This document shows positions 1 through 64,000 of a stretch of DNA of 64,000 nucleotides, one piece after another. The stretch comes from Carnobacterium gallinarum DSM 4847. Lineage in GTDB: Bacteria; Bacillota; Bacilli; Lactobacillales; Carnobacteriaceae. Made by a program: the position numbers and the translations under genes. The DNA lies in the NCBI RefSeq assembly GCF_000744375.1, contig NZ_JQLU01000005.1:2465496-2529495 (forward strand), written 5' to 3'. Every line of letters begins with the position of its first letter. Position 1 is the first letter of the stretch. The notes under the pieces were generated by a model. The model was not told the origin of the DNA and searched no databases. It saw only the letters and a list, made by a program, of their open reading frames with translations.

Positions 1-996
1 CGAATTAGAACACAAGCGAAAAATAATGATACTCAAAATCAAATATTGTCTTTATCAGAGGATTTGCAGCAAAAATATTTTGGTGAGTTTATAACGGATG
101 AGTCAGAAGAAAGTATTTTTAGCTATGGCAAGCGCTTGTTACGTAAGCAATACCGTCTAGTTACGAAGCAAATTCAGCAAAATAAATGGATTGATGTGGT
201 GGCCTTATTTGAAAGTCTGTATGTTGGGTTTAAAGGAGAGGACTATATTTTTGCGAATGAAGAGGAATTGAATTTGGATGAAGCTGTTCTATTATTATTG
301 ATTCGGCAAACATTTATTGAAAAAATAGATATTCCAAATAGGCGTTTTATTTTGATTGATGAAGTTCAAGATTATACTTCGGCGCAGATGTACTTGCTAG
401 CAGATCTATTTCCAAGAAGTCATTTTACAATGGTTGGAGATGAAAATCAGGCGATTTTTAATTCCAGTAGTACATTTGATGAAATTCTAATCAATTTAAC
501 TAGTCGAAAAAACCAAATTAAGCACTATAATTTATTGAATAGTTATCGTTCTAGTGGGGCGATTACGAAGGTTTTTAGGCAGTTGGCTACATCAAATGAA
601 AAGATGGAAATTGTGCCTATTCGACCAGATGGCAAGGAACCTCAATTTTTTGAAAGTTCAACGATTGAGACTTTTTGTGCTTTATTGGAACAAATTTCAG
701 TACAATTACAAGGTGAAAAATTAACAATAATTACTAAAACTGAGGAGGAAGCCACTTGGTTAATAACGGAAATAGATTCCCAACTATTAGAAAAGCTGAA
801 TGTGCATGTGATTCCGATTAGTTTATCAAAAGGATTAGAATTTGATCATGTTTTAGTGTACAATGCCTCTTCCGAAAATTACACTAGTCAGCGGGATCAA
901 CGGATTCTATATACCGCAGTGTCTCGAGGCATGAAGCGCTTATTTGTTAGTTATGAAGGGGCGGTTAGTAAGTTGTTTGGAAGTAGAGGGGATTGA
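1..996 (+). CDS. HelD-like superfamily 1 helicase, C-terminal part (truncated by window edge)
   Basis: The reading frame is open from base 1, so the gene starts outside the window and only the C-terminal ~330 residues are present. Visible SF1 motifs are a Walker B-type IDEVQD, a GDENQAIF motif III, NSYRSS (motif IV), SLSKGLEFDHVLV (motif V) and LYTAVSRGMKRLFV (motif VI). The spacing and wording of IDEVQD...LFPRS...GDENQAIF resemble HelD, the ATPase that removes stalled RNA polymerase from DNA, more than UvrD or PcrA. This is family knowledge applied to a fragment. The nucleotide-binding N-terminus cannot be checked. A promoter for the thiamin operon starts six bases after its stop. Confidence 0.75.
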   Translation, partial: RIRTQAKNNDTQNQILSLSEDLQQKYFGEFITDESEESIFSYGKRLLRKQYRLVTKQIQQNKWIDVVALFESLYVGFKGEDYIFANEEELNLDEAVLLLLIRQTFIEKIDIPNRRFILIDEVQDYTSAQMYLLADLFPRSHFTMVGDENQAIFNSSSTFDEILINLTSRKNQIKHYNLLNSYRSSGAITKVFRQLATSNEKMEIVPIRPDGKEPQFFESSTIETFCALLEQISVQLQGEKLTIITKTEEEATWLITEIDSQLLEKLNVHVIPISLSKGLEFDHVLVYNASSENYTSQRDQRILYTAVSRGMKRLFVSYEGAVSKLFGSRGD

Positions 997-1001
997 TATA
1001 A

Positions 1002-1031
1002 TTGACAACTCCCCTTTGGATAGTCTATGAT
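1002..1031 (+). promoter_or_regulatory. Promoter of the thiamin salvage operon
   Basis: TTGACA at 1002-1007 and TATGAT at 1026-1031, 18 bp apart, lie just upstream of the TPP riboswitch. The -35 is a perfect consensus match. Confidence 0.7.
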
Positions 1032-1057
1032 AAAAGCAGTTAAATAGAATATTTAAA

Positions 1058-1146
1058 CACTAGGGGTGTCCTTTTTAGGACTGAGATGAATGTCGCCATT
1101 CGATCCCTTTGAACCTGTAAGTTGATACTTGCGTAGGGAAGTGGCT
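1058..1146 (+). ncRNA. TPP riboswitch (THI element) aptamer
   Basis: The conserved THI-box pieces appear in order: AGGGGTGTCC, ACTGAGAT, CCCTTTGAACCTG and GCGTAGGGAAGTGG. It lies between a consensus promoter and a rho-independent terminator, upstream of four thiamin genes. The expected mechanism is premature termination when thiamin pyrophosphate binds, so tenA-thiM-thiD-thiE is made when TPP is scarce. Confidence 0.96.
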
Positions 1147-1171
1147 AACGAATGAATCCGTGTATTCGTCA

Positions 1172-1206
1172 CACTATAACTAGGCTAGTTATAGTGTTTT
1201 TTTGCG
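1172..1206 (+). terminator. Riboswitch-controlled intrinsic terminator
   Basis: CACTATAACTA and TAGTTATAGTG form an 11-bp stem around a tiny loop and are followed by a T7 run. It lies about 25 nt after the TPP aptamer and about 90 nt before tenA, as expected for an expression platform. Confidence 0.9.
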
Positions 1207-1297
1207 TTCTTATGATGAGTTAGGTGAGTTTAAAGGTCGATTTTTAAGTAGAAATCACCGTATTTAACAAAAAAATCATGATGAAAGGAATAAGCGA

Positions 1298-1996
1298 ATG
1301 ACAAGTTTTACACAAGAAATGCGGTTAAAATATGATGCTATCTGGCAACAGAGTATCCAACATCCATTTATTCAACAACTGGCAAATGGACAGTTACCAG
1401 CAGAAGCTTTTCGTTATTATTTAATCCAAGATCGTTATTATTTAGAGCATTTTGCGAAGCTTTATCAATTAATTGCAGATAAAACAACAGATCCGGAACT
1501 AAAGCAATTATTTATTGGTGAAGCAGAGGATTTTGAAAAAGGTGAGCGAGCAGTTAGAGGGAGTTTATTTAATGAATTAACAATTAGTGAGGAAGAAATT
1601 CTAAGTGTTCCAATTGCGCCAACAGCATATCATTATGTGTCCCATATGTACCGAGTATTTTATACCGAGTCCTTGACTAGCGCTATGATGGGCTTACTGC
1701 CTTGTCCATGGTTGTATTATGAAATAGGCATGGAATTAGTTAAAGTTGGTTCACCTAATGAGAGGTATCAGCGTTGGATAGAAACGTATGTTACGGAGGA
1801 TTTGAAGACACATATTGAATTTTTTTGTCAAAAAATAGATGCTTTAGCGGAGCAGGCAACAGCTTATGAACGTCAACAAATGGAGCAGGCATTTATGATT
1901 AGTAGTCAAGAAGAATTGAATTTTTGGAGCATGGCATTGACACATGAAAAATGGGCTGATTCAGATGGAAATAGGGAGGAAGAATCAAATGAATAG
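1298..1996 (+). CDS. tenA: Aminopyrimidine aminohydrolase / thiaminase II TenA
   Basis: The 232-residue length is standard for TenA. The family hydrolyses degraded thiamin pyrimidines (amino-HMP) to HMP for salvage. Cys136 in LLPCPWLYYEIG matches the catalytic cysteine. A Glu near residue 204 in the SQEELNFW segment matches the C-terminal catalytic glutamate. The start is supported by AAAGGAA upstream of the ATG. The gene is first in the TPP-riboswitch operon, and its stop overlaps the thiM start by 8 nt, suggesting translational coupling. Confidence 0.93.
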   Translation: MTSFTQEMRLKYDAIWQQSIQHPFIQQLANGQLPAEAFRYYLIQDRYYLEHFAKLYQLIADKTTDPELKQLFIGEAEDFEKGERAVRGSLFNELTISEEEILSVPIAPTAYHYVSHMYRVFYTESLTSAMMGLLPCPWLYYEIGMELVKVGSPNERYQRWIETYVTEDLKTHIEFFCQKIDALAEQATAYERQQMEQAFMISSQEELNFWSMALTHEKWADSDGNREEESNE

Positions 1997-2801
1997 TGAA
2001 TTAGTAGAGAAAGTAAGAAGACAAAACCCTCTAGTGCATAATATTACAAATATTGTTGTTGCCAATGATTCGGCTAATGGGTTATTAGCAATTGGGGCAT
2101 CGCCATTTATGTCAAATTCATTTGATGAAATGGGAGATGTTACCCAATTAGCAGATGCAATTGTATTAAATATTGGTACGTTGGATGCAAGCCAAATTAC
2201 AACAATGAAGGAAGTTGGACGAATTGGCAATCAATTAAATAAACCGATTGTTTTTGATCCTGTTGGGGCAGGTGCTACGGCATATCGTAAGCAAGTGACA
2301 GAGGAATTATTAAATGAGGTCAAATTTGCTTTAATCAAAGGCAACGCGGGTGAAATTGCTGCAATTGCCAATGCAGATTGGGAAGCGAAAGGCGTTGATG
2401 CGGGTAACGGCACAGGAGATATTGCTGAGATTGCCAAACAAGTTGCTAAGCGCTATCAGTGTTTAGTTGGTGTTAGCGGTGCGGAAGATATTATTACCGA
2501 CGGAGTTCAAGTGATTCGCGTAAGAAACGGCACCGATTATTTTCCAAAAATGACTGGTTCGGGTTGTTTATTGTCTTGTATATGTGGAGCATTTTTAGGA
2601 GTAGTGGATTCAGTTACTGACCTAACAGCAGTGGCGACGGCATTTACAATGTATGGGTTAGCTGGCGAATTGGCAGCGGATAAATTGCCTGAATGTTTAG
2701 TGGGCAGTTTTAGAATGAATTTGCTAGATGAATTATCGGTTATGACGGGTGAAAAACTATTTGAGAAAGGTCGAATTTACTATGACATTAGCGAAAATTA
2801 A
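1989..2801 (+). CDS. thiM: Hydroxyethylthiazole kinase ThiM
   Basis: This ribokinase-like enzyme phosphorylates the thiazole alcohol for thiamin salvage. The start is placed at 1989, because AGGGAGGAAG lies just upstream and the product then begins MNSELVEKVRRQNPLVHNITN, a typical ThiM N-terminus. The frame stays open further upstream into tenA, but without a ribosome site. The length is 270 residues. The C-terminal MTGSGCLLSCICGAF holds the anion-hole/active-site cysteine region of the family. It overlaps tenA at its start and thiD at its end. Confidence 0.94.
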   Translation: MNSELVEKVRRQNPLVHNITNIVVANDSANGLLAIGASPFMSNSFDEMGDVTQLADAIVLNIGTLDASQITTMKEVGRIGNQLNKPIVFDPVGAGATAYRKQVTEELLNEVKFALIKGNAGEIAAIANADWEAKGVDAGNGTGDIAEIAKQVAKRYQCLVGVSGAEDIITDGVQVIRVRNGTDYFPKMTGSGCLLSCICGAFLGVVDSVTDLTAVATAFTMYGLAGELAADKLPECLVGSFRMNLLDELSVMTGEKLFEKGRIYYDISEN

Positions 2802-3612
2802 GCAAGTCCAAGCCTTAACAATTGCTGGTTTTGATAGTGGTGGTGGTGCAGGATTGCAAGCAGATTTAAAAACCTTTCAAGAATGTAAAGTTTTTGGGAC
2901 ATCTGTTTTGACCGCCTTGCCGATTCAAAATACACGTGGTGTAAAAAAAGTCTATGATATTCCATTAGCAGCGATTCAAGATCAATTGGAAGTTGTTGCG
3001 GAAGATTTTAAAATTTCAGCTTATAAGATGGGAATGTTATTTACAACTGAGATTATCCAGTTAATTGCGGCATTTATTCAAGGACAAGATTTTGGTTATT
3101 TGGTAGTGGATCCAGTGATGATTGCGAAAAGTGGGCAAAAGTTATTGTTAGATAGTGCCATTACTAGTTTAATCAAGGATATTCTACCATTGGCAACGGT
3201 GATTACGCCTAATCTTCCTGAAGCAGAAGTTATTTTACAAAGGAAAATTGAAGGTTCAATTGAGATGGAGCAAGCAGCTTATGAGTTGCAACGTTTAGGT
3301 GCGAAAAATGTGGTCATTAAAGGTGGACATAGTCAGGATTTTGAGGTCTCTGCGGATGTTTTGTTACTTGACGATGGCACGATTCATTGGTTTAGTAGTC
3401 CAAGGATCGATACGGAAAATACTCATGGAACAGGGTGTACATTTTCAGCATGTATTACGGCAGAATTAGCTAAGGGCGCTAGTGTCAAAGAGGCTGTTGA
3501 AATTGCAAAGGCTTTTATTGAAGCAGCATTGAGTTATCCAATTGATGTTGGTCATGGACATGGTCCAACAAATCATTGGGCGTACAACGAAAGGAATGGA
3601 TTGGATGGTTAA
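2782..3612 (+). CDS. thiD: Hydroxymethylpyrimidine (phosphate) kinase ThiD
   Basis: It phosphorylates HMP to HMP-PP in thiamin synthesis and salvage. The N-terminal AGFDSGGGAGLQADLKTF matches the family's AGSDSSGGAGIQADLKTF, and NTHGTGCTFSACI near residue 213 is the phosphate-binding/catalytic loop. The ATG at 2782 gives a 276-residue product of normal length, and an AT-rich in-frame extension further upstream is ignored. The start lies inside the thiM end (20-nt overlap). The TenA-ThiM-ThiD-ThiE set can rebuild thiamin monophosphate from salvaged halves. No thiC or thiG is present here. Confidence 0.94.
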   Translation: MTLAKIKQVQALTIAGFDSGGGAGLQADLKTFQECKVFGTSVLTALPIQNTRGVKKVYDIPLAAIQDQLEVVAEDFKISAYKMGMLFTTEIIQLIAAFIQGQDFGYLVVDPVMIAKSGQKLLLDSAITSLIKDILPLATVITPNLPEAEVILQRKIEGSIEMEQAAYELQRLGAKNVVIKGGHSQDFEVSADVLLLDDGTIHWFSSPRIDTENTHGTGCTFSACITAELAKGASVKEAVEIAKAFIEAALSYPIDVGHGHGPTNHWAYNERNGLDG

Positions 3613-4255
3613 TCAATCAAAAGAGATGATGGGAAAAATGTTAACTGTTTATTTTATAGCGGGGACTCAAGATATTGTCGAAGGCACATTGCCTGAGTGC
3701 TTAGAACAAGCTTTAGAAGCTGGAATTACGTGCTTTCAGTATCGAGAAAAAGGACGTGGCAGTTTAGCAACATATGAAGAAAGGAAAGCAATGGCCTTAA
3801 TTTGCCAAAAGTTATGTCAAGATTATCAGGTTCCATTGATTATTAATGATGACTTGAAGTTGGCTTTAGAGATTGGTGCTGATGGAATTCATGTGGGGCA
3901 AAATGATGTCAGGATTCAAGAAATTATTAAGTTAAGTGAACCAACCATGTTAATCGGCTTATCTTGTCATAGTGAAAATGAAGTAAGTGCTGCCAATCAA
4001 TTGTTAGAAGTGGATTATTATGGCATTGGACCTGTGTATCAAACAACTTCAAAGGTAGATGCCGAACCTGCGATTGGTGTTAGTAAGTTGGGAGAACTGA
4101 CGAGGATTGCAGAAAAACCAGTAGTAGCAATTGGTGGGATTCAGTTGGGGAATGCTAAAGAAATTGATTCTCCTGTTGGGGTTGCAGTGATATCGGCTAT
4201 TACTCAAGCAGAGAATATTTTGGAAGTGGTTGAAAAATTGGTGATGCGTAGTTGA
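3605..4255 (+). CDS. thiE: Thiamin-phosphate synthase ThiE
   Basis: This TIM-barrel enzyme joins HMP-PP and thiazole phosphate to thiamin monophosphate. Visible signatures are FQYREKG (residues ~40-46), INDDLKLALEIGADGIHVGQND, GPVYQTTSKVDAEPAIG and the late AIGGI phosphate loop. The start at 3605 is preferred because GAAAGGA lies about 11 nt upstream and it gives 216 residues. ATGs at 3626 and 3638 are alternatives. It is the last gene of the operon and is followed by a terminator. Confidence 0.93.
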   Translation: MVNQSKEMMGKMLTVYFIAGTQDIVEGTLPECLEQALEAGITCFQYREKGRGSLATYEERKAMALICQKLCQDYQVPLIINDDLKLALEIGADGIHVGQNDVRIQEIIKLSEPTMLIGLSCHSENEVSAANQLLEVDYYGIGPVYQTTSKVDAEPAIGVSKLGELTRIAEKPVVAIGGIQLGNAKEIDSPVGVAVISAITQAENILEVVEKLVMRS

Positions 4256-4289
4256 TATAAGTATAAAAATATAGAAAATTTATTGGATA

Positions 4290-4340
4290 GGGCATGATTG
4301 ATATATATGAATTTCATATTATCAATCGCCTCTTTTTTTT
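4290..4340 (+). terminator. Terminator of the thiamin operon
   Basis: A long AT-rich stem (GGC plus GATTGATA pairing with TATCAATC plus GCC) is followed by T8, 35 nt after the thiE stop. Confidence 0.8.
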
Positions 4341-4433
4341 CATAGAAAATAAGAATTAATAATATATGTATATCTTTAAAATGTATTATTTAAATATGGT
4401 TAAGCATATTTGTTATTAATTAAAAACAAACTA

Positions 4434-4462
4434 TGTATTATTTTTGGGTTTATTGATATAAT
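4434..4462 (+). promoter_or_regulatory. Likely promoter of the dam/DGQHR cassette (extended -10)
   Basis: TGATATAAT at 4454-4462 is an extended -10. The -35 candidate at 4434 is weak. The rest of 4341-4547 is extremely AT-rich and holds no gene I can support. Confidence 0.4.
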
Positions 4463-4547
4463 ATAACATATAATCTTTTTTATTATATAGGAAATGTTAA
4501 TGGATAGATTTAAGTTATACTTTATAAAAATTTGAAGGAGAAAAATA

Positions 4548-5384
4548 ATGAATAAACAAAAAAATACAGTGAAACCCTTTTTGAGATGGGCTGGTGGGAA
4601 AAGCTGGTTGATAAAATATTTAAATAATATAATTGGAGATTTACAATTTGAAAATTATCATGAATGTTTCCTTGGTGGTGCTTCATTATTTCTTGCAATT
4701 GCTCCTCAAAAAAAAATTTTTTTATATGATTTAAACGAAGAGTTAATTAACACATATGAAATGATAAAAAAAAATCCCGAAAAAATTATTAATGAGTTGA
4801 AAATATATGAAAATAATGAAGAATTTTATTATAGTATGCGAGAAAATGAAGAGAAAAATAAATTTTTAAGAGCATCTAGATTTATTTATTTAAATAAAAC
4901 ATCGTTTAATGGAATATACAGAGTTAATAATGCAGGTAAATATAATGTTCCATATGGATTTAGAGATACTTATAATATTGAAGAAAAAAATTTATATGAA
5001 ATAAGTTTGAGACTACAAAATGCTACTTTAATTAGTGGAGATTTTTCAATATCAAAAAAAGAAATTAAAAAAAATGATTTAGTAATACTTGATCCACCTT
5101 ATACAGTTTCACATAATGAAAATGGTTTTATTAGGTATAATCAAAAGTTGTTTTCAATTAATGATCAATATAGATTAAATGATTTTATAAACTATATTAA
5201 ATCTGTTGGTGCATATTATATATTGACGAATGCAGCACATGAAAAAATAATTGAAATTTTTGATAAAGAAGAAGATGAAAGATATGAACTATCTAGAGCA
5301 AGTTTAATTGGTGGGAAAAATGCTAGTCGTGGAAAAGTAAAAGAATTTGTATTTACTAATATAAGAAAAGGGGAATTTAAATGA
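4548..5384 (+). CDS. Dam-family DNA adenine methyltransferase (D12 class)
   Basis: The 278-residue protein has the Dam-type order. FLRWAGGKSWL near residue 12 is the AdoMet-binding motif I. YLNKTSFNGIYRVN (~125-138) is the family's conserved central segment. DPPY near residue 182 is the catalytic motif of N6-adenine methylases. The family usually methylates short sites such as GATC, but the target here is unknown. An AAGGAG site precedes the ATG. It overlaps the next gene by 4 nt (ATGA), so the two work as a unit. Base composition is far more AT-rich than the thiamin and pucR genes on either side, which suggests acquisition. Confidence 0.88.
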   Translation: MNKQKNTVKPFLRWAGGKSWLIKYLNNIIGDLQFENYHECFLGGASLFLAIAPQKKIFLYDLNEELINTYEMIKKNPEKIINELKIYENNEEFYYSMRENEEKNKFLRASRFIYLNKTSFNGIYRVNNAGKYNVPYGFRDTYNIEEKNLYEISLRLQNATLISGDFSISKKEIKKNDLVILDPPYTVSHNENGFIRYNQKLFSINDQYRLNDFINYIKSVGAYYILTNAAHEKIIEIFDKEEDERYELSRASLIGGKNASRGKVKEFVFTNIRKGEFK

Positions 5385-7633
5385 CTAAGGAATTTGAAAA
5401 TATTTTAATTGGAAAAAAATTGGAATCAGAAAAAAGATCTCGTACTCAAGAATATAATTTTTTAAAGATAGAACATAAGAAAATAAATGAATATTTAGAG
5501 AATAACTGGGAGTTAGAGAAAGTTTTAAAAATAACCACTAAAATAAAAAAATTGAAATCATATAACGAATTATTTATTAATAAGTCGTGGAAGTTATTTT
5601 TTAACTTAGGCTTTGAACAGATGAATGGTAGACAAGTTCTAGTTGGTGATGTCACAATAGATATTATTGCAGCAGATGATGAAACAGTTTTATTTGTTTT
5701 TTGTGAATCTTCTAAGGAAGCTCAAAAGAGGCAAAGTTTATTAACAAGTTTGGTGAAAATAATTGAAAATAAATTAAACTTAATAAATTATGCACGGGAA
5801 CAATTTCCGGGAACTAAAAAAAAGTATTCATATATATTTATGACGAATAATTATATATTACCAGATCAAGATTTAGTTTTTATGAAACAAAAAAATATTA
5901 TTTATTTTAATGAAGAAAGTATAAAATATTACGAAGAATTATCAGGACATTTAGGTCGTGCAGCTAGATTTCAATTATTGGGATATTTATTTACAGGACA
6001 AAAGATACCTGGAATGGATAATAGAATACCTGCAATAGAAGGGAAGATGGGAGGGCATAAATACTATTCATTTTCAATAGAGCCAGAAAAATTATTAAAA
6101 ATAGGATATGTTTTGCATAGAAATAATGCAAATAAGCAAATGATGCCAACATATCAAAGAATTATAAAAAAAAGTAGATTAAATTCAATTCAAGATTTTG
6201 TAGATGAGGGTGGTTTTTTTCCGAATTCTTTAATTATAAATATTGAAAAGGAAGATTTGAATTTTGATCGTTCGGATAAACAAGTATTGGATGCAATCTC
6301 AAGAATAGGTGTTCTGCATCTTCCACAGTCGTATAGATCTGCCTACATTATAGATGGTCAACATAGATTATACGGTTACGCTAATTCTGAATATGCCAGC
6401 AAAAATTCAATACCTGTAGTAGCCTTTGTAAATCTTGATAGAAAAGAACAAATAAAATTATTTATGGATATTAATGAAAATCAAAAGGCTGTTTCAAAAA
6501 ATTTAAGGACAACTTTAAATGCGGATTTACTTTGGGAATCTGAAAATTTTTTTGAAAGGAAAACAGCATTAAAATCACAAATTTCACAAAGTTTAGGTGA
6601 GGATCTAGATTCACCATTATATCAAAGAATTATAGTAGGCGAAAATCCTAAAACTGATTATTGTAGTATTACGTTAGAATCAGTAAAAAAAGCTTTAGAT
6701 GATAGTGATTTTTTAGAAAAATATGATAAAAAAAGTAATAAATTACTTGAAATAGGAACATTAGATATAGGAAATAATGATGAAACAAGTCTTATTCTTT
6801 TACGATTTTTAAAAGAATATTTTATATATATTGAAAAAGGGTTGGAGAGTGAATGGAAAGAATCAAATAAGACGAATTCATTTATTGTTATAAATTCTGG
6901 AATATATAGTCTTATTAGAATATTAAATGATATTGTTAATTATCTTGTTAAGAGAGAAAATTTTGATTTTAAAGAGATGAATAAAGAGGAAGTGAAAAAT
7001 GAAATATCTCCCTATTTAGATAGTATTATAGAGTTTTATAAGTCAACATCTAAAGACGAATTGATACTAATAAAAAAAAGTTATGGTGCTGGTGGAAGGA
7101 TAAAATACTGGAGAACATTACAAAGAGCAATTAATAAAAATTATCCTGAATTTTGTCCGGAAGGTATGAAGGAGTATTGGCAAAATAACGATATGCGATT
7201 TAATAATGATTCATATGATATGATTAGGGATATTGAAACTTATATAAATAAAGATTTTAAAGAGAAGTTAATTAATTATTATGGCGATGATTGGTTTAAA
7301 TCCGGATTACCAAGAAAAGTATATGATGAAGCAATGCAATTAGCAGCAAGTAAAAATTATGATAAGCTGAAAGAAGATGAAGTATCACCTTGGACTTGTT
7401 TAAATACTATTCATTATAGAGAAATAGCAGTAAAAAAAGAAAACTGGCTACACATTTTTTCTAATGCTTATACAATGCCTGGAGAAGAAAAAATTTCAGG
7501 TGGTAAAGATGCTAAAACTAAGTGGATTGAAAAATTTTCTAGAATAAGAAATGAAAATCATCACACATATAGTATTACAGAGAAAGAATTTGAATTTTTA
7601 GAAAAAATAAGAACTTGGTTAATTAGAGTTTAG
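5381..7633 (+). CDS. Large DGQHR-domain protein with N-terminal nuclease-like and C-terminal HEPN-like regions
   Basis: This is a 750-residue protein translationally coupled to the Dam-family methylase. IDGQHRLYGY near residue 325, followed by VAFVNLDRKEQIKLFMDINENQK, is the DGQHR signature shared with DndB-type (ParB/Srx-related) proteins. Residues 87-112 (GDVTIDIIAADDETVLFVFCESSK) look like a PD-(D/E)xK-type core with ESS in place of ExK. The last ~35 residues contain RIRNENHHTYS, similar to the RxxxxH signature of HEPN RNases fused to Swt1-like proteins. Only the DGQHR assignment is firm. The nuclease and HEPN readings are inference. With the methylase it may form a restriction-like or abortive defence pair. 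It is strongly AT-rich like its partner. Confidence 0.65.
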   Translation: MTKEFENILIGKKLESEKRSRTQEYNFLKIEHKKINEYLENNWELEKVLKITTKIKKLKSYNELFINKSWKLFFNLGFEQMNGRQVLVGDVTIDIIAADDETVLFVFCESSKEAQKRQSLLTSLVKIIENKLNLINYAREQFPGTKKKYSYIFMTNNYILPDQDLVFMKQKNIIYFNEESIKYYEELSGHLGRAARFQLLGYLFTGQKIPGMDNRIPAIEGKMGGHKYYSFSIEPEKLLKIGYVLHRNNANKQMMPTYQRIIKKSRLNSIQDFVDEGGFFPNSLIINIEKEDLNFDRSDKQVLDAISRIGVLHLPQSYRSAYIIDGQHRLYGYANSEYASKNSIPVVAFVNLDRKEQIKLFMDINENQKAVSKNLRTTLNADLLWESENFFERKTALKSQISQSLGEDLDSPLYQRIIVGENPKTDYCSITLESVKKALDDSDFLEKYDKKSNKLLEIGTLDIGNNDETSLILLRFLKEYFIYIEKGLESEWKESNKTNSFIVINSGIYSLIRILNDIVNYLVKRENFDFKEMNKEEVKNEISPYLDSIIEFYKSTSKDELILIKKSYGAGGRIKYWRTLQRAINKNYPEFCPEGMKEYWQNNDMRFNNDSYDMIRDIETYINKDFKEKLINYYGDDWFKSGLPRKVYDEAMQLAASKNYDKLKEDEVSPWTCLNTIHYREIAVKKENWLHIFSNAYTMPGEEKISGGKDAKTKWIEKFSRIRNENHHTYSITEKEFEFLEKIRTWLIRV

Positions 7634-7653
7634 AATATATATAATAAAAGGGT

Positions 7654-7689
7654 ACTAACTAGTTAATAAAAATTAGTTAGTATTTTTTT
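7654..7689 (+). terminator. Terminator of the dam/DGQHR cassette
   Basis: ACTAACTA and TAGTTAGT form a stem followed by a T7 run, about 20 nt after the stop at 7633. Confidence 0.8.
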
Positions 7690-7820
7690 GAAATTTATTG
7701 AATAAAGATATAAATTACTCTTACTTACATGTTACTAAAAAATCTACTTATAGGTTTATATTCTATTTATTCATAAAAGGCTTCTAAAAATTAAAAGTTT
7801 GTTTCATTTTATGAAAATCA

Positions 7821-9494
7821 CTAAATTTCTTTATACAATTTCAACGCTAACCGCAAGGCTAATGTATTCTCTTCTTGTTCCATGTTCAACTGGGTCAATG
7901 TTTTAATCTTTTCAACCCGATAAAGTAAGGTATTGCGATGGATAAATAATTTCCGTGAAGTTACGGCAATATTCAAATGATTGTTCAAATAAACGTTTAA
8001 CGTTTTCACTAATTCCGTACCGTTCTCTTGATCGTAGCTAATTAGCGCATCTAAATAATGATGAGAAAAAGCCTGAGCGGTTTCTTCTGAGATTGTATCC
8101 TCTAAAAAAGCTTCAAAATAAAAGTCATTAAAGTGATAAATCCATTGGTCTTTTTTGTGATTTTTTAGAAAAGCAATCACTTTTTTTGCTTCGCGGTAAC
8201 TTTTGGAAGTTTGTAAAAGTGGCGTTGTAGAGCCAATTGCACAATAAACATGGATAGGATATTTTTGAGTAATTTCTAAATAAATGACTAATTCTTCAGC
8301 AATAGTCGTTATTTTTTTATGCAAATTCGTCATAGCTAATTTTTTATCAGTACCTAAAAGCACAATCAATTGTTGTCTTTTGCTAAATGCATGAACGTGT
8401 TGATATTTTGTTTGGGTATGAGTTGAAAATGCAGCAGATAAGGATTTCATCAGGCGATCTTCTGACTGCTTTTTACGAACTAAATTTTCAGTTTCAGCAA
8501 GTTGAATGTCAATTGAAAAGATCAACACCGTATAATCTAAAGCTGGATCAAGTGAAGAATGGAAGTCATTTAATTGAGTCAGTGTTTCAATCTGACCATG
8601 TAGCAGTTGATCAAAAAAATCACGACGAATCCGATTCTCTGTTCGTTCAATTTCTACAAGGCGATTTTGTTCTAAGGCAAAAGCCATTGAGCCGTTTTCA
8701 AGAGCAATATAGTCAGAATCATTTAGCGGTCGACCCATTTGATAGACAATAATCGAGCCATAATGAATCGTATCAAAATAAACCGGCATTAAAATGCAAG
8801 TTATTTCGATTCCATTAAGGGTTAAGTGCCTAGTAAATGGTTTTTGTACTCGTTCAAAATGTTCTGGCAACGTGGCTAGCTGTTCAATGGGAAAAAGAAA
8901 ATTCTCTTCAAGGGGAATTAATGAAGCAGCAATCGAGGAACCTTTTTGCTCAACTGTCATCAAAACTTTCCAGGAAGTATCGACTAAAATAATAGGGTTT
9001 TCCACCATGTTAGCCAATCCTTGGGCAATTTTTTGCATACCACCACCATGTAACGAGATTTCAAAAAATTGTGAATGGATATCAAGAGACATTTGATTTA
9101 ATTCATTCATCCGCCCAGAAATTTCTGACATAATAATGGTTAAGATTTTTGAAAAGGGAATTCCATATGGAATTTCAATAATCGGTAAAGCTAGTTCATC
9201 TGCTAATTGTTTCATTGTTTGTGGAATGGTCTTTAAGTATGCTTGTGGTTTAATACAAATAGCCGAACAATTGATTTTTTTAAAACTTTTAATAAAACGT
9301 TCTTGAACTTCAGTATTTTCACTAAAGAAATAGCCTGATGTAATGACAATTTCACCAGAAGATAGCCAATCTAATGCATCCGGGTTATCTAAAATATTGA
9401 CGCCTGTGACTTTATTATGAATGCCATTTTCACCAGCAACAAGTTTAAATGATTTAAAAGGAGCTAAATTTAAAATTTTTTCAACAGTGTGCAT
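7821..9494 (-). CDS. PucR-family transcriptional regulator
   Basis: The N-terminal half matches the PucR purine-catabolism domain (KVTGVNILDNPDALDWLSSGEIVITSG). The middle resembles the CdaR/PucR GGDEF-like region. The last ~55 residues form the PucR C-terminal helix-turn-helix (SRKLFIHRNTLLYRVEKI). The start is set at 9494 (MHTVEKIL, 557 residues) because GTAGGAAAAT precedes it. The longer reading frame lacks a ribosome site. It is divergent from the allH operon, so it probably controls that operon in response to a purine/ureide intermediate. Confidence 0.88.
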   Translation of the reverse strand: MHTVEKILNLAPFKSFKLVAGENGIHNKVTGVNILDNPDALDWLSSGEIVITSGYFFSENTEVQERFIKSFKKINCSAICIKPQAYLKTIPQTMKQLADELALPIIEIPYGIPFSKILTIIMSEISGRMNELNQMSLDIHSQFFEISLHGGGMQKIAQGLANMVENPIILVDTSWKVLMTVEQKGSSIAASLIPLEENFLFPIEQLATLPEHFERVQKPFTRHLTLNGIEITCILMPVYFDTIHYGSIIVYQMGRPLNDSDYIALENGSMAFALEQNRLVEIERTENRIRRDFFDQLLHGQIETLTQLNDFHSSLDPALDYTVLIFSIDIQLAETENLVRKKQSEDRLMKSLSAAFSTHTQTKYQHVHAFSKRQQLIVLLGTDKKLAMTNLHKKITTIAEELVIYLEITQKYPIHVYCAIGSTTPLLQTSKSYREAKKVIAFLKNHKKDQWIYHFNDFYFEAFLEDTISEETAQAFSHHYLDALISYDQENGTELVKTLNVYLNNHLNIAVTSRKLFIHRNTLLYRVEKIKTLTQLNMEQEENTLALRLALKLYKEI

Positions 9495-9534
9495 GTATTT
9501 TCCTACTTTCTCATAAGAATAAACAAGATGATTT

Positions 9535-9563
9535 ACTTTAACTATAAGGTAGTTGGTTAAAGT
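9535..9563. promoter_or_regulatory. Inverted repeat between pucR and allH, candidate PucR operator
   Basis: ACTTTAAC and GTTAAAGT form perfect 8-bp arms, 13 bp apart, in the divergent intergenic region. The site could control both directions. Assignment to PucR rests on position only. Confidence 0.5.
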
Positions 9564-9681
9564 ATACAACTAAAATAGATTATCTTTAGATAGAATATCC
9601 GTTTTTGTAAAGGCTTACTTAAGGTAGACTATGAAGTGTAAAGAAGAGCAGGGAGTGAATGACAAAAGTGGGGTGGAAAGG

Positions 9682-10614
9682 ATGGCTGTTTATCAAGTTG
9701 TATCAGGACCAGCAGAAATACTATTGATAATTAAATCTGGTAGGGTAAGGGGACATCTTCATAGTGTCTTTCGCAACACGTGGAATGTGTTATTAGAAGA
9801 TGACTCATTATTAACTTTAGCAACTGAGGAATTGGATAATTCATCCAATACGTTACGAATCAACGGTCTATTTAATCAAGCTCCAACTATTCCAATTGGA
9901 ACAGCGGTTTATAATTTAGATCAGCAATTAATAATTGGCAATCAAGTGAAAATTCAACTTACTCAGGCTAAAGAATGGCATCCAGCTGCACTTTATTTTC
10001 CGAAACAAGGCGAATGGATGCATGTTCAGGAGAATATGGATAAAGTTCAATCTTGGCTTTTGGAAGATGCTGGTAAAGGCTTTTATTTAGAGGGAAAAAC
10101 GGCTACGGGATATGAACGGGCAACGGCAGAATTATTGCAAATAGAAACGAAAAAACTAATGATGTTACTAGCTGCAGAAGAATTCAACGCAGCGAGCAAG
10201 CAAGTTCACCGAGTTGCAGGGCTTGGACCGGGGTTGACGCCTTCAGGAGATGACTTTTTAGCAGGACTGTTCTTCATGCTAGCAGGGAAATCCTGCTTAA
10301 ATGCTGGATATACCTCATGGATGACACACGCACTCTTTGAACTAAAGGAGAAAACCAATGCCATTAGCTATGCGGCTCTCTTTTGGGCGACAAAAGGAGT
10401 GTCTCGTGAACGAATTCATCTATTTGTTCAATCTTTGCTAACAGAATCAGATGAAAGTAAATTGAAAAATCAGATGAAAGCCGTACTGAAAATCGGTTCT
10501 TCATCTGGTAGTGATATACTGGCGGGAATCCTTGCTGGTGTAAAGTTTATCCAAATTTTAGGAGGCTATCAAAATGACAATTTTAACCAAGATTCATCCA
10601 AATACGTACGTTGA
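9682..10614 (+). CDS. allH: DUF2877 / AllH-type oxamate carbamoyltransferase subunit
   Basis: GLGPGLTPSGDDFLAGL near residues 180-195 is the hallmark of DUF2877 (E. coli YlbF/AllH). This subunit acts with FdrA (AllF) and a DUF1116 protein (AllG) in the oxamate carbamoyltransferase of anaerobic allantoin breakdown, and both partners follow directly here. The start at 9682 (MAVYQVV) fits the family, though its purine-rich leader sits very close. Alternatives are ATG 9631 and GTG 9655. The 3' end overlaps allF by 41 nt. Confidence 0.82.
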   Translation: MAVYQVVSGPAEILLIIKSGRVRGHLHSVFRNTWNVLLEDDSLLTLATEELDNSSNTLRINGLFNQAPTIPIGTAVYNLDQQLIIGNQVKIQLTQAKEWHPAALYFPKQGEWMHVQENMDKVQSWLLEDAGKGFYLEGKTATGYERATAELLQIETKKLMMLLAAEEFNAASKQVHRVAGLGPGLTPSGDDFLAGLFFMLAGKSCLNAGYTSWMTHALFELKEKTNAISYAALFWATKGVSRERIHLFVQSLLTESDESKLKNQMKAVLKIGSSSGSDILAGILAGVKFIQILGGYQNDNFNQDSSKYVR

Positions 10615-12124
10615 TTCCGTTTCATTAATGGCGCTATCAACAAGAGCTAACCAATTAGATGGCGTGGAACAAGTGATTATTGCCATGGCAACCGAAATGA
10701 ACAAAGAGGTCATGGGAAATGTAGGTCTGCTGACGGCTGAGATTTCAACTGCACAAACCAGTGATTTGGTGATTGCGCTAAGCGTAGAACATCAAGAAGA
10801 CGCAGCAGAAGTGATGGAGCGGGTAGAAACATTGATGAAAGAGAAAAATACCCAAACTAAAAGTACTGGAAATGAAGTCTTTACCACAATTGAAGTGGCG
10901 AAAACAGCGAAGCCAGATGCCAATTTAGCAATGATTTCAGTCAACGGAAAATTTGCAGCTAGAGAAGCACGAAAAGCGCTGAACAATGACTTACATGTGA
11001 TGATGTTTAGTGACAACTTAACGATTGCAGAAGAAGTGGAATTAAAAACGTTGGCTCATGACAAAGGGTTACTGATGATGGGACCAGATTGTGGGACAGC
11101 AATTATTGATAATATCGGTTTGTGTTTTGCCAATAAAGTCCGTCAAGGCTCCATTGGTGTGATTGCAGCATCTGGAACTGGAAGCCAAGAAATCAGTGTT
11201 CGCGTTCATGAATTTGGCGAAGGAATTTCACAGTTAATCGGGACTGGTGGCAGAGATTTGAGTGAAGAAGTTGGCGGGATTATGATGTTAGACGCGCTAG
11301 ATGCACTTGAAGCCGATCCAGCAACAAAAGTGATTGTATTGGTTTCTAAACCACCTGCAAAAGCTGTCGAAGAAAAAATCTTAGCTCGCGCCAAAGAACT
11401 GACAAAACCAATTGTGGTTTGGTTTATTGGTAGCGAATTGAGAGAGAATGAAAAAAATGTTCACTTTGAAAAATATTCTAAAAAAGCGGCATTAAAAGCA
11501 GTTGAACTAGCTGGTATTGATTTGGCTAAGTTAGATAGTCACCCGTTGAATCTGCCTTTAATTGCTGAAGTACAGCAAAAATTAGTATCAGAGCAAAAGT
11601 ATATTCGCGGACTATTTACTGGAGGCAGTTTGTGTGATGAAGCGATGTTTCTAGCAATGGAATCATTTGAGGATGTGTATAGCAATTTGTCGCGAGATAA
11701 ACAGCACTTGTTAAGTTATAGTGATGCCAGTAAACACCATACATTTATTGACTTTGGTGCAGATGAATTTACCAACGGCAAGCCACATCCCATGATTGAT
11801 CCATCAAATCGGATTGAGCGTTTTAAAGTAGAAGCAAAAGACCCATCAGTCGGTGTGATTGTGATGGATTTTGTTCTCGGATACGGTGCCAACGCAGATC
11901 CGGTCGGTGTATTATTACCAGAAATGAAAGCAGCTAAAGAGCAAGCAGAAAAAGAAGGCAGACACTTAGAAATCATTGGTTATGTCTTAGGAACAGAACT
12001 TGATGCACAAAACTTAGACGAACAAATTGAAAAATTAACATCAATCGGGGCAACCTACGCAAGTAGTAGTCAAAATGCAGGCTTACTTGCGCGAGAATTT
12101 GTTATGAAAGGGGCAAAACAATGA
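10574..12124 (+). CDS. fdrA: FdrA / AllF family protein, oxamate carbamoyltransferase subunit
   Basis: The 516-residue protein has the acyl-CoA-synthetase-like fold of FdrA. Visible segments are MGPDCGTAI (~175), GVIAASGTGSQEIS (~195) and LIGTGGRDLSEEVGG (~220), a pattern shared with succinyl-CoA synthetase alpha subunits. E. coli FdrA is AllF of the AllFGH complex, which releases oxamate and carbamoyl phosphate from oxalurate. AGGAGG precedes the ATG. It overlaps allH upstream by 41 nt and allG downstream by 4 nt, consistent with subunits made in fixed ratio. Confidence 0.88.
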   Translation: MTILTKIHPNTYVDSVSLMALSTRANQLDGVEQVIIAMATEMNKEVMGNVGLLTAEISTAQTSDLVIALSVEHQEDAAEVMERVETLMKEKNTQTKSTGNEVFTTIEVAKTAKPDANLAMISVNGKFAAREARKALNNDLHVMMFSDNLTIAEEVELKTLAHDKGLLMMGPDCGTAIIDNIGLCFANKVRQGSIGVIAASGTGSQEISVRVHEFGEGISQLIGTGGRDLSEEVGGIMMLDALDALEADPATKVIVLVSKPPAKAVEEKILARAKELTKPIVVWFIGSELRENEKNVHFEKYSKKAALKAVELAGIDLAKLDSHPLNLPLIAEVQQKLVSEQKYIRGLFTGGSLCDEAMFLAMESFEDVYSNLSRDKQHLLSYSDASKHHTFIDFGADEFTNGKPHPMIDPSNRIERFKVEAKDPSVGVIVMDFVLGYGANADPVGVLLPEMKAAKEQAEKEGRHLEIIGYVLGTELDAQNLDEQIEKLTSIGATYASSSQNAGLLAREFVMKGAKQ

Positions 12125-13557
12125 GTAAAATAAGTGAACTATTTACCACAGAACCTGTTGTTATTTCATTGGGAATTGAAGCTTTTCAAGAGGATCTTGT
12201 AGCACAAGGAGTAGATGCAACCTATCTGGATTGGACACCACCAGGTCGCGGGAAAGAAGCTATTTTAGAAGCATTAAAAATCATTGAAACAGACACACTA
12301 CAAGCCAAAATCGCTGCAGCAAATGAAGAAGCCGTTAGCCGTATTACAGGTTCACAAGTGTTCTTAACAGGCTATGATCAAGCCATTAATGTGGTGCCAG
12401 GCATGAAGAAAAATATGATTTTACATGCAGGACCACCGATTACTTGGAATAAAATGAATGGACCAATGCAAGGAGCTGTCAAAGGCGCACTTGTTTTTGA
12501 AGGCTTGGCAAAAGATTTAGAAGATGCAGAACGAGTGGCAGCCTCAGATGAAATTATTTTTTCTCCATGTCATGAGCATCAATGTGTCGGTTCAATGGCA
12601 GGGGTAACGTCAGCTTCCATGTTTATGCATATTGTTGAAAATCGGACTTATGGCAACCTTGCTTTCACTAATTTAAGTGAACAAATGTCTAAGATTTTAA
12701 GAATGGGCGCAAATGATGAGAGTGTGATCACACGTTTAAAATGGATGCGAGATGTCTTTGGTCCAATGTTAAGAGATGCCATGAAGTTATCTAAAAAAGG
12801 CATTGATTTGCGATTGATGTTAGCGCAAGCGATTCATATGGGAGACGAGTGTCACAACCGCAACAATGCTGGAACTACTTTGCTGATTCAAGCGTTGACA
12901 CCTCTCATTATTCAAACAGATTATTCGATTAGCCAAATGAAAGAAGTTTTTGATTTTGTAGCAAGTAGTGACTATTTCTCTGGTCCAACCTGGATGGCGA
13001 TGTGTAAGGCAGCACTAGATGCAGCGCAAGGCATACCTTATAGTACAGTTGTTACAACTATGGCACGTAATGGTACTGAATTTGGGATTCGTGTCAGTGG
13101 GATTGAAGGCAATCCTTGGTTTATTGGTCCCTCTCAAAAAGTCATCGGTCCAATGTTTGCTGGTTATAAACCAGAAGACGCAGGACTTGATATTGGAGAT
13201 AGTGCGATTACAGAAACGTATGGGATCGGTGGATTTGCCATGGCAGCAGCGCCTTCAATTGTATCGTTAGTCGGAGGTACGATTGATGATGCTCTTCAAT
13301 TCTCTGTTGAAATGCGTGAAATTACCACTGCAGAAAATCCAAATGTAACCATTCCAGCACTGAGCTTTATGGGAATTCCTTCAGGGATTGATATTGTCAA
13401 AGTGATGCAATCCAATACACTACCGATTATCAATACAGCGATTGCCCATAAAGAAGCGGGAATTGGTATGATTGGAGCGGGGATTACCCATCCACCTGTA
13501 GAAGCATTTGAACAAGCATTAATGGCCTTTAGTAAACAATACGCGGAAAATAAATGA
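12121..13557 (+). CDS. allG: DUF1116 / AllG-type oxamate carbamoyltransferase subunit
   Basis: The 478-residue protein matches the DUF1116 (YlbE) family. Conserved stretches include LDWTPPGRG, HAGPPITWNKMNGPMQGA, FSPCHEHQCVGSMAG, MGDECHNRNNAG and GAGITHPP. Its start overlaps fdrA as ATGA. With AllF and AllH it should form the third component of oxamate carbamoyltransferase. The carbamate kinase that normally converts the resulting carbamoyl phosphate to ATP is not in this operon, so a housekeeping kinase may serve. Confidence 0.87.
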   Translation: MSKISELFTTEPVVISLGIEAFQEDLVAQGVDATYLDWTPPGRGKEAILEALKIIETDTLQAKIAAANEEAVSRITGSQVFLTGYDQAINVVPGMKKNMILHAGPPITWNKMNGPMQGAVKGALVFEGLAKDLEDAERVAASDEIIFSPCHEHQCVGSMAGVTSASMFMHIVENRTYGNLAFTNLSEQMSKILRMGANDESVITRLKWMRDVFGPMLRDAMKLSKKGIDLRLMLAQAIHMGDECHNRNNAGTTLLIQALTPLIIQTDYSISQMKEVFDFVASSDYFSGPTWMAMCKAALDAAQGIPYSTVVTTMARNGTEFGIRVSGIEGNPWFIGPSQKVIGPMFAGYKPEDAGLDIGDSAITETYGIGGFAMAAAPSIVSLVGGTIDDALQFSVEMREITTAENPNVTIPALSFMGIPSGIDIVKVMQSNTLPIINTAIAHKEAGIGMIGAGITHPPVEAFEQALMAFSKQYAENK

Positions 13558-13567
13558 GGTGAAAAAG

Positions 13568-14719
13568 ATGAATGGAACAGCATTGGAAGCCAACCTTTTA
13601 GAGGCTGTAAACAAAGAGAATCAACATGAGGTGGAGGCGTTATTTGCCCAAAGAGCAGCTGTGAATTGTGCTGACGAGTTTGGACAGTCGCCGCTGATGT
13701 TAGCTGTCAAAAAAAACAACCTGACGCTGGTAAATGTCTTATTAGCGCAAGGTGCTGATCCAAATCAACGAGACAACACGCAGTTAAGTCCCTTTATTTG
13801 TGCAGCAGCCAATGGACGAGATGAAATGGTCACAGAGATGATTGCGCATGGGGCAGATTTGCCCTCTGTCAATCGTTTTGGAGGCACCGCTTTATTGCCA
13901 TCTAGTGAAAAAGGGTTTATCAGAACGGTTGAAATTTGTTTGGAAGCGGGTGTTCCTGTGAATCATGTCAATCGCTTAGGCTGGTCAGCATTGTTAGAAG
14001 CTGTGATTTTAGGCGATGGTGGAATTTTGTACCAGAATATTATTCGGGAACTATTGGAACACGGCGCTGATTCTTTACAAAAAGATTTTGATAATAAAAC
14101 GCCACTGGATTACGCTGTTGAACGCGGTCAAACGGAAGTCGTTGCCTTGATAAATGGAACAGCAACAGAAGTCCCTGTTTTTGTAGCAATTCGGACGGCA
14201 ATTAAGAAGAATCAATTTAAAGAAGCGAATACTCTTTTGTCAGAAGTTCATTTACATGAGATTAATTTACAGAAAAAATGGATTTATTACCAAGGATATT
14301 TGGCAGAACGAATGAAAGAGAATGAAAAAGCAGTAAGTTTCTATCAAGAAGGGCTGATTCATTATCCTGAATTTGCTTTTTATCTAGCGAATATGTATCG
14401 TAAAATAAATCAACCAGAAAAAGTATTAGCCACTTATGATAAAGCGATAGCAGCTAGTCAAGATTATTTCTTCCGCTATCATAAATCCAATTTTTTAAGA
14501 GACCAAGGTAGACATGAAGAAGCCTTAGTTGAAATGGACCAATTAGTGGCGACGTATCCTGATCGTACTGATTTTTATTTTCACCAAGCCAATAGTTTCC
14601 GCAGTTCGGGTCATCATCAAGCAGCGATAAAAGCAATGGATGAAGCTATCAAACGCCAACCAACTAATCCATTATTTAGTGAACATCGAACAACCTCTGA
14701 ACAACTACTGAAATCATAA
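13568..14719 (+). CDS. Ankyrin-repeat and TPR-repeat protein
   Basis: The N-terminal ~200 residues are ankyrin repeats (FGQSPLMLAVKKNNLTLVNVLLAQGADPN, NRLGWSALLEAV, KTPLDYAVERG). The C-terminal ~180 are TPR-like repeats (YYQGYLAERMKENEKAVSFYQEGL, YPDRTDFYFHQANSFRSSG). There is no signal peptide or catalytic motif. GAGGTGA seven bases upstream favours the ATG at 13568 over the GTG at 13559. It is embedded in the oxamate operon and probably scaffolds or regulates it. A function beyond protein-protein contact cannot be read from sequence. Confidence 0.8.
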   Translation: MNGTALEANLLEAVNKENQHEVEALFAQRAAVNCADEFGQSPLMLAVKKNNLTLVNVLLAQGADPNQRDNTQLSPFICAAANGRDEMVTEMIAHGADLPSVNRFGGTALLPSSEKGFIRTVEICLEAGVPVNHVNRLGWSALLEAVILGDGGILYQNIIRELLEHGADSLQKDFDNKTPLDYAVERGQTEVVALINGTATEVPVFVAIRTAIKKNQFKEANTLLSEVHLHEINLQKKWIYYQGYLAERMKENEKAVSFYQEGLIHYPEFAFYLANMYRKINQPEKVLATYDKAIAASQDYFFRYHKSNFLRDQGRHEEALVEMDQLVATYPDRTDFYFHQANSFRSSGHHQAAIKAMDEAIKRQPTNPLFSEHRTTSEQLLKS

Positions 14720-14740
14720 AAAGAGATGGAGGCAACGAAA

Positions 14741-16189
14741 ATGGAACAGGTACAAAATAACGTATTAGAAGAGGAACGAGGGTATTCGGCTGATCTTTTG
14801 CCTAAGACAGGAGCCGAAAAGAACTGGGGCACGTTTAATTATATGACTTTATGGATGGGTGCTGTGCATAATATCCTATCTTACATGACCGTTGCAGGAT
14901 TTTTCTTATTAGGTCTGAATACTAAGCAAGTTCTGGGGGCAGTGATGCTCTCAGCCTTGATTGTATCGGTTTTCTTCGTACTAAATGGATATGCATCTGC
15001 TAAATATGGCTTGCCGTTTCCAATGTTATTGCGTTCCGTATTTGGTGTAAAAGGCGCCATTATTCCTTCGATTTGTCGGGGACTTGTTGCAGGTGTTGTT
15101 TTCTTTGGAACGCAAAGTGTTGTGAGCGCCCAATCATTAGATGTGCTTTTTTCTAGAATTTTCCCAGGATATTTGAATATAGGTGGTGGGGCAAGGGTTT
15201 TAGGCTTACCGGTACCAACGATGTTAAGTTATGTACTAGTCTGGTGTGTAACAGTAGGTCTTTTCCTAGGTGGCACAAAAGTATTAGATAAATTCGGTAC
15301 GTGGTCTTCACCAATTGTTTATGTTTTTATTATTGGTGCAGCAATTTGGACGATTCAAATTGCGGGAGGATTTACACCGATTTTAAACTATACACCGGCA
15401 AATGCAACGACAAGTCCTCTTGTTTTTATTGCTTGTGTAAGCGCTTTGGTTTCTAACTGGGCTGGACCTATTGTAAATATTGGAGATTTTACGCAGAAGG
15501 CAAAATCAATCAAATCAATGGCAATTGGCTTGCCTTTAGGTTTTATCTTATCCTATATCTTATTCGCCATTACTTGCGTAGGCTTAATCGCTGGCACGCA
15601 AATTGCTTTTGGTGAACCTATTTTTAATATTGTAAATGCATTTGATAAAATTGAAAATACATTTGCGGTTTTTGTCTTAATTTTAGCATTAAATATGGGT
15701 GCCCTTGCGTTTGTGGTGTTTGGTAATTTATTCCCAGCGGGTTTGCAAATGGCATCCCTATTTCCAGGAAAATTAGATGTAAAAAAAGCAGGTATTTTGA
15801 CAGCCGTAATTGGAACCTTGATTTTACCTTGGAAATTAGTTGAAAATGCATCAACATTATTCTATTTCTATGGCTTCATTGGTTCGATGTTTGGTCCAAT
15901 TGTTGGTATTATGTTATCTAGTTTTTATTTTGAACATCACAAATCGGTTGATTTAAAAGAAATCTATGTAGCTGAGGGTGAGAATGGTCGTTTTAAATCG
16001 GGGTATAATAAGATTGCGATGATTACGTTAGGCATTAGCTTTGTTGTATCGATGTCCGGTGCTTTTTTACAAGGAGTTCCGTTCTTGAAAAGTTTAAATG
16101 ATTTTGCCTTTTTCTCAGGTTTGATTGTATCCTTTATTTTATATACAATTTTAAGTAGACGTTCAATAAACAAGGAGGTTAGGAACTAA
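14741..16189 (+). CDS. NCS1-family nucleobase/allantoin permease
   Basis: This is a 482-residue hydrophobic protein with about 12 membrane segments. The early WMGAVHNILSYMTVAGFFLLGL and NGYASAKYGLPFPMLLRSVFG are NCS1 signatures in the style of PucI/Mhp1 (allantoin, hydantoin) and CodB. Given the operon, allantoin, a purine base or a ureide is the likely substrate, but specificity cannot be fixed by eye. GGAGG at about 14729 supports ATG 14741 rather than 14726. The stop overlaps the deaminase start by one base (TAATG). Confidence 0.85.
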   Translation: MEQVQNNVLEEERGYSADLLPKTGAEKNWGTFNYMTLWMGAVHNILSYMTVAGFFLLGLNTKQVLGAVMLSALIVSVFFVLNGYASAKYGLPFPMLLRSVFGVKGAIIPSICRGLVAGVVFFGTQSVVSAQSLDVLFSRIFPGYLNIGGGARVLGLPVPTMLSYVLVWCVTVGLFLGGTKVLDKFGTWSSPIVYVFIIGAAIWTIQIAGGFTPILNYTPANATTSPLVFIACVSALVSNWAGPIVNIGDFTQKAKSIKSMAIGLPLGFILSYILFAITCVGLIAGTQIAFGEPIFNIVNAFDKIENTFAVFVLILALNMGALAFVVFGNLFPAGLQMASLFPGKLDVKKAGILTAVIGTLILPWKLVENASTLFYFYGFIGSMFGPIVGIMLSSFYFEHHKSVDLKEIYVAEGENGRFKSGYNKIAMITLGISFVVSMSGAFLQGVPFLKSLNDFAFFSGLIVSFILYTILSRRSINKEVRN

Positions 16190-16644
16190 TGGATTATATG
16201 AAATTAGCAGCAGATGCGACAATTGATGGCATGAAAAAAGGGTTTGGCGGTCCATTTGGCGCAACCTTAGTGAAGGATGGTGAAGTGATTGTCTCTGTTA
16301 GCAATACAATGATGCGAGATACAGATCCTTCTGCTCATGCAGAGATGGTAGCCATTCGTGAAGCTTGTAAGAAATTAGGGCGGATCGATTTATCAGATTG
16401 TGAGATTTATGCAACGTGTGAACCTTGTCCAATGTGTATGGGAGCGATTTTATGGGCAGGCATTCCTAAGGTTTATTATTCCAACACACGCGAAGATGCA
16501 GCAAAACATGGGTTTTCAGATAAGCATTTACGAGAGTATCTAGATGGACGTAATGAAACACACGTGGAGATGATTCAACGGAATGATTGCCCAGCTTGCG
16601 ACAATCTATGGCAAGAATTTGAACAGTTACAAGTTGAAAAATAA
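16189..16644 (+). CDS. Guanine deaminase-like CDA-fold deaminase
   Basis: This is a 151-residue zinc deaminase. HAEM near residue 49 supplies the zinc histidine and catalytic glutamate, and CEPCPMCMGAILWA (~79-92) the zinc cysteines. GGPFGA and the late GFSDKHLREYL resemble Bacillus GuaD more than tRNA deaminase TadA. It would convert guanine to xanthine and feed purine catabolism. AAGGAGG precedes the start. Last gene of the operon. Confidence 0.82.
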   Translation: MDYMKLAADATIDGMKKGFGGPFGATLVKDGEVIVSVSNTMMRDTDPSAHAEMVAIREACKKLGRIDLSDCEIYATCEPCPMCMGAILWAGIPKVYYSNTREDAAKHGFSDKHLREYLDGRNETHVEMIQRNDCPACDNLWQEFEQLQVEK

Positions 16645-16653
16645 GGAAGATTA

Positions 16654-16692
16654 GCATTCTATCGACCATTATCGGTGGATAGAATGTTTTTA
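16654..16692 (+). terminator. Terminator of the allH-guaD operon
   Basis: CATTCTATCGACC pairs with GGTGGATAGAATG (one bulge) and is followed by TTTTTA. Confidence 0.8.
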
Positions 16693-16767
16693 CTTTGTGT
16701 AATAGACTTAATTTAGCCAATAAACGGTTGACAATTATTTTAGAGCATGTTAAATTATGCGGTGTAG

Positions 16768-16785
16768 AGTAATCGTATACCCAAT
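16768..16785. promoter_or_regulatory. LacI-family operator, copy 1 (autoregulation)
   Basis: AGTAATCGTATACCCA lies upstream of the lacI-type gene and is nearly identical to two sites before the epimerase gene (17897 and 17975). The core CGTWTACC half-palindrome is typical of LacI/GalR operators. Confidence 0.6.
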
Positions 16786-16846
16786 GATAATTTTTAATTA
16801 AATCATTTGCTGAGATAGATTCTAACAGTCAGGAGCATCCTACACT

Positions 16847-17863
16847 ATGAATAAAAAAACTGTTTCAATTAAAGAGATTGCGAAACTTAGCGGGGTTTCT
16901 GTAGCAACCGTTTCAAGAGTCATTAATAATAATGGTCGTTTTTCAGAAGAAACACGTAAAAAAGTTTTAAAAGTCATTAAAGAAACCAATTATGAGACAA
17001 ACAGTATTGCTAAAAGTTTGCGAATGAGAAAATCCAATACAATTGGGATTTTAGTTCCAGATATTAGCAACTCTTTTTTTGCCAATGTGGTTCAGGAAAT
17101 TGAAAGCATTTTATTTGAACAAGGTTATTCAACGATTATTTGTAATACGGATCGTAATGAGGAAAAAGAGCTGGCTTATCTGCGGATGTTAGAAGGCAAA
17201 ATGATTGATGGCTTAATTGTGATTTCTGGGGTAAAAGAGTTTGGTACGGCAACTATGAATAAGACTATTCCCTTAATTTGTATTGATCGTAAACCGCAAG
17301 ATACTCAGAATACGATTATCATTGAATCGAATCACTATCAGGGAGGATTTATTGCCACTGAAGAGTTAATTAAGCAAGGGTGTAAAAATATTGCCATTAT
17401 TATTCATCGTGATTTTCTGTCATCATCGAAGGAACGTTTGGCGGGTTACAAAGATGCTTTAAAGAAGAATAATCTTGCATTTAACCCTGATAATGTGATT
17501 CATATAAAGGCAACTGGCAACGTTTCGCGAACAGAAATTGCGAAACAAGCATTAGTTGAACGGTTTAAGCAAGGTGAATTTTTTGATGGAATCTTTGCTT
17601 TAAATGATCGTTTAGCAATTGGAGCTATTCATGCAGCGAAGGAGTATCAATTGAACATCCCAGTGGATCTTAAGATTGTGGGATTCGATAATGATCCTAT
17701 TTCTAAATATTGTAGTCCAACTTTATCCACTATTAAGCAGGATAATCGTGTGATTGCTCAACAAGCATGTACGTCGTTATTACTAGCAATTGACACGAAC
17801 TATGCTGAAATAGAAAAACATCAAGTCATTCCGGTGAGCTTGATTGTTCGAGAGTCAACTTAA
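16847..17863 (+). CDS. LacI-family transcriptional regulator
   Basis: The N-terminal SIKEIAKLSGVSVATVSRVIN is a textbook LacI helix-turn-helix and hinge. The rest is a periplasmic-binding-protein-like sensor (GILVPDISNSFFANVVQEIE, NDRLAIGAIHAAKE, VGFDNDPIS). The length of 338 is normal. Three near-identical operator-like sites flank it and precede the next gene, so it probably represses itself and the epimerase-rpiB genes. The inducer is unknown; a pentose, allose or related sugar is plausible. Confidence 0.9.
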   Translation: MNKKTVSIKEIAKLSGVSVATVSRVINNNGRFSEETRKKVLKVIKETNYETNSIAKSLRMRKSNTIGILVPDISNSFFANVVQEIESILFEQGYSTIICNTDRNEEKELAYLRMLEGKMIDGLIVISGVKEFGTATMNKTIPLICIDRKPQDTQNTIIIESNHYQGGFIATEELIKQGCKNIAIIIHRDFLSSSKERLAGYKDALKKNNLAFNPDNVIHIKATGNVSRTEIAKQALVERFKQGEFFDGIFALNDRLAIGAIHAAKEYQLNIPVDLKIVGFDNDPISKYCSPTLSTIKQDNRVIAQQACTSLLLAIDTNYAEIEKHQVIPVSLIVREST

Positions 17864-17896
17864 AGAAAAGAAAGGTTCTTTTCTTTTTAACAGTTG

Positions 17897-17913
17897 AGTA
17901 ATCGTTTACCTAA
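17897..17913. promoter_or_regulatory. LacI-family operator, copy 2
   Basis: AGTAATCGTTTACCTA, 34 nt after the lacI stop. Same core as copies 1 and 3. Confidence 0.6.
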
Positions 17914-17974
17914 TGGTGTTTAGCATTAAAAAAGTAGGAGGTAGATGTAAAAGAATTAATTTTTTAACAGATTT

Positions 17975-17993
17975 GAGAAAACGTTTACCCAAT
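17975..17993. promoter_or_regulatory. LacI-family operator, copy 3
   Basis: GAGAAAACGTTTACCCAAT, 78 bp downstream of copy 2 and 25 bp before the epimerase start. Paired spacing allows looping or cooperative binding. A CcpA cre site is a possible alternative reading. Confidence 0.55.
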
Positions 17994-18017
17994 ATCTAAT
18001 AAAATGGAGGAACTATT

Positions 18018-18671
18018 ATGAATAAATTAATTTGTCCGTCAATGATGTGTGCTGATTTTAGTCAATTAAAAGAGGAGGTCCAACAGTTAGATCAAGCGGG
18101 TACAGATATTTTCCATATTGATTTTATGGATGGTGTCTTTGTTCCTAATTTTGGGATGGGCTTACAAGATTTTGAATTGATTCGTAAATCCACTGAGAAG
18201 TTAGTCGATGTGCATTTGATGATTCAACATCCAGCGGAATATGTGGAAAGGTTTGCAGATATGGGAGCGGATATTATTTATTTTCATCCAGAAGCAGATC
18301 AACATCCTGCGCGAACGTTAGACAAGATACGTGCAAAAGACAAAAAGGCTGGGATTGCTATTAATCCTGGAACATCGATTGAAACAATTCAAGAGTTATT
18401 GCCATTAGTGGATTATTTAATGGTAATGACCGTAAATCCTGGTTTTGCTGGACAAAAATATTTAGGCTATGTCGATCAAAAAATTGAAAAATTAGCGACA
18501 TTAAAAAATCAGCATCATTATGAGATTATGGTGGATGGAGCAATTTCTTCAGAGCGTATTCGTAATTTAAGTCAAAAAGGTGTCACGGGATTCGTTTTGG
18601 GAACTTCGGCACTATTTGGTAAGGAACAAAGTTATCAAGAAATTATTACCCAATTAAAAGGAGGAAATTAA
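18018..18671 (+). CDS. Ribulose-phosphate 3-epimerase family protein (Rpe or allulose-6-phosphate 3-epimerase)
   Basis: This is a 217-residue TIM barrel. HIDFMDGVFVPNF, DVHLMI, FHPEAD, VMTVNPGFAGQKY and VDGAIS are the family motifs with the metal-binding His/Asp residues. FHPEAD and the spacing resemble AlsE (D-allulose-6-phosphate epimerase) as well as Rpe. Its place after a dedicated LacI regulator and before rpiB points to a sugar-specific copy rather than the housekeeping enzyme. GGAGG precedes the ATG. Confidence 0.85.
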   Translation: MNKLICPSMMCADFSQLKEEVQQLDQAGTDIFHIDFMDGVFVPNFGMGLQDFELIRKSTEKLVDVHLMIQHPAEYVERFADMGADIIYFHPEADQHPARTLDKIRAKDKKAGIAINPGTSIETIQELLPLVDYLMVMTVNPGFAGQKYLGYVDQKIEKLATLKNQHHYEIMVDGAISSERIRNLSQKGVTGFVLGTSALFGKEQSYQEIITQLKGGN

Positions 18672-18672
18672 G

Positions 18673-19116
18673 ATGAAACTAGCAATTGGCAGCGATCATG
18701 TAGGAATTGAGTTAAAACCAGCGATTATTGAATATGTGAAAGAATTAGGTCATAAGGTTGAGGATTTTGGACCCTATTCAGCAGAGCGCACAGATTATCC
18801 GATTTATGGTAAAAAAGTTGCAGAAGAAGTAGCCGCTGGGAATTTTGATGGTGGGATTTTGATTTGCGGAACAGGTGTTGGGATTTCGATTACAGCTAAC
18901 AAAGTTCAAGGAATCCGAGCGGTTGTTTGTAGTGAACCTTATTCAGCAAAATTATCCAAAGAACATAATAATACCAACATTGTTGCCTTTGGTTCGCGAG
19001 TTATTGGTAGTGAATTAGCTAAAATGATTGTCAAAGAATGGTTAGAGGCTGAATTTGAAGGTGGCCGTCACGAGAATCGAGTGAAGATGATTACTGATAT
19101 TGAAAAAATAAACTGA
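18673..19116 (+). CDS. rpiB: Ribose-5-phosphate isomerase B (or allose-6-phosphate isomerase)
   Basis: The 147-residue protein has all RpiB marks: GSDHVGIELK at the N-terminus, DYPIYGKKVAEEV, the catalytic-cysteine loop ICGTGVGISITANK (Cys ~70) and the HNNTNIVAFGSR motif. It starts one base after the epimerase stop with an AAAGGAGG site. With that epimerase it could carry ribose/allose-type phosphates into the pentose phosphate pathway. RpiB enzymes act on ribose-5-P and often on allose-6-P. Confidence 0.9.
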   Translation: MKLAIGSDHVGIELKPAIIEYVKELGHKVEDFGPYSAERTDYPIYGKKVAEEVAAGNFDGGILICGTGVGISITANKVQGIRAVVCSEPYSAKLSKEHNNTNIVAFGSRVIGSELAKMIVKEWLEAEFEGGRHENRVKMITDIEKIN

Positions 19117-19132
19117 AAGAAGGAGGAACATT

Positions 19133-19313
19133 CTGAGTTATGAAAAGGTAGCTCATTCAGGAAATCGTTACTCAAGTTGGTAGTGCAGCGACTATTGATT
19201 CATTGTATAACAAGAGTAAGATTTACCTTAAATGATTCTAAAATACTTAATAAAAATGAAATTGAAAAAATAGAAAGAGTCAAAGCAGAAGCCGTTAATT
19301 TAATGATTAAATA
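19133..19313 (+). pseudogene. Eroded PTS EIIB-domain gene fragment
   Basis: AAGGAGGA is followed by CTG instead of ATG, then SYEKVA, a frameshift, QEIVTQVGSAATIDSLYN, another shift, TLNDSKILNKNEIEKIERVKAEA, and a stop. Read across frames this resembles the N-terminus of glucoside-type PTS EIIBC proteins (YEKLAKEIIxxVGGxxNI...LTLKDESK). The cysteine region and the whole EIIC domain are gone. It suggests that the epimerase-rpiB operon once included its own transporter. Confidence 0.6.
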
Positions 19314-19396
19314 AAGGTGGAAAACCAAGAGGCTGAGATATAAATCTAGAACGTGAAACAAAATTAATTTTTAAGGTTGCTTCACGTTTAGTTACT

Positions 19397-19939
19397 TTAA
19401 TTTTCTTTAGTTTGCAATAATAGCTGCCAAAGTTTTTCAAATAATTCTAAATAGCCATCATTTTCCCAACGGTTGGCAAAATAAGGATTATGGAAGTAAA
19501 CAAAAGCTGTTAGGATTGCTTCACCAAAATTGATCCATCCGCTGATTTCTTCGGCTTTTTTTGCGAGATGGTGTAGATGCTGCGTCACTAAGTCAGAATT
19601 TTTTTCAATGTAATCTGTATAAAGTAGAAACATCCGTTTATCTGTTTTATAGAGAGCTTTTTTTGTCTGTGCTAATAACCAAAGCCACTCATGTAAAGCT
19701 TCGGTTTTAGTCAGCGAAGCTTCTGGTTTCCAAGCTAAAATAGGGTCAGAAGTTTCAGCAAGCCAATGTAGTGCTAATTTTTGAAATAAGTCTTCTTTAT
19801 TTTTATAATGCTTATACAGCGCTGCATGAGTGACACCTAAGCGTTTGGCAATATCATAAAGTGTTGTCTTTTCCATGCCTTTTTCATAAATAATCATTTC
19901 AGTCATAGTTAATATTTTTTCCTGTGTTAATTTTGCCAT
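19397..19939 (-). CDS. TetR-family transcriptional regulator
   Basis: This is a 180-residue protein with a TetR helix-turn-helix at the N-terminus (MTEMIIYEKGMEKTTLYDIAKRLGVTHAALYKHYKNKEDLF) and a helical ligand domain. It is divergent from the SDR gene at 20105 and shares an intergenic region full of AGTTAC/GTAACT repeats. It likely represses both genes. The ligand is unknown. Confidence 0.88.
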   Translation of the reverse strand: MAKLTQEKILTMTEMIIYEKGMEKTTLYDIAKRLGVTHAALYKHYKNKEDLFQKLALHWLAETSDPILAWKPEASLTKTEALHEWLWLLAQTKKALYKTDKRMFLLYTDYIEKNSDLVTQHLHHLAKKAEEISGWINFGEAILTAFVYFHNPYFANRWENDGYLELFEKLWQLLLQTKEN

Positions 19940-19992
19940 AAATGCACCTCAAATCCATTGTTTCTTCGTTTATTAGTATACACTAATTTTAT

Positions 19993-20072
19993 AAGGTTAC
20001 AAATTGTTGACAAAGTAACTAAAAAGCGTATAATCCAATCCAAGAAGTTACTTTTTTAAAAAATAGTAACTT
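19993..20072. promoter_or_regulatory. SDR promoter with TetR-type operator repeats
   Basis: TTGACA (20007-20012) and TATAAT (20029-20034), 16 bp apart, form a strong promoter toward the SDR gene. AGTTACT/AGTAACT arms recur around it: 20012-20020 on the -35/spacer side, and a clear inverted repeat at 20045-20072 (AAGTTACT, 12 bp, AGTAACTT). The repeats flanking and overlapping the promoter fit repression by the divergent TetR protein. Confidence 0.7.
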
Positions 20073-20104
20073 TTGTGAATTTGACTATAAAGGAGTAGAT
20101 AAAA

Positions 20105-20845
20105 ATGACCAAGCAAACAACAAAACGGGTAGCACTTATTATTGGTGGGACTGGTGGAATTGGTAAATCAGTTGTAGAAAAGCTAGCCAAAGAAGGGTTT
20201 GCCGTAGCAATTCATTATGCAAGCAATCAAGGAAAAGCTAATGATTTGGTAAAAGCAATTATAAATCAAGATGGTGAAGCAATTAGTGTTGGTGGTGATA
20301 GTAGTAATGAAGAAGCGATGAAAGAAGTCTTTCATTCTGTTGAGGAACATTTCGGTGGGATTGATGTTGTAGTAAATACGGCAGGAATTATGTTGTTAAG
20401 TCCGATTGCTTCTTTAGAGCTAACGGATTTAGATAAAATCTATCAAACCAATATTCGTGGTACCTTTATTGTTTCTAAATATGCCGCTCAAAACATTCGT
20501 TCAGGCGGTGCATTAATTAATTTTTCAACATCTGTAACTAAGACACAATTTCCAACTTATGGTGCTTATGTTGCAAGTAAGGCAGCGGTGGAATCTATGA
20601 CCTTAATTTTGGCTAGAGAATTACGAGGAAAAGATATTACCGTTAATGCCGTTGCTCCTGGTCCAACAGCAACCCCTCTATTTTTAGATGGAAAAACAGA
20701 AGAAGCCATCCAACAATTAGCACAGGCGACTCCCCTTGAACGTTTAGGACAACCAGAAGATAGTGCTGAAATAGTGGCATTTTTAGCAGGTCCAGCTCGT
20801 TGGATCAATGGACAAGTGCTTTTCACCAATGGTGGCTTAGCCTAA
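20105..20845 (+). CDS. Short-chain dehydrogenase/reductase (3-oxoacyl-ACP reductase-like)
   Basis: This is a 246-residue classical SDR. IIGGTGGIGKSV is the NAD(P)-binding glycine motif, NTAGIM the NAG-equivalent motif, YGAYVASKAAVE holds the catalytic Tyr-xxx-Lys, and VAPGPTATP the PG loop. The substrate cannot be read from sequence. TetR control and a strong inducible promoter suggest a response to a small, perhaps electrophilic, compound. Confidence 0.87.
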   Translation: MTKQTTKRVALIIGGTGGIGKSVVEKLAKEGFAVAIHYASNQGKANDLVKAIINQDGEAISVGGDSSNEEAMKEVFHSVEEHFGGIDVVVNTAGIMLLSPIASLELTDLDKIYQTNIRGTFIVSKYAAQNIRSGGALINFSTSVTKTQFPTYGAYVASKAAVESMTLILARELRGKDITVNAVAPGPTATPLFLDGKTEEAIQQLAQATPLERLGQPEDSAEIVAFLAGPARWINGQVLFTNGGLA

Positions 20846-20847
20846 AC

Positions 20848-20894
20848 AAAAACGGATGAATTCACTACACCATGTAATGAATTCATCCGTTTTG
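20848..20894. terminator. Bidirectional terminator between SDR and siderophore permease genes
   Basis: AAAACGGATGAATTCA and TGAATTCATCCGTTTT form a long perfect stem, with A-run and T-run ends that serve both converging genes. Confidence 0.85.
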
Positions 20895-20898
20895 ATCT

Positions 20899-21912
20899 TT
20901 AATTTTCTCCACGTGAAAGAATATATAGAAAGTAAGGAGCACCGATAATGGAAACTAGAATCCCTGCTGGCATTTCAGCTGGAGAGATGACCACACGACC
21001 TAAAGTATCCGCAACAATCAATAAAGAACTTCCTATTAAAGCTGATAAAGGCAATAAATAACGATGGCGACTACCTACTAATTGACGAGCCAAATGAGGT
21101 GCTAATAATCCAATAAACCCGATACCTCCACTAACTGAAACACTTACACCAGCAATTGCAACCGCAATACTTAATAGTATCACTCGTTCTTTTTCTAAAT
21201 TAACGCCTAGTCCAATAGTGGCTTCTTCACCTAAACTAAATAAATCTAATACTTTAGCTTTACGAAAGGCTAAAGGAACTAAGATAACTAACCAAAGTAA
21301 AAGAACCCAGACAAAGACCCAACTAGAACCCCAAATACTCCCCGCAAGCCAAGTTGTAATAAATTGATACTTAGTTGGTGATAATCTTAAAGTGAAAACA
21401 ATCATTAAAGCAGTAATCCCGGCAGCTACTGCAACCCCAGTTAGCACAAATCTAGTTGTTGTAATGCCCTCGCCTTTTTTATATGAAAGCAGATAAATAA
21501 GCAGAGTGGCTACTGCTGCACCAATAAAAGCAATGATAGGTAAAAGAAAAACGGAGCTACCTGAGGCAGAAGAGAAGTAAGTGACAAATAATAAAACAGC
21601 AATTCCAGCTCCAGCGTTAATTCCTAATATTCCTGTATCAGCTAAAGGATTTCTAGTGACACCTTGTAAAATACAGCCTGAAATAGCCAAGCCCGCACCA
21701 ACTAAAATAGCTAAACTAATTCTAGGCAAACGAAAATCATAAAGGATTAATTCTTGTTGTGAGGTTCCATTTCCAATTAAGGTTTGAAAAATTTCATTTG
21801 GCGATAACGTCATTAGCCCTGTATTCATGCTAATTAAAAAACATAGCCCGATAAAAATTAGTAATAGCCCAATCGTTAGCCAATAAGTTTTTTGCTTAAA
21901 TCGATTACTCAT
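20899..21912 (-). CDS. FecCD-family iron-siderophore ABC permease (second subunit)
   Basis: This is a 337-residue polytopic membrane protein. RLPRISLAILVGAGLAISGCILQGVTRNPLADTGILGINAGA and the C-terminal GFIGLLAPHLARQLVGSRHR are the conserved FecCD/BtuC segments that contact the ATPase. It follows the other permease with a 4-nt ATGA overlap, so the pair forms a heterodimeric channel for a ferric siderophore or catecholate. The exact substrate is unknown. Confidence 0.9.
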   Translation of the reverse strand: MSNRFKQKTYWLTIGLLLIFIGLCFLISMNTGLMTLSPNEIFQTLIGNGTSQQELILYDFRLPRISLAILVGAGLAISGCILQGVTRNPLADTGILGINAGAGIAVLLFVTYFSSASGSSVFLLPIIAFIGAAVATLLIYLLSYKKGEGITTTRFVLTGVAVAAGITALMIVFTLRLSPTKYQFITTWLAGSIWGSSWVFVWVLLLWLVILVPLAFRKAKVLDLFSLGEEATIGLGVNLEKERVILLSIAVAIAGVSVSVSGGIGFIGLLAPHLARQLVGSRHRYLLPLSALIGSSLLIVADTLGRVVISPAEMPAGILVSIIGAPYFLYILSRGEN

Positions 21913-22940
21913 ACAGAACGACCTCCATTTCTCGCTAAATAAAGAAAGAAGGGAATACCGATTAAAGAAATCAAGGCACCAAAAGGCGTTTCAAATGGAG
22001 GGTTAATCAGTCGTGCACCTAAATCAGCTAGCACCACTAATACTCCACCTAAGAGGGCAGAACAAGGAATCACTAAACGATAATCATTTCCTACCAAACT
22101 ACGCGTCATATGAGGGATAAGTAAGCCAACAAAACCAATAGGTCCAACAACTGATACAGAGGCACCTGCTAAAATTAAAACAATCCCCATTCCTAAAAAA
22201 CGAATCAAAGTGACATTTTGACCTAAACTAATGGCAACCTCTTCTCCAAGGTTTAATAAGGTGATGGATTTAGCTAAGAAAATAGCACCGATAAAGGCAA
22301 CAATCAACCAAGGTGTCATAATTTTTAGATTTTCCCATGTAGCGCTAGCTGTTCCACCAACATACCAAAAAGCCAAGTCTTGTCCAGTATTTTTATAGAG
22401 GGAAATAGCTTGGCTAAGGGAAGCTAATAAGGCACTAACAGCTGTTCCAGCTAAGATTAGCCGTAAAGGAGTGAAACCACCTCGACCAAGAGAGCCAATA
22501 CCATAAACTAACAAGGCACCTAACCCAGCACCTAAAAAAGCCAATAAAATTAAATAAAGATAAGGTAGTTTTGGGAAAAAAGCAAAAGAGATTGCCATCA
22601 TTAATGAAGCTCCGGCATTTAAGCCTAACAGACCAGAATCGGCTAATGGATTTTTGGTCATTCCCTGCATCATTGCTCCAGCTACAGCCAGACTTCCGCC
22701 AACAAGAGCTGCACCTATTACTCGTGGAATTCGGATGCTCCGAATAATTTGCTGACTAGTTTCTTCTTTTTGAAAATCAGTTAGGGCCTTAATGACAGTT
22801 TGAAAATCAATATTGGCTGCACCTAAAGAGATTGATAAGAGCATCACAAAAAGTAACAAGCACAGTCCAAATGATAAAATCCAAATAGAGCGAGTACGGT
22901 ATTTTTTTTGAATAGGTAGTAGTGTATTTTCTTGATTCAT
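21909..22940 (-). CDS. FecCD-family iron-siderophore ABC permease (first subunit)
   Basis: This is a 343-residue membrane protein with the same signatures as its partner: IRIPRVIGAALVGGSLAVAGAMMQGMTKNPLADSGLLGLNAGA and GFVGLLIPHMTRSLVG. The start is set at 22940 (MNQENTLL), because AAGGAG lies just upstream. The longer frame runs into the ATPase gene. First of two permeases transcribed after the ATPase. Confidence 0.9.
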   Translation of the reverse strand: MNQENTLLPIQKKYRTRSIWILSFGLCLLLFVMLLSISLGAANIDFQTVIKALTDFQKEETSQQIIRSIRIPRVIGAALVGGSLAVAGAMMQGMTKNPLADSGLLGLNAGASLMMAISFAFFPKLPYLYLILLAFLGAGLGALLVYGIGSLGRGGFTPLRLILAGTAVSALLASLSQAISLYKNTGQDLAFWYVGGTASATWENLKIMTPWLIVAFIGAIFLAKSITLLNLGEEVAISLGQNVTLIRFLGMGIVLILAGASVSVVGPIGFVGLLIPHMTRSLVGNDYRLVIPCSALLGGVLVVLADLGARLINPPFETPFGALISLIGIPFFLYLARNGGRSV

Positions 22941-22951
22941 AGAAAAGCTCC

Positions 22952-23749
22952 TTATATCGTTGTTTCGGTGCTTAATTCGTAGGTAAGGCAAATCGGATTG
23001 CCATTTTGTGGAGAGGGAATTAAGGTTGCTTCAATATCAAAAATCGTTTTTAAATTAGCAACAGTCATCACTTCTTTTGGTGTACCAGCAGTGACTAAAG
23101 CGCCGTCTTTCATGGCAATCATATGATGGGCAAAGCGAGAAGCGTGGTTTAAATCATGAATCGCCATAATAATCGTGCGTTCTTCATCTTGATTTAACTT
23201 TTCCAATAATAATAAAATATCCAATTGATGGGCCATATCTAAATAAGTAGTAGGTTCATCTAAAATTAGAATGTTTGTATCTTGGGCTAATGCCATTGCA
23301 ATCCAAACACGTTGTCGTTGTCCACCAGAAAGAGCATCCACATTTTGGTTTTTGATTGAGCTTAAGCCAGTCATCTCAATTGCCCAATGAATTTTTTCAT
23401 GATCTAAAGTGGAAAGCGTACCAAATCCCTTTTGATAGGGAAAACGTCCATAGGAAACGAGTTCAAAAACCGTTAGTCCTTCAGGAACTTCCATTGATTG
23501 AGGGAGAATCGCCATTTTTTTGGCTAATGCTTTTGTTTTATAGTGTTGAATTTTTTGACCATCCAGATAAATGGATCCACTTTGTGTTTTTAGTAATCTA
23601 GAAATTGATTTTAATAATGTGGATTTCCCACATCCATTTGGTCCGATTAAGGTGGTTATTTTTTTTTCGGGAATTTCTAAAGTTAAATCGTGAATAATTG
23701 GTTTGTTTCCATAACTGGCGATTAGATGTTCAGTTGTAATGGCAGTCAT
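22952..23749 (-). CDS. Iron-siderophore ABC transporter ATPase (FecE/FhuC-like)
   Basis: This is a 265-residue ABC ATPase. Walker A is GPNGCGKST (~36-44), the signature LSGGQRQR (~141) and Walker B ILILDEPTTYLDMAHQ, with the H-loop in MAIHDLNH. Wording such as YGRFPYQ matches the FhuC/FecE group. It is the first gene of the minus-strand operon and lies next to a Fur-box-like site. It energises uptake through the two permeases. Confidence 0.92.
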   Translation of the reverse strand: MTAITTEHLIASYGNKPIIHDLTLEIPEKKITTLIGPNGCGKSTLLKSISRLLKTQSGSIYLDGQKIQHYKTKALAKKMAILPQSMEVPEGLTVFELVSYGRFPYQKGFGTLSTLDHEKIHWAIEMTGLSSIKNQNVDALSGGQRQRVWIAMALAQDTNILILDEPTTYLDMAHQLDILLLLEKLNQDEERTIIMAIHDLNHASRFAHHMIAMKDGALVTAGTPKEVMTVANLKTIFDIEATLIPSPQNGNPICLTYELSTETTI

Positions 23750-23768
23750 AAAAGGATTCCTTCTTCCT

Positions 23769-23790
23769 AGTGATAATGGTTCTCACTGTT
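23769..23790. promoter_or_regulatory. Fur-box-like operator for the transporter operon
   Basis: AGTGATAATGGTTCTCACTG resembles the GATAATGATTATC Fur consensus with imperfect symmetry, 20 nt before the ATPase start. Iron repression is the expected effect. Confidence 0.6.
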
Positions 23791-23874
23791 ATATCTCTTA
23801 AATTATAGTAGAGTGAAAAGTAAATAGCAACTGAAATTTAAAGATGTAGACAGGATAGCTGAACATAAAAAATA

Positions 23875-23918
23875 TTGACATAGTCAATTAAATAGCTGAC
23901 AATGAGAATGCTTATCAG
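23875..23918 (+). promoter_or_regulatory. Promoter and Fur-box-like operator of the binding-protein gene
   Basis: TTGACA (23875) and GACAAT (23898) are 17 bp apart. A Fur-like dyad, TGACAATGAGAATGCTTATCA, spans 23897-23917 and covers the -10. Confidence 0.65.
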
Positions 23919-23940
23919 TTAGAAATAAGGAGGAAATTTA

Positions 23941-24912
23941 ATGAAGAAAAATAAAATAGTGATTTGGACAGCTCTAATACTAATGTTAGTTTTAGCTGGG
24001 TGTCGAAATACAGAAAATCAAAAGGCCGGCTCAAGTAGTGAGACAACGAGTGCTGTAGCAGAACCAAGGGAATTAAAGGATTTTTTAGGAAATCAAGTTA
24101 GTGTTCCGGCAACACCAAAGCGTGTGATTGGCTCGTATTTAGAAGATTATCTGGTTGCATTGGGTGTTACGCCAGTTGCTCAATGGTCGGTAAATGACGG
24201 AAAATCCATTCAAAATTATTTGGAAGGTTCACTAAAAAATGTTCCAACAATTGCCCATGATTTACCTTTTGAAGCTGTAACTAGCTTTAAGCCAGACTTG
24301 TTATTAATTTCCTCATCAGGAACAGTTGAAGGTGGCAAATACGATCAATATGCGAAAATTGCGCCAACTTATGTTGTGGAAAATGGTGAAACGGTAAATT
24401 GGCGGGATCAATTAATCGAAGTTGGGAACGTTTTGAATAAAAAAGCAGATGCTGAAAAAGTTTTAAAAGAATATGATGAAAAAACGAAAACAGCTAAAGC
24501 GGATATCAAAAAAGCTACAGCAGGTGAATCTGCAGCTGTTATTTGGGTAGTAAACAATGCCGCATTTATGGTAAGTGAAAAAACTTCAAGTGGAGCGGTT
24601 TTATATGGTGAATTAGGTTTGAAAGTTCCTAATCTAGTTAAAGAAATTTCAGAGAAGGCAACGGCAAATTGGTCAGCTGTTTCTTTAGAAAAATTAGCCG
24701 AGTTAGATGCGGATAACATTTTCTTAGTCAATAGTGATCGTGCCAATGGTGCAGCAATGTTAGAGGATGCTATTTGGAAAAATATTCCAGCTGTAAAAAA
24801 TGGACGGGTGTATGAATTTGGTCCTGAGACAAGTTGGTTATATACAGGTCCAATTGCCAATGGTCAAATTATTGATGATGTCTTAGCAAGTTTAGTGAAG
24901 AAAGATAGATAA
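23941..24912 (+). CDS. Iron-siderophore substrate-binding lipoprotein (FecB/FhuD-like)
   Basis: This is a 323-residue lipoprotein. The signal peptide MKKNKIVIWTALILMLVL ends in the lipobox LAGC. The mature part has PKRVIGSYLEDYLVALGVTPVAQ and a PDLLLISS core typical of type III binding proteins. It is anchored outside the membrane and delivers the ferric chelate to the divergent permease/ATPase operon. AAGGAGG precedes the start. Confidence 0.9.
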   Translation: MKKNKIVIWTALILMLVLAGCRNTENQKAGSSSETTSAVAEPRELKDFLGNQVSVPATPKRVIGSYLEDYLVALGVTPVAQWSVNDGKSIQNYLEGSLKNVPTIAHDLPFEAVTSFKPDLLLISSSGTVEGGKYDQYAKIAPTYVVENGETVNWRDQLIEVGNVLNKKADAEKVLKEYDEKTKTAKADIKKATAGESAAVIWVVNNAAFMVSEKTSSGAVLYGELGLKVPNLVKEISEKATANWSAVSLEKLAELDADNIFLVNSDRANGAAMLEDAIWKNIPAVKNGRVYEFGPETSWLYTGPIANGQIIDDVLASLVKKDR

Positions 24913-24921
24913 AATAGAAAC

Positions 24922-24973
24922 GATTCTGAGAGTTGAAAATACGAAGCCATTCGTATTTTCAACTCTCAGAATC
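24922..24973. repeat. Perfect 24-bp inverted repeat (very long hairpin)
   Basis: Arms at 24922-24945 and 24950-24973 are perfectly complementary around a GCCA loop, 10 nt after the binding-protein stop. The expected T-run is missing, so it is not a standard terminator. It may be a termination or mRNA-stabilising hairpin, or a dispersed repeat. Confidence 0.9.
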
Positions 24974-25087
24974 ATATTTAGGATACAAAGAGGAGAGTCT
25001 CTCAAATACATCAGGACAAAAAAGACGTCAACGCAAGGCACACATATAGAACTAAATAAGAGAAAAAACGAATTTTATTTAATCTTG

Positions 25088-25096
25088 TGATATAAT
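25088..25096 (+). promoter_or_regulatory. Extended -10 promoter of the LXG effector locus
   Basis: TGATATAAT with no good -35, about 50 nt before the first gene and its AGGAGG site. Confidence 0.45.
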
Positions 25097-25146
25097 TAAT
25101 TATAAGGAATTACAAATTTTTTAATTTTTACAGGAGGATTTAAAAA

Positions 25147-25416
25147 ATGACCGAGATTAAACATGATTCACAAAAAGCGCTTGCTTTTTCTAGTGGATTG
25201 GTTCTGCCTTCAATGGCACCCTATTCAGTTGGGAATACATCCATTTCCGCTTCTGATGGAAGTGCAGTGAAAGACAGCCAAAGTGTTCTTACACAATTAA
25301 CGAATCTCACGGAAAAATTTGAAACTAGTACTCAAACTGATGGGAAAAATATTCTAGCAATGAGTGATTCTTATGAGAAAACCGATGCAGAAATAAAGCA
25401 GGTATTTTCTAAATGA
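25147..25416 (+). CDS. Small type VII secretion partner, WXG100-like (TIGR04197/DUF3130 type, LapA1-like)
   Basis: This is an 89-residue helical protein: SSGLVLPSMAPYSVGNTSISASDGSAVKDSQSVLTQL, then a helix ending SYEKTDAEIKQVFSK. The S-x-SDGS turn and the SYxxTDxEI tail fit the small SACOL2603/TIGR04197 family found upstream of LXG toxins. In Streptococcus such proteins (LapA1) bind the LXG domain and carry the export signal. AGGAGG precedes the start. It overlaps the next gene by 4 nt. Confidence 0.72.
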   Translation: MTEIKHDSQKALAFSSGLVLPSMAPYSVGNTSISASDGSAVKDSQSVLTQLTNLTEKFETSTQTDGKNILAMSDSYEKTDAEIKQVFSK

Positions 25417-25772
25417 AGGACAAATTAGACTCACACACAATTTCAAAACAGCTCCAACAAGTTGATGATGAAAAAGTTGAATTATCAAAAAAGAAGACTC
25501 TATGGGAAGAGTATCAGGATCATTGGGATTACATACAGCAACAAGAACAAGATGTATTAGGTGAAGTGGATTATCTTAGCCAACAGACAGCCTCTGCCAG
25601 AGATGCCTCACAACAATTAGACTATTTTGAAGAAGAACGTAGGAAACATAGCCATTTTATTGCCAAGATTGAGGATGAATTTGACCAAAAGAAAAAGAAG
25701 CTTATTACATTAGAAGATGATTTAAATGAAGATTATTTTAAAGCCAAAAAGAAGGAGGCTGCCAATGACTAG
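25413..25772 (+). CDS. Coiled-coil LXG partner (DUF3958/LapA2-like)
   Basis: This 119-residue, strongly charged protein is predicted to be almost wholly coiled-coil. Its position between the small WXG100-like gene and the LXG toxin, with overlaps to both, matches the DUF3958 (LapA2) chaperone slot described for LXG effectors. It likely binds the LXG domain to target the toxin to the Esx/T7SS machine. Secretion machinery genes (EssC etc.) are not in the window. Confidence 0.65.
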   Translation: MKDKLDSHTISKQLQQVDDEKVELSKKKTLWEEYQDHWDYIQQQEQDVLGEVDYLSQQTASARDASQQLDYFEEERRKHSHFIAKIEDEFDQKKKKLITLEDDLNEDYFKAKKKEAAND

Positions 25773-27222
25773 ATTTAACTACACCGAAGTCAAGGCGGCA
25801 TACGCGGCGGTTCAAACGGCACGAGTCACTTATTTACCGACCTTTTCAAAAATCGAAAAAACCGTTGATGAGTTCACCACTTCACCTGATTTAACAGGTC
25901 TTGGTTGGGATGCCGCCAAAGAAGCACTCTCCCCCTATACAGTTGTGTCGAAAGCGTTGTATAATTATCACTGTGACTTCGGTGAAATCTCCGCCGCCTT
26001 TCTCGCTAGTTTTGAAAGTGAAGTTGGCGAAACAACCAAGGTTTTAGATACTGATCAATTAAGAGATTTACAAGATAGACTGAATCGGATCCAACAAGAA
26101 AAAGCTGATTTAATGGAGAATATCGCCACTAATATTTTAAGTGGAATGATGGATACTGCTGGAATTGGTGTTTTTTACAAAGATTTTCAGATTGGACAAA
26201 CCCAGAAAAAAGTCGATTTATTGGAAAAGTACGAAACCTTTGAAACCAATCATGCCAATGATTTTACGGAACTTGTGGCACTTGGAAATGAATTAGAACA
26301 GGCAATGGATGATTTAGGAAAAAGTAAGAGTTTTGATAAGAAAACTGGAGCTTACACCTATGTCGATTGTTCTGGAAAAGACTGGTATAAAAAGATTTCT
26401 GACTATAACACCGCCTCCCCTACTCAGCGGATTGAGATTGTCCAAACGGATGAATATGGCTATGGGTTGAAAGTTTATATCGATGGACATTACAGCAAAC
26501 AAGCTTCGGACAATCTCATGTATGCCCAATCGCAAGACTATTTGAAGGAAATGGGGATGACCGCTGTCACAATGACTGGCGAATTAACCGGTGCATATGA
26601 TGTTTACCGTCTATTCACTGGAAAAGATCCACTAACGGGTGATAAAACAGGGCGCTTAGAAGCGGGACTTTGGACAGCCATCTTGTTATTACCACAAGCC
26701 AAAATGGTCATGGCAGCGAAGGAATTAAAAGCTGGAAATAAGGCACTTAAAGGGTTAAATTTGACAGAAAAAGAATTGAAACTGTTGAATAAAGCTGAGT
26801 ATTTTGAGGATGTTGGGAAACTTGAGAAAGTTAGTGGGACTGGAACACAGATTGGAAAACATTCTGTAGAAACTTTAAATAGAGACCAAACTAGGACAAT
26901 AGTTGAAAATCTTTTAGACAATGGAGAAATAAGCTTAAAAGATTTACAAAATATGATTCCAGAAGGTACTCCAAATACATTTAAGCCTACAGATACAATG
27001 AAAAATGGTGCGAAATATGAATTTCAATTATCTGATGGTCAGAAAGCTATTGTTAGATGGCATGAACCGGATCCTGTTGCAGCAGCCAAGTTTCCAGATT
27101 CAGCATCAGGTTCAAGATGGACAGCTCAAATTAAGATAGGAAATAAACAAGTAACTATTGATGGATTATGGACGAAAAAGCAAAACTTAAATGAAGTTCA
27201 TGTTCCAATTCAAGGGAGGTAA
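25765..27222 (+). CDS. LXG-like type VII secreted polymorphic toxin
   Basis: This is a 485-residue protein with a start at 25765 (MTRFNYTEV) preceded by AAGGAGG. Residues 1-~190 form the helical LXG-like targeting region. Then comes a short beta segment (SGKDWYKKISDYN...KVYIDGHYS), and a pre-toxin linker (ELTGAYDVYRLFTGKDPLTGDKTGRLEAG) like PT-TG domains. The C-terminal ~120 residues are unique to this copy (RWHEPDPVAAAKFPDSASGSRWTAQIK) and should be the toxin. The toxin fold is not identified; an RNase-type polymorphic toxin is plausible. The following gene is the likely antidote. Confidence 0.75.
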   Translation: MTRFNYTEVKAAYAAVQTARVTYLPTFSKIEKTVDEFTTSPDLTGLGWDAAKEALSPYTVVSKALYNYHCDFGEISAAFLASFESEVGETTKVLDTDQLRDLQDRLNRIQQEKADLMENIATNILSGMMDTAGIGVFYKDFQIGQTQKKVDLLEKYETFETNHANDFTELVALGNELEQAMDDLGKSKSFDKKTGAYTYVDCSGKDWYKKISDYNTASPTQRIEIVQTDEYGYGLKVYIDGHYSKQASDNLMYAQSQDYLKEMGMTAVTMTGELTGAYDVYRLFTGKDPLTGDKTGRLEAGLWTAILLLPQAKMVMAAKELKAGNKALKGLNLTEKELKLLNKAEYFEDVGKLEKVSGTGTQIGKHSVETLNRDQTRTIVENLLDNGEISLKDLQNMIPEGTPNTFKPTDTMKNGAKYEFQLSDGQKAIVRWHEPDPVAAAKFPDSASGSRWTAQIKIGNKQVTIDGLWTKKQNLNEVHVPIQGR

Positions 27223-27226
27223 TACA

Positions 27227-27676
27227 ATGGGAAAAGTTATGAAAAAAGAAGATTATTCTGAAATGCCATGGCTGTCTGCAGATAAATTATATTTATTATT
27301 TGAACAAGCTCTCATGGACTTTAAAAATAAAAAATTAACTAAGAAAGAATTTTTTGATATTCTGGACGAATTGATGATGAGGCAAGGAGATACTTACGAA
27401 AACTTAAAAGAACCTTTGAGAAGTAAACTAGATAGTGTTTTATGTAGTTTATGGAATACAGAAAATTATGATGATGTAGATATCATTACATCATTACTAA
27501 TAAATTTAGGATTGAAAAAGACTTATACTAAAATGAAAAAATCTATTAAAGATAATACAAATATATCTTCAGAAATACTTGAAGAAATAGAAGATACCAT
27601 TGAAGAGGTTGGGGATAATATAGAAGATCCTTATCATGATTACATGAAGGAAACAACAGAACCCGATCCCGAATAA
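27227..27676 (+). CDS. Candidate immunity protein for the LXG toxin
   Basis: This 149-residue, acidic, helical protein starts 4 nt after the toxin stop with a GGGAGGT site. It has no recognised family. Small size, acidity and position directly behind a toxin domain are the usual signs of a cognate immunity protein, so the role is inferred from context. Confidence 0.6.
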   Translation: MGKVMKKEDYSEMPWLSADKLYLLFEQALMDFKNKKLTKKEFFDILDELMMRQGDTYENLKEPLRSKLDSVLCSLWNTENYDDVDIITSLLINLGLKKTYTKMKKSIKDNTNISSEILEEIEDTIEEVGDNIEDPYHDYMKETTEPDPE

Positions 27677-27699
27677 TCGATAAAATAAAAAGACACCCT

Positions 27700-28605
27700 A
27701 TGGATGATTTAGGGAACACTAAATCATTTGATAAGAAAACTGGAACTTACACCTATGTCGATTGTTCTGGAAAAGACTGGTACAAGAAGATTTCTGACTA
27801 TAACGACGTCTCCCCTACTCAGCGGATTGAGATTGTTCAAACGGATGACTACGGCTATGGATTGAAAGTTTATATTGATGGACATTATAGCAAACAAGCT
27901 TCGGATAATTTGATGTATGCCCAATCGCAAGACTATTTGAAAGAAATGGGTAGGACCGCTGTCACAATGACTGGAGAATTAACTGGTGCGTATGATGTTT
28001 ACCGTCTATTCACTGGAAAAGATCCGCTAACGGGTGACAAAACGAGTCGTTTAGAAGCTGGACTTTGGACAGCCATCTTGTTATTACCTCAAGCAAAAAT
28101 GGTGATGGCAGCGAAAGAACTAAAAGCTGGAAATAAGGCTCTTAAAGGGTTGAATTTGACAGAAAAAGAATTGAAACTGTTGAATAAATCTGGGTATTTT
28201 GAGGATGTTGGGAAGCTTGAGAAAGCTAGTGGGGCTGGAAAACTAAAAAATCCAGAGATAGGAAATAAACTTGACTATCTTTTCGGAAAAGCCAAGGGAA
28301 ATAAACACAACATTCAAAGGTCACAAACTATGCAAAGTGAGTTAAGTAAGATTGGTATTTATGATACGCCAAGTAGCAGAGAACTTTTGAATAATCATTT
28401 GAAAAATGTAGTGAATGATTCTTCAAATATTTTAAAAATAGAATCTAGGAGCTATATAGCTAAGGAGTTACCTGGTACACCAACAGTAAATTATACAGCT
28501 ACTGTAAGAGAGAGCTTTTTAAAAGGTCCTAACGGAGGCGTAAAAATAGAATCTGTTTGGGATGGAGATAGACTACTAACGATAATTGTTAAAGGTGGGA
28601 AATAA
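27700..28605 (+). CDS. Orphan toxin cassette: 5'-truncated LXG copy with a different toxin domain
   Basis: Its first ~180 residues repeat the middle of the upstream toxin (KSFDKKTGTYTYVDCSGKDWYKK through LLNKSGYFEDVGKLEK), but the LXG targeting region is missing and no ribosome site precedes the ATG. The last ~120 residues are a different C-terminal domain (NPEIGNKLDYLFGKAKGNKHNIQRS...VKIESVWDGDRLLTIIVKGG). This is the layout of orphan modules, which can swap tips with the full-length toxin by recombination. It may be silent as it stands. Confidence 0.65.
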   Translation: MDDLGNTKSFDKKTGTYTYVDCSGKDWYKKISDYNDVSPTQRIEIVQTDDYGYGLKVYIDGHYSKQASDNLMYAQSQDYLKEMGRTAVTMTGELTGAYDVYRLFTGKDPLTGDKTSRLEAGLWTAILLLPQAKMVMAAKELKAGNKALKGLNLTEKELKLLNKSGYFEDVGKLEKASGAGKLKNPEIGNKLDYLFGKAKGNKHNIQRSQTMQSELSKIGIYDTPSSRELLNNHLKNVVNDSSNILKIESRSYIAKELPGTPTVNYTATVRESFLKGPNGGVKIESVWDGDRLLTIIVKGGK

Positions 28606-29106
28606 ATGAATTCTTTTGAGAAAAAATCTTATGAATCAGCGGTTGAACTAGAACAAAGCTTAGATGAAAATTCTTTTTTATTCAGTGAAGAAATTTCTGA
28701 AAGTAACAAATTCATAAAATTTAGTAATAATTTGGTTGACATAGGATTTATTTACTATGATGTAGGTTTGGAGCCCCAGATAAAGTTGTTAACTTTATCA
28801 AATAATATATTCGTAGGAATAAACAGCATTTATGCTTGTCTAGACTATACCACTAAGACTGTATTGTTTGAAGAAAAATTGCCTTCTCTGTTATATGAAA
28901 TAATGATAGATTCAGATTCTAAATATATTGTATTCATTTGTGAATTAGATGTATTTGTTTATGAAAATGGCGGTTCTTTATTATGGAGTATGGGATTTAG
29001 AAATGTAATCGAAGATTACTACTTAGAGGGAACAGAATCCATTGTTATTGAATGTGATGATGGTGATAAAACAACATTTTCTCTAGAGTCAGGAAGGGTA
29101 GAATAA
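28606..29106 (+). CDS. Candidate immunity protein for the orphan toxin cassette
   Basis: This 166-residue protein starts immediately after the orphan toxin stop, with AAGGTGG upstream. It is predicted to be mostly beta-strand (repeated aromatic/hydrophobic alternation such as YIVFICELDVFVYENGGSLLWSM), like small propeller or PQQ/WD-like immunity proteins. No family is firmly recognised. The role is inferred from position. Confidence 0.5.
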   Translation: MNSFEKKSYESAVELEQSLDENSFLFSEEISESNKFIKFSNNLVDIGFIYYDVGLEPQIKLLTLSNNIFVGINSIYACLDYTTKTVLFEEKLPSLLYEIMIDSDSKYIVFICELDVFVYENGGSLLWSMGFRNVIEDYYLEGTESIVIECDDGDKTTFSLESGRVE

Positions 29107-29121
29107 AAAGCACATGCCCCA

Positions 29122-29178
29122 ATAAAGAAAGTCAATAGCAACGTTAGGAGAGCTTAGCGGTCTATTGACTTTCTTTAT
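29122..29178. terminator. Long inverted repeat closing the orphan cassette
   Basis: 17-bp perfect arms (29122-29138 and 29162-29178) lie around a 23-nt loop, shortly after the immunity gene. There is no strong T-run. It probably acts as a terminator-like hairpin. Confidence 0.55.
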
Positions 29179-29280
29179 AGTATTTTACGGATTAGAAGAG
29201 TCATTCTTATCTTTCTCTTTTTATTCTGCTTCTTTTAGAAATTGTTTTATGGCAATTATCTTCATAACTTCCATGGAAAA

Positions 29281-29346
29281 ACATTCTAGCAATGAGTGAT
29301 TCCTATGAGAAACCGATGCAGAAGTAAAGCAGGTATTCTCTAAATG
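29281..29346 (+). pseudogene. Relic of a second LapA1-like gene (3' end only)
   Basis: The stretch is nearly identical to 25351-25418, the last codons of the first small gene, but carries a one-base deletion (GAGAAACCG for GAGAAAACCG) that breaks the frame. It still abuts a copy of the coiled-coil partner gene, so a whole locus copy once stood here. Confidence 0.75.
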
Positions 29347-29946
29347 AAGGACAAATTAGACTCGTATACGATTTCAAAACAGCTCCAACAAGTTGACGAT
29401 GAAAAAGTTGAATTGTCAAAAAAGAAGACTCTATGGGAAGAGTATCAGGATTATTGGCATTACTTACAGCGACAAGAAAAAGCTGATTTAATGGAGACGA
29501 TTGCCACTAATATTTTAAGTGGAATGATGGATGTAGCTGGAATTGGTGTTTTTTACAAAGATTTCCAGATTGGACAAACCCAGAAAAAAGTCGATTTATT
29601 GGAAAAATACGAAACCTTTGAAACCAACCATGCCAATGATTTTACTGAACTTGTGGCACTTGGAAATGAATTAGAACAAGCAATGGATGATTTAGGAAAA
29701 AGTAAGAGTTTTGATAAGAAAACTGGAACTTACACCTATGTCGATTGTTCTGGAAAAGACTGGTACAAGAAGATTTCTGACTATAACGACGCCTCTCCTA
29801 CTCAGCATATTGAGATTGTTCAAACCGATGACTATGGCTATGGGGTGAAAGTTTATATTGATGGACATTATAGCAAACAAGCTTCGGATAATTTGATGTA
29901 TGCTCAATCGCAAGCTTATTTGAAGGAAATGGGTTTCATATCATAA
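29344..29946 (+). pseudogene. Deletion-fused LapA2/LXG duplicate
   Basis: The 200-residue reading frame begins as the coiled-coil partner (MKDKLDSYTISKQLQQVDDEKVELSKKK). After ~38 residues it jumps in frame into the middle of the LXG toxin (EKADLMETIATNILSGMMD), then ends early after MYAQSQAYLKEMGFIS without a toxin domain. The junction lies at a shared CAAGAA stretch present in both parent genes. It is a recombination product and is probably not functional. Confidence 0.75.
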
Positions 29947-30002
29947 ACCAACAAATGGATTCAGCAACTAACGAAGTAGAACTAGAAATGAAGTATCCTT
30001 AA

Positions 30003-30074
30003 TGACAAATTAGGCACATTGAGTACTTTGTCCTATGATTATCAAGAATTAAAAACAGTATTCAGTAAATTTAG
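30003..30074 (+). pseudogene. Relic of a WXG100-like 3' end
   Basis: Translation gives DKLGTLSTLSYDYQELKTVFSK, similar in layout to the DSYEKTDAEIKQVFSK tail of the gene at 25147. There is no start or ribosome site. Confidence 0.45.
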
Positions 30075-30090
30075 TTTTGTGATAAGTAAG

Positions 30091-30128
30091 AAAAGTCCTT
30101 CAATTGTTAAATTGTTGGACTTTTTTTG
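30091..30128 (+). terminator. Terminator at the end of the LXG locus
   Basis: AAAAGTCC...GGACTTTTTTT with an inner CAAT/ATTG stem. Confidence 0.75.
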
Positions 30129-30193
30129 TTTGGCGAGGTTAACAGTTGGCAGAAAACATTATTCGTAGCATAATGAAGTTAATCAGGTGTTTG

Positions 30194-30946
30194 TTATTCG
30201 TTGCTATATTTCTTTAAATAAATTTCAAGAATTAAATCAGCATGAATCATTAAAAAGGCGCGGGAGGTAATGTCATAATTATGAAAGACATTTGTTGGCA
30301 CACCGCTGGCGATGCTGCGATTAGCAATCTTATTCAAGGAATTAGAAGGTGAATTGGTGATGGAAAGAATAGTTCCACCTTTTTGTTTTACTTTTGTAGC
30401 GGAGACCGTTAAGCTTTTTGTTTCGCCACTCATACTCATAAAAATAACTAAATCATCAGATTTAATCAGTTGAGGCAGCAAGTCTAACATATGGGATTCA
30501 TAAATATACATGGAAGGACGGTTTAGTTGGTACAACCGTTTGCTCATATACTCAGCAATTGGTTTTGTTAGACCGACACCAATTAAAAAAAGATTATTGG
30601 CTTGTTTTATTTTTTGAGCGAAGTATTCCAATGTTTCTAATGTTATTAAATCTAATGAATTTTGAAAAAAATTTTTATATTGACCAAGTAAATCTTTTTC
30701 TTTAATGTAAACAGTTTGTGACAGCAAACGATCTGTTTCATATTTGAACTGGGAGAATCCTTGAAAGCCTAATTTTTGCGTCAAACGAATAATTGTAGAA
30801 TTAGAAGAAGCGACTTTGTGAGCTAAGTCTGTAAGATTTAGCTGACTAATTAATTCTGGAGAATTATCCAATTCTAAAAAAACAGCTTTTTCTGATTCGC
30901 TTAATTCAGTAAGTTTATTTTCATATAAATCCATTAAAAGACCCAT
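30194..30946 (-). CDS. RpiR/MurR-family regulator (HTH_6 plus SIS)
   Basis: This is a 250-residue protein with an N-terminal RpiR helix-turn-helix (LTDLAHKVASSNSTIIRLTQKLGFQGFSQFK) and a C-terminal SIS sugar-phosphate domain (LIGVGLTKPIAEYMSKRL, VIFMSMSGETKS). The ATG at 30946 with AAAGGG upstream is preferred over the GTG at 30955, which abuts that site. It is divergent from the PTS-mannosidase operon, so it should respond to a phosphorylated glycoside and control that operon. Confidence 0.88.
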   Translation of the reverse strand: MGLLMDLYENKLTELSESEKAVFLELDNSPELISQLNLTDLAHKVASSNSTIIRLTQKLGFQGFSQFKYETDRLLSQTVYIKEKDLLGQYKNFFQNSLDLITLETLEYFAQKIKQANNLFLIGVGLTKPIAEYMSKRLYQLNRPSMYIYESHMLDLLPQLIKSDDLVIFMSMSGETKSLTVSATKVKQKGGTILSITNSPSNSLNKIANRSIASGVPTNVFHNYDITSRAFLMIHADLILEIYLKKYSNE

Positions 30947-30990
30947 TTTTAACACCCTTTCAAGCTAATATAATTCTATTCTACATGAAC

Positions 30991-31006
30991 TTGGATAATT
31001 ATCCAA
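30991..31006. promoter_or_regulatory. 16-bp perfect palindrome, candidate RpiR operator
   Basis: TTGGATAATTATCCAA lies between the divergent regulator and PTS genes. The binding partner is inferred from position. Confidence 0.6.
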
Positions 31007-31090
31007 ACATTGGATGAAAAAAAGTAGTTTTTATTGTTATATTAAGTGCGTAAAGAAAGCGCATGTAACAAATAGAAAAGGAGAATTAAA

Positions 31091-33094
31091 ATGAATATTT
31101 CTATGATGACACAACCAGAATTAATCAAAGCAAAAACATCTTTAGATACAAGAGAAGCTATTTTAAAAGAGCTAACTGATCTACTTTACCAAAAAGGATA
31201 TATCCAAAATACAGAACAATTTCTTGCTTCAGTATACGAACGTGAAGAACACTCAGAAACAGGAATGGAAAAAGGTTTAGCTATTCCTCATGGTAAAAGC
31301 GCTGCAGTGGTTAAGGCAGGATTTGCTGTAATGACATTAGATAAGCCACTTAAAAAAAGAGCATGGCCATCATTAGACCCTGATAATCAAGTCGATATTA
31401 TTTTCTTATTAGCAATTCCAGAAGCCGAAGCAGGTTCCACCCATTTAAAATTACTTTCTAAACTAAGTACGAATTTAATGGATGATTCTTTTGTTGCCAG
31501 TTTAGAGAAAGCGCATACTTCAAAAGAACTTTATGAATTATTAGTCCAAAAAGATCATGAGTCAATTGAAGAAAAATCAGCTGAACCACAAGTGAAAACT
31601 GATCGATTTATCTTAGGCGTTACTGCTTGTGCAACCGGAATTGCTCATACCTACATGGCTGCAGAAGCCTTAGAAAAGGCAGCTAAAGAGTTAGGTGTTA
31701 CGATTCGAGTGGAAAAACAAGGTGCCAATGGACTTGAAGATCGTGTGACGCGTGAAATGATTGAAGCGGCAGATGGTGTTATATTTGCTGTAGATACAAA
31801 GGTTAAGGGGCGCGAAAGATTTGCTGGAAAACCTTATATTGAAGTTAAGGTGGCAGAACCTTTGAAAAATAGTCAGAGCTTAATTCAACAAGTTCTAAAA
31901 AAACCTCAAGGAATTGTGGCAAGCAGTAGTGTAAGTGAAGAAGATTCATTGACGAGTACCCCTAAAAAAGGCCTTAAATCAGAGTTGATGACGGCAGTTA
32001 TGACAGGGATTTCATACATGATTCCTTTACTTGTAGCAGCAGGTTTGATGCTTGGCATCGCTAAGCTAACTTGGGCGCTAGTACTTGGCATGGACCCTGG
32101 TGCGATTGGTAACGCTGATTACAATGGTGTTGGTGGTTTAATTGAGTTTCTCCACACACTAGATGCTTTTGGTAATATGTTATTTAAATTTATCTATCCC
32201 GTCTTTGCAATGTTTGCAGCTTATTCAATTGCCGATCGAACTGGTTTAATCGCTGGTTTTGCTGGTGGATTATTCGCTGGCGGTTTGCATTATACGTTTT
32301 GGGGTGTTGACGGTGGGATTCCGAGCGGTTTCTTAGGAGCACTTGTTTTAGGTGTAACTGCTGGTTATGTATCCCGTTTCCTAAATGAAAAAATTAAATT
32401 AAGTAAGAATTTAAGCGCCATGAAACCAATGTTCTTGATTCCTGGTTTATCTGTACTAACTATTTTTGTTTTAAATTTATTTATAGTTGATCCTGTGTTT
32501 GGTGGATTAAATAAATTAATCTCAGATGCAATTGTGAGTATGAGTGGTTCAGGTCAATTAGGGTTATCTGCGATTATTGCTGCAGCGACGGCATTTGATT
32601 TAGGCGGACCTATTAATAAGGCAGCTGGTGCGATTGCAATTGGCTTATCAGCAGATCATATTTTCCCACTTACACCTCGGGTTTTAGCGATTGTTATTCC
32701 ACCACTAGGTTTAGGATTGTCAACAATGATTGATCGTTTTGTTGTAAGACGTCGTGTTTACCCACAAGATTTACGAGTAGTTGGTGGAACTTCTTTCTTA
32801 TTAGGATTTTTAGCAATTTCAGAGGGCGCAATTCCATTTATGTTACGCAATCCACTAATTACAATTCCGATTAATGTTGTAGGTGCAATTGCTGGTTCTT
32901 GTACAGCAGTAGCATTAGGTGCAGTTCAATGGTTGCCTTTACCGGCTGTTTGGGGTTGGCCATTAGTAACTAATTTACCGGCCTATTTAATTGGACTATT
33001 AGTCGGTGTATTGGTTGTAGCGTTTGGTAATATCTTTGTTCGCTTTGCAATTATTAAGAAAAAAGAAGCGAACGGTGAAAAAGTTGATAATTAA
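31091..33094 (+). CDS. mngA: PTS fructose/mannosylglycerate-type EIIABC transporter
   Basis: This 667-residue protein carries all three PTS domains. EIIA at ~1-150 has GLAIPHGKSAAV with the phosphorylated histidine. EIIB at ~172-270 has GVTACATGIAHTYMAAEALE with the phosphocysteine. EIIC at ~290-660 is polytopic. Domain order and length match E. coli MngA (2-O-alpha-mannosylglycerate) and the fructose family. Specificity comes from context: a GH38 mannosidase, a GH13_18 phosphorylase and a glycerate kinase follow. It would import and phosphorylate mannosyl- or glucosylglycerate. The gene symbol is tentative. Confidence 0.8.
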   Translation: MNISMMTQPELIKAKTSLDTREAILKELTDLLYQKGYIQNTEQFLASVYEREEHSETGMEKGLAIPHGKSAAVVKAGFAVMTLDKPLKKRAWPSLDPDNQVDIIFLLAIPEAEAGSTHLKLLSKLSTNLMDDSFVASLEKAHTSKELYELLVQKDHESIEEKSAEPQVKTDRFILGVTACATGIAHTYMAAEALEKAAKELGVTIRVEKQGANGLEDRVTREMIEAADGVIFAVDTKVKGRERFAGKPYIEVKVAEPLKNSQSLIQQVLKKPQGIVASSSVSEEDSLTSTPKKGLKSELMTAVMTGISYMIPLLVAAGLMLGIAKLTWALVLGMDPGAIGNADYNGVGGLIEFLHTLDAFGNMLFKFIYPVFAMFAAYSIADRTGLIAGFAGGLFAGGLHYTFWGVDGGIPSGFLGALVLGVTAGYVSRFLNEKIKLSKNLSAMKPMFLIPGLSVLTIFVLNLFIVDPVFGGLNKLISDAIVSMSGSGQLGLSAIIAAATAFDLGGPINKAAGAIAIGLSADHIFPLTPRVLAIVIPPLGLGLSTMIDRFVVRRRVYPQDLRVVGGTSFLLGFLAISEGAIPFMLRNPLITIPINVVGAIAGSCTAVALGAVQWLPLPAVWGWPLVTNLPAYLIGLLVGVLVVAFGNIFVRFAIIKKKEANGEKVDN

Positions 33095-33186
33095 TTAGTT
33101 AGAAATTAGGACAAGCACTTTATGAGTTTGTCCTAATCCTTATTTTAAGAAAATAACGAATTAAGTTTAGGATAGGTGAAATTGTT

Positions 33187-35811
33187 ATGAAGAGAAAAGT
33201 TTTTGTCGTACCCCACAGTCATTGGGATCGTGAGTGGTATTTTTCAATAGAGGATTCAAATACATTATTAACAGAAAATATGTCTCAGTTAATTCATTAT
33301 TTAGAGGCTCATCCAGAATTTCCAACCTATACGTTTGACGGTCAATATTCAGTGGTTGCTGATTATTTAAAGCATTCACCAGAAAATCAAGCTAGAATTA
33401 AAAAACTAGTTCAAAATAATCGTCTGCATATTGGACCTTGGTATACACAAAATGACACGCTATTAGTTCAAACAGAGTCAATTATTCGGAATCTTTTAAT
33501 TGGGAAAAAAGGTGCAGAGACATTTGGTCATTCAATGGATATCGGCTATTTGCCAGATGTATTTGGTCAGCATGCGTATTTACCAAGTATTTTTAAACGT
33601 TTTGGGATCACTCACAGCGTCTTACAACGTGGTTTATATACGGAGCAAATCAAAGATAATCTGAATTTTATCTGGGAAGCACCTAATAAAGAATCGATTG
33701 CTGCTAATAATCTTTTTTTTGGATATGGACCAGGGAAATTTTTAGCGGATGATGATGAATATCTGACTAAAACATTGCTGCCTATTTTAGAATCGCTTGA
33801 GAAGATGAATCCAGAAGGCAGTCCCTTATTATTGCCGGCAGGTGGTGATCAAGTGTTTGTTAGAAAAAATTTTCCAAAAGTAATCGAGGCTTTAAATCAA
33901 AAAGACTTGAACTATGAGTTTATCTTATCGGATTATGAAAGCTTTATGGAGTCAGCTGGGGAAGATCAACAAAAATACAAAACAATCCGAGGCGAGTTGC
34001 TTGCAAGTCAAAAATCAAGAATACACAATACCATTCGTTCTCAACGCGTAGATATTAAATTAACAAATGCAAGAGTAGAAGAAAAAATCTATCAACAATT
34101 GGAACCTCTAGGTGTTCTAAGTCAACAGCTTGGTGGAAATTATCCGCAAACATGGATTCATACGTGTTTAACCTTATTATTTGATGTACACGCCCATGAC
34201 TCAATCGGTGGCTGTAATTCAGACGAAACGAATCAAGAGATTATGAACCGTCTGAATAAAGTGGAGCGAATCGTCGATGATTACCTTAATATTCTTAAAA
34301 AACAAATTAGTCGAGGTATCTTAGGAGAAGAGGGGACAGGAGTTGTTGCCTTTAATCTTTTGCCAAAAGCAACTTGTAAAAAATTAACTTTTACTTTATT
34401 TACGAAAGAACCAGATGTGTGCTTAGTGGGATGTGATGGTCAGTTATTGCCACAAAGTATTAATGTACAAACGTATATTTCTGGCGGAAAGCAAGTAAAA
34501 GTAACTGCGGATGGAGAAGTTGAAGTTGAATTGCCTGGTTATTATCGCAGTGAAGTGATTGCTGAAGTTAACTTTACTGGTTTTGGTTACAAGCAGTTAA
34601 CTATTAGCCAACAAGAAAATCAAATCAGTCAAGACAGACAGACAACGACTATCGCCAACTGTTATTATGAAATCTCAGTAATTGAAGGACAAATCTGCTT
34701 GACTAGGAAATCAGATGGTCAAAGAAAGATGGGGCTATTTGATTTTGAGAATACAACGGATGCTGGTGATTCTTATGACTATTCACCTGCAAATGATGCT
34801 AAACCAACATTTTCAACTGATTTTATCATAAAATCAGTTCATACTTCAGCTATGCAAAGCGAAATGATCTTAGAAACAACAATCAAAGTAGCCCATGATT
34901 TTCAAACAAGAAATGAACTGACAAAAGAACAAGTAATTGAAACTTCAATCAAATTAATTACTGGTTCAGAATTAATTCAAATTCAGCATACTATCAAAAA
35001 TGAAGTGAAAGATCACCGAATTAGAGTGCGCTTTTTAGGAGAAAATCTTACGGGTAAAAATTATGCTGAACAAGGCTATTCGATCTTAGAACGTGAAAAT
35101 CAAAACCCACATTTAAAAAACTGGCGAGAAACTGGTTTTGCAGAGGCTCCTCAAGCCATTTACCCGTTGGAGCGATTTGTTTCTGTTAATGAAATTGCTG
35201 GAAATGTGACGTTATTTACTAAAGGTCTTAAAGAATACGAAGCAACCCAAGACTGTTTAAGTTTAACCCTATTTAGAAGTGTTGGATTACTGGGTAAAGA
35301 TGATCTTGCATGGCGTCCAGGAAGGGCCTCTGGAATTAATAATAAAATCGTTTGGACACCAAACGCACAGATGCAAGGTGAGTTAACCTTTGCATATGGC
35401 TATAAATGGTCTCCAGAGATATTAGATATAGCAGCGACGTACCAAACAGCTGAAGAATTTACCAGTCATCAGTTAACCTATCATTTACAAGCGCTAAATG
35501 TTTTTGAGGAAAGATTGGATCGCTTTGAATTGCCACAACCAGAAGGATTAACTCATTTACCAGTTGAAAAAACACTGCTTACTATTCAAAAAAGTGTATT
35601 TATTAGTGCATTTAAGAAAGCAGAAGATAGTGAAGCAACAATCTTAAGAATCTTTAATCCACAACATGAAACAATCGGTTTAAACTATCCTTTAAAAGAT
35701 AGTGAATCGCTAAGTTTAGATGAACAGTTGTTGCATCAAACGACTCCAACTTTAAAAGCAAAAGATTATGCAACTTTAAAAATAGAGAAAGTAGGTGAAC
35801 TAGCTAAATGA
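33187..35811 (+). CDS. mngB: GH38 alpha-mannosidase (MngB-like)
   Basis: This 874-residue protein is close to E. coli MngB in length. The N-terminal HSHWDREWYFSIE supplies zinc ligands, and LPDVFGQHAYLPSI (~117-130) contains the nucleophile aspartate of GH38. DVHAHDSIGGCNSDE (~338) is another conserved zinc/active-site segment. There is no signal peptide, so it acts in the cytoplasm on the phosphorylated glycoside brought in by the PTS, releasing mannose-6-phosphate and glycerate. It overlaps the next gene by 4 nt. The gene symbol is tentative. Confidence 0.85.
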   Translation: MKRKVFVVPHSHWDREWYFSIEDSNTLLTENMSQLIHYLEAHPEFPTYTFDGQYSVVADYLKHSPENQARIKKLVQNNRLHIGPWYTQNDTLLVQTESIIRNLLIGKKGAETFGHSMDIGYLPDVFGQHAYLPSIFKRFGITHSVLQRGLYTEQIKDNLNFIWEAPNKESIAANNLFFGYGPGKFLADDDEYLTKTLLPILESLEKMNPEGSPLLLPAGGDQVFVRKNFPKVIEALNQKDLNYEFILSDYESFMESAGEDQQKYKTIRGELLASQKSRIHNTIRSQRVDIKLTNARVEEKIYQQLEPLGVLSQQLGGNYPQTWIHTCLTLLFDVHAHDSIGGCNSDETNQEIMNRLNKVERIVDDYLNILKKQISRGILGEEGTGVVAFNLLPKATCKKLTFTLFTKEPDVCLVGCDGQLLPQSINVQTYISGGKQVKVTADGEVEVELPGYYRSEVIAEVNFTGFGYKQLTISQQENQISQDRQTTTIANCYYEISVIEGQICLTRKSDGQRKMGLFDFENTTDAGDSYDYSPANDAKPTFSTDFIIKSVHTSAMQSEMILETTIKVAHDFQTRNELTKEQVIETSIKLITGSELIQIQHTIKNEVKDHRIRVRFLGENLTGKNYAEQGYSILERENQNPHLKNWRETGFAEAPQAIYPLERFVSVNEIAGNVTLFTKGLKEYEATQDCLSLTLFRSVGLLGKDDLAWRPGRASGINNKIVWTPNAQMQGELTFAYGYKWSPEILDIAATYQTAEEFTSHQLTYHLQALNVFEERLDRFELPQPEGLTHLPVEKTLLTIQKSVFISAFKKAEDSEATILRIFNPQHETIGLNYPLKDSESLSLDEQLLHQTTPTLKAKDYATLKIEKVGELAK

Positions 35812-37496
35812 GTCCAATTGAAAAGGCTATAAAACCTAAATTAATCGCGGTTTATGGAGAGTTAAATGGAGAAAAAGCACTGACAGCCTTAGCACAAGTC
35901 ATTGCCAAATTTGAAAAGGTAACTTTCCCAAAACAAACAAACATTAGTCAAAAAAATGTTTATTTGATTACCTACGGAGATAGCATTCAACGAACTGGCG
36001 AAGCTCCGTTAGTAACGTTAGACGACACGTTAAATCAAGTAGCAAAAAACTTAATTACAGATGTACATCTTTTGCCAATGTTTCCATATACCTCAGATGA
36101 TGGCTTCTCAGTAGTAGATTATTATCAGATTGACCCAGATTTAGGGGATTGGACAATGATTGAACAATTGGGAAAAGACTATCGTTTAATGTTTGATTTT
36201 GTGGCGAATCATATGTCTAAATCAAGTGAATGGTTTCAAAAGTTTTTAGAGCAGGATACTGAATTTGAAACAGCTTTTATCAAAAAAAGTTCTGATTTTG
36301 ATGCTGAGAATGTAGTGCGCCCGAGAACGAGCCCGTTATTTCACGAGTATCAAAATTCTAAAGGGGAGTTACTGTCTGCATGGACGACTTTTAGCGAAGA
36401 TCAAGTGGATGTGAATATTCGCGACGTAGCGATGTTAGCACGATTGACTGATGTTATTTTGACTTACGCGCTTCAAGGAGCTTCTTCGATTCGGTTGGAT
36501 GCGATTGGTTTTCTTTGGAAAGAGTCAGGCACGTCTTCGATGCATTTGACGCAAACCCATGAACTAATTAAAATATGGCGCTTGCTCCTAGATTATTTTG
36601 CTCCTCATACTCAGATTATTACAGAAACGAATGTGCCTCATGAAGAAAATATTAGCTATTTTGGAGTTGGGGAGGATGAAGCCAATATGGTGTATCAATT
36701 CCCTTTGCCACCTTTAGTGCTTCATACGTTTACTCAAAACAGTAGTTTGGCTCTATCGAAATGGGCTAAAGGAATTCACCGTGTTTCCAAATCAGGAACT
36801 TACTTTAATTTTTTAGCCTCTCATGATGGAATTGGAATGCGTCCAGTTGAAGGTCTTTTAACAGATGAAGAACGACAAGTATTGGTTGAAAAAGTTCAAG
36901 AAAATGGTGGGGAAATTTCCTATAAATCTAATCCTGATGGATCAGAGACAGTTTATGAATTAAATATTAATTATTCAGAAGCGCTACGTAACAATGGAGA
37001 AGAGGAACAAATAGCCGTTCAAAAAATGATTGCGGCTCATCATATCTTACTTTCAATGGTAGGTGTTCCAGCAATTTATTATCATTCTTTATTTGGTTCT
37101 AAAAATGACTTAGATGCTGTTAATAAATCAGGGATTAATCGACGAATTAACCGTGAAAAATTAGATGCAGATCAGTTAATCGCGGAACTTCAAACAAATG
37201 CTTATCGAAATCAGATTTTTACTGGGATTTCAGAATTAATTCAGTTGAGAAAAGAACACGCAAGTTTTAGTCCATATGCAGAGCAAGAAGTTCTTGATTT
37301 TGGTGAACACGTTTTTGTTTTAAAAAGAACAGCTGAAGAAACTGGACAAGTAGTGCTTTCCTTTACAAATGTTACCAATGAAACCATAGAATTAACTGAG
37401 TTGACTGGTTTAGAGCTTATTTCAAATCAAACGATTCAAGACAAATTAACACTTGCACCATATGGCGTTGCTTGGCTTGAGGTGACTGAGGTATGA
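35808..37496 (+). CDS. GH13_18 sucrose-phosphorylase-family enzyme, probably glucosylglycerate phosphorylase
   Basis: This is a 562-residue GH13 protein. VHLLPMFPYTSDDGFSVVDY, DFVANHMS, SIRLDAIGFLWKE (nucleophile Asp), ITETNVPHEENISYFG (acid/base Glu) and ASHDGIGMRPVEGLL are the GH13_18 motifs. The length is near E. coli YcjM, a glucosylglycerate phosphorylase. Sucrose phosphorylase is the alternative, but the neighbouring glycerate kinase favours a product of glycerate plus glucose-1-phosphate. It is coupled by ATGA overlaps on both sides. Confidence 0.8.
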   Translation: MSPIEKAIKPKLIAVYGELNGEKALTALAQVIAKFEKVTFPKQTNISQKNVYLITYGDSIQRTGEAPLVTLDDTLNQVAKNLITDVHLLPMFPYTSDDGFSVVDYYQIDPDLGDWTMIEQLGKDYRLMFDFVANHMSKSSEWFQKFLEQDTEFETAFIKKSSDFDAENVVRPRTSPLFHEYQNSKGELLSAWTTFSEDQVDVNIRDVAMLARLTDVILTYALQGASSIRLDAIGFLWKESGTSSMHLTQTHELIKIWRLLLDYFAPHTQIITETNVPHEENISYFGVGEDEANMVYQFPLPPLVLHTFTQNSSLALSKWAKGIHRVSKSGTYFNFLASHDGIGMRPVEGLLTDEERQVLVEKVQENGGEISYKSNPDGSETVYELNINYSEALRNNGEEEQIAVQKMIAAHHILLSMVGVPAIYYHSLFGSKNDLDAVNKSGINRRINREKLDADQLIAELQTNAYRNQIFTGISELIQLRKEHASFSPYAEQEVLDFGEHVFVLKRTAEETGQVVLSFTNVTNETIELTELTGLELISNQTIQDKLTLAPYGVAWLEVTEV

Positions 37497-38611
37497 GAGT
37501 AGCAGTTGCGATGGATTCTTTTAAAGGCAGTCTGACAAGCTTAGAGGCCGGACAGCAAATTGCTAAAGGGATTACTACAGTGGATTCGACAAGTATTGTA
37601 GATGTTTTTGAAGTTTCAGATGGTGGCGAAGGCAGTTTAAATGCTCTAAAAAATGGTCTGGTAGCATTTGAAGAAGTGAGCATAGAAGTTCCAGATACGC
37701 TGGGTCGTATCAGAAAAGTTAGCTATTTAATTACAGACTGGCATGGAAAACGTACGGCACTGATTGAGAGTGCTCTTGTGATTGGTCTTGAAAGTATTAC
37801 TCCAAGTCCAGAAACGATTCAAAAAGGAACAAGTTTTGGTTTAGGTCAATTAATGAAGGATGCACTTGTGAAAAGATGTGAATGTATCATCATTTTTCTT
37901 GGTGGTACGGCAACTTCTGACGGTGGTTTAGGTCTGTTGTCAGGATTAGGCGAAGGCGATGTAACGATAAATCAAAATTTATTGTTTACCAAAGACTTGG
38001 AAGTTGAGATTGAACCACTAAAAGAAGAGTTAAAAGAAATCGACATTCTGATTGGCAGTGATGTTACCAATCCTTTTTATGGAGAATCTGGATTCGCCAA
38101 CGTTTTTGCCAAACAAAAAGGCGCAACAGTTGAACAAATTGTATTACTAGACCAACAAGCGAAAAAATTTGCTGATAACATGCAAAAGACTTCAGGCATA
38201 GATTTAAATCAGATTGCTGGAACCGGCGCAGCGGGTGGAATCGCTGGAAGTTTAGTTTTACTGGGCGGTACAATTCATTCGGGCTTTGATCTAATTTCAG
38301 AACTAACGTATTTGGACGAAAAATTACAGCTGGCGGATGTTATCTATACTGGTGAAGGGAGTCTTGATTCTCAGTCAGCACAAGGAAAACTACCGATGAA
38401 AATTTGTGAGCTTGCTCAAAAAGCCAATATACCAGTAATCGCTTTAGTTGGCAGACGTAGCGAAGATATCGGTGAGTTAAGTCAAACTTTGCTTGCAACA
38501 TTTTCAATTCAATTGGGTCCTATTTCTTTAGAAGATGCATTGAAGAAAGAAACTGCAAAGAACCAACTAATGTGTGTAGCGATAGAATCTTATCGGTTAT
38601 TTCAATATTAA
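37493..38611 (+). CDS. Glycerate kinase (GarK/GlxK family)
   Basis: This is a 372-residue protein. The N-terminal VAVAMDSFKGSLTSLEAGQQIAKG and the later IIFLGGTATSDGGLGLLSGLG and IYTGEGSLDSQSAQGK are diagnostic for the glycerate kinase type 1 fold. It phosphorylates D-glycerate, most members to 2-phosphoglycerate, thus carrying the glycerate half of the glycosides into glycolysis. It overlaps the GH13 gene by 4 nt and is last in the operon, before a strong terminator. Confidence 0.9.
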   Translation: MRVAVAMDSFKGSLTSLEAGQQIAKGITTVDSTSIVDVFEVSDGGEGSLNALKNGLVAFEEVSIEVPDTLGRIRKVSYLITDWHGKRTALIESALVIGLESITPSPETIQKGTSFGLGQLMKDALVKRCECIIIFLGGTATSDGGLGLLSGLGEGDVTINQNLLFTKDLEVEIEPLKEELKEIDILIGSDVTNPFYGESGFANVFAKQKGATVEQIVLLDQQAKKFADNMQKTSGIDLNQIAGTGAAGGIAGSLVLLGGTIHSGFDLISELTYLDEKLQLADVIYTGEGSLDSQSAQGKLPMKICELAQKANIPVIALVGRRSEDIGELSQTLLATFSIQLGPISLEDALKKETAKNQLMCVAIESYRLFQY

Positions 38612-38625
38612 GTCTTGATGTAAGA

Positions 38626-38661
38626 GATTGTTAGGATCAAAAATCCTACAATCTTTTTTTT
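38626..38661 (+). terminator. Terminator of the glycoside operon
   Basis: GATTGTTAGGAT pairs with ATCCTACAATC and is followed by T8. Confidence 0.85.
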
Positions 38662-38809
38662 GTAAGAAAATGACAAGGATAATCATTCTGGCAAGGTTAC
38701 TTGTATGCTATACTATTATTGAATGTGAAGTAATAGATAAATAGAAGTAGATATGAGAAAAATAAAGGATGGTCCCGTTATTCGTGGGGAAATGAAATGA
38801 ATCAACTGT

Positions 38810-39079
38810 ATGATTGCACTCTATTATCAAAATCAGTTGACTGAACAATCAATCCCTGAAAAAAGAATGCAAGATTACGTTTATAGCCGTTTAGTGAGCT
38901 GCCGTTTTGGCGAAGAAAAAACGACTTGTAAAAAATGTCTAGTTCATTGTTATCAAGAAAAATATCAAAGACAAATGAAGCGAATTATGCGTTATTCTGG
39001 ACCGAAAAGGATAGTGAAGCATCCACTATTGTGTATACAACACAGATTTAGAGGACTGATAAGGAGAGTAGAAGCGTGA
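38810..39079 (+). CDS. YgbA-type 'nitrous oxide-stimulated promoter' family protein
   Basis: This small 89-residue protein is rich in Cys and basic residues. MIALYYQNQ, CRFGEEKTTCKKCLVHCYQ and MRYSGPKRIVKHPLLCIQH match PF11756 (E. coli YgbA), including the CxxC...HCY metal-site-like cysteines. The family is linked to nitric-oxide responses in other bacteria, and its biochemical role is unknown. An in-frame stop lies four codons before the ATG, so this start stands although the GGGGA site is far. It overlaps the next gene by 4 nt. Confidence 0.75.
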   Translation: MIALYYQNQLTEQSIPEKRMQDYVYSRLVSCRFGEEKTTCKKCLVHCYQEKYQRQMKRIMRYSGPKRIVKHPLLCIQHRFRGLIRRVEA

Positions 39080-39468
39080 AGAAATGGTTATATATTGGGT
39101 TAGGTGGAGTTAGTTTTGGATTAGGAACAGTTGGAATTTTCTTGCCTTTTTTACCAACAACCGTGTTTTATTTATTAACAGGATTTTTTTGGATTCGTAG
39201 TTCAGAAAAGTCACATACGACATTCATTCAGTCGCCAAGTTATCAGAAATATGTGGAGAACCAGCTGATTCAAAAGAATATCTCAACGATCAATCTGTTA
39301 AAAATGTTTGTGGTGATGTTTATAGTTTTTCTAATCCCATGTATTTTTGTTGATAACTTAATGATGCGAGTAACATTGGCGATTATTTATATGGTCCATG
39401 TAGGTAGTTTGACCTGGTATTTAAAAAGGAAAAAGAAGACAGTTCAAATAGGGGAATTAAATGATTGA
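39076..39468 (+). CDS. DUF454 (YbaN-like) small membrane protein
   Basis: This is a 130-residue protein with an N-terminal GLGGVSFGLGTVGIFLPFLPTTVFYLLTGFFWIRSSEK, which is the DUF454 signature, and two more hydrophobic segments near the C-terminus. It is an inner-membrane protein of unknown function. It is translationally coupled to the YgbA-like gene, a pairing that suggests a shared role. Confidence 0.85.
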   Translation: MKKWLYIGLGGVSFGLGTVGIFLPFLPTTVFYLLTGFFWIRSSEKSHTTFIQSPSYQKYVENQLIQKNISTINLLKMFVVMFIVFLIPCIFVDNLMMRVTLAIIYMVHVGSLTWYLKRKKKTVQIGELND

Positions 39469-39528
39469 CAAAAGCTTGCTTCGTTTGGTGAAAAAGTTTA
39501 ATTAAGTATTTATTCAAAAAAAATAAAG

Positions 39529-39567
39529 GAAAGCCCGCTAGCTTAAAAAAGTTAGTGGGCTTTTTTG
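39529..39567. terminator. Bidirectional terminator
   Basis: AAAGCCCGCTAGCT...AGTTAGTGGGCTTTTTT, between the converging DUF454 and VOC genes. Confidence 0.85.
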
Positions 39568-39569
39568 CT

Positions 39570-39968
39570 TTAGTCTAACATCCAGATAGGTTCAAGTATA
39601 TTTCCATCTAGATCAAGAACTTCTAGGCTATACATTTGATCTTCATGAATTCCCATAGGAACACTATAAAAATCACCGCCATTTTCCTTAGCCATTTCAG
39701 CAAATTTTTGAACAGCAGTGGGACTATCTAACTGAATCGAAACGATTACACCAGTAGAATTTTTAGCATCGATAATTTGTTTATTAGGAGCAAATTGTTG
39801 ATAAAAATCATGACTTAATAACATAATCCAAAAATGCTGATCCCAAATTAAAGCAGTGGCACCTTCGGTAGAAAAGGCTTGATTTTCAGTGAAACCTAAC
39901 TTTTGATAAAAAGCTGTTGATTTTTCAACATCTGCCACAGGAAAATTAACAAAAATCATTGCTGACAT
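39570..39968 (-). CDS. VOC-family (glyoxalase/bleomycin-resistance-like) protein
   Basis: This is a 132-residue protein with a single VOC domain made of two beta-alpha-beta-beta-beta units: MIFVNFPVADVEKSTAFYQKLGFTEN at the start and GIHEDQMYSLEVLDLDGNILEPIWM at the end. The last segment supplies a metal-ligand glutamate in many members. It resembles the lactoylglutathione-lyase-like group common in Firmicutes. The substrate is unknown. Confidence 0.8.
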   Translation of the reverse strand: MSAMIFVNFPVADVEKSTAFYQKLGFTENQAFSTEGATALIWDQHFWIMLLSHDFYQQFAPNKQIIDAKNSTGVIVSIQLDSPTAVQKFAEMAKENGGDFYSVPMGIHEDQMYSLEVLDLDGNILEPIWMLD

Positions 39969-40082
39969 AAAAATTCCTCCATTCTAGCGATTTTGACCGC
40001 GTTATATCTTGTTGTTAGTATGAAAGAAAACGCTTTATTTGTCAAAGATAAGTCATTATGGCAACTAAATACCTAAAATCAG

Positions 40083-40158
40083 AAGGTACCGAATTAATTT
40101 TAGTAAGGTACTTGACTTATTTGGAAATAGAGTGTAATATTCTCAAATGTAAGGTACC
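40083..40158 (+). promoter_or_regulatory. ABC exporter promoter with three AAGGTAC motifs
   Basis: TTGACT (40112-40117) and TAATAT (40135-40140) are 17 bp apart. The motif AAGGTAC(C) occurs at 40083, 40105 and 40151, before the -35, against it and just after the -10. It is a candidate operator for the downstream MarR protein. Confidence 0.55.
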
Positions 40159-40196
40159 TGTTAAAAAGGTGCTATTCAGAATACGGAGGAACAGTT

Positions 40197-41918
40197 ATGA
40201 ATAAAATGCTTAAAAAATTAGCTTTAACGCCAGCAATCGTGGCAATTCTATTTTTACTGGTTCAAGCTGCGTGTGATTTATATATTCCTACACTAACAGC
40301 GAACATGATTAATCAAGGGATTGTTAATAATAACATGCAAGACATTTTAAAAATTGGCGGTATTATGTTAGGTTTTTCATTAGTCAGCTTTGCTGCAGCA
40401 CTAGTGAATACCTATATTTCAGCAAAAATTTCTTATCGTTTAGGAAATAAAATCAGAGAGGAGGTTTATCAAAAAATTCTAGCTTTTTCTAATGTTGAAT
40501 TTGATCGCTTCGGTGCTTCGTCATTGATTACTCGAAATACCAATGATGTCACTCAGATTCAATCTTTAGTTGAAATGGGGTTGAAATTTTTAATCTTAGC
40601 TCCGATTTATCTAGTTGGAGGTGTTTACTTATCCTATCGCTTGAGTCCAGCACTGACGGTTCCTTATTTACTATCGGTTCCGTTGTTATTGTTGATTTCT
40701 ATTATTGTCTTTAAAATCTCTAATCCGCTATTTGAAAAAATGCAAAAAAGCATTGATAAATTAAATCTTATCTTCAAAGAAGGGTTAACTGGAATGAAAG
40801 TTATTCATGCCTTTAACCGTGAAAATGAAGAGTATAGTCGTTATGAGAAAGAAAACCAAACTTATACAGGAATCTCAATAAAATCCAATACATTGTTGAA
40901 TTTTATTATGCCGTTTATGTATTTAGTAATGAGTATCGTGATGATTGTTGTTACTTGGCTGGGAGCGGGTTTTATTGATTCAGGTTCAATGGAAATTGGG
41001 ACATTAATTGGAGTAACAGCCTATAGCACACAAATTTTAATGGGGGTAGGCTTAATTACCAATGTTGTTTCTTCTATTCCTAGAGGTCAGGTTTCGGCTA
41101 AACGGGTTCATGCTATTTTAGATCATCCGCTAGCGATTACAAACGGGGAAATCACACATCATCAAGAGCATTCAACAGCTGCTACTATTGCTATGGACCA
41201 TGTGAGTTTTACTTATCAAGGAGCGGAAAAAGCAGTTTTTCAAGATATTAACTTTTCAGTAAATCAAGGAGAATCTATTGCGATTATTGGCAGCACAGGT
41301 TCTGGAAAAACAACCTTAATTAATTTGATAAATCGCTTTTATGATGTCAGCCAAGGCTCAATTAAGCTATTCGGTGAAGATATTCGTCATTGGAAGGAAT
41401 CAGCGTTACATGATGAGATTAGTTTAGTACCACAACAAAATAGTTTGTTTTTTGGAACAGTTAGAGAAAATCTACAAAAAGCGAAACCAGATGCAGGCGA
41501 TGAACTGATTTGGTGGGCATTAGAACAAGCTGAAGCGGCTGAGTTTTTACGCGATGAGAATGGATTAGACACAGCTGTTGAGAAGAATGGCGGGAATTTT
41601 TCTGGTGGACAACGTCAACGTTTATGTTTAGCAAGAGCCTTTATTAAAAAAGCGGCTATCTATGTATTTGATGATTCTTTTTCAGCCCTAGATTTTAAAA
41701 CAGATGCTTTGATTCAACAGCATTTACAAACAGAGTTTAAAGAAGCAGCCAAAATTATTGTGGCGCAACGAATTACGACAGTCAAAAATGCAACGCGAAT
41801 TTTAGTTTTAGATAAAGGGCAAGTTGCTGGCTATGGAACACATGAATCATTAGCGGCGGAAAATAGCGTGTATCAAGAAATTATTAACTCTCAAACCGAA
41901 GAAAAGGAGCGTGTATAA
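40197..41918 (+). CDS. Heterodimeric multidrug-type ABC exporter, first half-transporter
   Basis: This 573-residue half-transporter has an N-terminal six-helix membrane domain and a C-terminal ATPase. Walker A is GSTGSGKTT (~363), the signature FSGGQRQR and Walker B YVFDDSFSALD. The residue after the Walker B aspartate is Asp, not the catalytic Glu, which marks it as the subunit with the degenerate ATP site (as in BmrC or TM287). It likely exports drugs, lipids or peptides with the following gene. GGAGG precedes the ATG. Confidence 0.88.
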   Translation: MNKMLKKLALTPAIVAILFLLVQAACDLYIPTLTANMINQGIVNNNMQDILKIGGIMLGFSLVSFAAALVNTYISAKISYRLGNKIREEVYQKILAFSNVEFDRFGASSLITRNTNDVTQIQSLVEMGLKFLILAPIYLVGGVYLSYRLSPALTVPYLLSVPLLLLISIIVFKISNPLFEKMQKSIDKLNLIFKEGLTGMKVIHAFNRENEEYSRYEKENQTYTGISIKSNTLLNFIMPFMYLVMSIVMIVVTWLGAGFIDSGSMEIGTLIGVTAYSTQILMGVGLITNVVSSIPRGQVSAKRVHAILDHPLAITNGEITHHQEHSTAATIAMDHVSFTYQGAEKAVFQDINFSVNQGESIAIIGSTGSGKTTLINLINRFYDVSQGSIKLFGEDIRHWKESALHDEISLVPQQNSLFFGTVRENLQKAKPDAGDELIWWALEQAEAAEFLRDENGLDTAVEKNGGNFSGGQRQRLCLARAFIKKAAIYVFDDSFSALDFKTDALIQQHLQTEFKEAAKIIVAQRITTVKNATRILVLDKGQVAGYGTHESLAAENSVYQEIINSQTEEKERV

Positions 41919-41919
41919 A

Positions 41920-43719
41920 ATGGCAAAGGGTGGTATGAAACCAGGAGGCATTGTAGAAAAACCAAAAAATCCATGGCAAACAGTTAAACGTCTGATTCGC
42001 TATACGAAAGGTAGTATTGGCTTGCTTATCTTAGTATTTTGTTTAGCCATAGGCGGAACGGTGATGCAAGTTATTAGTCCAAAAATATTAGGTCAAGCGA
42101 CAACCTTAATTTTTACAAATGTGAGCAATGGAGAAGGTGTAGTTTTTGAAAAATTAGCTAAAATTCTAATGATTGTTGCTTTTCTTTATATAGGCAAATT
42201 CTTAACTGATTTTTTTCAAGAAACAGCTATGACCATTGTTTCTCAAAAAACAACGCAACGCTTACGTAACGACATGAAACAAAAAATCAACGTGCTATCT
42301 AGTTCTTATTTCGACCAACATTCAAACGGCAATTTAATGTCGATTGCAATTAACGATATGGACAATATTGCGACAATGATGCAACAGAGCTTGACCCAAT
42401 TAATTTCAAGTGGAATTTTGATTGTTGGAACAATTTGGATGATGTTGACTATTAGTTGGCAGTTAACGTTGGTTGCTTGTTTAACGATTCCATCGAGTCT
42501 TGTGATTATGAAACTATTAGCGCCACGAACACAAGCCAATTTTCGCACATACATGAAAACCTTAGGTTCCCTTAATGGACAAATTGAAGAATCCTTTAAC
42601 GGGCATGAAGTCATTAAAAGTTTTAACAATGACAAACAAGCTTTAGCAGATTTTAAAGAATTAAACGACCAAATGTATGAATCTGGTTGGAAATCTAAAT
42701 TCTTTGGTGGTTCAATGATGCCTGCGATGATTTTTTTGAAAAATGTTATTTATGTGGTGATTGCTGCTGGTGGGGCGATTCAAGTGACTTTAGGTCAAGT
42801 GTCTATTGGGAATTTACAAGCATTTTTACAGTATTCCACTCAATTCTCACAACCAATCAGCCAATTTTCTCAAATCTGGAATGGTGTGTTATCAACAGTT
42901 GCTTCAGCAGAACGCGTTTTTGCAGTTTTAGATGCTGAAGAAATTAAGTTCTATAATGAAGACGAATTTGAAAATAAGAAGGACAATGGGGAAGTTTGTT
43001 TTGACCATGTTCAATTTGGTTACACGCCAAACCAGTTGTTAATGAAAGATTTCTCATTAGAAGTAACGAAAGGAGAAATGATTGCAATTGTTGGACATAC
43101 AGGTGCAGGGAAGACAACCTTAGTTAATTTGTTGCAACGTTTTTATGAGATTTCTGGCGGAAGTATCCGAATTAAAGGAACCGACATTCGTAACTTAAGT
43201 CATGAAGCACTACATCAAAAAATCGGTATGGTTTTGCAAGAAACATGGTTATTTTCTGGTACGATTTACGATAATATTCGCTATGGCAACCCAACAGCTA
43301 CAGAGGAACAAATTATGGAAGCCGCCAAAGCTGCTTTTGTAGATGAGTTTGTTCGCAAATTACCTGATGGTTACGAGACAGTATTAAATGAAGAAATTAG
43401 CAATATTTCTCAAGGACAAAAGCAATTAATTACAATCGCCCGTGCTTTTTTATCCAACCCAGAAATTTTAATTTTAGATGAAGCGACGTCCAATGTAGAT
43501 ACGAGAACCGAAGTCTTGATTCAAAAAGCCATGCGTAAATTATTAAAAGGGCGGACAAGCTTTGTCATTGCTCACCGGTTATCAACGATTTATGATGCAG
43601 ATGAGATTGTTGTAATGGATCATGGAGATGTCGTTGAAACAGGAACCCATGATAGTTTACTAGCAGAAGAAGGCACCTACTATGATATTTACTACAGTCA
43701 ATATCAAACAGCCGTTTAA
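41920..43719 (+). CDS. Heterodimeric multidrug-type ABC exporter, second half-transporter
   Basis: This 599-residue half-transporter has a normal Walker A (GHTGAGKTT) and Walker B with catalytic Glu (LILDEATSNVD), but an unusual signature (ISQGQKQL for LSGGQ). That is the complement of the first subunit's defect: one full and one degenerate ATP site per dimer. The ATG at 41920 sits 10 nt after AAGGAG. The GTG at 41911 is less likely. Partner of the gene at 40197. Confidence 0.88.
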   Translation: MAKGGMKPGGIVEKPKNPWQTVKRLIRYTKGSIGLLILVFCLAIGGTVMQVISPKILGQATTLIFTNVSNGEGVVFEKLAKILMIVAFLYIGKFLTDFFQETAMTIVSQKTTQRLRNDMKQKINVLSSSYFDQHSNGNLMSIAINDMDNIATMMQQSLTQLISSGILIVGTIWMMLTISWQLTLVACLTIPSSLVIMKLLAPRTQANFRTYMKTLGSLNGQIEESFNGHEVIKSFNNDKQALADFKELNDQMYESGWKSKFFGGSMMPAMIFLKNVIYVVIAAGGAIQVTLGQVSIGNLQAFLQYSTQFSQPISQFSQIWNGVLSTVASAERVFAVLDAEEIKFYNEDEFENKKDNGEVCFDHVQFGYTPNQLLMKDFSLEVTKGEMIAIVGHTGAGKTTLVNLLQRFYEISGGSIRIKGTDIRNLSHEALHQKIGMVLQETWLFSGTIYDNIRYGNPTATEEQIMEAAKAAFVDEFVRKLPDGYETVLNEEISNISQGQKQLITIARAFLSNPEILILDEATSNVDTRTEVLIQKAMRKLLKGRTSFVIAHRLSTIYDADEIVVMDHGDVVETGTHDSLLAEEGTYYDIYYSQYQTAV

Positions 43720-43734
43720 TTTCCTATTGAGAGC

Positions 43735-43763
43735 TTGACTATTTTGTACGAGGACTTCATAAT
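43735..43763 (+). promoter_or_regulatory. Promoter of the marR-type gene
   Basis: TTGACT and CATAAT, 17 bp apart, start 16 bp after the ABC stop. Confidence 0.5.
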
Positions 43764-43820
43764 AAGTTTTATAAGGAACCTGATTAACTAAGGGGAACTC
43801 AAATCAAGGAGGAAATCAAG

Positions 43821-44486
43821 ATGGCGAAGGAATTTAAAGAAGAAGACTTAATGGAAGAGTATTTGAACTTAGAAGGTTTAATGCATCGTTATTTTTCTTG
43901 GAAACGCAGAGAACATGGTCCACATGCAAATCCCCATAGAGGACAGGGACGGATTTTAAGTATTTTAAAATTACAGCCAGAAATTACTCAAAAAGAGATG
44001 ACTTTCTTATTAGATATGCGTCCTCAATCATTAGGTGAATTATTAACTAAATTAGAAAAAGCTGGATTTGTGACAAGAGAGCCTTCTCCACAAGATAGAC
44101 GCGTGATGATTGTTAAATTAACCGATGCTGGAGCAAAAGAGGCTGAGAAATTAAATCAAGCTGATGAAAATTCAATTTTTGATGCAATTACAGATGAAGA
44201 AAAAGAACAATTTAGTCAGATTATGGCTAAGCTAGTTAAAGCAATTGAAGCAGAAATGCCAGAGGATGTTCGATACAGCGGTCGACCAGATGGACGAGGC
44301 TTTTTTGGTGGAGGTCGTCCTGGCGGATTTGGAAATCATGGTATGGAAGACTTTGGACCAGGCGGAGTTCATGCTGGTTTTCCTGGATTCGGCAAAGGAA
44401 TGGGCGGACAACGTGGCGGACATAAACCTCAATCGCCATTCGATGCGTATGAAGCATTTGATGAAACTAAGCCAGAGCAGAAATAG
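43821..44486 (+). CDS. MarR-family regulator with Gly-rich C-terminal tail
   Basis: Residues ~30-150 form a MarR winged helix (ITQKEMTFLLDMRPQSLGELLTKLEKAGFVTREPSPQDRRVMIVKLTDAG). The last ~70 residues are a low-complexity Gly/Phe/Pro-rich tail (GRGFFGGGRPGGFGNHG) that ordinary MarR proteins lack. It lies behind the ABC exporter pair with its own promoter and probably represses it. GGAGG precedes the start. Confidence 0.85.
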   Translation: MAKEFKEEDLMEEYLNLEGLMHRYFSWKRREHGPHANPHRGQGRILSILKLQPEITQKEMTFLLDMRPQSLGELLTKLEKAGFVTREPSPQDRRVMIVKLTDAGAKEAEKLNQADENSIFDAITDEEKEQFSQIMAKLVKAIEAEMPEDVRYSGRPDGRGFFGGGRPGGFGNHGMEDFGPGGVHAGFPGFGKGMGGQRGGHKPQSPFDAYEAFDETKPEQK

Positions 44487-44501
44487 AGATAACTAAAATA
44501 A

Positions 44502-44543
44502 GAAAAAGTCATTCTTGCTAAACCAGCAAAGAATGACTTTTTT
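44502..44543. terminator. Terminator between marR-type and merR-type genes
   Basis: AAAAAGTCATTCTT...AAGAATGACTTTTTT, usable in both directions. Confidence 0.85.
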
Positions 44544-44578
44544 ACTTATCCAATAGTTAGCAGGCAGTACATCTATTC

Positions 44579-45403
44579 TTATAATTGAACATTTACTTGG
44601 ATTTCGATTAATTGTTTGTTTACATCACTAACTAAATGTTCATTCCAGTTCACTATCCAGTAATCTCCTATAATTTGGTCGTTATTTTTTTTAACTTCTT
44701 CCTCCAATAAACATAAAGCTTTACTAATCTCTTCTTCAGAATTAGTGGTAAATAACTTCAGATATCTACCTGCAGGTTTTATAATAATACTTTGTGAAGG
44801 ATCATTTTTAATCATTGATTGATTGGTCATTCGGATAAAGCGATAAGGTGATTTTGAAAAATTTTGTTTATTGCGTTCGTTATTCAAAATCACGTAGCCT
44901 GTAGGAAATCCTGTCAACATTTCTTCTTTATCTAAACTATGGTAAAAATCTCCAAAATCATTAAAGTAGTTTAAACCCTCACAGGAATCATTTTTTTTTG
45001 AAGCATAGAACCGTTCTGCCGGTAGCTGCTCACTAACAATTACACCTTTTTTACTGTTCTTAACATAGTCTTGTCGCCATAAAGTAGTCGTTAAGGAATC
45101 TTCCATACGTTGTAATTCGGACATTTCTCGTCGAATACTATCACGTAAACTAAGAATATCTTTTTGAAGAGTCTCAGGATTTTCTTTGTAAATATATTTT
45201 TTAATTAGATCCAAAGAAAAGCCTAAATTTTTTAACGTACAAATAAGTCCAAATTGCTCATACTGTTTAATTGAATACATGCGGTAGCCTTTTTCGCTTA
45301 ATTCAATTGGTTTGAACAAATTAATTTCATCGTAATAAATTAATGTTCGCCTGCTAATATCAGCATATTCAGCGAATTTTCCAATAGATAGTAATTTTTC
45401 CAT
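44579..45403 (-). CDS. MerR-family regulator with effector-binding C-terminus
   Basis: This is a 274-residue protein with an N-terminal MerR winged helix (LLSIGKFAEYADISRRTLIYYDEINLFKPIELSEKGYRMY), a linking helix, and a C-terminal half like the GyrI/BmrR ligand-binding domain. It is divergent from the oxidoreductase gene, whose promoter has the wide spacer typical of MerR targets. It likely activates that gene on binding a lipophilic or quinone-like compound. Confidence 0.88.
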   Translation of the reverse strand: MEKLLSIGKFAEYADISRRTLIYYDEINLFKPIELSEKGYRMYSIKQYEQFGLICTLKNLGFSLDLIKKYIYKENPETLQKDILSLRDSIRREMSELQRMEDSLTTTLWRQDYVKNSKKGVIVSEQLPAERFYASKKNDSCEGLNYFNDFGDFYHSLDKEEMLTGFPTGYVILNNERNKQNFSKSPYRFIRMTNQSMIKNDPSQSIIIKPAGRYLKLFTTNSEEEISKALCLLEEEVKKNNDQIIGDYWIVNWNEHLVSDVNKQLIEIQVNVQL

Positions 45404-45412
45404 TCTTCCTCC

Positions 45413-45443
45413 TTGACTGTAACGTACCGTTATAGATTAGTAT
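45413..45443 (+). promoter_or_regulatory. MerR-type promoter with 19-bp spacer
   Basis: TTGACT (45413-45418) and TAGTAT (45438-45443) are 19 bp apart. The spacer holds the dyad TAACG-TAC-CGTTA (45420-45432). A long spacer with a central dyad is the classic MerR activation layout. Confidence 0.75.
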
Positions 45444-45487
45444 AACATTATTCAGCAATGAATAAAAAATTCTAGGAGGAAATAAAA

Positions 45488-46066
45488 ATGAAAACAACTA
45501 TTATTTTTGCACATCCATGGCATGGAAGTTACAACAAAGCGATTTTAGATCAGGTAACAGATAAGTTAGAGCAGTTAAACAAAGAATACTCTGTAATTGA
45601 TTTATACAAAGAAGAATTTAATCCCACTCTTGTAGAAGCAGATTTAAAATTATATTCTCAAGGTTTATCAAGTGATCCATTAGTAGATAGATATATTAAT
45701 CAATTAAAAGAAACCAATGAAGTGATTTTTATTTTCCCTATCTGGTGGTATGAGGCTCCAGCAATTATCAAAGGATTCTTTGATAAAGTTATGTTAGTTG
45801 GACGAATGATAAAATATAATGATGAACAAACTCAACTGATTCCATTGATTAAGATTGATCGGACGACGGTTATTACAACATCAGAATTAACCGATGATGA
45901 AATGAGAAATGATTTTGGTAATCCAATTGAACATGTTTTGTTTAAAGGACCGATGAATGATATTGGAATGCATCATCCAAAATGGCTTAATCGAGGAAGG
46001 ATTAACTTGATTAGCCAAGAAGAACGTACAAAATTTCTTGAAACTATTTATGATTATATTGATTAA
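45488..46066 (+). CDS. NAD(P)H-dependent oxidoreductase, flavodoxin-fold (MdaB/KefF/NQO1-like)
   Basis: This is a 192-residue protein. IIFAHPWHGSYNKAI is the FMN/FAD phosphate loop of the flavodoxin_2 family, and FIFPIWWYEAPAIIKGFFDKVM is its second signature. Such enzymes reduce quinones or electrophiles by two electrons. AGGAGG precedes the start. It is controlled, by inference, by the divergent MerR protein. Confidence 0.88.
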   Translation: MKTTIIFAHPWHGSYNKAILDQVTDKLEQLNKEYSVIDLYKEEFNPTLVEADLKLYSQGLSSDPLVDRYINQLKETNEVIFIFPIWWYEAPAIIKGFFDKVMLVGRMIKYNDEQTQLIPLIKIDRTTVITTSELTDDEMRNDFGNPIEHVLFKGPMNDIGMHHPKWLNRGRINLISQEERTKFLETIYDYID

Positions 46067-46074
46067 TAGCAAGT

Positions 46075-46120
46075 AAAATAAAAGACTACACAATTTTTTA
46101 ATTGTGTAGTCTTTTATTTA
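46075..46120 (+). terminator. Terminator of the oxidoreductase gene
   Basis: AAAAGACTACACAATT pairs with AATTGTGTAGTCTTTT around a T4 loop. It marks the left border of the BREX/CRISPR island. Confidence 0.85.
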
Positions 46121-46412
46121 ATCACATAACTAAATCATCGATTATACGTGTGTGTGTGGCAGAAGTTTCATCTAATTAAGGATAACCTAATTAGTGAATT
46201 AGAAAAAGAGAAACTTATTTTAATAGAAATCAATTGAGAGAGCAACGTATTATTTTTTGTCAAAAGATAATCAGATTTGTTTAAATAAAAGATAGTTCGT
46301 TATAGTTATCTGGCAAATTTAATTGAACCCGCTTTTGGTCAATTAAGTCTGTTTTTATTTGTTGATAAATCGAAAGGGAGAGTGTGCTTTATCTGTTTAT
46401 TTGCGTGTGGAA

Positions 46413-46458
46413 AATAATGGTCAGACCATTATTAAAACAATTGAATTGTTGATAAAAT
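46413..46458 (+). promoter_or_regulatory. Leader of the brxA-cas1-cas2 operon: two palindromes and a -10
   Basis: AATAATGGTC-A-GACCATTATT (46413-46433) is a perfect 10-bp-arm palindrome. AACAATT-G-AATTGTT (46436-46450) is a second, and TAAAAT at 46453-46458 is a -10 candidate. The -35 position falls in the first palindrome and matches consensus poorly, as in activator-dependent or repressed promoters. The rest of 46121-46412 is AT-rich, with no gene or clear structure that I can support. Confidence 0.55.
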
Positions 46459-46488
46459 AGAATCATCTTTAGAGTAGGGGGAATGAAT

Positions 46489-46758
46489 ATGAAAATTGAT
46501 TCGGATTGTTTAGTGAAGTCTTATCGAGAGATTTATGAATTAGTTGGGGAGGAAAATTTGATTAAAATTTATGAGTCTTTTAAGGGGCAGCAACTTACAT
46601 TTCCAATGAAAATGTATGACAAACAGTTAGTTTCAGAAAAAGTAAAGAAGGAATATAAATTTTATAGTGTGTCGGAGTTAACTAAGAAATATGGATACTC
46701 ACAAAGATGGCTAAAAGAGCATTTTAAAGAAAAAGGAAGTGACAAGAATGAGCAATGA
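46489..46758 (+). CDS. Small Mor-like DNA-binding regulator of the BREX/CRISPR operon
   Basis: This is an 89-residue protein. YREIYELVGEENLIKIYESFKGQQLTFPMKMY followed by KFYSVSELTKKYGYSQRWLKEHF matches the Mor transcription activator layout: a dimerisation part, a FP turn and a C-terminal helix-turn-helix. The ATG at 46489 is six bases after GGGGGA, whereas ATG 46483 touches that site. It overlaps brxA and probably controls the operon from the palindromes just upstream. Whether it activates or represses cannot be read. Confidence 0.65.
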   Translation: MKIDSDCLVKSYREIYELVGEENLIKIYESFKGQQLTFPMKMYDKQLVSEKVKKEYKFYSVSELTKKYGYSQRWLKEHFKEKGSDKNEQ

Positions 46759-47323
46759 GAAGACAATAAGGCAATTATATTATTGGGAAAGTAAAAAAAT
46801 TGCCCAACAACTTAGTCAAAGCAAAACCTGGAATGAATTGGAAGACTGTGTAATGGAAGATAATTTATTTCAATGTACCTCATACAAAATGAAAAAAATG
46901 TTATTTCAAGAGATGAATGCTCGGTTTAATTGGATGGATTCCTGCTTATTAGATTATTTTTTAATATCTGATAGTGGAACGGCAAAAATAATTTTAGCGT
47001 ATACAATGATAAAAAAGGATTCTTTGTTATTTGAATGTTTAAGAAGTTTGTATTTTGAGAAACGATTATTCTTTGAAACAGAACTATCTTTCAACCATTT
47101 TGAACAATTTTTTAATTATAAAGGAAAGAAGAATAAAAAACCTTTAAAGTATTTAAAATTAGCAAAAATATACTTAGAGTGGCTTAGTGAAGTCGGATTT
47201 GTCGAGGAATGTGAGGAAGGTTTACATTTGAATCAACTAATCATTGAACCAGCAGTTGCAAATTATTTTAGACATCATGGAGATGGTTTAATTTCAGAAA
47301 TTTTATTAGGAAGATTGGAATAG
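46748..47323 (+). CDS. brxA: BREX protein BrxA (DUF1819)
   Basis: The 191-residue protein shows the Firmicutes DUF1819 pattern: IRQLYYWESKKIAQQL, a TWNELEDCVMEDNLFQ box, SYKMKKMLFQEMNARF, a FFETELSFNHFEQFF region and a late IIEPAVANYF strand. BrxA is a small DNA-binding BREX component that normally stands directly before brxB. Here cas1 follows after only 28 nt, and brxB lies about 2.7 kb further on. AAGGAAG before ATG 46748 sets the start. It overlaps the Mor-like gene. Identification is by eye. Confidence 0.8.
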   Translation: MSNEKTIRQLYYWESKKIAQQLSQSKTWNELEDCVMEDNLFQCTSYKMKKMLFQEMNARFNWMDSCLLDYFLISDSGTAKIILAYTMIKKDSLLFECLRSLYFEKRLFFETELSFNHFEQFFNYKGKKNKKPLKYLKLAKIYLEWLSEVGFVEECEEGLHLNQLIIEPAVANYFRHHGDGLISEILLGRLE

Positions 47324-47351
47324 CAGTCAAAAAAGAAGGGTGTGGGTGAGT

Positions 47352-48254
47352 ATGGCATTTAGAAATATCTATATTGAAAATCCGGCAAAACTAAGTATTA
47401 AAAAGCGACAATTGATTATTCAACAGGAAGAAATGTATACTATTCCAGTTGATGATATTTTAAGCGTAATGATTGAAACGAAACAATGTAGTATTACAAT
47501 TCCAACAATTTCTTTTTTAGCAGAGAATCAAGTAGCATTATTTACTTGTGATGACCGTCATTTACCATGTTCAGTTTTATTGCCATTAGGAAATCATTCA
47601 AGGAAATTACAAACGTTACATTTTCAAATGAACTTACTAAAACGGACAAAAAAACGAATTTGGAAAAAAATTATTCAACAAAAAATTATAAATCAAGCAC
47701 AATGCTTAGCCTTGAATGGAAAAAATCAGGTTGCAACGTTATTGGATTTAGCTAGTAGGGTTGAGGAAGGGGACCAAACTTTTTGTGAATCACAGGCAGC
47801 CCAAATCTACTTTCTGGAATTGTTTGGGGAAGGATTTAATCGGCGTCATGACCATGTTCAGAATGCAGCTTTAAACTATGGATATTCAATTTTAAGGGGA
47901 GTCATAGCAAGGGATATTTGTGCGTATGGATTGGAACCAGCTTTTGGCGTTTTTCATCGAAATGAGTTGAATCCTTTTAATTTAGTTGATGATTTAATTG
48001 AACCTTTTCGACCGTATGTTGACTTATGGGTTGCCAAAAATGTTTATTTAGAAGATTTACTGTTAACATCAAAAATGAAAAGAGAACTTTTTTCACTACT
48101 TTTTACTAAAGTTCCAATTGAAGAAGAATATCATTCTCTCGCAAATGGTTTGAAGAAAACAACAGCGTCTTTTGTAAGTTGTTGTAAAAATAATAGTGCC
48201 GCCTTATTAAAAGTACCTGATTTAATGGTACTACGGCCACATGAGTATGAATAG
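47352..48254 (+). CDS. cas1: CRISPR integrase Cas1 (type II)
   Basis: This is a 300-residue Cas1. Metal-site residues are visible in their usual places: Glu146 in FCESQAAQIYF, His202 in GVFHRNELNPFNLVDDLIEPFRP and Glu217 in the same stretch, close to E149/H205/E220 of the S. pyogenes protein. Together with Cas2 it integrates new spacers. The start at 47352 (MAFRNIYI) follows a GGGTGAG site. It is 28 nt behind brxA, with no promoter or terminator seen between them, and overlaps cas2 by 14 nt. Confidence 0.95.
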   Translation: MAFRNIYIENPAKLSIKKRQLIIQQEEMYTIPVDDILSVMIETKQCSITIPTISFLAENQVALFTCDDRHLPCSVLLPLGNHSRKLQTLHFQMNLLKRTKKRIWKKIIQQKIINQAQCLALNGKNQVATLLDLASRVEEGDQTFCESQAAQIYFLELFGEGFNRRHDHVQNAALNYGYSILRGVIARDICAYGLEPAFGVFHRNELNPFNLVDDLIEPFRPYVDLWVAKNVYLEDLLLTSKMKRELFSLLFTKVPIEEEYHSLANGLKKTTASFVSCCKNNSAALLKVPDLMVLRPHEYE

Positions 48255-48567
48255 ATTTATGCGAATTCTTGTCATGTTTGATTTACCAGTAGGATCAAAA
48301 CGAGAGCGAAGAGAAGCAGTGAGATTCAGAAATTATTTATTAAATGAAGGCTATGTAATGATGCAGTTTTCAGTTTATTATCGTATTTGTAGTGGATATG
48401 ATATGGTTAAAAAATATGAGCATAAATTAGAACGACATTTACCAAATCAAGGTTCAGTCAGAATGGTTTGTATGACGGAAAAACAATTTTCCAGCATGAA
48501 ATTATTAGTTGGGGACGACTTAGAGAATGAAAAGAAGGTAAATTCTTCAAGTTTGTCCATTTTTTAG
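48241..48567 (+). CDS. cas2: CRISPR protein Cas2 (type II)
   Basis: This is a 108-residue protein. MRILVMFDLPVGSKRERREAVRFRNYLLNEGYVMMQFSVYYRI is the Cas2 ferredoxin-like core with the conserved early Asp. It forms the scaffold of the Cas1-Cas2 integrase. ATG 48241 overlaps the cas1 stop, and ATG 48247 is an alternative. No csn2 or cas4 follows, which indicates subtype II-C. Its last three codons and stop recur at 63942, near the window end. Confidence 0.94.
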   Translation: MSMNRFMRILVMFDLPVGSKRERREAVRFRNYLLNEGYVMMQFSVYYRICSGYDMVKKYEHKLERHLPNQGSVRMVCMTEKQFSSMKLLVGDDLENEKKVNSSSLSIF

Positions 48568-48572
48568 CCAAC

Positions 48573-48611
48573 AAAAAAGCCGCAGAAACGTTGATGTTCT
48601 GCGGTTTTTTG
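48573..48611. terminator. Bidirectional terminator between cas2 and the array
   Basis: AAAAAAGCCGCAGAA and TTCTGCGGTTTTTT flank a 9-nt loop. A-run and T-run ends let it stop both cas2 transcription and leftward pre-crRNA. A diverged copy sits at 63961-64000. Confidence 0.85.
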
Positions 48612-48619
48612 CTTAGGGT

Positions 48620-49381
48620 ACTACATTATAGCTGATTCTGTAAGGAAACTATAGCACAAGTCTTTGCTGATAAACGTTAAGAACCACTACATTATAGCTG
48701 ATTCTGTAAGGAAACTATAGCAACACCTTTAACGCTTGTTTGTTTTCTATTACTACATTATAGCTGATTCTGTAAGGAAACTATAGCAGTTTGGTTGTCA
48801 TTGGGTTGTCGTTCCTTACTACATTATAGCTGATTCTGTAAGGAAACTATAGCATCAAATGTATTGTTCTTTGTATGATTCAGACTACATTATAGCTGAT
48901 TCTGTAAGGAAACTATAGCCGAGATTATGACTCACATCTGGAACGTACTACTACATTATAGCTGATTCTGTAAGGAAACTATAGCTGAATCAACGCTTTA
49001 TACCACATTGAATCCACTACATTATAGCTGATTCTGTAAGGAAACTATAGCTAGATAAACGGTAGTAATAATTTAAACGCTACTACATTATAGCTGATTC
49101 TGTAAGGAAACTATAGCGCATCCATCCATCGTGTGGTTGTTTTCGAAACTACATTATAGCTGATTCTGTAAGGAAACTATAGCCGACCTTGTCCTTTGTA
49201 ACAAAGTAATTATACTACATTATAGCTGATTCTGTAAGGAAACTATAGCAGACTAATCATATCTTTTACAACCGATTTTACTACATTATAGCTGATTCTG
49301 TAAGGAAACTATAGCCAATCAACTTTCCACCATTTTTTAAAGGATACTACATTATAGCTGATTCTATAAGAAAACTATAGC
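48620..49381 (-). CRISPR. Type II-C CRISPR array: 12 repeats of 36 bp, 11 spacers of 30 bp
   Basis: Repeats start at 48620, 48686, 48752, 48818, 48884, 48950, 49016, 49082, 49148, 49214, 49280 and 49346, an exact 66-bp period. Plus-strand repeats begin ACTACATTATAGCTG and end GGAAACTATAGC. The last (49346-49381) has two substitutions. The tracrRNA orientation shows the crRNA sense is the minus strand (GCTATAGTTTCCTTACAG...), similar in layout to Geobacillus and Neisseria II-C repeats. In that sense each repeat contains TATAAT, five bases before the spacer, so each may carry its own promoter. All 11 spacers differ. Their targets are unknown. Confidence 0.98.
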
Positions 49382-49396
49382 CCTTGACTATATATT

Positions 49397-49409
49397 ACTA
49401 CATTATAGC
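49397..49409 (-). repeat. Partial CRISPR repeat beyond the degenerate end
   Basis: ACTACATTATAGC matches the first 13 repeat bases, 15 nt after the last full repeat. It shows decay at the far end of the array. ACTACAT recurs at 49440. Confidence 0.75.
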
Positions 49410-49792
49410 ATTGTTTTATCAGGTAAGATGTTGGTTAATACTACATAAAAACACCCTATTTATTTTAAGATAAGAAGAAAGAGTCTCTATAATATTAGCT
49501 CGAAGGTTACAGCTTTTTGCTTATTTCAATGCAAAAAACAAGTGGAAAAGATTGTTATAGGTAAAGTTTCAAACGTTATTAAAATGATTTTTAAATTGTT
49601 AGAATAGTAAAAGTATGATTGGAGGTGTTAAAAATAGAGGATTCTTTATTAAATCGGCTAAATGAAGAATAGTAAAATTAAGAAAATCACTATAATTTAA
49701 ACTATTTCCGTATGTTACCCATAAGATATATGAAAAAATTTAAACGCCAAATAGAGAAAATGCTCTAAAAAGTAAATTGTTTAAACCCAAGA

Positions 49793-49834
49793 AAAATGTT
49801 AGAGCATTCTCAAAAATGTTAAAGCATTCCCAAA
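49793..49834. repeat. Imperfect 20-bp tandem repeats in the array-brxB interval
   Basis: AAAAATGTTAGAGCATTCTC is followed by AAAAATGTTAAAGCATTCCC and a partial third unit. GAGAAAATGCTCT at 49754-49766 is nearly complementary to the first unit and could pair with it. The wider region 49410-50063 has no gene that I can support. Confidence 0.6.
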
Positions 49835-49930
49835 AAAGTTAAAGAAAATTATGAAGAATACGAGCAAGCTTAACCTGCAAAATATTCATTTAACTATAAG
49901 ATACAAACTATAAATTAGTCAGGTATCGGG

Positions 49931-49964
49931 AATTATAGTTTCCTTACAACTTCAGCTAACTACT
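49931..49964 (+). repeat. Inverted, diverged CRISPR-repeat-like element (crRNA-sense on plus strand)
   Basis: TATAGTTTCCTTACA at 49934-49948 is identical to 15 bases of the repeat in crRNA sense, and TTCAGCTA a few bases later matches the next part. The element points opposite to the array and towards brxB. Its RNA could pair with the tracrRNA anti-repeat over about 17 bp, with two G-U pairs. The repeat-borne TATAAT is lost here. It may be a remnant of an inverted array end or a small Cas9-guiding RNA. Confidence 0.7.
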
Positions 49965-50018
49965 TTAAAAAATGTAATTTCAACAGAATACTGGATTGGT
50001 TGGGAAAAAATACTCACT

Positions 50019-50057
50019 AATCCTTGCTATAACTAAAAACTAATTAAGAAAAGGATT
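50019..50057 (+). promoter_or_regulatory. Stem that could cover the brxB ribosome binding site
   Basis: AATCCTT (50019-50025) is complementary to AAGGATT (50051-50057), which is the Shine-Dalgarno region of brxB. The 25-nt loop makes the stem only moderately stable. No consensus promoter is obvious upstream. Confidence 0.4.
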
Positions 50058-50063
50058 GTCGCT

Positions 50064-50645
50064 ATGTCAACAATTGTTGCAAGAATGGATGCTTTTAGAG
50101 AAAAAGTTTCAGATCCGGATTTTTCAAAAAATAAAGGCTTAGGGAATGAAATTGGTTTTCATATCTTTGACTATGATCCAAAAGATGAAGTTGAAGTTAG
50201 AAAACGAGTAGGATATATTCGTGATTATTTAAATAAAAAAGATGGGGGTGAATCTATTCAAATTTTTGATTTATATGCAATTATGATTCATTTTTTTGAA
50301 AAACGAAGTTACATAGAAAAAAATGGTCAAATGGAGCATGAAAAGGGAATTGATGTACTTTTTTCAAAAATGCGAAAAGCATTGAAAATTGCTTCGGAAC
50401 AAGATGTTTTTGTTCGCTATATCGAAGAGCATCTGATTGAGTCTGCAATTGTTGTCATTATAGGAGTAGGCAAAGTATTTCCAATCTTACGTTCACATAT
50501 CTTGCTAAATAATTTGCAAAGTGTGATTGAAGGGCAACCCCTTATTTTATGTTATCCCGGTGTTTACGAAGACAATAGTTTAAGGTTATTTAATGAATTT
50601 AAAGATGATCATTATTATCGTGCTTTTCGCATGGTTGAAAGATGA
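50064..50645 (+). CDS. brxB: BREX protein BrxB (DUF1788)
   Basis: The 193-residue protein matches DUF1788: an early RMDAFREKVSDPDFSKNKGLGNEIGFHIFDYDPKDE, a central FDLYAIMIHFFE and a late PLILCYPGVYEDNSLRLF. BrxB is a small essential BREX component of unknown biochemical role. It begins the second BREX block (brxB-brxC-pglX-pglZ), separated from brxA by cas1-cas2 and the array, so it needs its own promoter in 49410-50063. It is followed by brxC after 13 nt. Confidence 0.88.
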   Translation: MSTIVARMDAFREKVSDPDFSKNKGLGNEIGFHIFDYDPKDEVEVRKRVGYIRDYLNKKDGGESIQIFDLYAIMIHFFEKRSYIEKNGQMEHEKGIDVLFSKMRKALKIASEQDVFVRYIEEHLIESAIVVIIGVGKVFPILRSHILLNNLQSVIEGQPLILCYPGVYEDNSLRLFNEFKDDHYYRAFRMVER

Positions 50646-50658
50646 GGGATATAAGTGG

Positions 50659-53600
50659 ATGGAAATTAAACAATTATTTACAAAAGATATTACAAGAGAA
50701 ATTAAAGGTGTTATAAAAATAGGGCAAAGCGACAATGAAAACAGATTGCAAGAGTTAGAGGAATACGTTGTTACTAGCGAGTTACAAAAGCATATGCAGC
50801 AATTTTTTAGTGCATATTGTCATGCATTAAATGAACCAACAGATCGAATGGGTGTTTGGATTTCAGGTTTCTTTGGTTCAGGAAAATCACATTTTTTAAA
50901 AATTTTATCGTATTTATTAGCTAATGAACCCTTAGATAAAGGGCAACTTCCGATTGAATTTTTTGATGAAAAAATAGAAAATAAACATCTTTTTCAGAAG
51001 ATTAAACTAGCTTCTGGGCAAAAAAATCAAGTTGTTCTATTTAATATTGATTCTAAATCGGAATCAGATAATAAACAAAATAAACTAGCTGTTGTTCGTG
51101 TATTTAATAAAGTATTCAATGAAATGTTAGGCTACTCTTCTTCAATTCCATGGTTGGCTCATTTGGAAGAAATTTTAGTAGAAAAAGGGGAGTATGAAAA
51201 ATTTAAAGCATTTTTTGAAGAAGAAAGTGGATTAACTTGGGAAGAAGGACGAGATGAAGTTTATTATAATGAGGATGAAATGGTACATTCTCTTGTTAAG
51301 GCAACAGGCAGAAGCGAAGAAAGCGCTCGCCGTTGGATTGAAAATGGTGAAGAAAATTATGAACTCAGCGTGGATAGCTTCACAAAAAGAGTGTCTAAAT
51401 ATGTAGCAAATCAAGAAGAGAGCTATCGTTTGATTTTTATGGTAGATGAAATGGGACAATATATTTCAGATAATACAAAATTAATGTTAAATTTGCAAAC
51501 CTTAGTTGAAGATTTAGGGAAATTAACCAATGGAAAAGTTTGGGTTATTGTTACTAGCCAACAAGATATTGAAGCACTAAAAGAAGGTGTCGGATCAATG
51601 AATGATTTTTCTAAAATTCAGAGTCGTTTTCATTTAAAATTAAGCTTAAGTAGTGCAAATGCCGATGAAGTTATTAAAAAAAGATTGTTGGATAAAAAAG
51701 AGGAAGCTAGTCAATTACTGCAAAAAAACTATACTATTATTGAATCAAGTCTTAAAAATAAATTAGTATTCTCAGAAAAAACAGTGGATATGAAAATATA
51801 TAAAGATAAAAAAGAATTTGAAGAAGTCTATCCATTTATTCCGTATCAATTTCATTTGTTGCAAAAAGTCTTTACTAGTATTCGAGAACACGGATCTGCG
51901 GGGAAGCATTTGGCCGACGGGGAACGTAATTTGTTGGAAGCTATTCAACAAGCAGCCTTACATTATCAGAATGAGAACGTTGGATTACTGGTTCCTTTTT
52001 ATATTTTCTATGAAAGCATTGATCAAGCATTAGAACATTCAATTCGTTCTTCAATTATTAAAGCAAAACAAAGTGATGATTTGGAAGAAGAGGATATCTC
52101 TGTTTTGAAATTACTATTTTTAATTCGCTATGTTAAAGAAGTACCAGCAACACTGGAAAATCTAGTGACATTAATGATCACTCGAGTGGATGAAGACAAA
52201 TTGCTTCTTTCTCAAAGAATCAAAGCATCATTAGAGCGTCTAGAAAAATCTATTTTAATTCAGAAAAATAGTGAAGAATATGTATTTTTAACAAATGAAG
52301 AACAAGATATTAATCGTGAAATTGATCAAGTTCAAGTTTCAAATAACAAAGTGATCCATCAAATTGGGAAAATGATTTTTGAAGATATCCTAGAGTTAAA
52401 ACGCTTTTCCTATGAACCATTTGAGAATCGAAAAAGTGTTGTTTATCATTATGATATTGCGACTTGGATTGATGGGCAAGCAGTCAATAATAGTGCTGCG
52501 AACTTAGGTGTGCATATACTTACCCCATACTTTGAAGAAGCTGATTCATTAGAAAATATGATTGCTTTATCTGCTAAAAATCAGCAAGTTGTCATCATAT
52601 TAAATGAGACAAGTCGATATTATGAAGACATGTTAAAGAAAATGAAAATACAAGAATATTTACGTAGTCATATGTCAGGAAATTTATCCGAAATAACGCG
52701 TCAAATCGTTACTCGTAAAACTAGTGAACATAGTGAACTTGGAAAACAACTGAAAATTCAATTACACCAAGCCCTAGAACAAGGTATTTGTTATGTTAAT
52801 GGGATGGTCATTAAAGAGAAAGTTCATACTCCAATCATTAAAATTAATAAGAGTTTAGGTGTATTAATCGAGCATATGTATTCAAAACTATCCTATATGA
52901 CAAAGCACTATCAAGTTGATGAGTTAGCAGGATTAGTTAAATATACGCAAGGAAATATTTTTCAAGATAATTCAACAGATCCCAATCATCTGGCAACGGA
53001 AGAATTACTTCAAGATATAAAACTGCAAACAGAACGACATAGTACCATTGTCTTACGTGAAATGCTTCAACAATTTATGAAAAAGCCAACTGGCTGGCGT
53101 GAAGTCGATATAATAGCAAGTTTCATTTATTTGTTAAAAGATGAAAAGATATTTTTTAAAAAAGATGGTATAAATTATCCCTATACAGATTCCCAATTTG
53201 TACGAACCGTAACTAGGAAAAATTATCAAGAAAAAATCGTAATTGGACAAAGAAAACTAATTCCTGAAAAGCATATTAGTATCTCAATTTCATTAGTAAA
53301 AGATACAACTGGTAAGCAATTGGATCGTCTAAAGGAAGACTTATTGGCACAACAAATTAGGGAGGTCTATCAAAAACAATTGACTGAACTTGAACAGTAT
53401 CTAATGAATTACCACCATCAGTTTTATCCAGGAAAAGAATTGATTGATGAAGGGATTAAGCAAGTAAAATTAATTATTAATAAACAGAATACAGAGGATT
53501 TACTGCGTTATTTATTTGATAAAGAAGAGGAAATTTTAAGTTGCTACGACGAACTATACATTGTGAAAAGCTTTTTTGAAAATCATATGCCAATTTATGA

Positions 53601-54270
53601 TAAATCAACTACCCTTAAAGAGCGTTATGAGAAAGATTTTAATTTACTAGTGAATGAAAAAGTGAGAGAAGCGGGAAGTCAGATTTGTCAGATTTTAAAG
53701 CAAAGTCATCCCTATCATTTGTTGAAAGAACTGCCTGCTTTAAATGAAGAATTTATTAGACACATGGTGGAAGAATTGGAGATTGCTAGTGAACCAATCT
53801 TAAGTCATTTAAAAACGAGTAAAGAAGCATTACTCGAAAATATTGCGACGTATCCGAAAGCAAAAAAAGAATTAGAACGTAGTATTTTAGATGGGTTTAA
53901 TCGTTTAAAGGACAAAATAGAACATGCTGAAACCTTAAGTACTCTAAATGGATATAAATTTGAAATTGAAAATTTAACAGATAAGTATTTGCAACAAGTA
54001 CAACGAATTATAGATGCAGAAAATAGGCATGAGAAAGCTCAACAAAAGCAAGTTTCAATAAAAAAAGAATCAGAATCAATTAGTACTATTCCTGTAGTGG
54101 AACAGAAAATAAATAAGGAACCACAAAAAAAGATCTTTCAGAAAAAGGATATCTTACCAATTAAAAGCATTGATATTCAAACGGAAAATGAACTGCGTAA
54201 TTATTTAAGTGAGATTGAATCTAAACTATTAGCTGCTTTAAATGCTGGACAAATCATTCGTATTTTATAG
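50659..54270 (+). CDS. brxC: BREX ATPase BrxC (P-loop, DUF499-like)
   Basis: This is a ~1203-residue protein. The start at 50659 (MEIKQLFTKDITREIKGVIKIGQ) matches the canonical BrxC N-terminus and follows GAGGGAT. The frame stays open further upstream but overlaps brxB. Walker A is GFFGSGKSH (~70-78), and a Walker B-like LIFMVDEMGQYIS lies near residue 265. The C-terminal third is rich in helices. BrxC is the large AAA-type ATPase required for both host methylation and phage exclusion in type 1 BREX. Length is normal and no frameshift is seen. Confidence 0.92.
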   Translation: MEIKQLFTKDITREIKGVIKIGQSDNENRLQELEEYVVTSELQKHMQQFFSAYCHALNEPTDRMGVWISGFFGSGKSHFLKILSYLLANEPLDKGQLPIEFFDEKIENKHLFQKIKLASGQKNQVVLFNIDSKSESDNKQNKLAVVRVFNKVFNEMLGYSSSIPWLAHLEEILVEKGEYEKFKAFFEEESGLTWEEGRDEVYYNEDEMVHSLVKATGRSEESARRWIENGEENYELSVDSFTKRVSKYVANQEESYRLIFMVDEMGQYISDNTKLMLNLQTLVEDLGKLTNGKVWVIVTSQQDIEALKEGVGSMNDFSKIQSRFHLKLSLSSANADEVIKKRLLDKKEEASQLLQKNYTIIESSLKNKLVFSEKTVDMKIYKDKKEFEEVYPFIPYQFHLLQKVFTSIREHGSAGKHLADGERNLLEAIQQAALHYQNENVGLLVPFYIFYESIDQALEHSIRSSIIKAKQSDDLEEEDISVLKLLFLIRYVKEVPATLENLVTLMITRVDEDKLLLSQRIKASLERLEKSILIQKNSEEYVFLTNEEQDINREIDQVQVSNNKVIHQIGKMIFEDILELKRFSYEPFENRKSVVYHYDIATWIDGQAVNNSAANLGVHILTPYFEEADSLENMIALSAKNQQVVIILNETSRYYEDMLKKMKIQEYLRSHMSGNLSEITRQIVTRKTSEHSELGKQLKIQLHQALEQGICYVNGMVIKEKVHTPIIKINKSLGVLIEHMYSKLSYMTKHYQVDELAGLVKYTQGNIFQDNSTDPNHLATEELLQDIKLQTERHSTIVLREMLQQFMKKPTGWREVDIIASFIYLLKDEKIFFKKDGINYPYTDSQFVRTVTRKNYQEKIVIGQRKLIPEKHISISISLVKDTTGKQLDRLKEDLLAQQIREVYQKQLTELEQYLMNYHHQFYPGKELIDEGIKQVKLIINKQNTEDLLRYLFDKEEEILSCYDELYIVKSFFENHMPIYDKSTTLKERYEKDFNLLVNEKVREAGSQICQILKQSHPYHLLKELPALNEEFIRHMVEELEIASEPILSHLKTSKEALLENIATYPKAKKELERSILDGFNRLKDKIEHAETLSTLNGYKFEIENLTDKYLQQVQRIIDAENRHEKAQQKQVSIKKESESISTIPVVEQKINKEPQKKIFQKKDILPIKSIDIQTENELRNYLSEIESKLLAALNAGQIIRIL

Positions 54271-54292
54271 CAGTAAAGAAAGGAATGTTTTT

Positions 54293-57200
54293 TTGAATAA
54301 AGCAGCATTAAAAAAATTTGCAACACAAACAAGAACACAATTGATGACGGGTGTACGTATCCGAGCAAGTGCATTCGGTTGTACATCAGAAGGCCTAAAA
54401 GAGGTCACTAAAGTAGCAGATCAAATGGTAATAAATGGTGTACCTATGGATAAGGAAGAACGGAAATTGTATCAAAAGTTAGTTGTGAAAATGCAAAAGT
54501 ATCAAAAAAGTAGTACGTATGAATCTGCTTATGAACGTTTAATTGAAGAGGTGGCTTATACATGGTTTAATCGGATTATTGCGCTTCGTTACATGGAATT
54601 TCATGATTACTTACCAATCAGAATGCTGCTATTATCATCCAGAAATCCACTAAAAAAAGAACCAGATGCCCTAACTCATGCTATGGAATTAGTCGATGTA
54701 TTGCATCTTGATTCTAATTTGGTTTGGCAATTAAAATCAGAACAAAAAACGGATAAACTGTTTAAGTATTTATTGATACAACAAAGTAAACAATTAGGTG
54801 ACATTTTGCCTAGCGCATTTTCTACAGTAGATGATGTTGAAGAATTATTATTACCAGACTATTTATTAAATGAACATCAGATCATTGACAATTTAATGAA
54901 TGAAACAGATAAGGAAGATTGGGAAAACGTTGAGATCATTGGCTGGCTGTATCAGTATTACCATGCAGAAGTAAAAGAACAAGTTGGCGGATCAAAAAAT
55001 AGTCAGGTTGCCAAGCAACATTTGCCAGTTGTTACACAAGTATTTACACCAAAATGGATTGTTCAGTATATGTTACAAAACTCATTAGGTCGTTATTATC
55101 ATCAATTATATCCGACAAGTAAACTTTTTGATCAGTGGGAATTTTATCTTAATGAACCTCAACAAAATGGTTTTTCTCCTGAAGCAACGAGACTAGAAGA
55201 CATTCGACTAATTGATCCAGCATGTGGATCAGGTCATATTTTAATTGAGGCCTTTGATTTATTTTATACAATGTATGAAGAGCAAGGTTACCTCGCAAAA
55301 GAAATTCCTGATTTAATTATCAAGAATAATCTATTTGGCTTAGAAGTAGACAAACGGTCTTATCAAGTCAGTCATGTTGCTCTATTACTTAAAATACTTG
55401 CACGACAACCTAGATTATTAAGACAAAACAATTCGTTTCAATTCCATATCACCGTGTTTAAGGATGTCACTCAACCAATTTCGATTGAAGCCTTGGAATG
55501 GCTTTTTAATTCAGAGGAAATTGATGAAATTCGAGAGTTGGAAGGAAAATTTGAAAACGCAACGCAATTTGGTTCATTGTTAAAAATGGGAACAATCTCA
55601 ATAAACCCATTATATACGAAACTTGAAAAGTTAAAGGAACGACAAGAACTAGATTTGTATGAACAAGCATTAGCAGAAGAATTAGTAAGCAATTTAGCCC
55701 CAATTTTAAAAACAGCCCAACTATTAATACAGAGTTATACAATTGTTGTCACAAATCCACCGTACCATAATAAATACAATTCTGATTTAAAAAAATTTAT
55801 GAAAATAAATTATCCTGAAACAAAAGCTGATTTATATTCAGCCTTTATTGAAGTTTGTTTTTTTATGACAGAAAATAGTGGATATACAGCTATGATGACA
55901 CCTTATACATGGATGTTTATTTCTTCCCATGAAAAGTTGCGTCATTTTATTTTGGAAAATGGTGGAATAGCGAATTTAGTTCAGTTAGAATATGGAGCTT
56001 TTGAGGATGCAGCTGTGACAATTTGTACTTTTGTTTTACAGAAAAAGCAGAGAAATAAAAAAGGAACCTATATTCGTTTATTTGATTTTAAAGGAAGTGA
56101 AAATCAACCTTTGAAGGTGAGAGAAGCCATTATTAATCCATCTGTATCCTATCGTTATGAAAAAAACACGGATGTCTTTTATCGGATTCCCGGTGCACCA
56201 ATCGCTTATTGGGTTAGCGAAAATTTATATCAGTTATTTTCAGAAAAGAATTATAAGTCATTGGGTGAACTGTACGAGGTTAAATCTGGAATTATGACAG
56301 GAGATGACAAAAAACACTTAAGAAGATGGTATGAAATTGATAAAACAAAGTTAAGTTTATTGAATAGTACAAGTAATTTTGAAGAAAATACATTCATGAA
56401 AAAATGGTTTCCAATTAATAAAGGTGGCGGTCAGCGGTTATATTTTGGAAATCATGATTATGTAATTGATTTATATAAAGAAGGCGAAAATATTCGTTAC
56501 TCGAAAAAAAATTACCGATTAAGAGCAAAAAAATATTATTTTAATAAAGGAATTACATGGTCAAGAATCTCCTCTTCTTATTTTTCTTTTAGAATGCAAG
56601 ATCAGCGAACGTTATTTGGAGATGCTTCTCCACTAATCGTTAATGGTGATCTATTGTTGCTGGGATTTTTGAATTCTAAAGTAACAGCATATTTATTAAA
56701 AGTATTAAATCCAACTGTTAATACCTTCGTCAGCGATATTGAAAAATTGCCAATCTTATTTAATAAATCCATAGAAATAGAAAAATTAGTTAAAGCAAAT
56801 ATCCAGCTAGCCAAAGAGGATTGGGATGATTTTGAAACATCATGGGAATTTAAGCAACATCCATTTTTATCCTATCAACAGAATGAGAAAAATTTAAGTC
56901 GTATTTTTGAAAATTGGCAACAAATAACAACTGCTAGGATTCAACAATTAACGACCAATCAAAAATTAATCAATCAGTATTTTATTCAAGAGTACCAGTT
57001 AACGAAAGAATTATCACCGAAAGTTATTGATGAGGAATTAACATTATATAGAAGCAATAAAGCGAATGATGTTCGCTCCTTTTTGTCTTATTTGATTGGA
57101 ATAACATTCGGTCGTTATACTTTGGATGAGTTAGGCTTATTTTTTGCAGGTGGGAAATTTGATTCAAATGCATATCAAGAATTTCAGCCAGATCGCACTA

Positions 57201-57823
57201 ATATTATCCCAATTACGAGTAGTGGATATTTTGAAGATGATATAGTGAAGCAAATTGAGAAATTAGTGAGTTATTTATTCGGAGAGTCCATGTTAGAGGT
57301 CAACCTACAATTTATTGGAGAAGGACTCGGTTTAAAAAAGGATGAAGAAGCTAGAGAGCGAATTAGAAGTTATTTTATGAAAGAATTTTATAAAGATCAT
57401 CTTAAAATCTATCAAAAAAGACCGATTTATTGGCTATTTAATAGTGGTAAGAAAGAAGCTTTTAAGGGATTAATCTATGTACATCGTTACGATAAACAAC
57501 TCACAGCGAGATTGAGAACCGATTATTTATTGCAATTGATTACTACTTTAGGACGTTTGGAAGAATATACGAATCAAATTATTGAAATTAATGAAACTCC
57601 TCGAGCCGTGGTGAAAGCTAGGAAAGACCGAGAGAAATATAATCACCAACTGGTTGAACTAAGAAATTACCATCTTTTTGTAGAGTATTTTGCTAATCAA
57701 GAAATGGAGATAGACTTAGATGAGGGGATTATTATGAATCATCAAAAATTTGGATTGCCTCAATTTTTATTAACAAATCGAAAAGATAAAAAAATGAATC
57801 ACTTATTTGAAAAAATAGACTAA
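54293..57823 (+). CDS. pglX: BREX adenine-specific DNA methyltransferase PglX
   Basis: The 1176-residue protein starts at TTG 54293 (NKAALKKFATQTRTQL after the start residue), with AAAGGAA 8 nt upstream. This is the usual PglX beginning. DPACGSGHILIEAF (~308) is the AdoMet motif, and VVTNPPYHNKYNSDLKKFM (~487) holds the catalytic NPPY. The C-terminal half is the target-recognition region. It marks self DNA by N6-adenine methylation at a non-palindromic site (unknown here). Length fits type 1 BREX. It is intact. Confidence 0.93.
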   Translation: MNKAALKKFATQTRTQLMTGVRIRASAFGCTSEGLKEVTKVADQMVINGVPMDKEERKLYQKLVVKMQKYQKSSTYESAYERLIEEVAYTWFNRIIALRYMEFHDYLPIRMLLLSSRNPLKKEPDALTHAMELVDVLHLDSNLVWQLKSEQKTDKLFKYLLIQQSKQLGDILPSAFSTVDDVEELLLPDYLLNEHQIIDNLMNETDKEDWENVEIIGWLYQYYHAEVKEQVGGSKNSQVAKQHLPVVTQVFTPKWIVQYMLQNSLGRYYHQLYPTSKLFDQWEFYLNEPQQNGFSPEATRLEDIRLIDPACGSGHILIEAFDLFYTMYEEQGYLAKEIPDLIIKNNLFGLEVDKRSYQVSHVALLLKILARQPRLLRQNNSFQFHITVFKDVTQPISIEALEWLFNSEEIDEIRELEGKFENATQFGSLLKMGTISINPLYTKLEKLKERQELDLYEQALAEELVSNLAPILKTAQLLIQSYTIVVTNPPYHNKYNSDLKKFMKINYPETKADLYSAFIEVCFFMTENSGYTAMMTPYTWMFISSHEKLRHFILENGGIANLVQLEYGAFEDAAVTICTFVLQKKQRNKKGTYIRLFDFKGSENQPLKVREAIINPSVSYRYEKNTDVFYRIPGAPIAYWVSENLYQLFSEKNYKSLGELYEVKSGIMTGDDKKHLRRWYEIDKTKLSLLNSTSNFEENTFMKKWFPINKGGGQRLYFGNHDYVIDLYKEGENIRYSKKNYRLRAKKYYFNKGITWSRISSSYFSFRMQDQRTLFGDASPLIVNGDLLLLGFLNSKVTAYLLKVLNPTVNTFVSDIEKLPILFNKSIEIEKLVKANIQLAKEDWDDFETSWEFKQHPFLSYQQNEKNLSRIFENWQQITTARIQQLTTNQKLINQYFIQEYQLTKELSPKVIDEELTLYRSNKANDVRSFLSYLIGITFGRYTLDELGLFFAGGKFDSNAYQEFQPDRTNIIPITSSGYFEDDIVKQIEKLVSYLFGESMLEVNLQFIGEGLGLKKDEEARERIRSYFMKEFYKDHLKIYQKRPIYWLFNSGKKEAFKGLIYVHRYDKQLTARLRTDYLLQLITTLGRLEEYTNQIIEINETPRAVVKARKDREKYNHQLVELRNYHLFVEYFANQEMEIDLDEGIIMNHQKFGLPQFLLTNRKDKKMNHLFEKID

Positions 57824-57834
57824 AGGAGAAGAAA

Positions 57835-60372
57835 ATGGTTTATGAAGTCGAAGAAAAAGTAAAAAAATTATTTCAACAAGAGCAAGATATGCGAAAAATT
57901 GTTTTTTGGTATGATGGAGAACAAAGGTTTAGTCAGGAAATTGCTAATTATCAATTAGAATCAATTCAATTGATTCACGTCAATCAACAAGGTTATTTTT
58001 TGACTAAATATATAATAGAAAAACAGAATCCCAAAATGAATTATTTACTTTATTTCAGTAGTAATCGACCTGAGAATAAAGAAAATCCATTATTGGATAT
58101 GCTTCTCTATAGTGAAGAGTTCCAAGTTGATGGACTTGCTCAATTAGTTGAAAAACTAGCAATTAAATCTGAAGCAGCTAGGATAAGTATTGAACAGCAT
58201 CGTTCCTTTTTTTTAACGCCTTCTTACTTAAATAAATTTGAATTATTTAATCATGAAAAACAAATAGAAAGTGAATCTGAACTATTGCTGGCACTATTAT
58301 GTAGTTTAACGAATACCAAAGAAATGACCTTACTTGCAGTATTGATTCAGTTATTTTATGGACAAGTGACCCAGCAACTTCGATTGTGGAAAGAGGTAGA
58401 AAAGTATGACATGGATTCTTTTTTTTGGTCGCAAATGCAGTATTATTTTGGGTATATAGGGCCACAAGATATGGATATATTGATGCAGAGTATCTTTAAA
58501 ACAAAAACAGCTCAAGAATTTGATGGTAAGATACCAAAAAGTTGGGAACAAGATTTGTTAAATAAGCCGCATAATAGTGTGATTTTCATCAATCATTGGA
58601 TGAATCAAAAAGACGAAATCGATTCTTATCAAATTGTCAGCGAAAAAATGGCAGAATCTTTAAAAATTACGCAATTTATTAAAAAAAAGTCTGTTGAATT
58701 CTTAGCCAAAGGAGATACCTTTAAATTTTATGATAAACAAATCATTATTCTCTTGGCACTTCATTTGGTTGATGGAACCTTACACTACGATTTTTATGAA
58801 AAAATCCTAATTGATCGCAGATATACGTATTGGTTTCAGCAATTTGAATCTATTTATCAAACTTTAATTGAAGGAACCCGATTGTTACGTTTAGTGCATA
58901 AATTTTCTGAACAAAAACAGTTGGATACAAAAGAAAACATGTGGCATTGGTACGAACAAGAAGGGTATGAAATTGACGCTCATTATCGACGTTTCTATTA
59001 TGAATTAGGAAAAAATGAAATTGAATTGATGGAAATTTACTTATTAAAAGAGGAAATTGAAAAACGCTATAAACAAGTGTTTTTGATACCATTTAGTGAG
59101 AAATGGACCCATTTTTTTGAGTCTGATTCACTATTTCAAGTAGCAGAAACACTTCCTCAAAGGCAGTTTTATCAAGAATACGTAGCTTCACATATAGAAA
59201 ATAATCATCGGGTATTTGTGATTATTTCAGATGCTTTTCGCTATGATATTGCACATGAATTGATGCAAATTATAAATATGGATTATCGATTAACTGCATC
59301 AATCGAAAGTATGCGTGGGGTATTTCCTTCAACGACAGAATTTGGCATGGCGGCACTATTACCAAACAATAAACTTGGCATAACTACAAAAGGTGTGGTT
59401 CAAGTGAACGATAAACGCGTAGATTCTTTGGAAGCACGTTTGAAAATTCTAAAATCAAAAACTGAAAATGAAATGCAGGCAACAGCGTATCATGGAAAAG
59501 ATATCTTAGCTAAAAATCGCATGAATTTGCGCCAAATATACAATGGATCGCTGTTAAATTATATTTATCATAATACAATTGATAGTATTGGTGATCAGGC
59601 TTCAAGTGAAAATCAGATATTTAATGCAATTCAGATTGCTATGGAGGAACTTACAAGACTGATTAAAAAATTAGTGACAGATGTTAACGCCTCAAAAATT
59701 ATCATCACAGCTGATCATGGATTTATTTACACTGTTTCACCTTTAAAAAAGTTTGAAAAAACAACAAAAGTAAAAGGCGATATCTTGTCTCAAAATAGAC
59801 GCTATATGCTCAATTTACTTGCAGAAAAAAGAGCGGAAACCTTGATGTTTCAATTAGATGTAGTAGGAAATCATGAGATAGTTGGGTACACTCCACATGG
59901 TGTCCATCGATTTGCTATTCAAGGAGGAGGCAGTAACTATGTTCATGGTGGTATTTTGCCACAAGAAACGTTAATTCCAGTTTTACAGGTGAAGACTGAA
60001 CGTGGAAAAGAGCCTAAGAAAGAAGTTCAAGTTCAGTTTATTGGAGAACAAAATCGAATTACAAATGAGGTTACTTACTTGGATTTTTTCCAAATTCAAC
60101 CTGTCAGTCATAGCCATAGTCCTAAAAGAGTTCATGTTTATTTAGAAGATAACGATGGACGTAGAATTTCAAATGAATTTATTTTATTGGCTGATTCCTA
60201 TAGTGAAGAATCAGAAGAACGATTGATGCGGGAAAAATTAATATTATTTAACCAAAAGTATGAACTAACGGAAGCTTATTTTTTAATTATTCAAAATGAA
60301 AGTACACCTGATGAACAAGAGCGTATCAGATTTGTAATTGATTTGATACCTAATCAATATTATATAAAATAA
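57835..60372 (+). CDS. pglZ: BREX alkaline-phosphatase-superfamily protein PglZ
   Basis: This 845-residue protein has the PglZ domain in its second half. VFVIISDAFRYDIAHEL (~463) and the later IIITADHGFIYTVS (~622) carry the metal-binding Asp/His residues of the alkaline phosphatase fold. PglZ is needed for BREX methylation and defence. AAAGGAGAAG precedes the ATG, 11 nt after pglX. In most type 1 loci brxL follows. Here a tracrRNA and cas9 follow instead. Confidence 0.92.
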   Translation: MVYEVEEKVKKLFQQEQDMRKIVFWYDGEQRFSQEIANYQLESIQLIHVNQQGYFLTKYIIEKQNPKMNYLLYFSSNRPENKENPLLDMLLYSEEFQVDGLAQLVEKLAIKSEAARISIEQHRSFFLTPSYLNKFELFNHEKQIESESELLLALLCSLTNTKEMTLLAVLIQLFYGQVTQQLRLWKEVEKYDMDSFFWSQMQYYFGYIGPQDMDILMQSIFKTKTAQEFDGKIPKSWEQDLLNKPHNSVIFINHWMNQKDEIDSYQIVSEKMAESLKITQFIKKKSVEFLAKGDTFKFYDKQIIILLALHLVDGTLHYDFYEKILIDRRYTYWFQQFESIYQTLIEGTRLLRLVHKFSEQKQLDTKENMWHWYEQEGYEIDAHYRRFYYELGKNEIELMEIYLLKEEIEKRYKQVFLIPFSEKWTHFFESDSLFQVAETLPQRQFYQEYVASHIENNHRVFVIISDAFRYDIAHELMQIINMDYRLTASIESMRGVFPSTTEFGMAALLPNNKLGITTKGVVQVNDKRVDSLEARLKILKSKTENEMQATAYHGKDILAKNRMNLRQIYNGSLLNYIYHNTIDSIGDQASSENQIFNAIQIAMEELTRLIKKLVTDVNASKIIITADHGFIYTVSPLKKFEKTTKVKGDILSQNRRYMLNLLAEKRAETLMFQLDVVGNHEIVGYTPHGVHRFAIQGGGSNYVHGGILPQETLIPVLQVKTERGKEPKKEVQVQFIGEQNRITNEVTYLDFFQIQPVSHSHSPKRVHVYLEDNDGRRISNEFILLADSYSEESEERLMREKLILFNQKYELTEAYFLIIQNESTPDEQERIRFVIDLIPNQYYIK

Positions 60373-60386
60373 AAATCAGAAAAGTA

Positions 60387-60415
60387 TTGCTTTTTTGATT
60401 CATCTCCGTTAAAAT
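60387..60415 (+). promoter_or_regulatory. Promoter of the tracrRNA
   Basis: TTGCTT (60387-60392) and TAAAAT (60410-60415), 17 bp apart, place the RNA start near 60422, just before the anti-repeat. Confidence 0.6.
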
Positions 60416-60421
60416 GTAGTT

Positions 60422-60531
60422 AAGAGTTATAGCTGACTCTGTAAGGAAATTATAGTAAAGAGCACGTCTAACGTGCGTCTGTAAAGCACTGACCCCCTAC
60501 TTTTTATAAAGTAGGGGGTCATCTTTTTTTA
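60422..60531 (+). ncRNA. tracrRNA of the type II-C system
   Basis: The anti-repeat at 60426-60457 (AGCTGACTCTGTAAGGAAAT core) is nearly the plus-strand repeat. It differs at a few positions, some of which become G-U pairs with the minus-strand crRNA. A short hairpin follows (GCACG-TCTAA-CGTGC, 60461-60475), then a linker, then a strong terminator (GACCCCCTACTTT with AAAGTAGGGGGTC, then T7). This anti-repeat, nexus-like hairpin and terminator order matches known II-C tracrRNAs. It sets the crRNA strand and insulates cas9 from BREX read-through. Confidence 0.9.
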
Positions 60532-60542
60532 TAGAATAAATA

Positions 60543-60551
60543 TGATATAAT
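60543..60551 (+). promoter_or_regulatory. Extended -10 promoter of cas9
   Basis: TGATATAAT directly after the tracrRNA terminator and about 32 nt before the cas9 ATG. The -35 is poor. Confidence 0.5.
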
Positions 60552-60582
60552 AAAGATAAATATATTGTTTAGGAGTGGAGAT

Positions 60583-63500
60583 ATGGGGTATAGAATTGGA
60601 CTAGATATTGGGATTACATCAATTGGATATGCAATTTTAAAAACAGATAACACAGGAAATCCTTACAAAATAGAACAGATGAATTCAATTATTTTTCCCG
60701 CAGCTGAACATCCAAAAACAGGTAAATCATTAGCTTTACCAAGAAGGGAACAGCGCGGTGCTAGAAGACGGAATCGTCGTAGAAAGTTTAGGAAATATCG
60801 TACGAAAATGCTTTTTATTAAACATCATTTATTAACTAAAAATCAAATGGAAATGATTTATACAGACAGTAGAATTTTAACAGACATTTATGAGTTGCGA
60901 AAAAAAGCCTTAGATGAACGAATTAGTAATGAAGAATTGTATCAAATCTTATACTTTTTTGCAGGGCATCGAGGATTTAAGTCAAACCGCAAATCTGAAT
61001 TAACTGAAAAAGATATGGGAACAATGTTAACTGCGATTAAAGGGATTGAAGAGGTTCTTAGGAATGGCACCTATCGTACATTAGGTGAGTATATGTACAT
61101 GGATGCAAAGTATCAAGAACATAAACGAAATAAAGAAGGCTTAGATCGCTATCTAGGAACAGCCAAACGAGCTTTAGTAGAAGATGAAATTAAACAAATT
61201 CTGACGAAACAATTTGAATTGGGAAATTTGGATTTAACCAAGGAGTTTGAAGAGGCTTTTATTGGAGATGAAGAGAAAACTGGTATTTTTAATGATCAAC
61301 GAGATTTTGAAGATGGTCCAGGTAAACAGAGTCCCTATGCTGGTAATCAAGTTGAAAAAATGATTGGCGATTGTACCTTTGAAAAGGATGAAAAACGTGC
61401 TCCTAAAGCAAGTTTTACTTTTCAGTATTTTGATTTACTCAGCAAAATCAATCAATTGCGTTATCGTGAACGAATAGGTAGTGACTATCAAGAGCTAACT
61501 TCTGAGCAAAGAGAATTACTAAAAGAAAAAGTTTTGACTACTCAAAAAGTTACGTTTGCTGGAGTCAAGAAACTATTAGGTTTATCACCTTATACACAAT
61601 TTAATTTATTAAATTATGGAACAAAAACAACTCAAGAGGAAACGGAAAGTAAAACGAACTTCTATTCACTACTGAATTATCATAAATTAAAAAAAACATT
61701 ACCAGAAACTTTTTTTAAGTCGTTATCTGTTGATCAAATTGATGTAATTGCTTATGTGTTAACCGTTTATTCAAGTGATCATCGTCGTCGAGATGAGTTT
61801 TATGGCAGGTTAGCTTTACCAGAAGAAATTGTAGATTTACTATTGCCGCTTAATTTCAGCAAGTTTGGTAATTTATCATTAACAGCTATGAAAAAAATTA
61901 TTCCTTATTTAGAAACAGGAAAAGTTTACTCAGAAGCAGCTGGTTTGGCTGGCTATGATTTTCGATATAAGCAGATAGATGAGGAATATATTGAGAAAAA
62001 TGTTAATAATCCAGTTGTAAAACGGGCGGTTAAACAAGCCATTAAACTAGTGAAAAATATTGAAAGACAATATGGCTATCCACCTGATGCACTCAATATT
62101 GAATTAGCTAGGGAAATGGGTAAAACATTTGCAGATCGTCGAAAAGTGATGAAGTTTCAAGAAGAAGGGCGAAGAAGAAATGAACAACTTGCTGAGAGAA
62201 TCCGTGACTTAGGTCAGTCAGTTAATGGAGAAAATATTACTAGACTTAAGCTATATGAAGAGCAAAATGGATTTGATCCATATACTGGTAACACAATTCC
62301 TTGTAATCAAATTTTTTCAGATGTTTATGATGTAGACCATATTATTCCTTATAGTAAAACATTAGATGATAGCTTTGGTAATAAAGTTTTAGTTAGTTCA
62401 GCTGCAAATAAAGAAAAGGGCAATCGAATCCCAATGGACTATATTGGAGGCAATCCAGAGCGCCGAAAGAAATTAGAAACTATTGCAAATTCAATTAAAA
62501 ATCCTAAAAAACGTGAAAAGCTATTAAAAGAAGAGTTAACAAAAGAAGATATGGAAGGTTGGAAAGCACGAAATTTAAATGATACTCGCTATATTTCTAA
62601 GTTACTCTATGATTACTTTAGACAAACTATTCAGTTCCCAGAATTAGCAGTAGAAAAAAAGAAACGTGTTTTTGCGATTAATGGTTCGGTTACTGCAAAA
62701 CTGAGAGCGAGATGGGGATTTAATAAAGTTCGTGCTAATGGAGATGAACATCATGCCTTAGATGCTTTAGTTGTAGCATGTGTGACAGATAAGTATATCC
62801 AAGAAGTAACAAAATATAGTAAAAGAAAAGAAGTTAGAGAAAACAGTGATTTGTGGAGATTAGATGAAACACCAGAGGCTATTGAAGCAGATGTTGTTAA
62901 AACTAAGACAGACTATAATCGAATATTTAATCAAGCTTTCCCAACTCCATGGGTAAATTTTAGAGAAGAAACCAGATGTCGTATGTCAGGAAATCCATCA
63001 GAATTAATGAAGAACTATACATGGGAAACTTATACAGATGAAGAAATTGCAGATTTAAAGCCAATCTTTATTGTACGTCTCCCTAAAATGAAAACGAAAG
63101 GTGCTGCCCATGAAGAAACTTTGCGTAGTGGAAAACTTTATGAGCAAGGATTGAATATTAGTCGAGTTTCAGTTAGCCGATTGAAATTAGATAAAAATGG
63201 TGTGATCAAAAGTGGAAATGCAGAATTTTATCAAGCAGATGGCAATGGTTGGAAACTTGTTCATGAGAAATTAACAGAAGCATTATTGGCTCATGGAGGA
63301 GATGGTAGTAAGGCTTTTCCAGAGGGATTCTTACAGTATACTCATGAAGGTAAAGAGTATATGGTAAGAAAAGTTCGAGTCGTTGGGAAATCATCGTTAC
63401 AAGTACCCTTAAATACTAAACTAGCTGTAGCAGATAATGGTTCAATGATCCGAATTGATATTTTTAGAACAGAAAATGGTAAATATCAATTTGTTCCAAT

Positions 63501-63888
63501 TTATGTTAGTGATAAGGTGAAAGAAACTCTTCCTAACCAAGCTTCTGCAGGTGGTAAGAATTCAAAAGATTGGCCAGTTGTTAAGCCAGAGGACTTTTTA
63601 TTTTCACTTTACCCAAATGATTTAATTCGCATTAAGCATAAAAAAGGGGTAAAACATACTTCAAAAGACGGAAATAAGGAAGTAGAAATTAAATCAGATT
63701 TTTTTGCGTACTACAAAGGAGCTAATATCTCAACCGCTAGTATTTCTGGAATTAATCACAATAACTTTTTTGAATTTGAAGGTGTGGGCTTAGCTACTTT
63801 AATCAGTCTAGAGAAATATCGAGTGGATTACTTTGGTAATTACTATAAAGTGAATGAAAAAATACGTCAAGAATTCCACAAAAAATAA
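60583..63888 (+). CDS. cas9: Cas9 nuclease, type II-C
   Basis: The 1101-residue protein is of compact II-C length. RuvC-I is RIGLDIGITSIGYAI with Asp8. The arginine-rich bridge helix is PRREQRGARRRNRRRKFRKYR (~54-74). RuvC-II is LNIELAREMG with Glu507. The HNH core is DVYDVDHIIPYSKTLDD with His586, and RuvC-III is HHALDALVVAC with Asp727. All catalytic residues are present, so the enzyme should cut DNA. The start at 60583 (MGYRIGLD) follows TTTAGGAG. cas1-cas2 usually follow cas9 directly, but here they lie 12 kb upstream, beyond the BREX block. The PAM cannot be told from sequence. Confidence 0.96.
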   Translation: MGYRIGLDIGITSIGYAILKTDNTGNPYKIEQMNSIIFPAAEHPKTGKSLALPRREQRGARRRNRRRKFRKYRTKMLFIKHHLLTKNQMEMIYTDSRILTDIYELRKKALDERISNEELYQILYFFAGHRGFKSNRKSELTEKDMGTMLTAIKGIEEVLRNGTYRTLGEYMYMDAKYQEHKRNKEGLDRYLGTAKRALVEDEIKQILTKQFELGNLDLTKEFEEAFIGDEEKTGIFNDQRDFEDGPGKQSPYAGNQVEKMIGDCTFEKDEKRAPKASFTFQYFDLLSKINQLRYRERIGSDYQELTSEQRELLKEKVLTTQKVTFAGVKKLLGLSPYTQFNLLNYGTKTTQEETESKTNFYSLLNYHKLKKTLPETFFKSLSVDQIDVIAYVLTVYSSDHRRRDEFYGRLALPEEIVDLLLPLNFSKFGNLSLTAMKKIIPYLETGKVYSEAAGLAGYDFRYKQIDEEYIEKNVNNPVVKRAVKQAIKLVKNIERQYGYPPDALNIELAREMGKTFADRRKVMKFQEEGRRRNEQLAERIRDLGQSVNGENITRLKLYEEQNGFDPYTGNTIPCNQIFSDVYDVDHIIPYSKTLDDSFGNKVLVSSAANKEKGNRIPMDYIGGNPERRKKLETIANSIKNPKKREKLLKEELTKEDMEGWKARNLNDTRYISKLLYDYFRQTIQFPELAVEKKKRVFAINGSVTAKLRARWGFNKVRANGDEHHALDALVVACVTDKYIQEVTKYSKRKEVRENSDLWRLDETPEAIEADVVKTKTDYNRIFNQAFPTPWVNFREETRCRMSGNPSELMKNYTWETYTDEEIADLKPIFIVRLPKMKTKGAAHEETLRSGKLYEQGLNISRVSVSRLKLDKNGVIKSGNAEFYQADGNGWKLVHEKLTEALLAHGGDGSKAFPEGFLQYTHEGKEYMVRKVRVVGKSSLQVPLNTKLAVADNGSMIRIDIFRTENGKYQFVPIYVSDKVKETLPNQASAGGKNSKDWPVVKPEDFLFSLYPNDLIRIKHKKGVKHTSKDGNKEVEIKSDFFAYYKGANISTASISGINHNNFFEFEGVGLATLISLEKYRVDYFGNYYKVNEKIRQEFHKK

Positions 63889-63941
63889 ATTTGCCATTAA
63901 ATGAATGAAAGACATCTAAAAATAAGAATAATTTAAAATTG

Positions 63942-64000
63942 TGTCCATTTTTTAGCCAGCAAAAAAGCCGTAGAAACGTTGAGGTTCTGCGGCTTTTTGC
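63942..64000 (+). repeat. Second copy of the cas2 3' tail and terminator, cut by the window end
   Basis: These 59 bases match 48554-48612 with four differences. The match begins in the last codons of cas2 (TCC ATT TTT TAG) and runs through the whole terminator hairpin. At the first copy the CRISPR array starts 8 nt later. The hairpin here (AGCCGTAGAA with TTCTGCGGCT) is still intact and ends cas9 transcription. The 53 bases between the cas9 stop and this copy show nothing recognisable. Confidence 0.9.

Follow-up and report, generated by a model that had tools for sequence, protein, structure and literature searches.

The repeat-like element upstream of brxB in Carnobacterium gallinarum DSM 4847 is very probably a piece of the leader-distal end of CRISPR array 1 that is inverted and decaying, and thus an array relic. 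This origin, which the first-pass annotation had named as the plainer option next to a regulatory guide RNA, is favored by a complementary half-repeat at the array end, by flanks whose best match among the array units is the terminal one, and by the lack of a counterpart in related species. As a relic, the element itself matters little, and it records the shuffling of a CRISPR module into a BREX operon. The composite setting in which it was found is more surprising than the element and merits a study of its own.

Locus organization

The window, that is, the whole stretch of 64,000 nucleotides that was analyzed, contained in this order brxA, cas1, cas2, array 1, a 682-nt gap with the element, brxB, brxC, pglX, pglZ, the tracrRNA gene, and cas9, followed just beyond the window end by array 2 with nine repeats (Table 1). 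In all eight related loci, the BREX genes were followed, in this order, by the tracrRNA, cas9, cas1, and cas2, and then by an array in the seven whose contigs reached far enough. Since cas1, cas2, and array 1 sit between brxA and brxB in this genome, and not behind cas9 as in the eight relatives, the gene order suggests that the module has moved into the BREX operon. The cas2 stop region and the hairpin stretch ahead of array 1 had a copy ahead of array 2, as an alignment showed (regions 47324-50063 and L012 4430-5066). At gathering scores, the Rfam search of the window returned only a TPP riboswitch.

Table 1. Coordinates, strands, and supporting evidence of the features in and around the BREX-Cas9 locus
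Feature	Position	Strand	Evidence or remark
brxA	46739..47323	+	Pfam BrxA 9.6e-26; PADLOC
cas1, type II	47340..48254	+	TIGR03639 1.2e-87
cas2	48241..48567	+	TIGR01573 2.8e-21
CRISPR array 1, 12 repeats	48620..49381	- (crRNA sense)	
12 nt of the last spacer	49331..49342	-	inverted form identical to 49963-49974 (inverted repeat I14, 100%)
Last full repeat of array 1, mutated	49346..49381	-	
Half-repeat, leader-distal end of array 1	49397..49409	-	positions 1-13 of the array strand, 13/13
Inverted degenerate CRISPR repeat (the element), crRNA sense	49932..49958	+	array-strand repeat positions 10-36, the final two of which differ
Inverted copy of 12 spacer bases	49963..49974	+	separated from the element by 4 nt; AT-rich; p 0.05 in the unanchored shuffle of the flank
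brxB	50064..50645	+	Pfam BrxB 2.6e-35
brxC, pglX, pglZ	50593..60372	+	NCBIfam BREX_BrxC, BREX_1_MTaseX, and TIGR02687 above cut-offs
tracrRNA (anti-repeat, nexus, terminator)	60420..60530	+	conserved with 8 relatives; fold z -6.28
tracrRNA anti-repeat	60427-60455	+	
cas9	60565..63888	+	TIGR01865, 750.6 bits
BREX-Cas9 composite	46739-63888		related loci L057, L058, L059, L076-L080

One spacer of array 1 (48986-49015) matched the primase gene of the Carnobacterium maltaromaticum plasmid pL21581-2 at 33 of 33 positions, including three repeat-side bases. The 3' flank of this protospacer on the plasmid was ATCGGAAAATG, which gives an initial indication of the PAM from one protospacer. Phage searches with both arrays gave, among the matches listed (40 of 49 records in the second search), E values of 2 or worse, and the plasmid search with contig C3 gave no match. 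Inspection by eye revealed a TATAAT near the crRNA-sense 3' end of each repeat (48620-49409), and the terminal half-repeat retains just that part. These motifs are possible candidate promoters inside the repeats. Promoters located inside CRISPR repeats occur in type II-C systems of Neisseria.

Similarity of the element to the CRISPR repeat

Over positions 49934-49958, 22 of 25 bases of the element matched the crRNA-sense repeat in an ungapped comparison, and the 15 nt at 49934-49948 of the plus strand (TATAGTTTCCTTACA) were identical to it. The tracrRNA, with its anti-repeat, nexus, and terminator, is encoded on the plus strand, so that the crRNA sense of both arrays is the minus strand and the element is oriented opposite to the arrays. 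This bore out the earlier observation of 15 exact bases in crRNA sense on the strand opposite to the array, with the match reaching further, to 49958. The same annotation had placed the element directly before brxB; it does lie upstream of this gene, but a gap of 105 nt separates it from the ATG at 50064.

The local score of the element was 35, whereas the highest score among 5000 dinucleotide shuffles of the stretch 49410-50063 was 31. Across the 4.04-Mb genome, the exact 14-mer TATAGTTTCCTTAC was confined to the two arrays and the element. With one mismatch allowed, five more sites were found, of which one was the tracrRNA, one was the final repeat of array 2, and the other three were at further places; the reversed pattern, used as a control, had two matches genome-wide.

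The predicted duplex between the element and the tracrRNA comprised 17 consecutive pairs and two further stems, with an energy of -33.1 kcal/mol. The true repeat reached -43.2 kcal/mol with the tracrRNA, and 1000 shuffles of the element had a mean of -14.5 kcal/mol and a best value of -29.1 kcal/mol. Two wobbles were read by eye inside the 17-bp pairing, in agreement with the first-pass proposal of a tracrRNA pairing of about 17 bp with two wobbles.

Origin of the element

At its end distal to cas2, array 1 carried the mutated repeat (49346-49381), a 15-nt spacer remnant (49382-49396), and the 13-nt half-repeat. When this half-repeat was combined with the inverted stretch 49932-49954, 31 of the 36 repeat bases were rebuilt, and the tetranucleotides TAGC and GCTA were found at the two putative breakpoints (49410-49954). 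Among 21 array units, the terminal one gave the best extension of the element flanks (13, with 10 for the next best). This extension was weak statistically, since 10 of 400 shuffles did as well (p = 0.025), and the single flanks were likewise weak, with p values of 0.0225 (5') and 0.155 (3') when anchored, and 0.023 and 0.05 when unanchored.

Conservation across related loci had been named beforehand as a check on the element, and no counterpart was found: none of the eight related species' loci had an isolated repeat-like segment upstream of brxA or brxB within the DNA scanned. From the first BREX gene detected, the scan reached approximately 1.3 to 2.4 kb upstream, and in genome G016 it covered 3.7 kb and another 7.1 kb. 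For G016, in which the contig stops 30 nt past cas2, the query was the repeat of the window, and for G340 it was the repeat of another relative. A search for homologues of 49382-50064 in 18 genomes of the family returned short scattered matches, the best of which outside its own locus had an E value of 3.4e-5 over 52 nt.

Two alternative steps could have produced the arrangement. The terminal repeat may have been split by an inversion of approximately 545 bp (49410-49954), in which case the matching spacer 12-mer behind the element would be a coincidence. Alternatively, the terminal unit may have been copied in inverted form together with a piece of its spacer, for which the flank extension and the 12-mer shared in inverted form with the last spacer would speak. 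No choice was made between the two, and either way the element would be array debris. A counterpoint to the relic origin is that the tracrRNA-pairing part (17 bp) is better kept than the rest, as would also be seen in a guide; in a relic, this part would have been kept through a recent event or luck, and not through use. We infer both a rearrangement step and a lack of function of the element.

The element resembles the known degenerate leader-distal repeats in that mutated repeat fragments are present at the trailer end of the array. It differs from them in being inverted and in lying 525 nt from the last half-repeat of array 1. For the 15-nt terminal spacer 49382-49396, the target search gave a best total match of 12/15 (p = 0.105) and a best seed of 6 nt (p = 0.68).

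Alternative explanations

The first-pass annotation had proposed a scaRNA-like Cas9 guide, i.e., a natural short-guide crRNA or scaRNA with which Cas9 would bind without cutting and thereby repress a promoter. We consider this improbable. The putative transcript would start near 49920 and would consist of a guide of approximately 12 nt ending at 49931 and the repeat part, which would pair with the tracrRNA. A TATAAA at 49909-49914 stands at a fitting distance for such a start, and the predicted tracrRNA duplex was stronger than those of 1000/1000 element shuffles. However, the plus-strand scan gave neither a promoter-like site at threshold from 49620 up to the element nor a terminator, the plus-strand fold z was -0.19, and the element was absent from the DNA scanned in the eight relatives.

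The search for targets of the nucleotides upstream of 49931, which had been suggested as a check, gave no support either. The seed scan covered 46.0-64.7 kb with a loose PAM, which rests on one protospacer, and excluded the arrays and the element. The longest seed among the 2820 sites measured 4 nt, a length that all 200 shuffled guides reached as well. The last 8 nt before 49932 had no other match in the window or in the 14.5 kb behind it. Elsewhere in the genome, the 10-nt seed had three more copies, compared with one for the reversed control. By eye, two of these sites lay in apparent genes, one a UmuC-like ORF and the other an ORF resembling the binding protein of a transporter, and the third lay among short ORFs of doubtful status; none of the three was seen as a promoter. 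Directly after the copy in the UmuC-like ORF stands ATCGGACA, which resembles the sole observed protospacer flank ATCGGAAA and speaks for a guide, but this site is inside a coding region and was taken as a chance occurrence.

Passages of Guzina et al. (2018; PMC6199352) describe the scaRNA of Francisella novicida and predicted type II scaRNAs, with array remnants filtered out. Like the scaRNAs in these passages, the element is a crRNA-sense repeat-like segment outside an array with a predicted tracrRNA pairing; unlike for them, no promoter or terminator was found around it on its strand, and no target was found. Under the filter described there, it would arguably be an array remnant, as the half-repeat 49397-49409, which can be counted as part of array 1, lies between the element and the array. 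In Streptococcus pyogenes, tracr-L serves as a natural single guide; according to passages of PMC11417352, it belongs to the tracrRNA transcript and has its match in the cas promoter. A short match guiding Cas9 to a promoter would follow the same principle, whereas the element stands apart from the tracrRNA and has no match in the locus. A Neisseria scaRNA is dealt with in passages of PMC13431127.

It is very unlikely that the rearrangement left an inverted terminal unit that gives rise, in this lineage, to a putative Cas9-bound RNA with a guide of approximately 12 nt, which would bind without cutting and tune BREX or another gene. If true, the element would be a control link from Cas9 to BREX in an operon family with cas9 at the usual place of brxL. 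We know of no other case of a Cas9-to-BREX regulatory link.

A second or degraded tracrRNA on the minus strand, with the element as its anti-repeat, is likewise highly unlikely. In its favor, 21 of 25 bases also matched the tracrRNA anti-repeat, a weak terminator-like hairpin was present on the minus strand at 49878-49864, and a comparable lone anti-repeat-like stretch was found after pglZ in G016. However, a covariance model of nine tracrRNAs, with which this candidate was rejected, gave 7.0 bits for the element versus 106.4 bits for the real gene, and most array repeats of the window reached 14-19 bits by chance resemblance. There was also no nexus, and the minus-strand fold z was -1.66, versus -6.28 for the real tracrRNA. 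The earlier statement that a second tracrRNA is unlikely for lack of a nexus and terminator therefore stood as to the nexus and the overall verdict, but not entirely as to the terminator, given the one weak hairpin.

The lone stretch in G016 (L057, 14015-14043) scored 6 bits as a tracrRNA, and the true tracrRNA was located approximately 490 nt further. It may be what remains of a tracrRNA duplication.

A chance match within AT-rich DNA, for which the three one-mismatch 14-mers elsewhere in the genome might be cited, has a negligible probability and is refuted for practical purposes by the shuffles, 0/5000 of which reached the score of the element, and by the genome-wide pattern search, in which the exact 14-mer outside the arrays was found only at the element.

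The BREX-Cas9 composite

At the level of the order, a Cas9 match at E ≤ 1e-100 was found in 10 of 395 genomes, including the genome under study. G282 was excluded as not judgeable, since its Cas9 starts at the contig end. In all eight judgeable close relatives (54-66% identical), cas9 was located behind brxB-brxC-pglX-pglZ on the same strand, and brxA was detected in four of the eight. At the level of the class, nine of 398 genomes had a Cas9 match, again including the genome under study, and the other eight were 37-42% identical. No BREX genes were found near these eight class-level Cas9 genes in upstream stretches of 0.35 to 14 kb, those of G457 and G618 being too short to judge. A Cas9-BREX link, which had been suggested earlier in regulatory form, exists as a conserved gene order, but the element is not among what is conserved.

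BrxL (PF13337) was missing from eight of the nine BREX-Cas9 genomes, including the one under study, and in the ninth, G340, it was on another contig. For comparison, 15 genomes with related BREX and without Cas9 in the stretch examined were picked by hand from 34 loci. BrxL was present in 14 of them, in each case just past the BREX end by coordinates (Fisher p = 1e-4 for BrxL absence versus Cas9 neighborhood, with relatedness ignored). Cas9, Cas1, and Cas2 occupy the place where brxL usually stands. A BREX operon without brxL, followed by the tracrRNA, cas9, cas1, and cas2, suggests that the two defense systems are inherited as one unit, and it raises the question whether Cas9 stands in for BrxL. 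No literature joining Carnobacterium maltaromaticum with CRISPR and BREX was found, and the passages of a 2026 BREX survey (PMC12839542) that mention CRISPR contain no Cas9 association.

In three relatives, the Cas9 match contained one in-frame TAA each. The locus L077 of G312 carried an extra gene between the tracrRNA and cas9 (13370-14495), which appeared Fic-like by eye. Smaller insertions were present between the tracrRNA and cas9 of other relatives, as putative cargo inside the composite.
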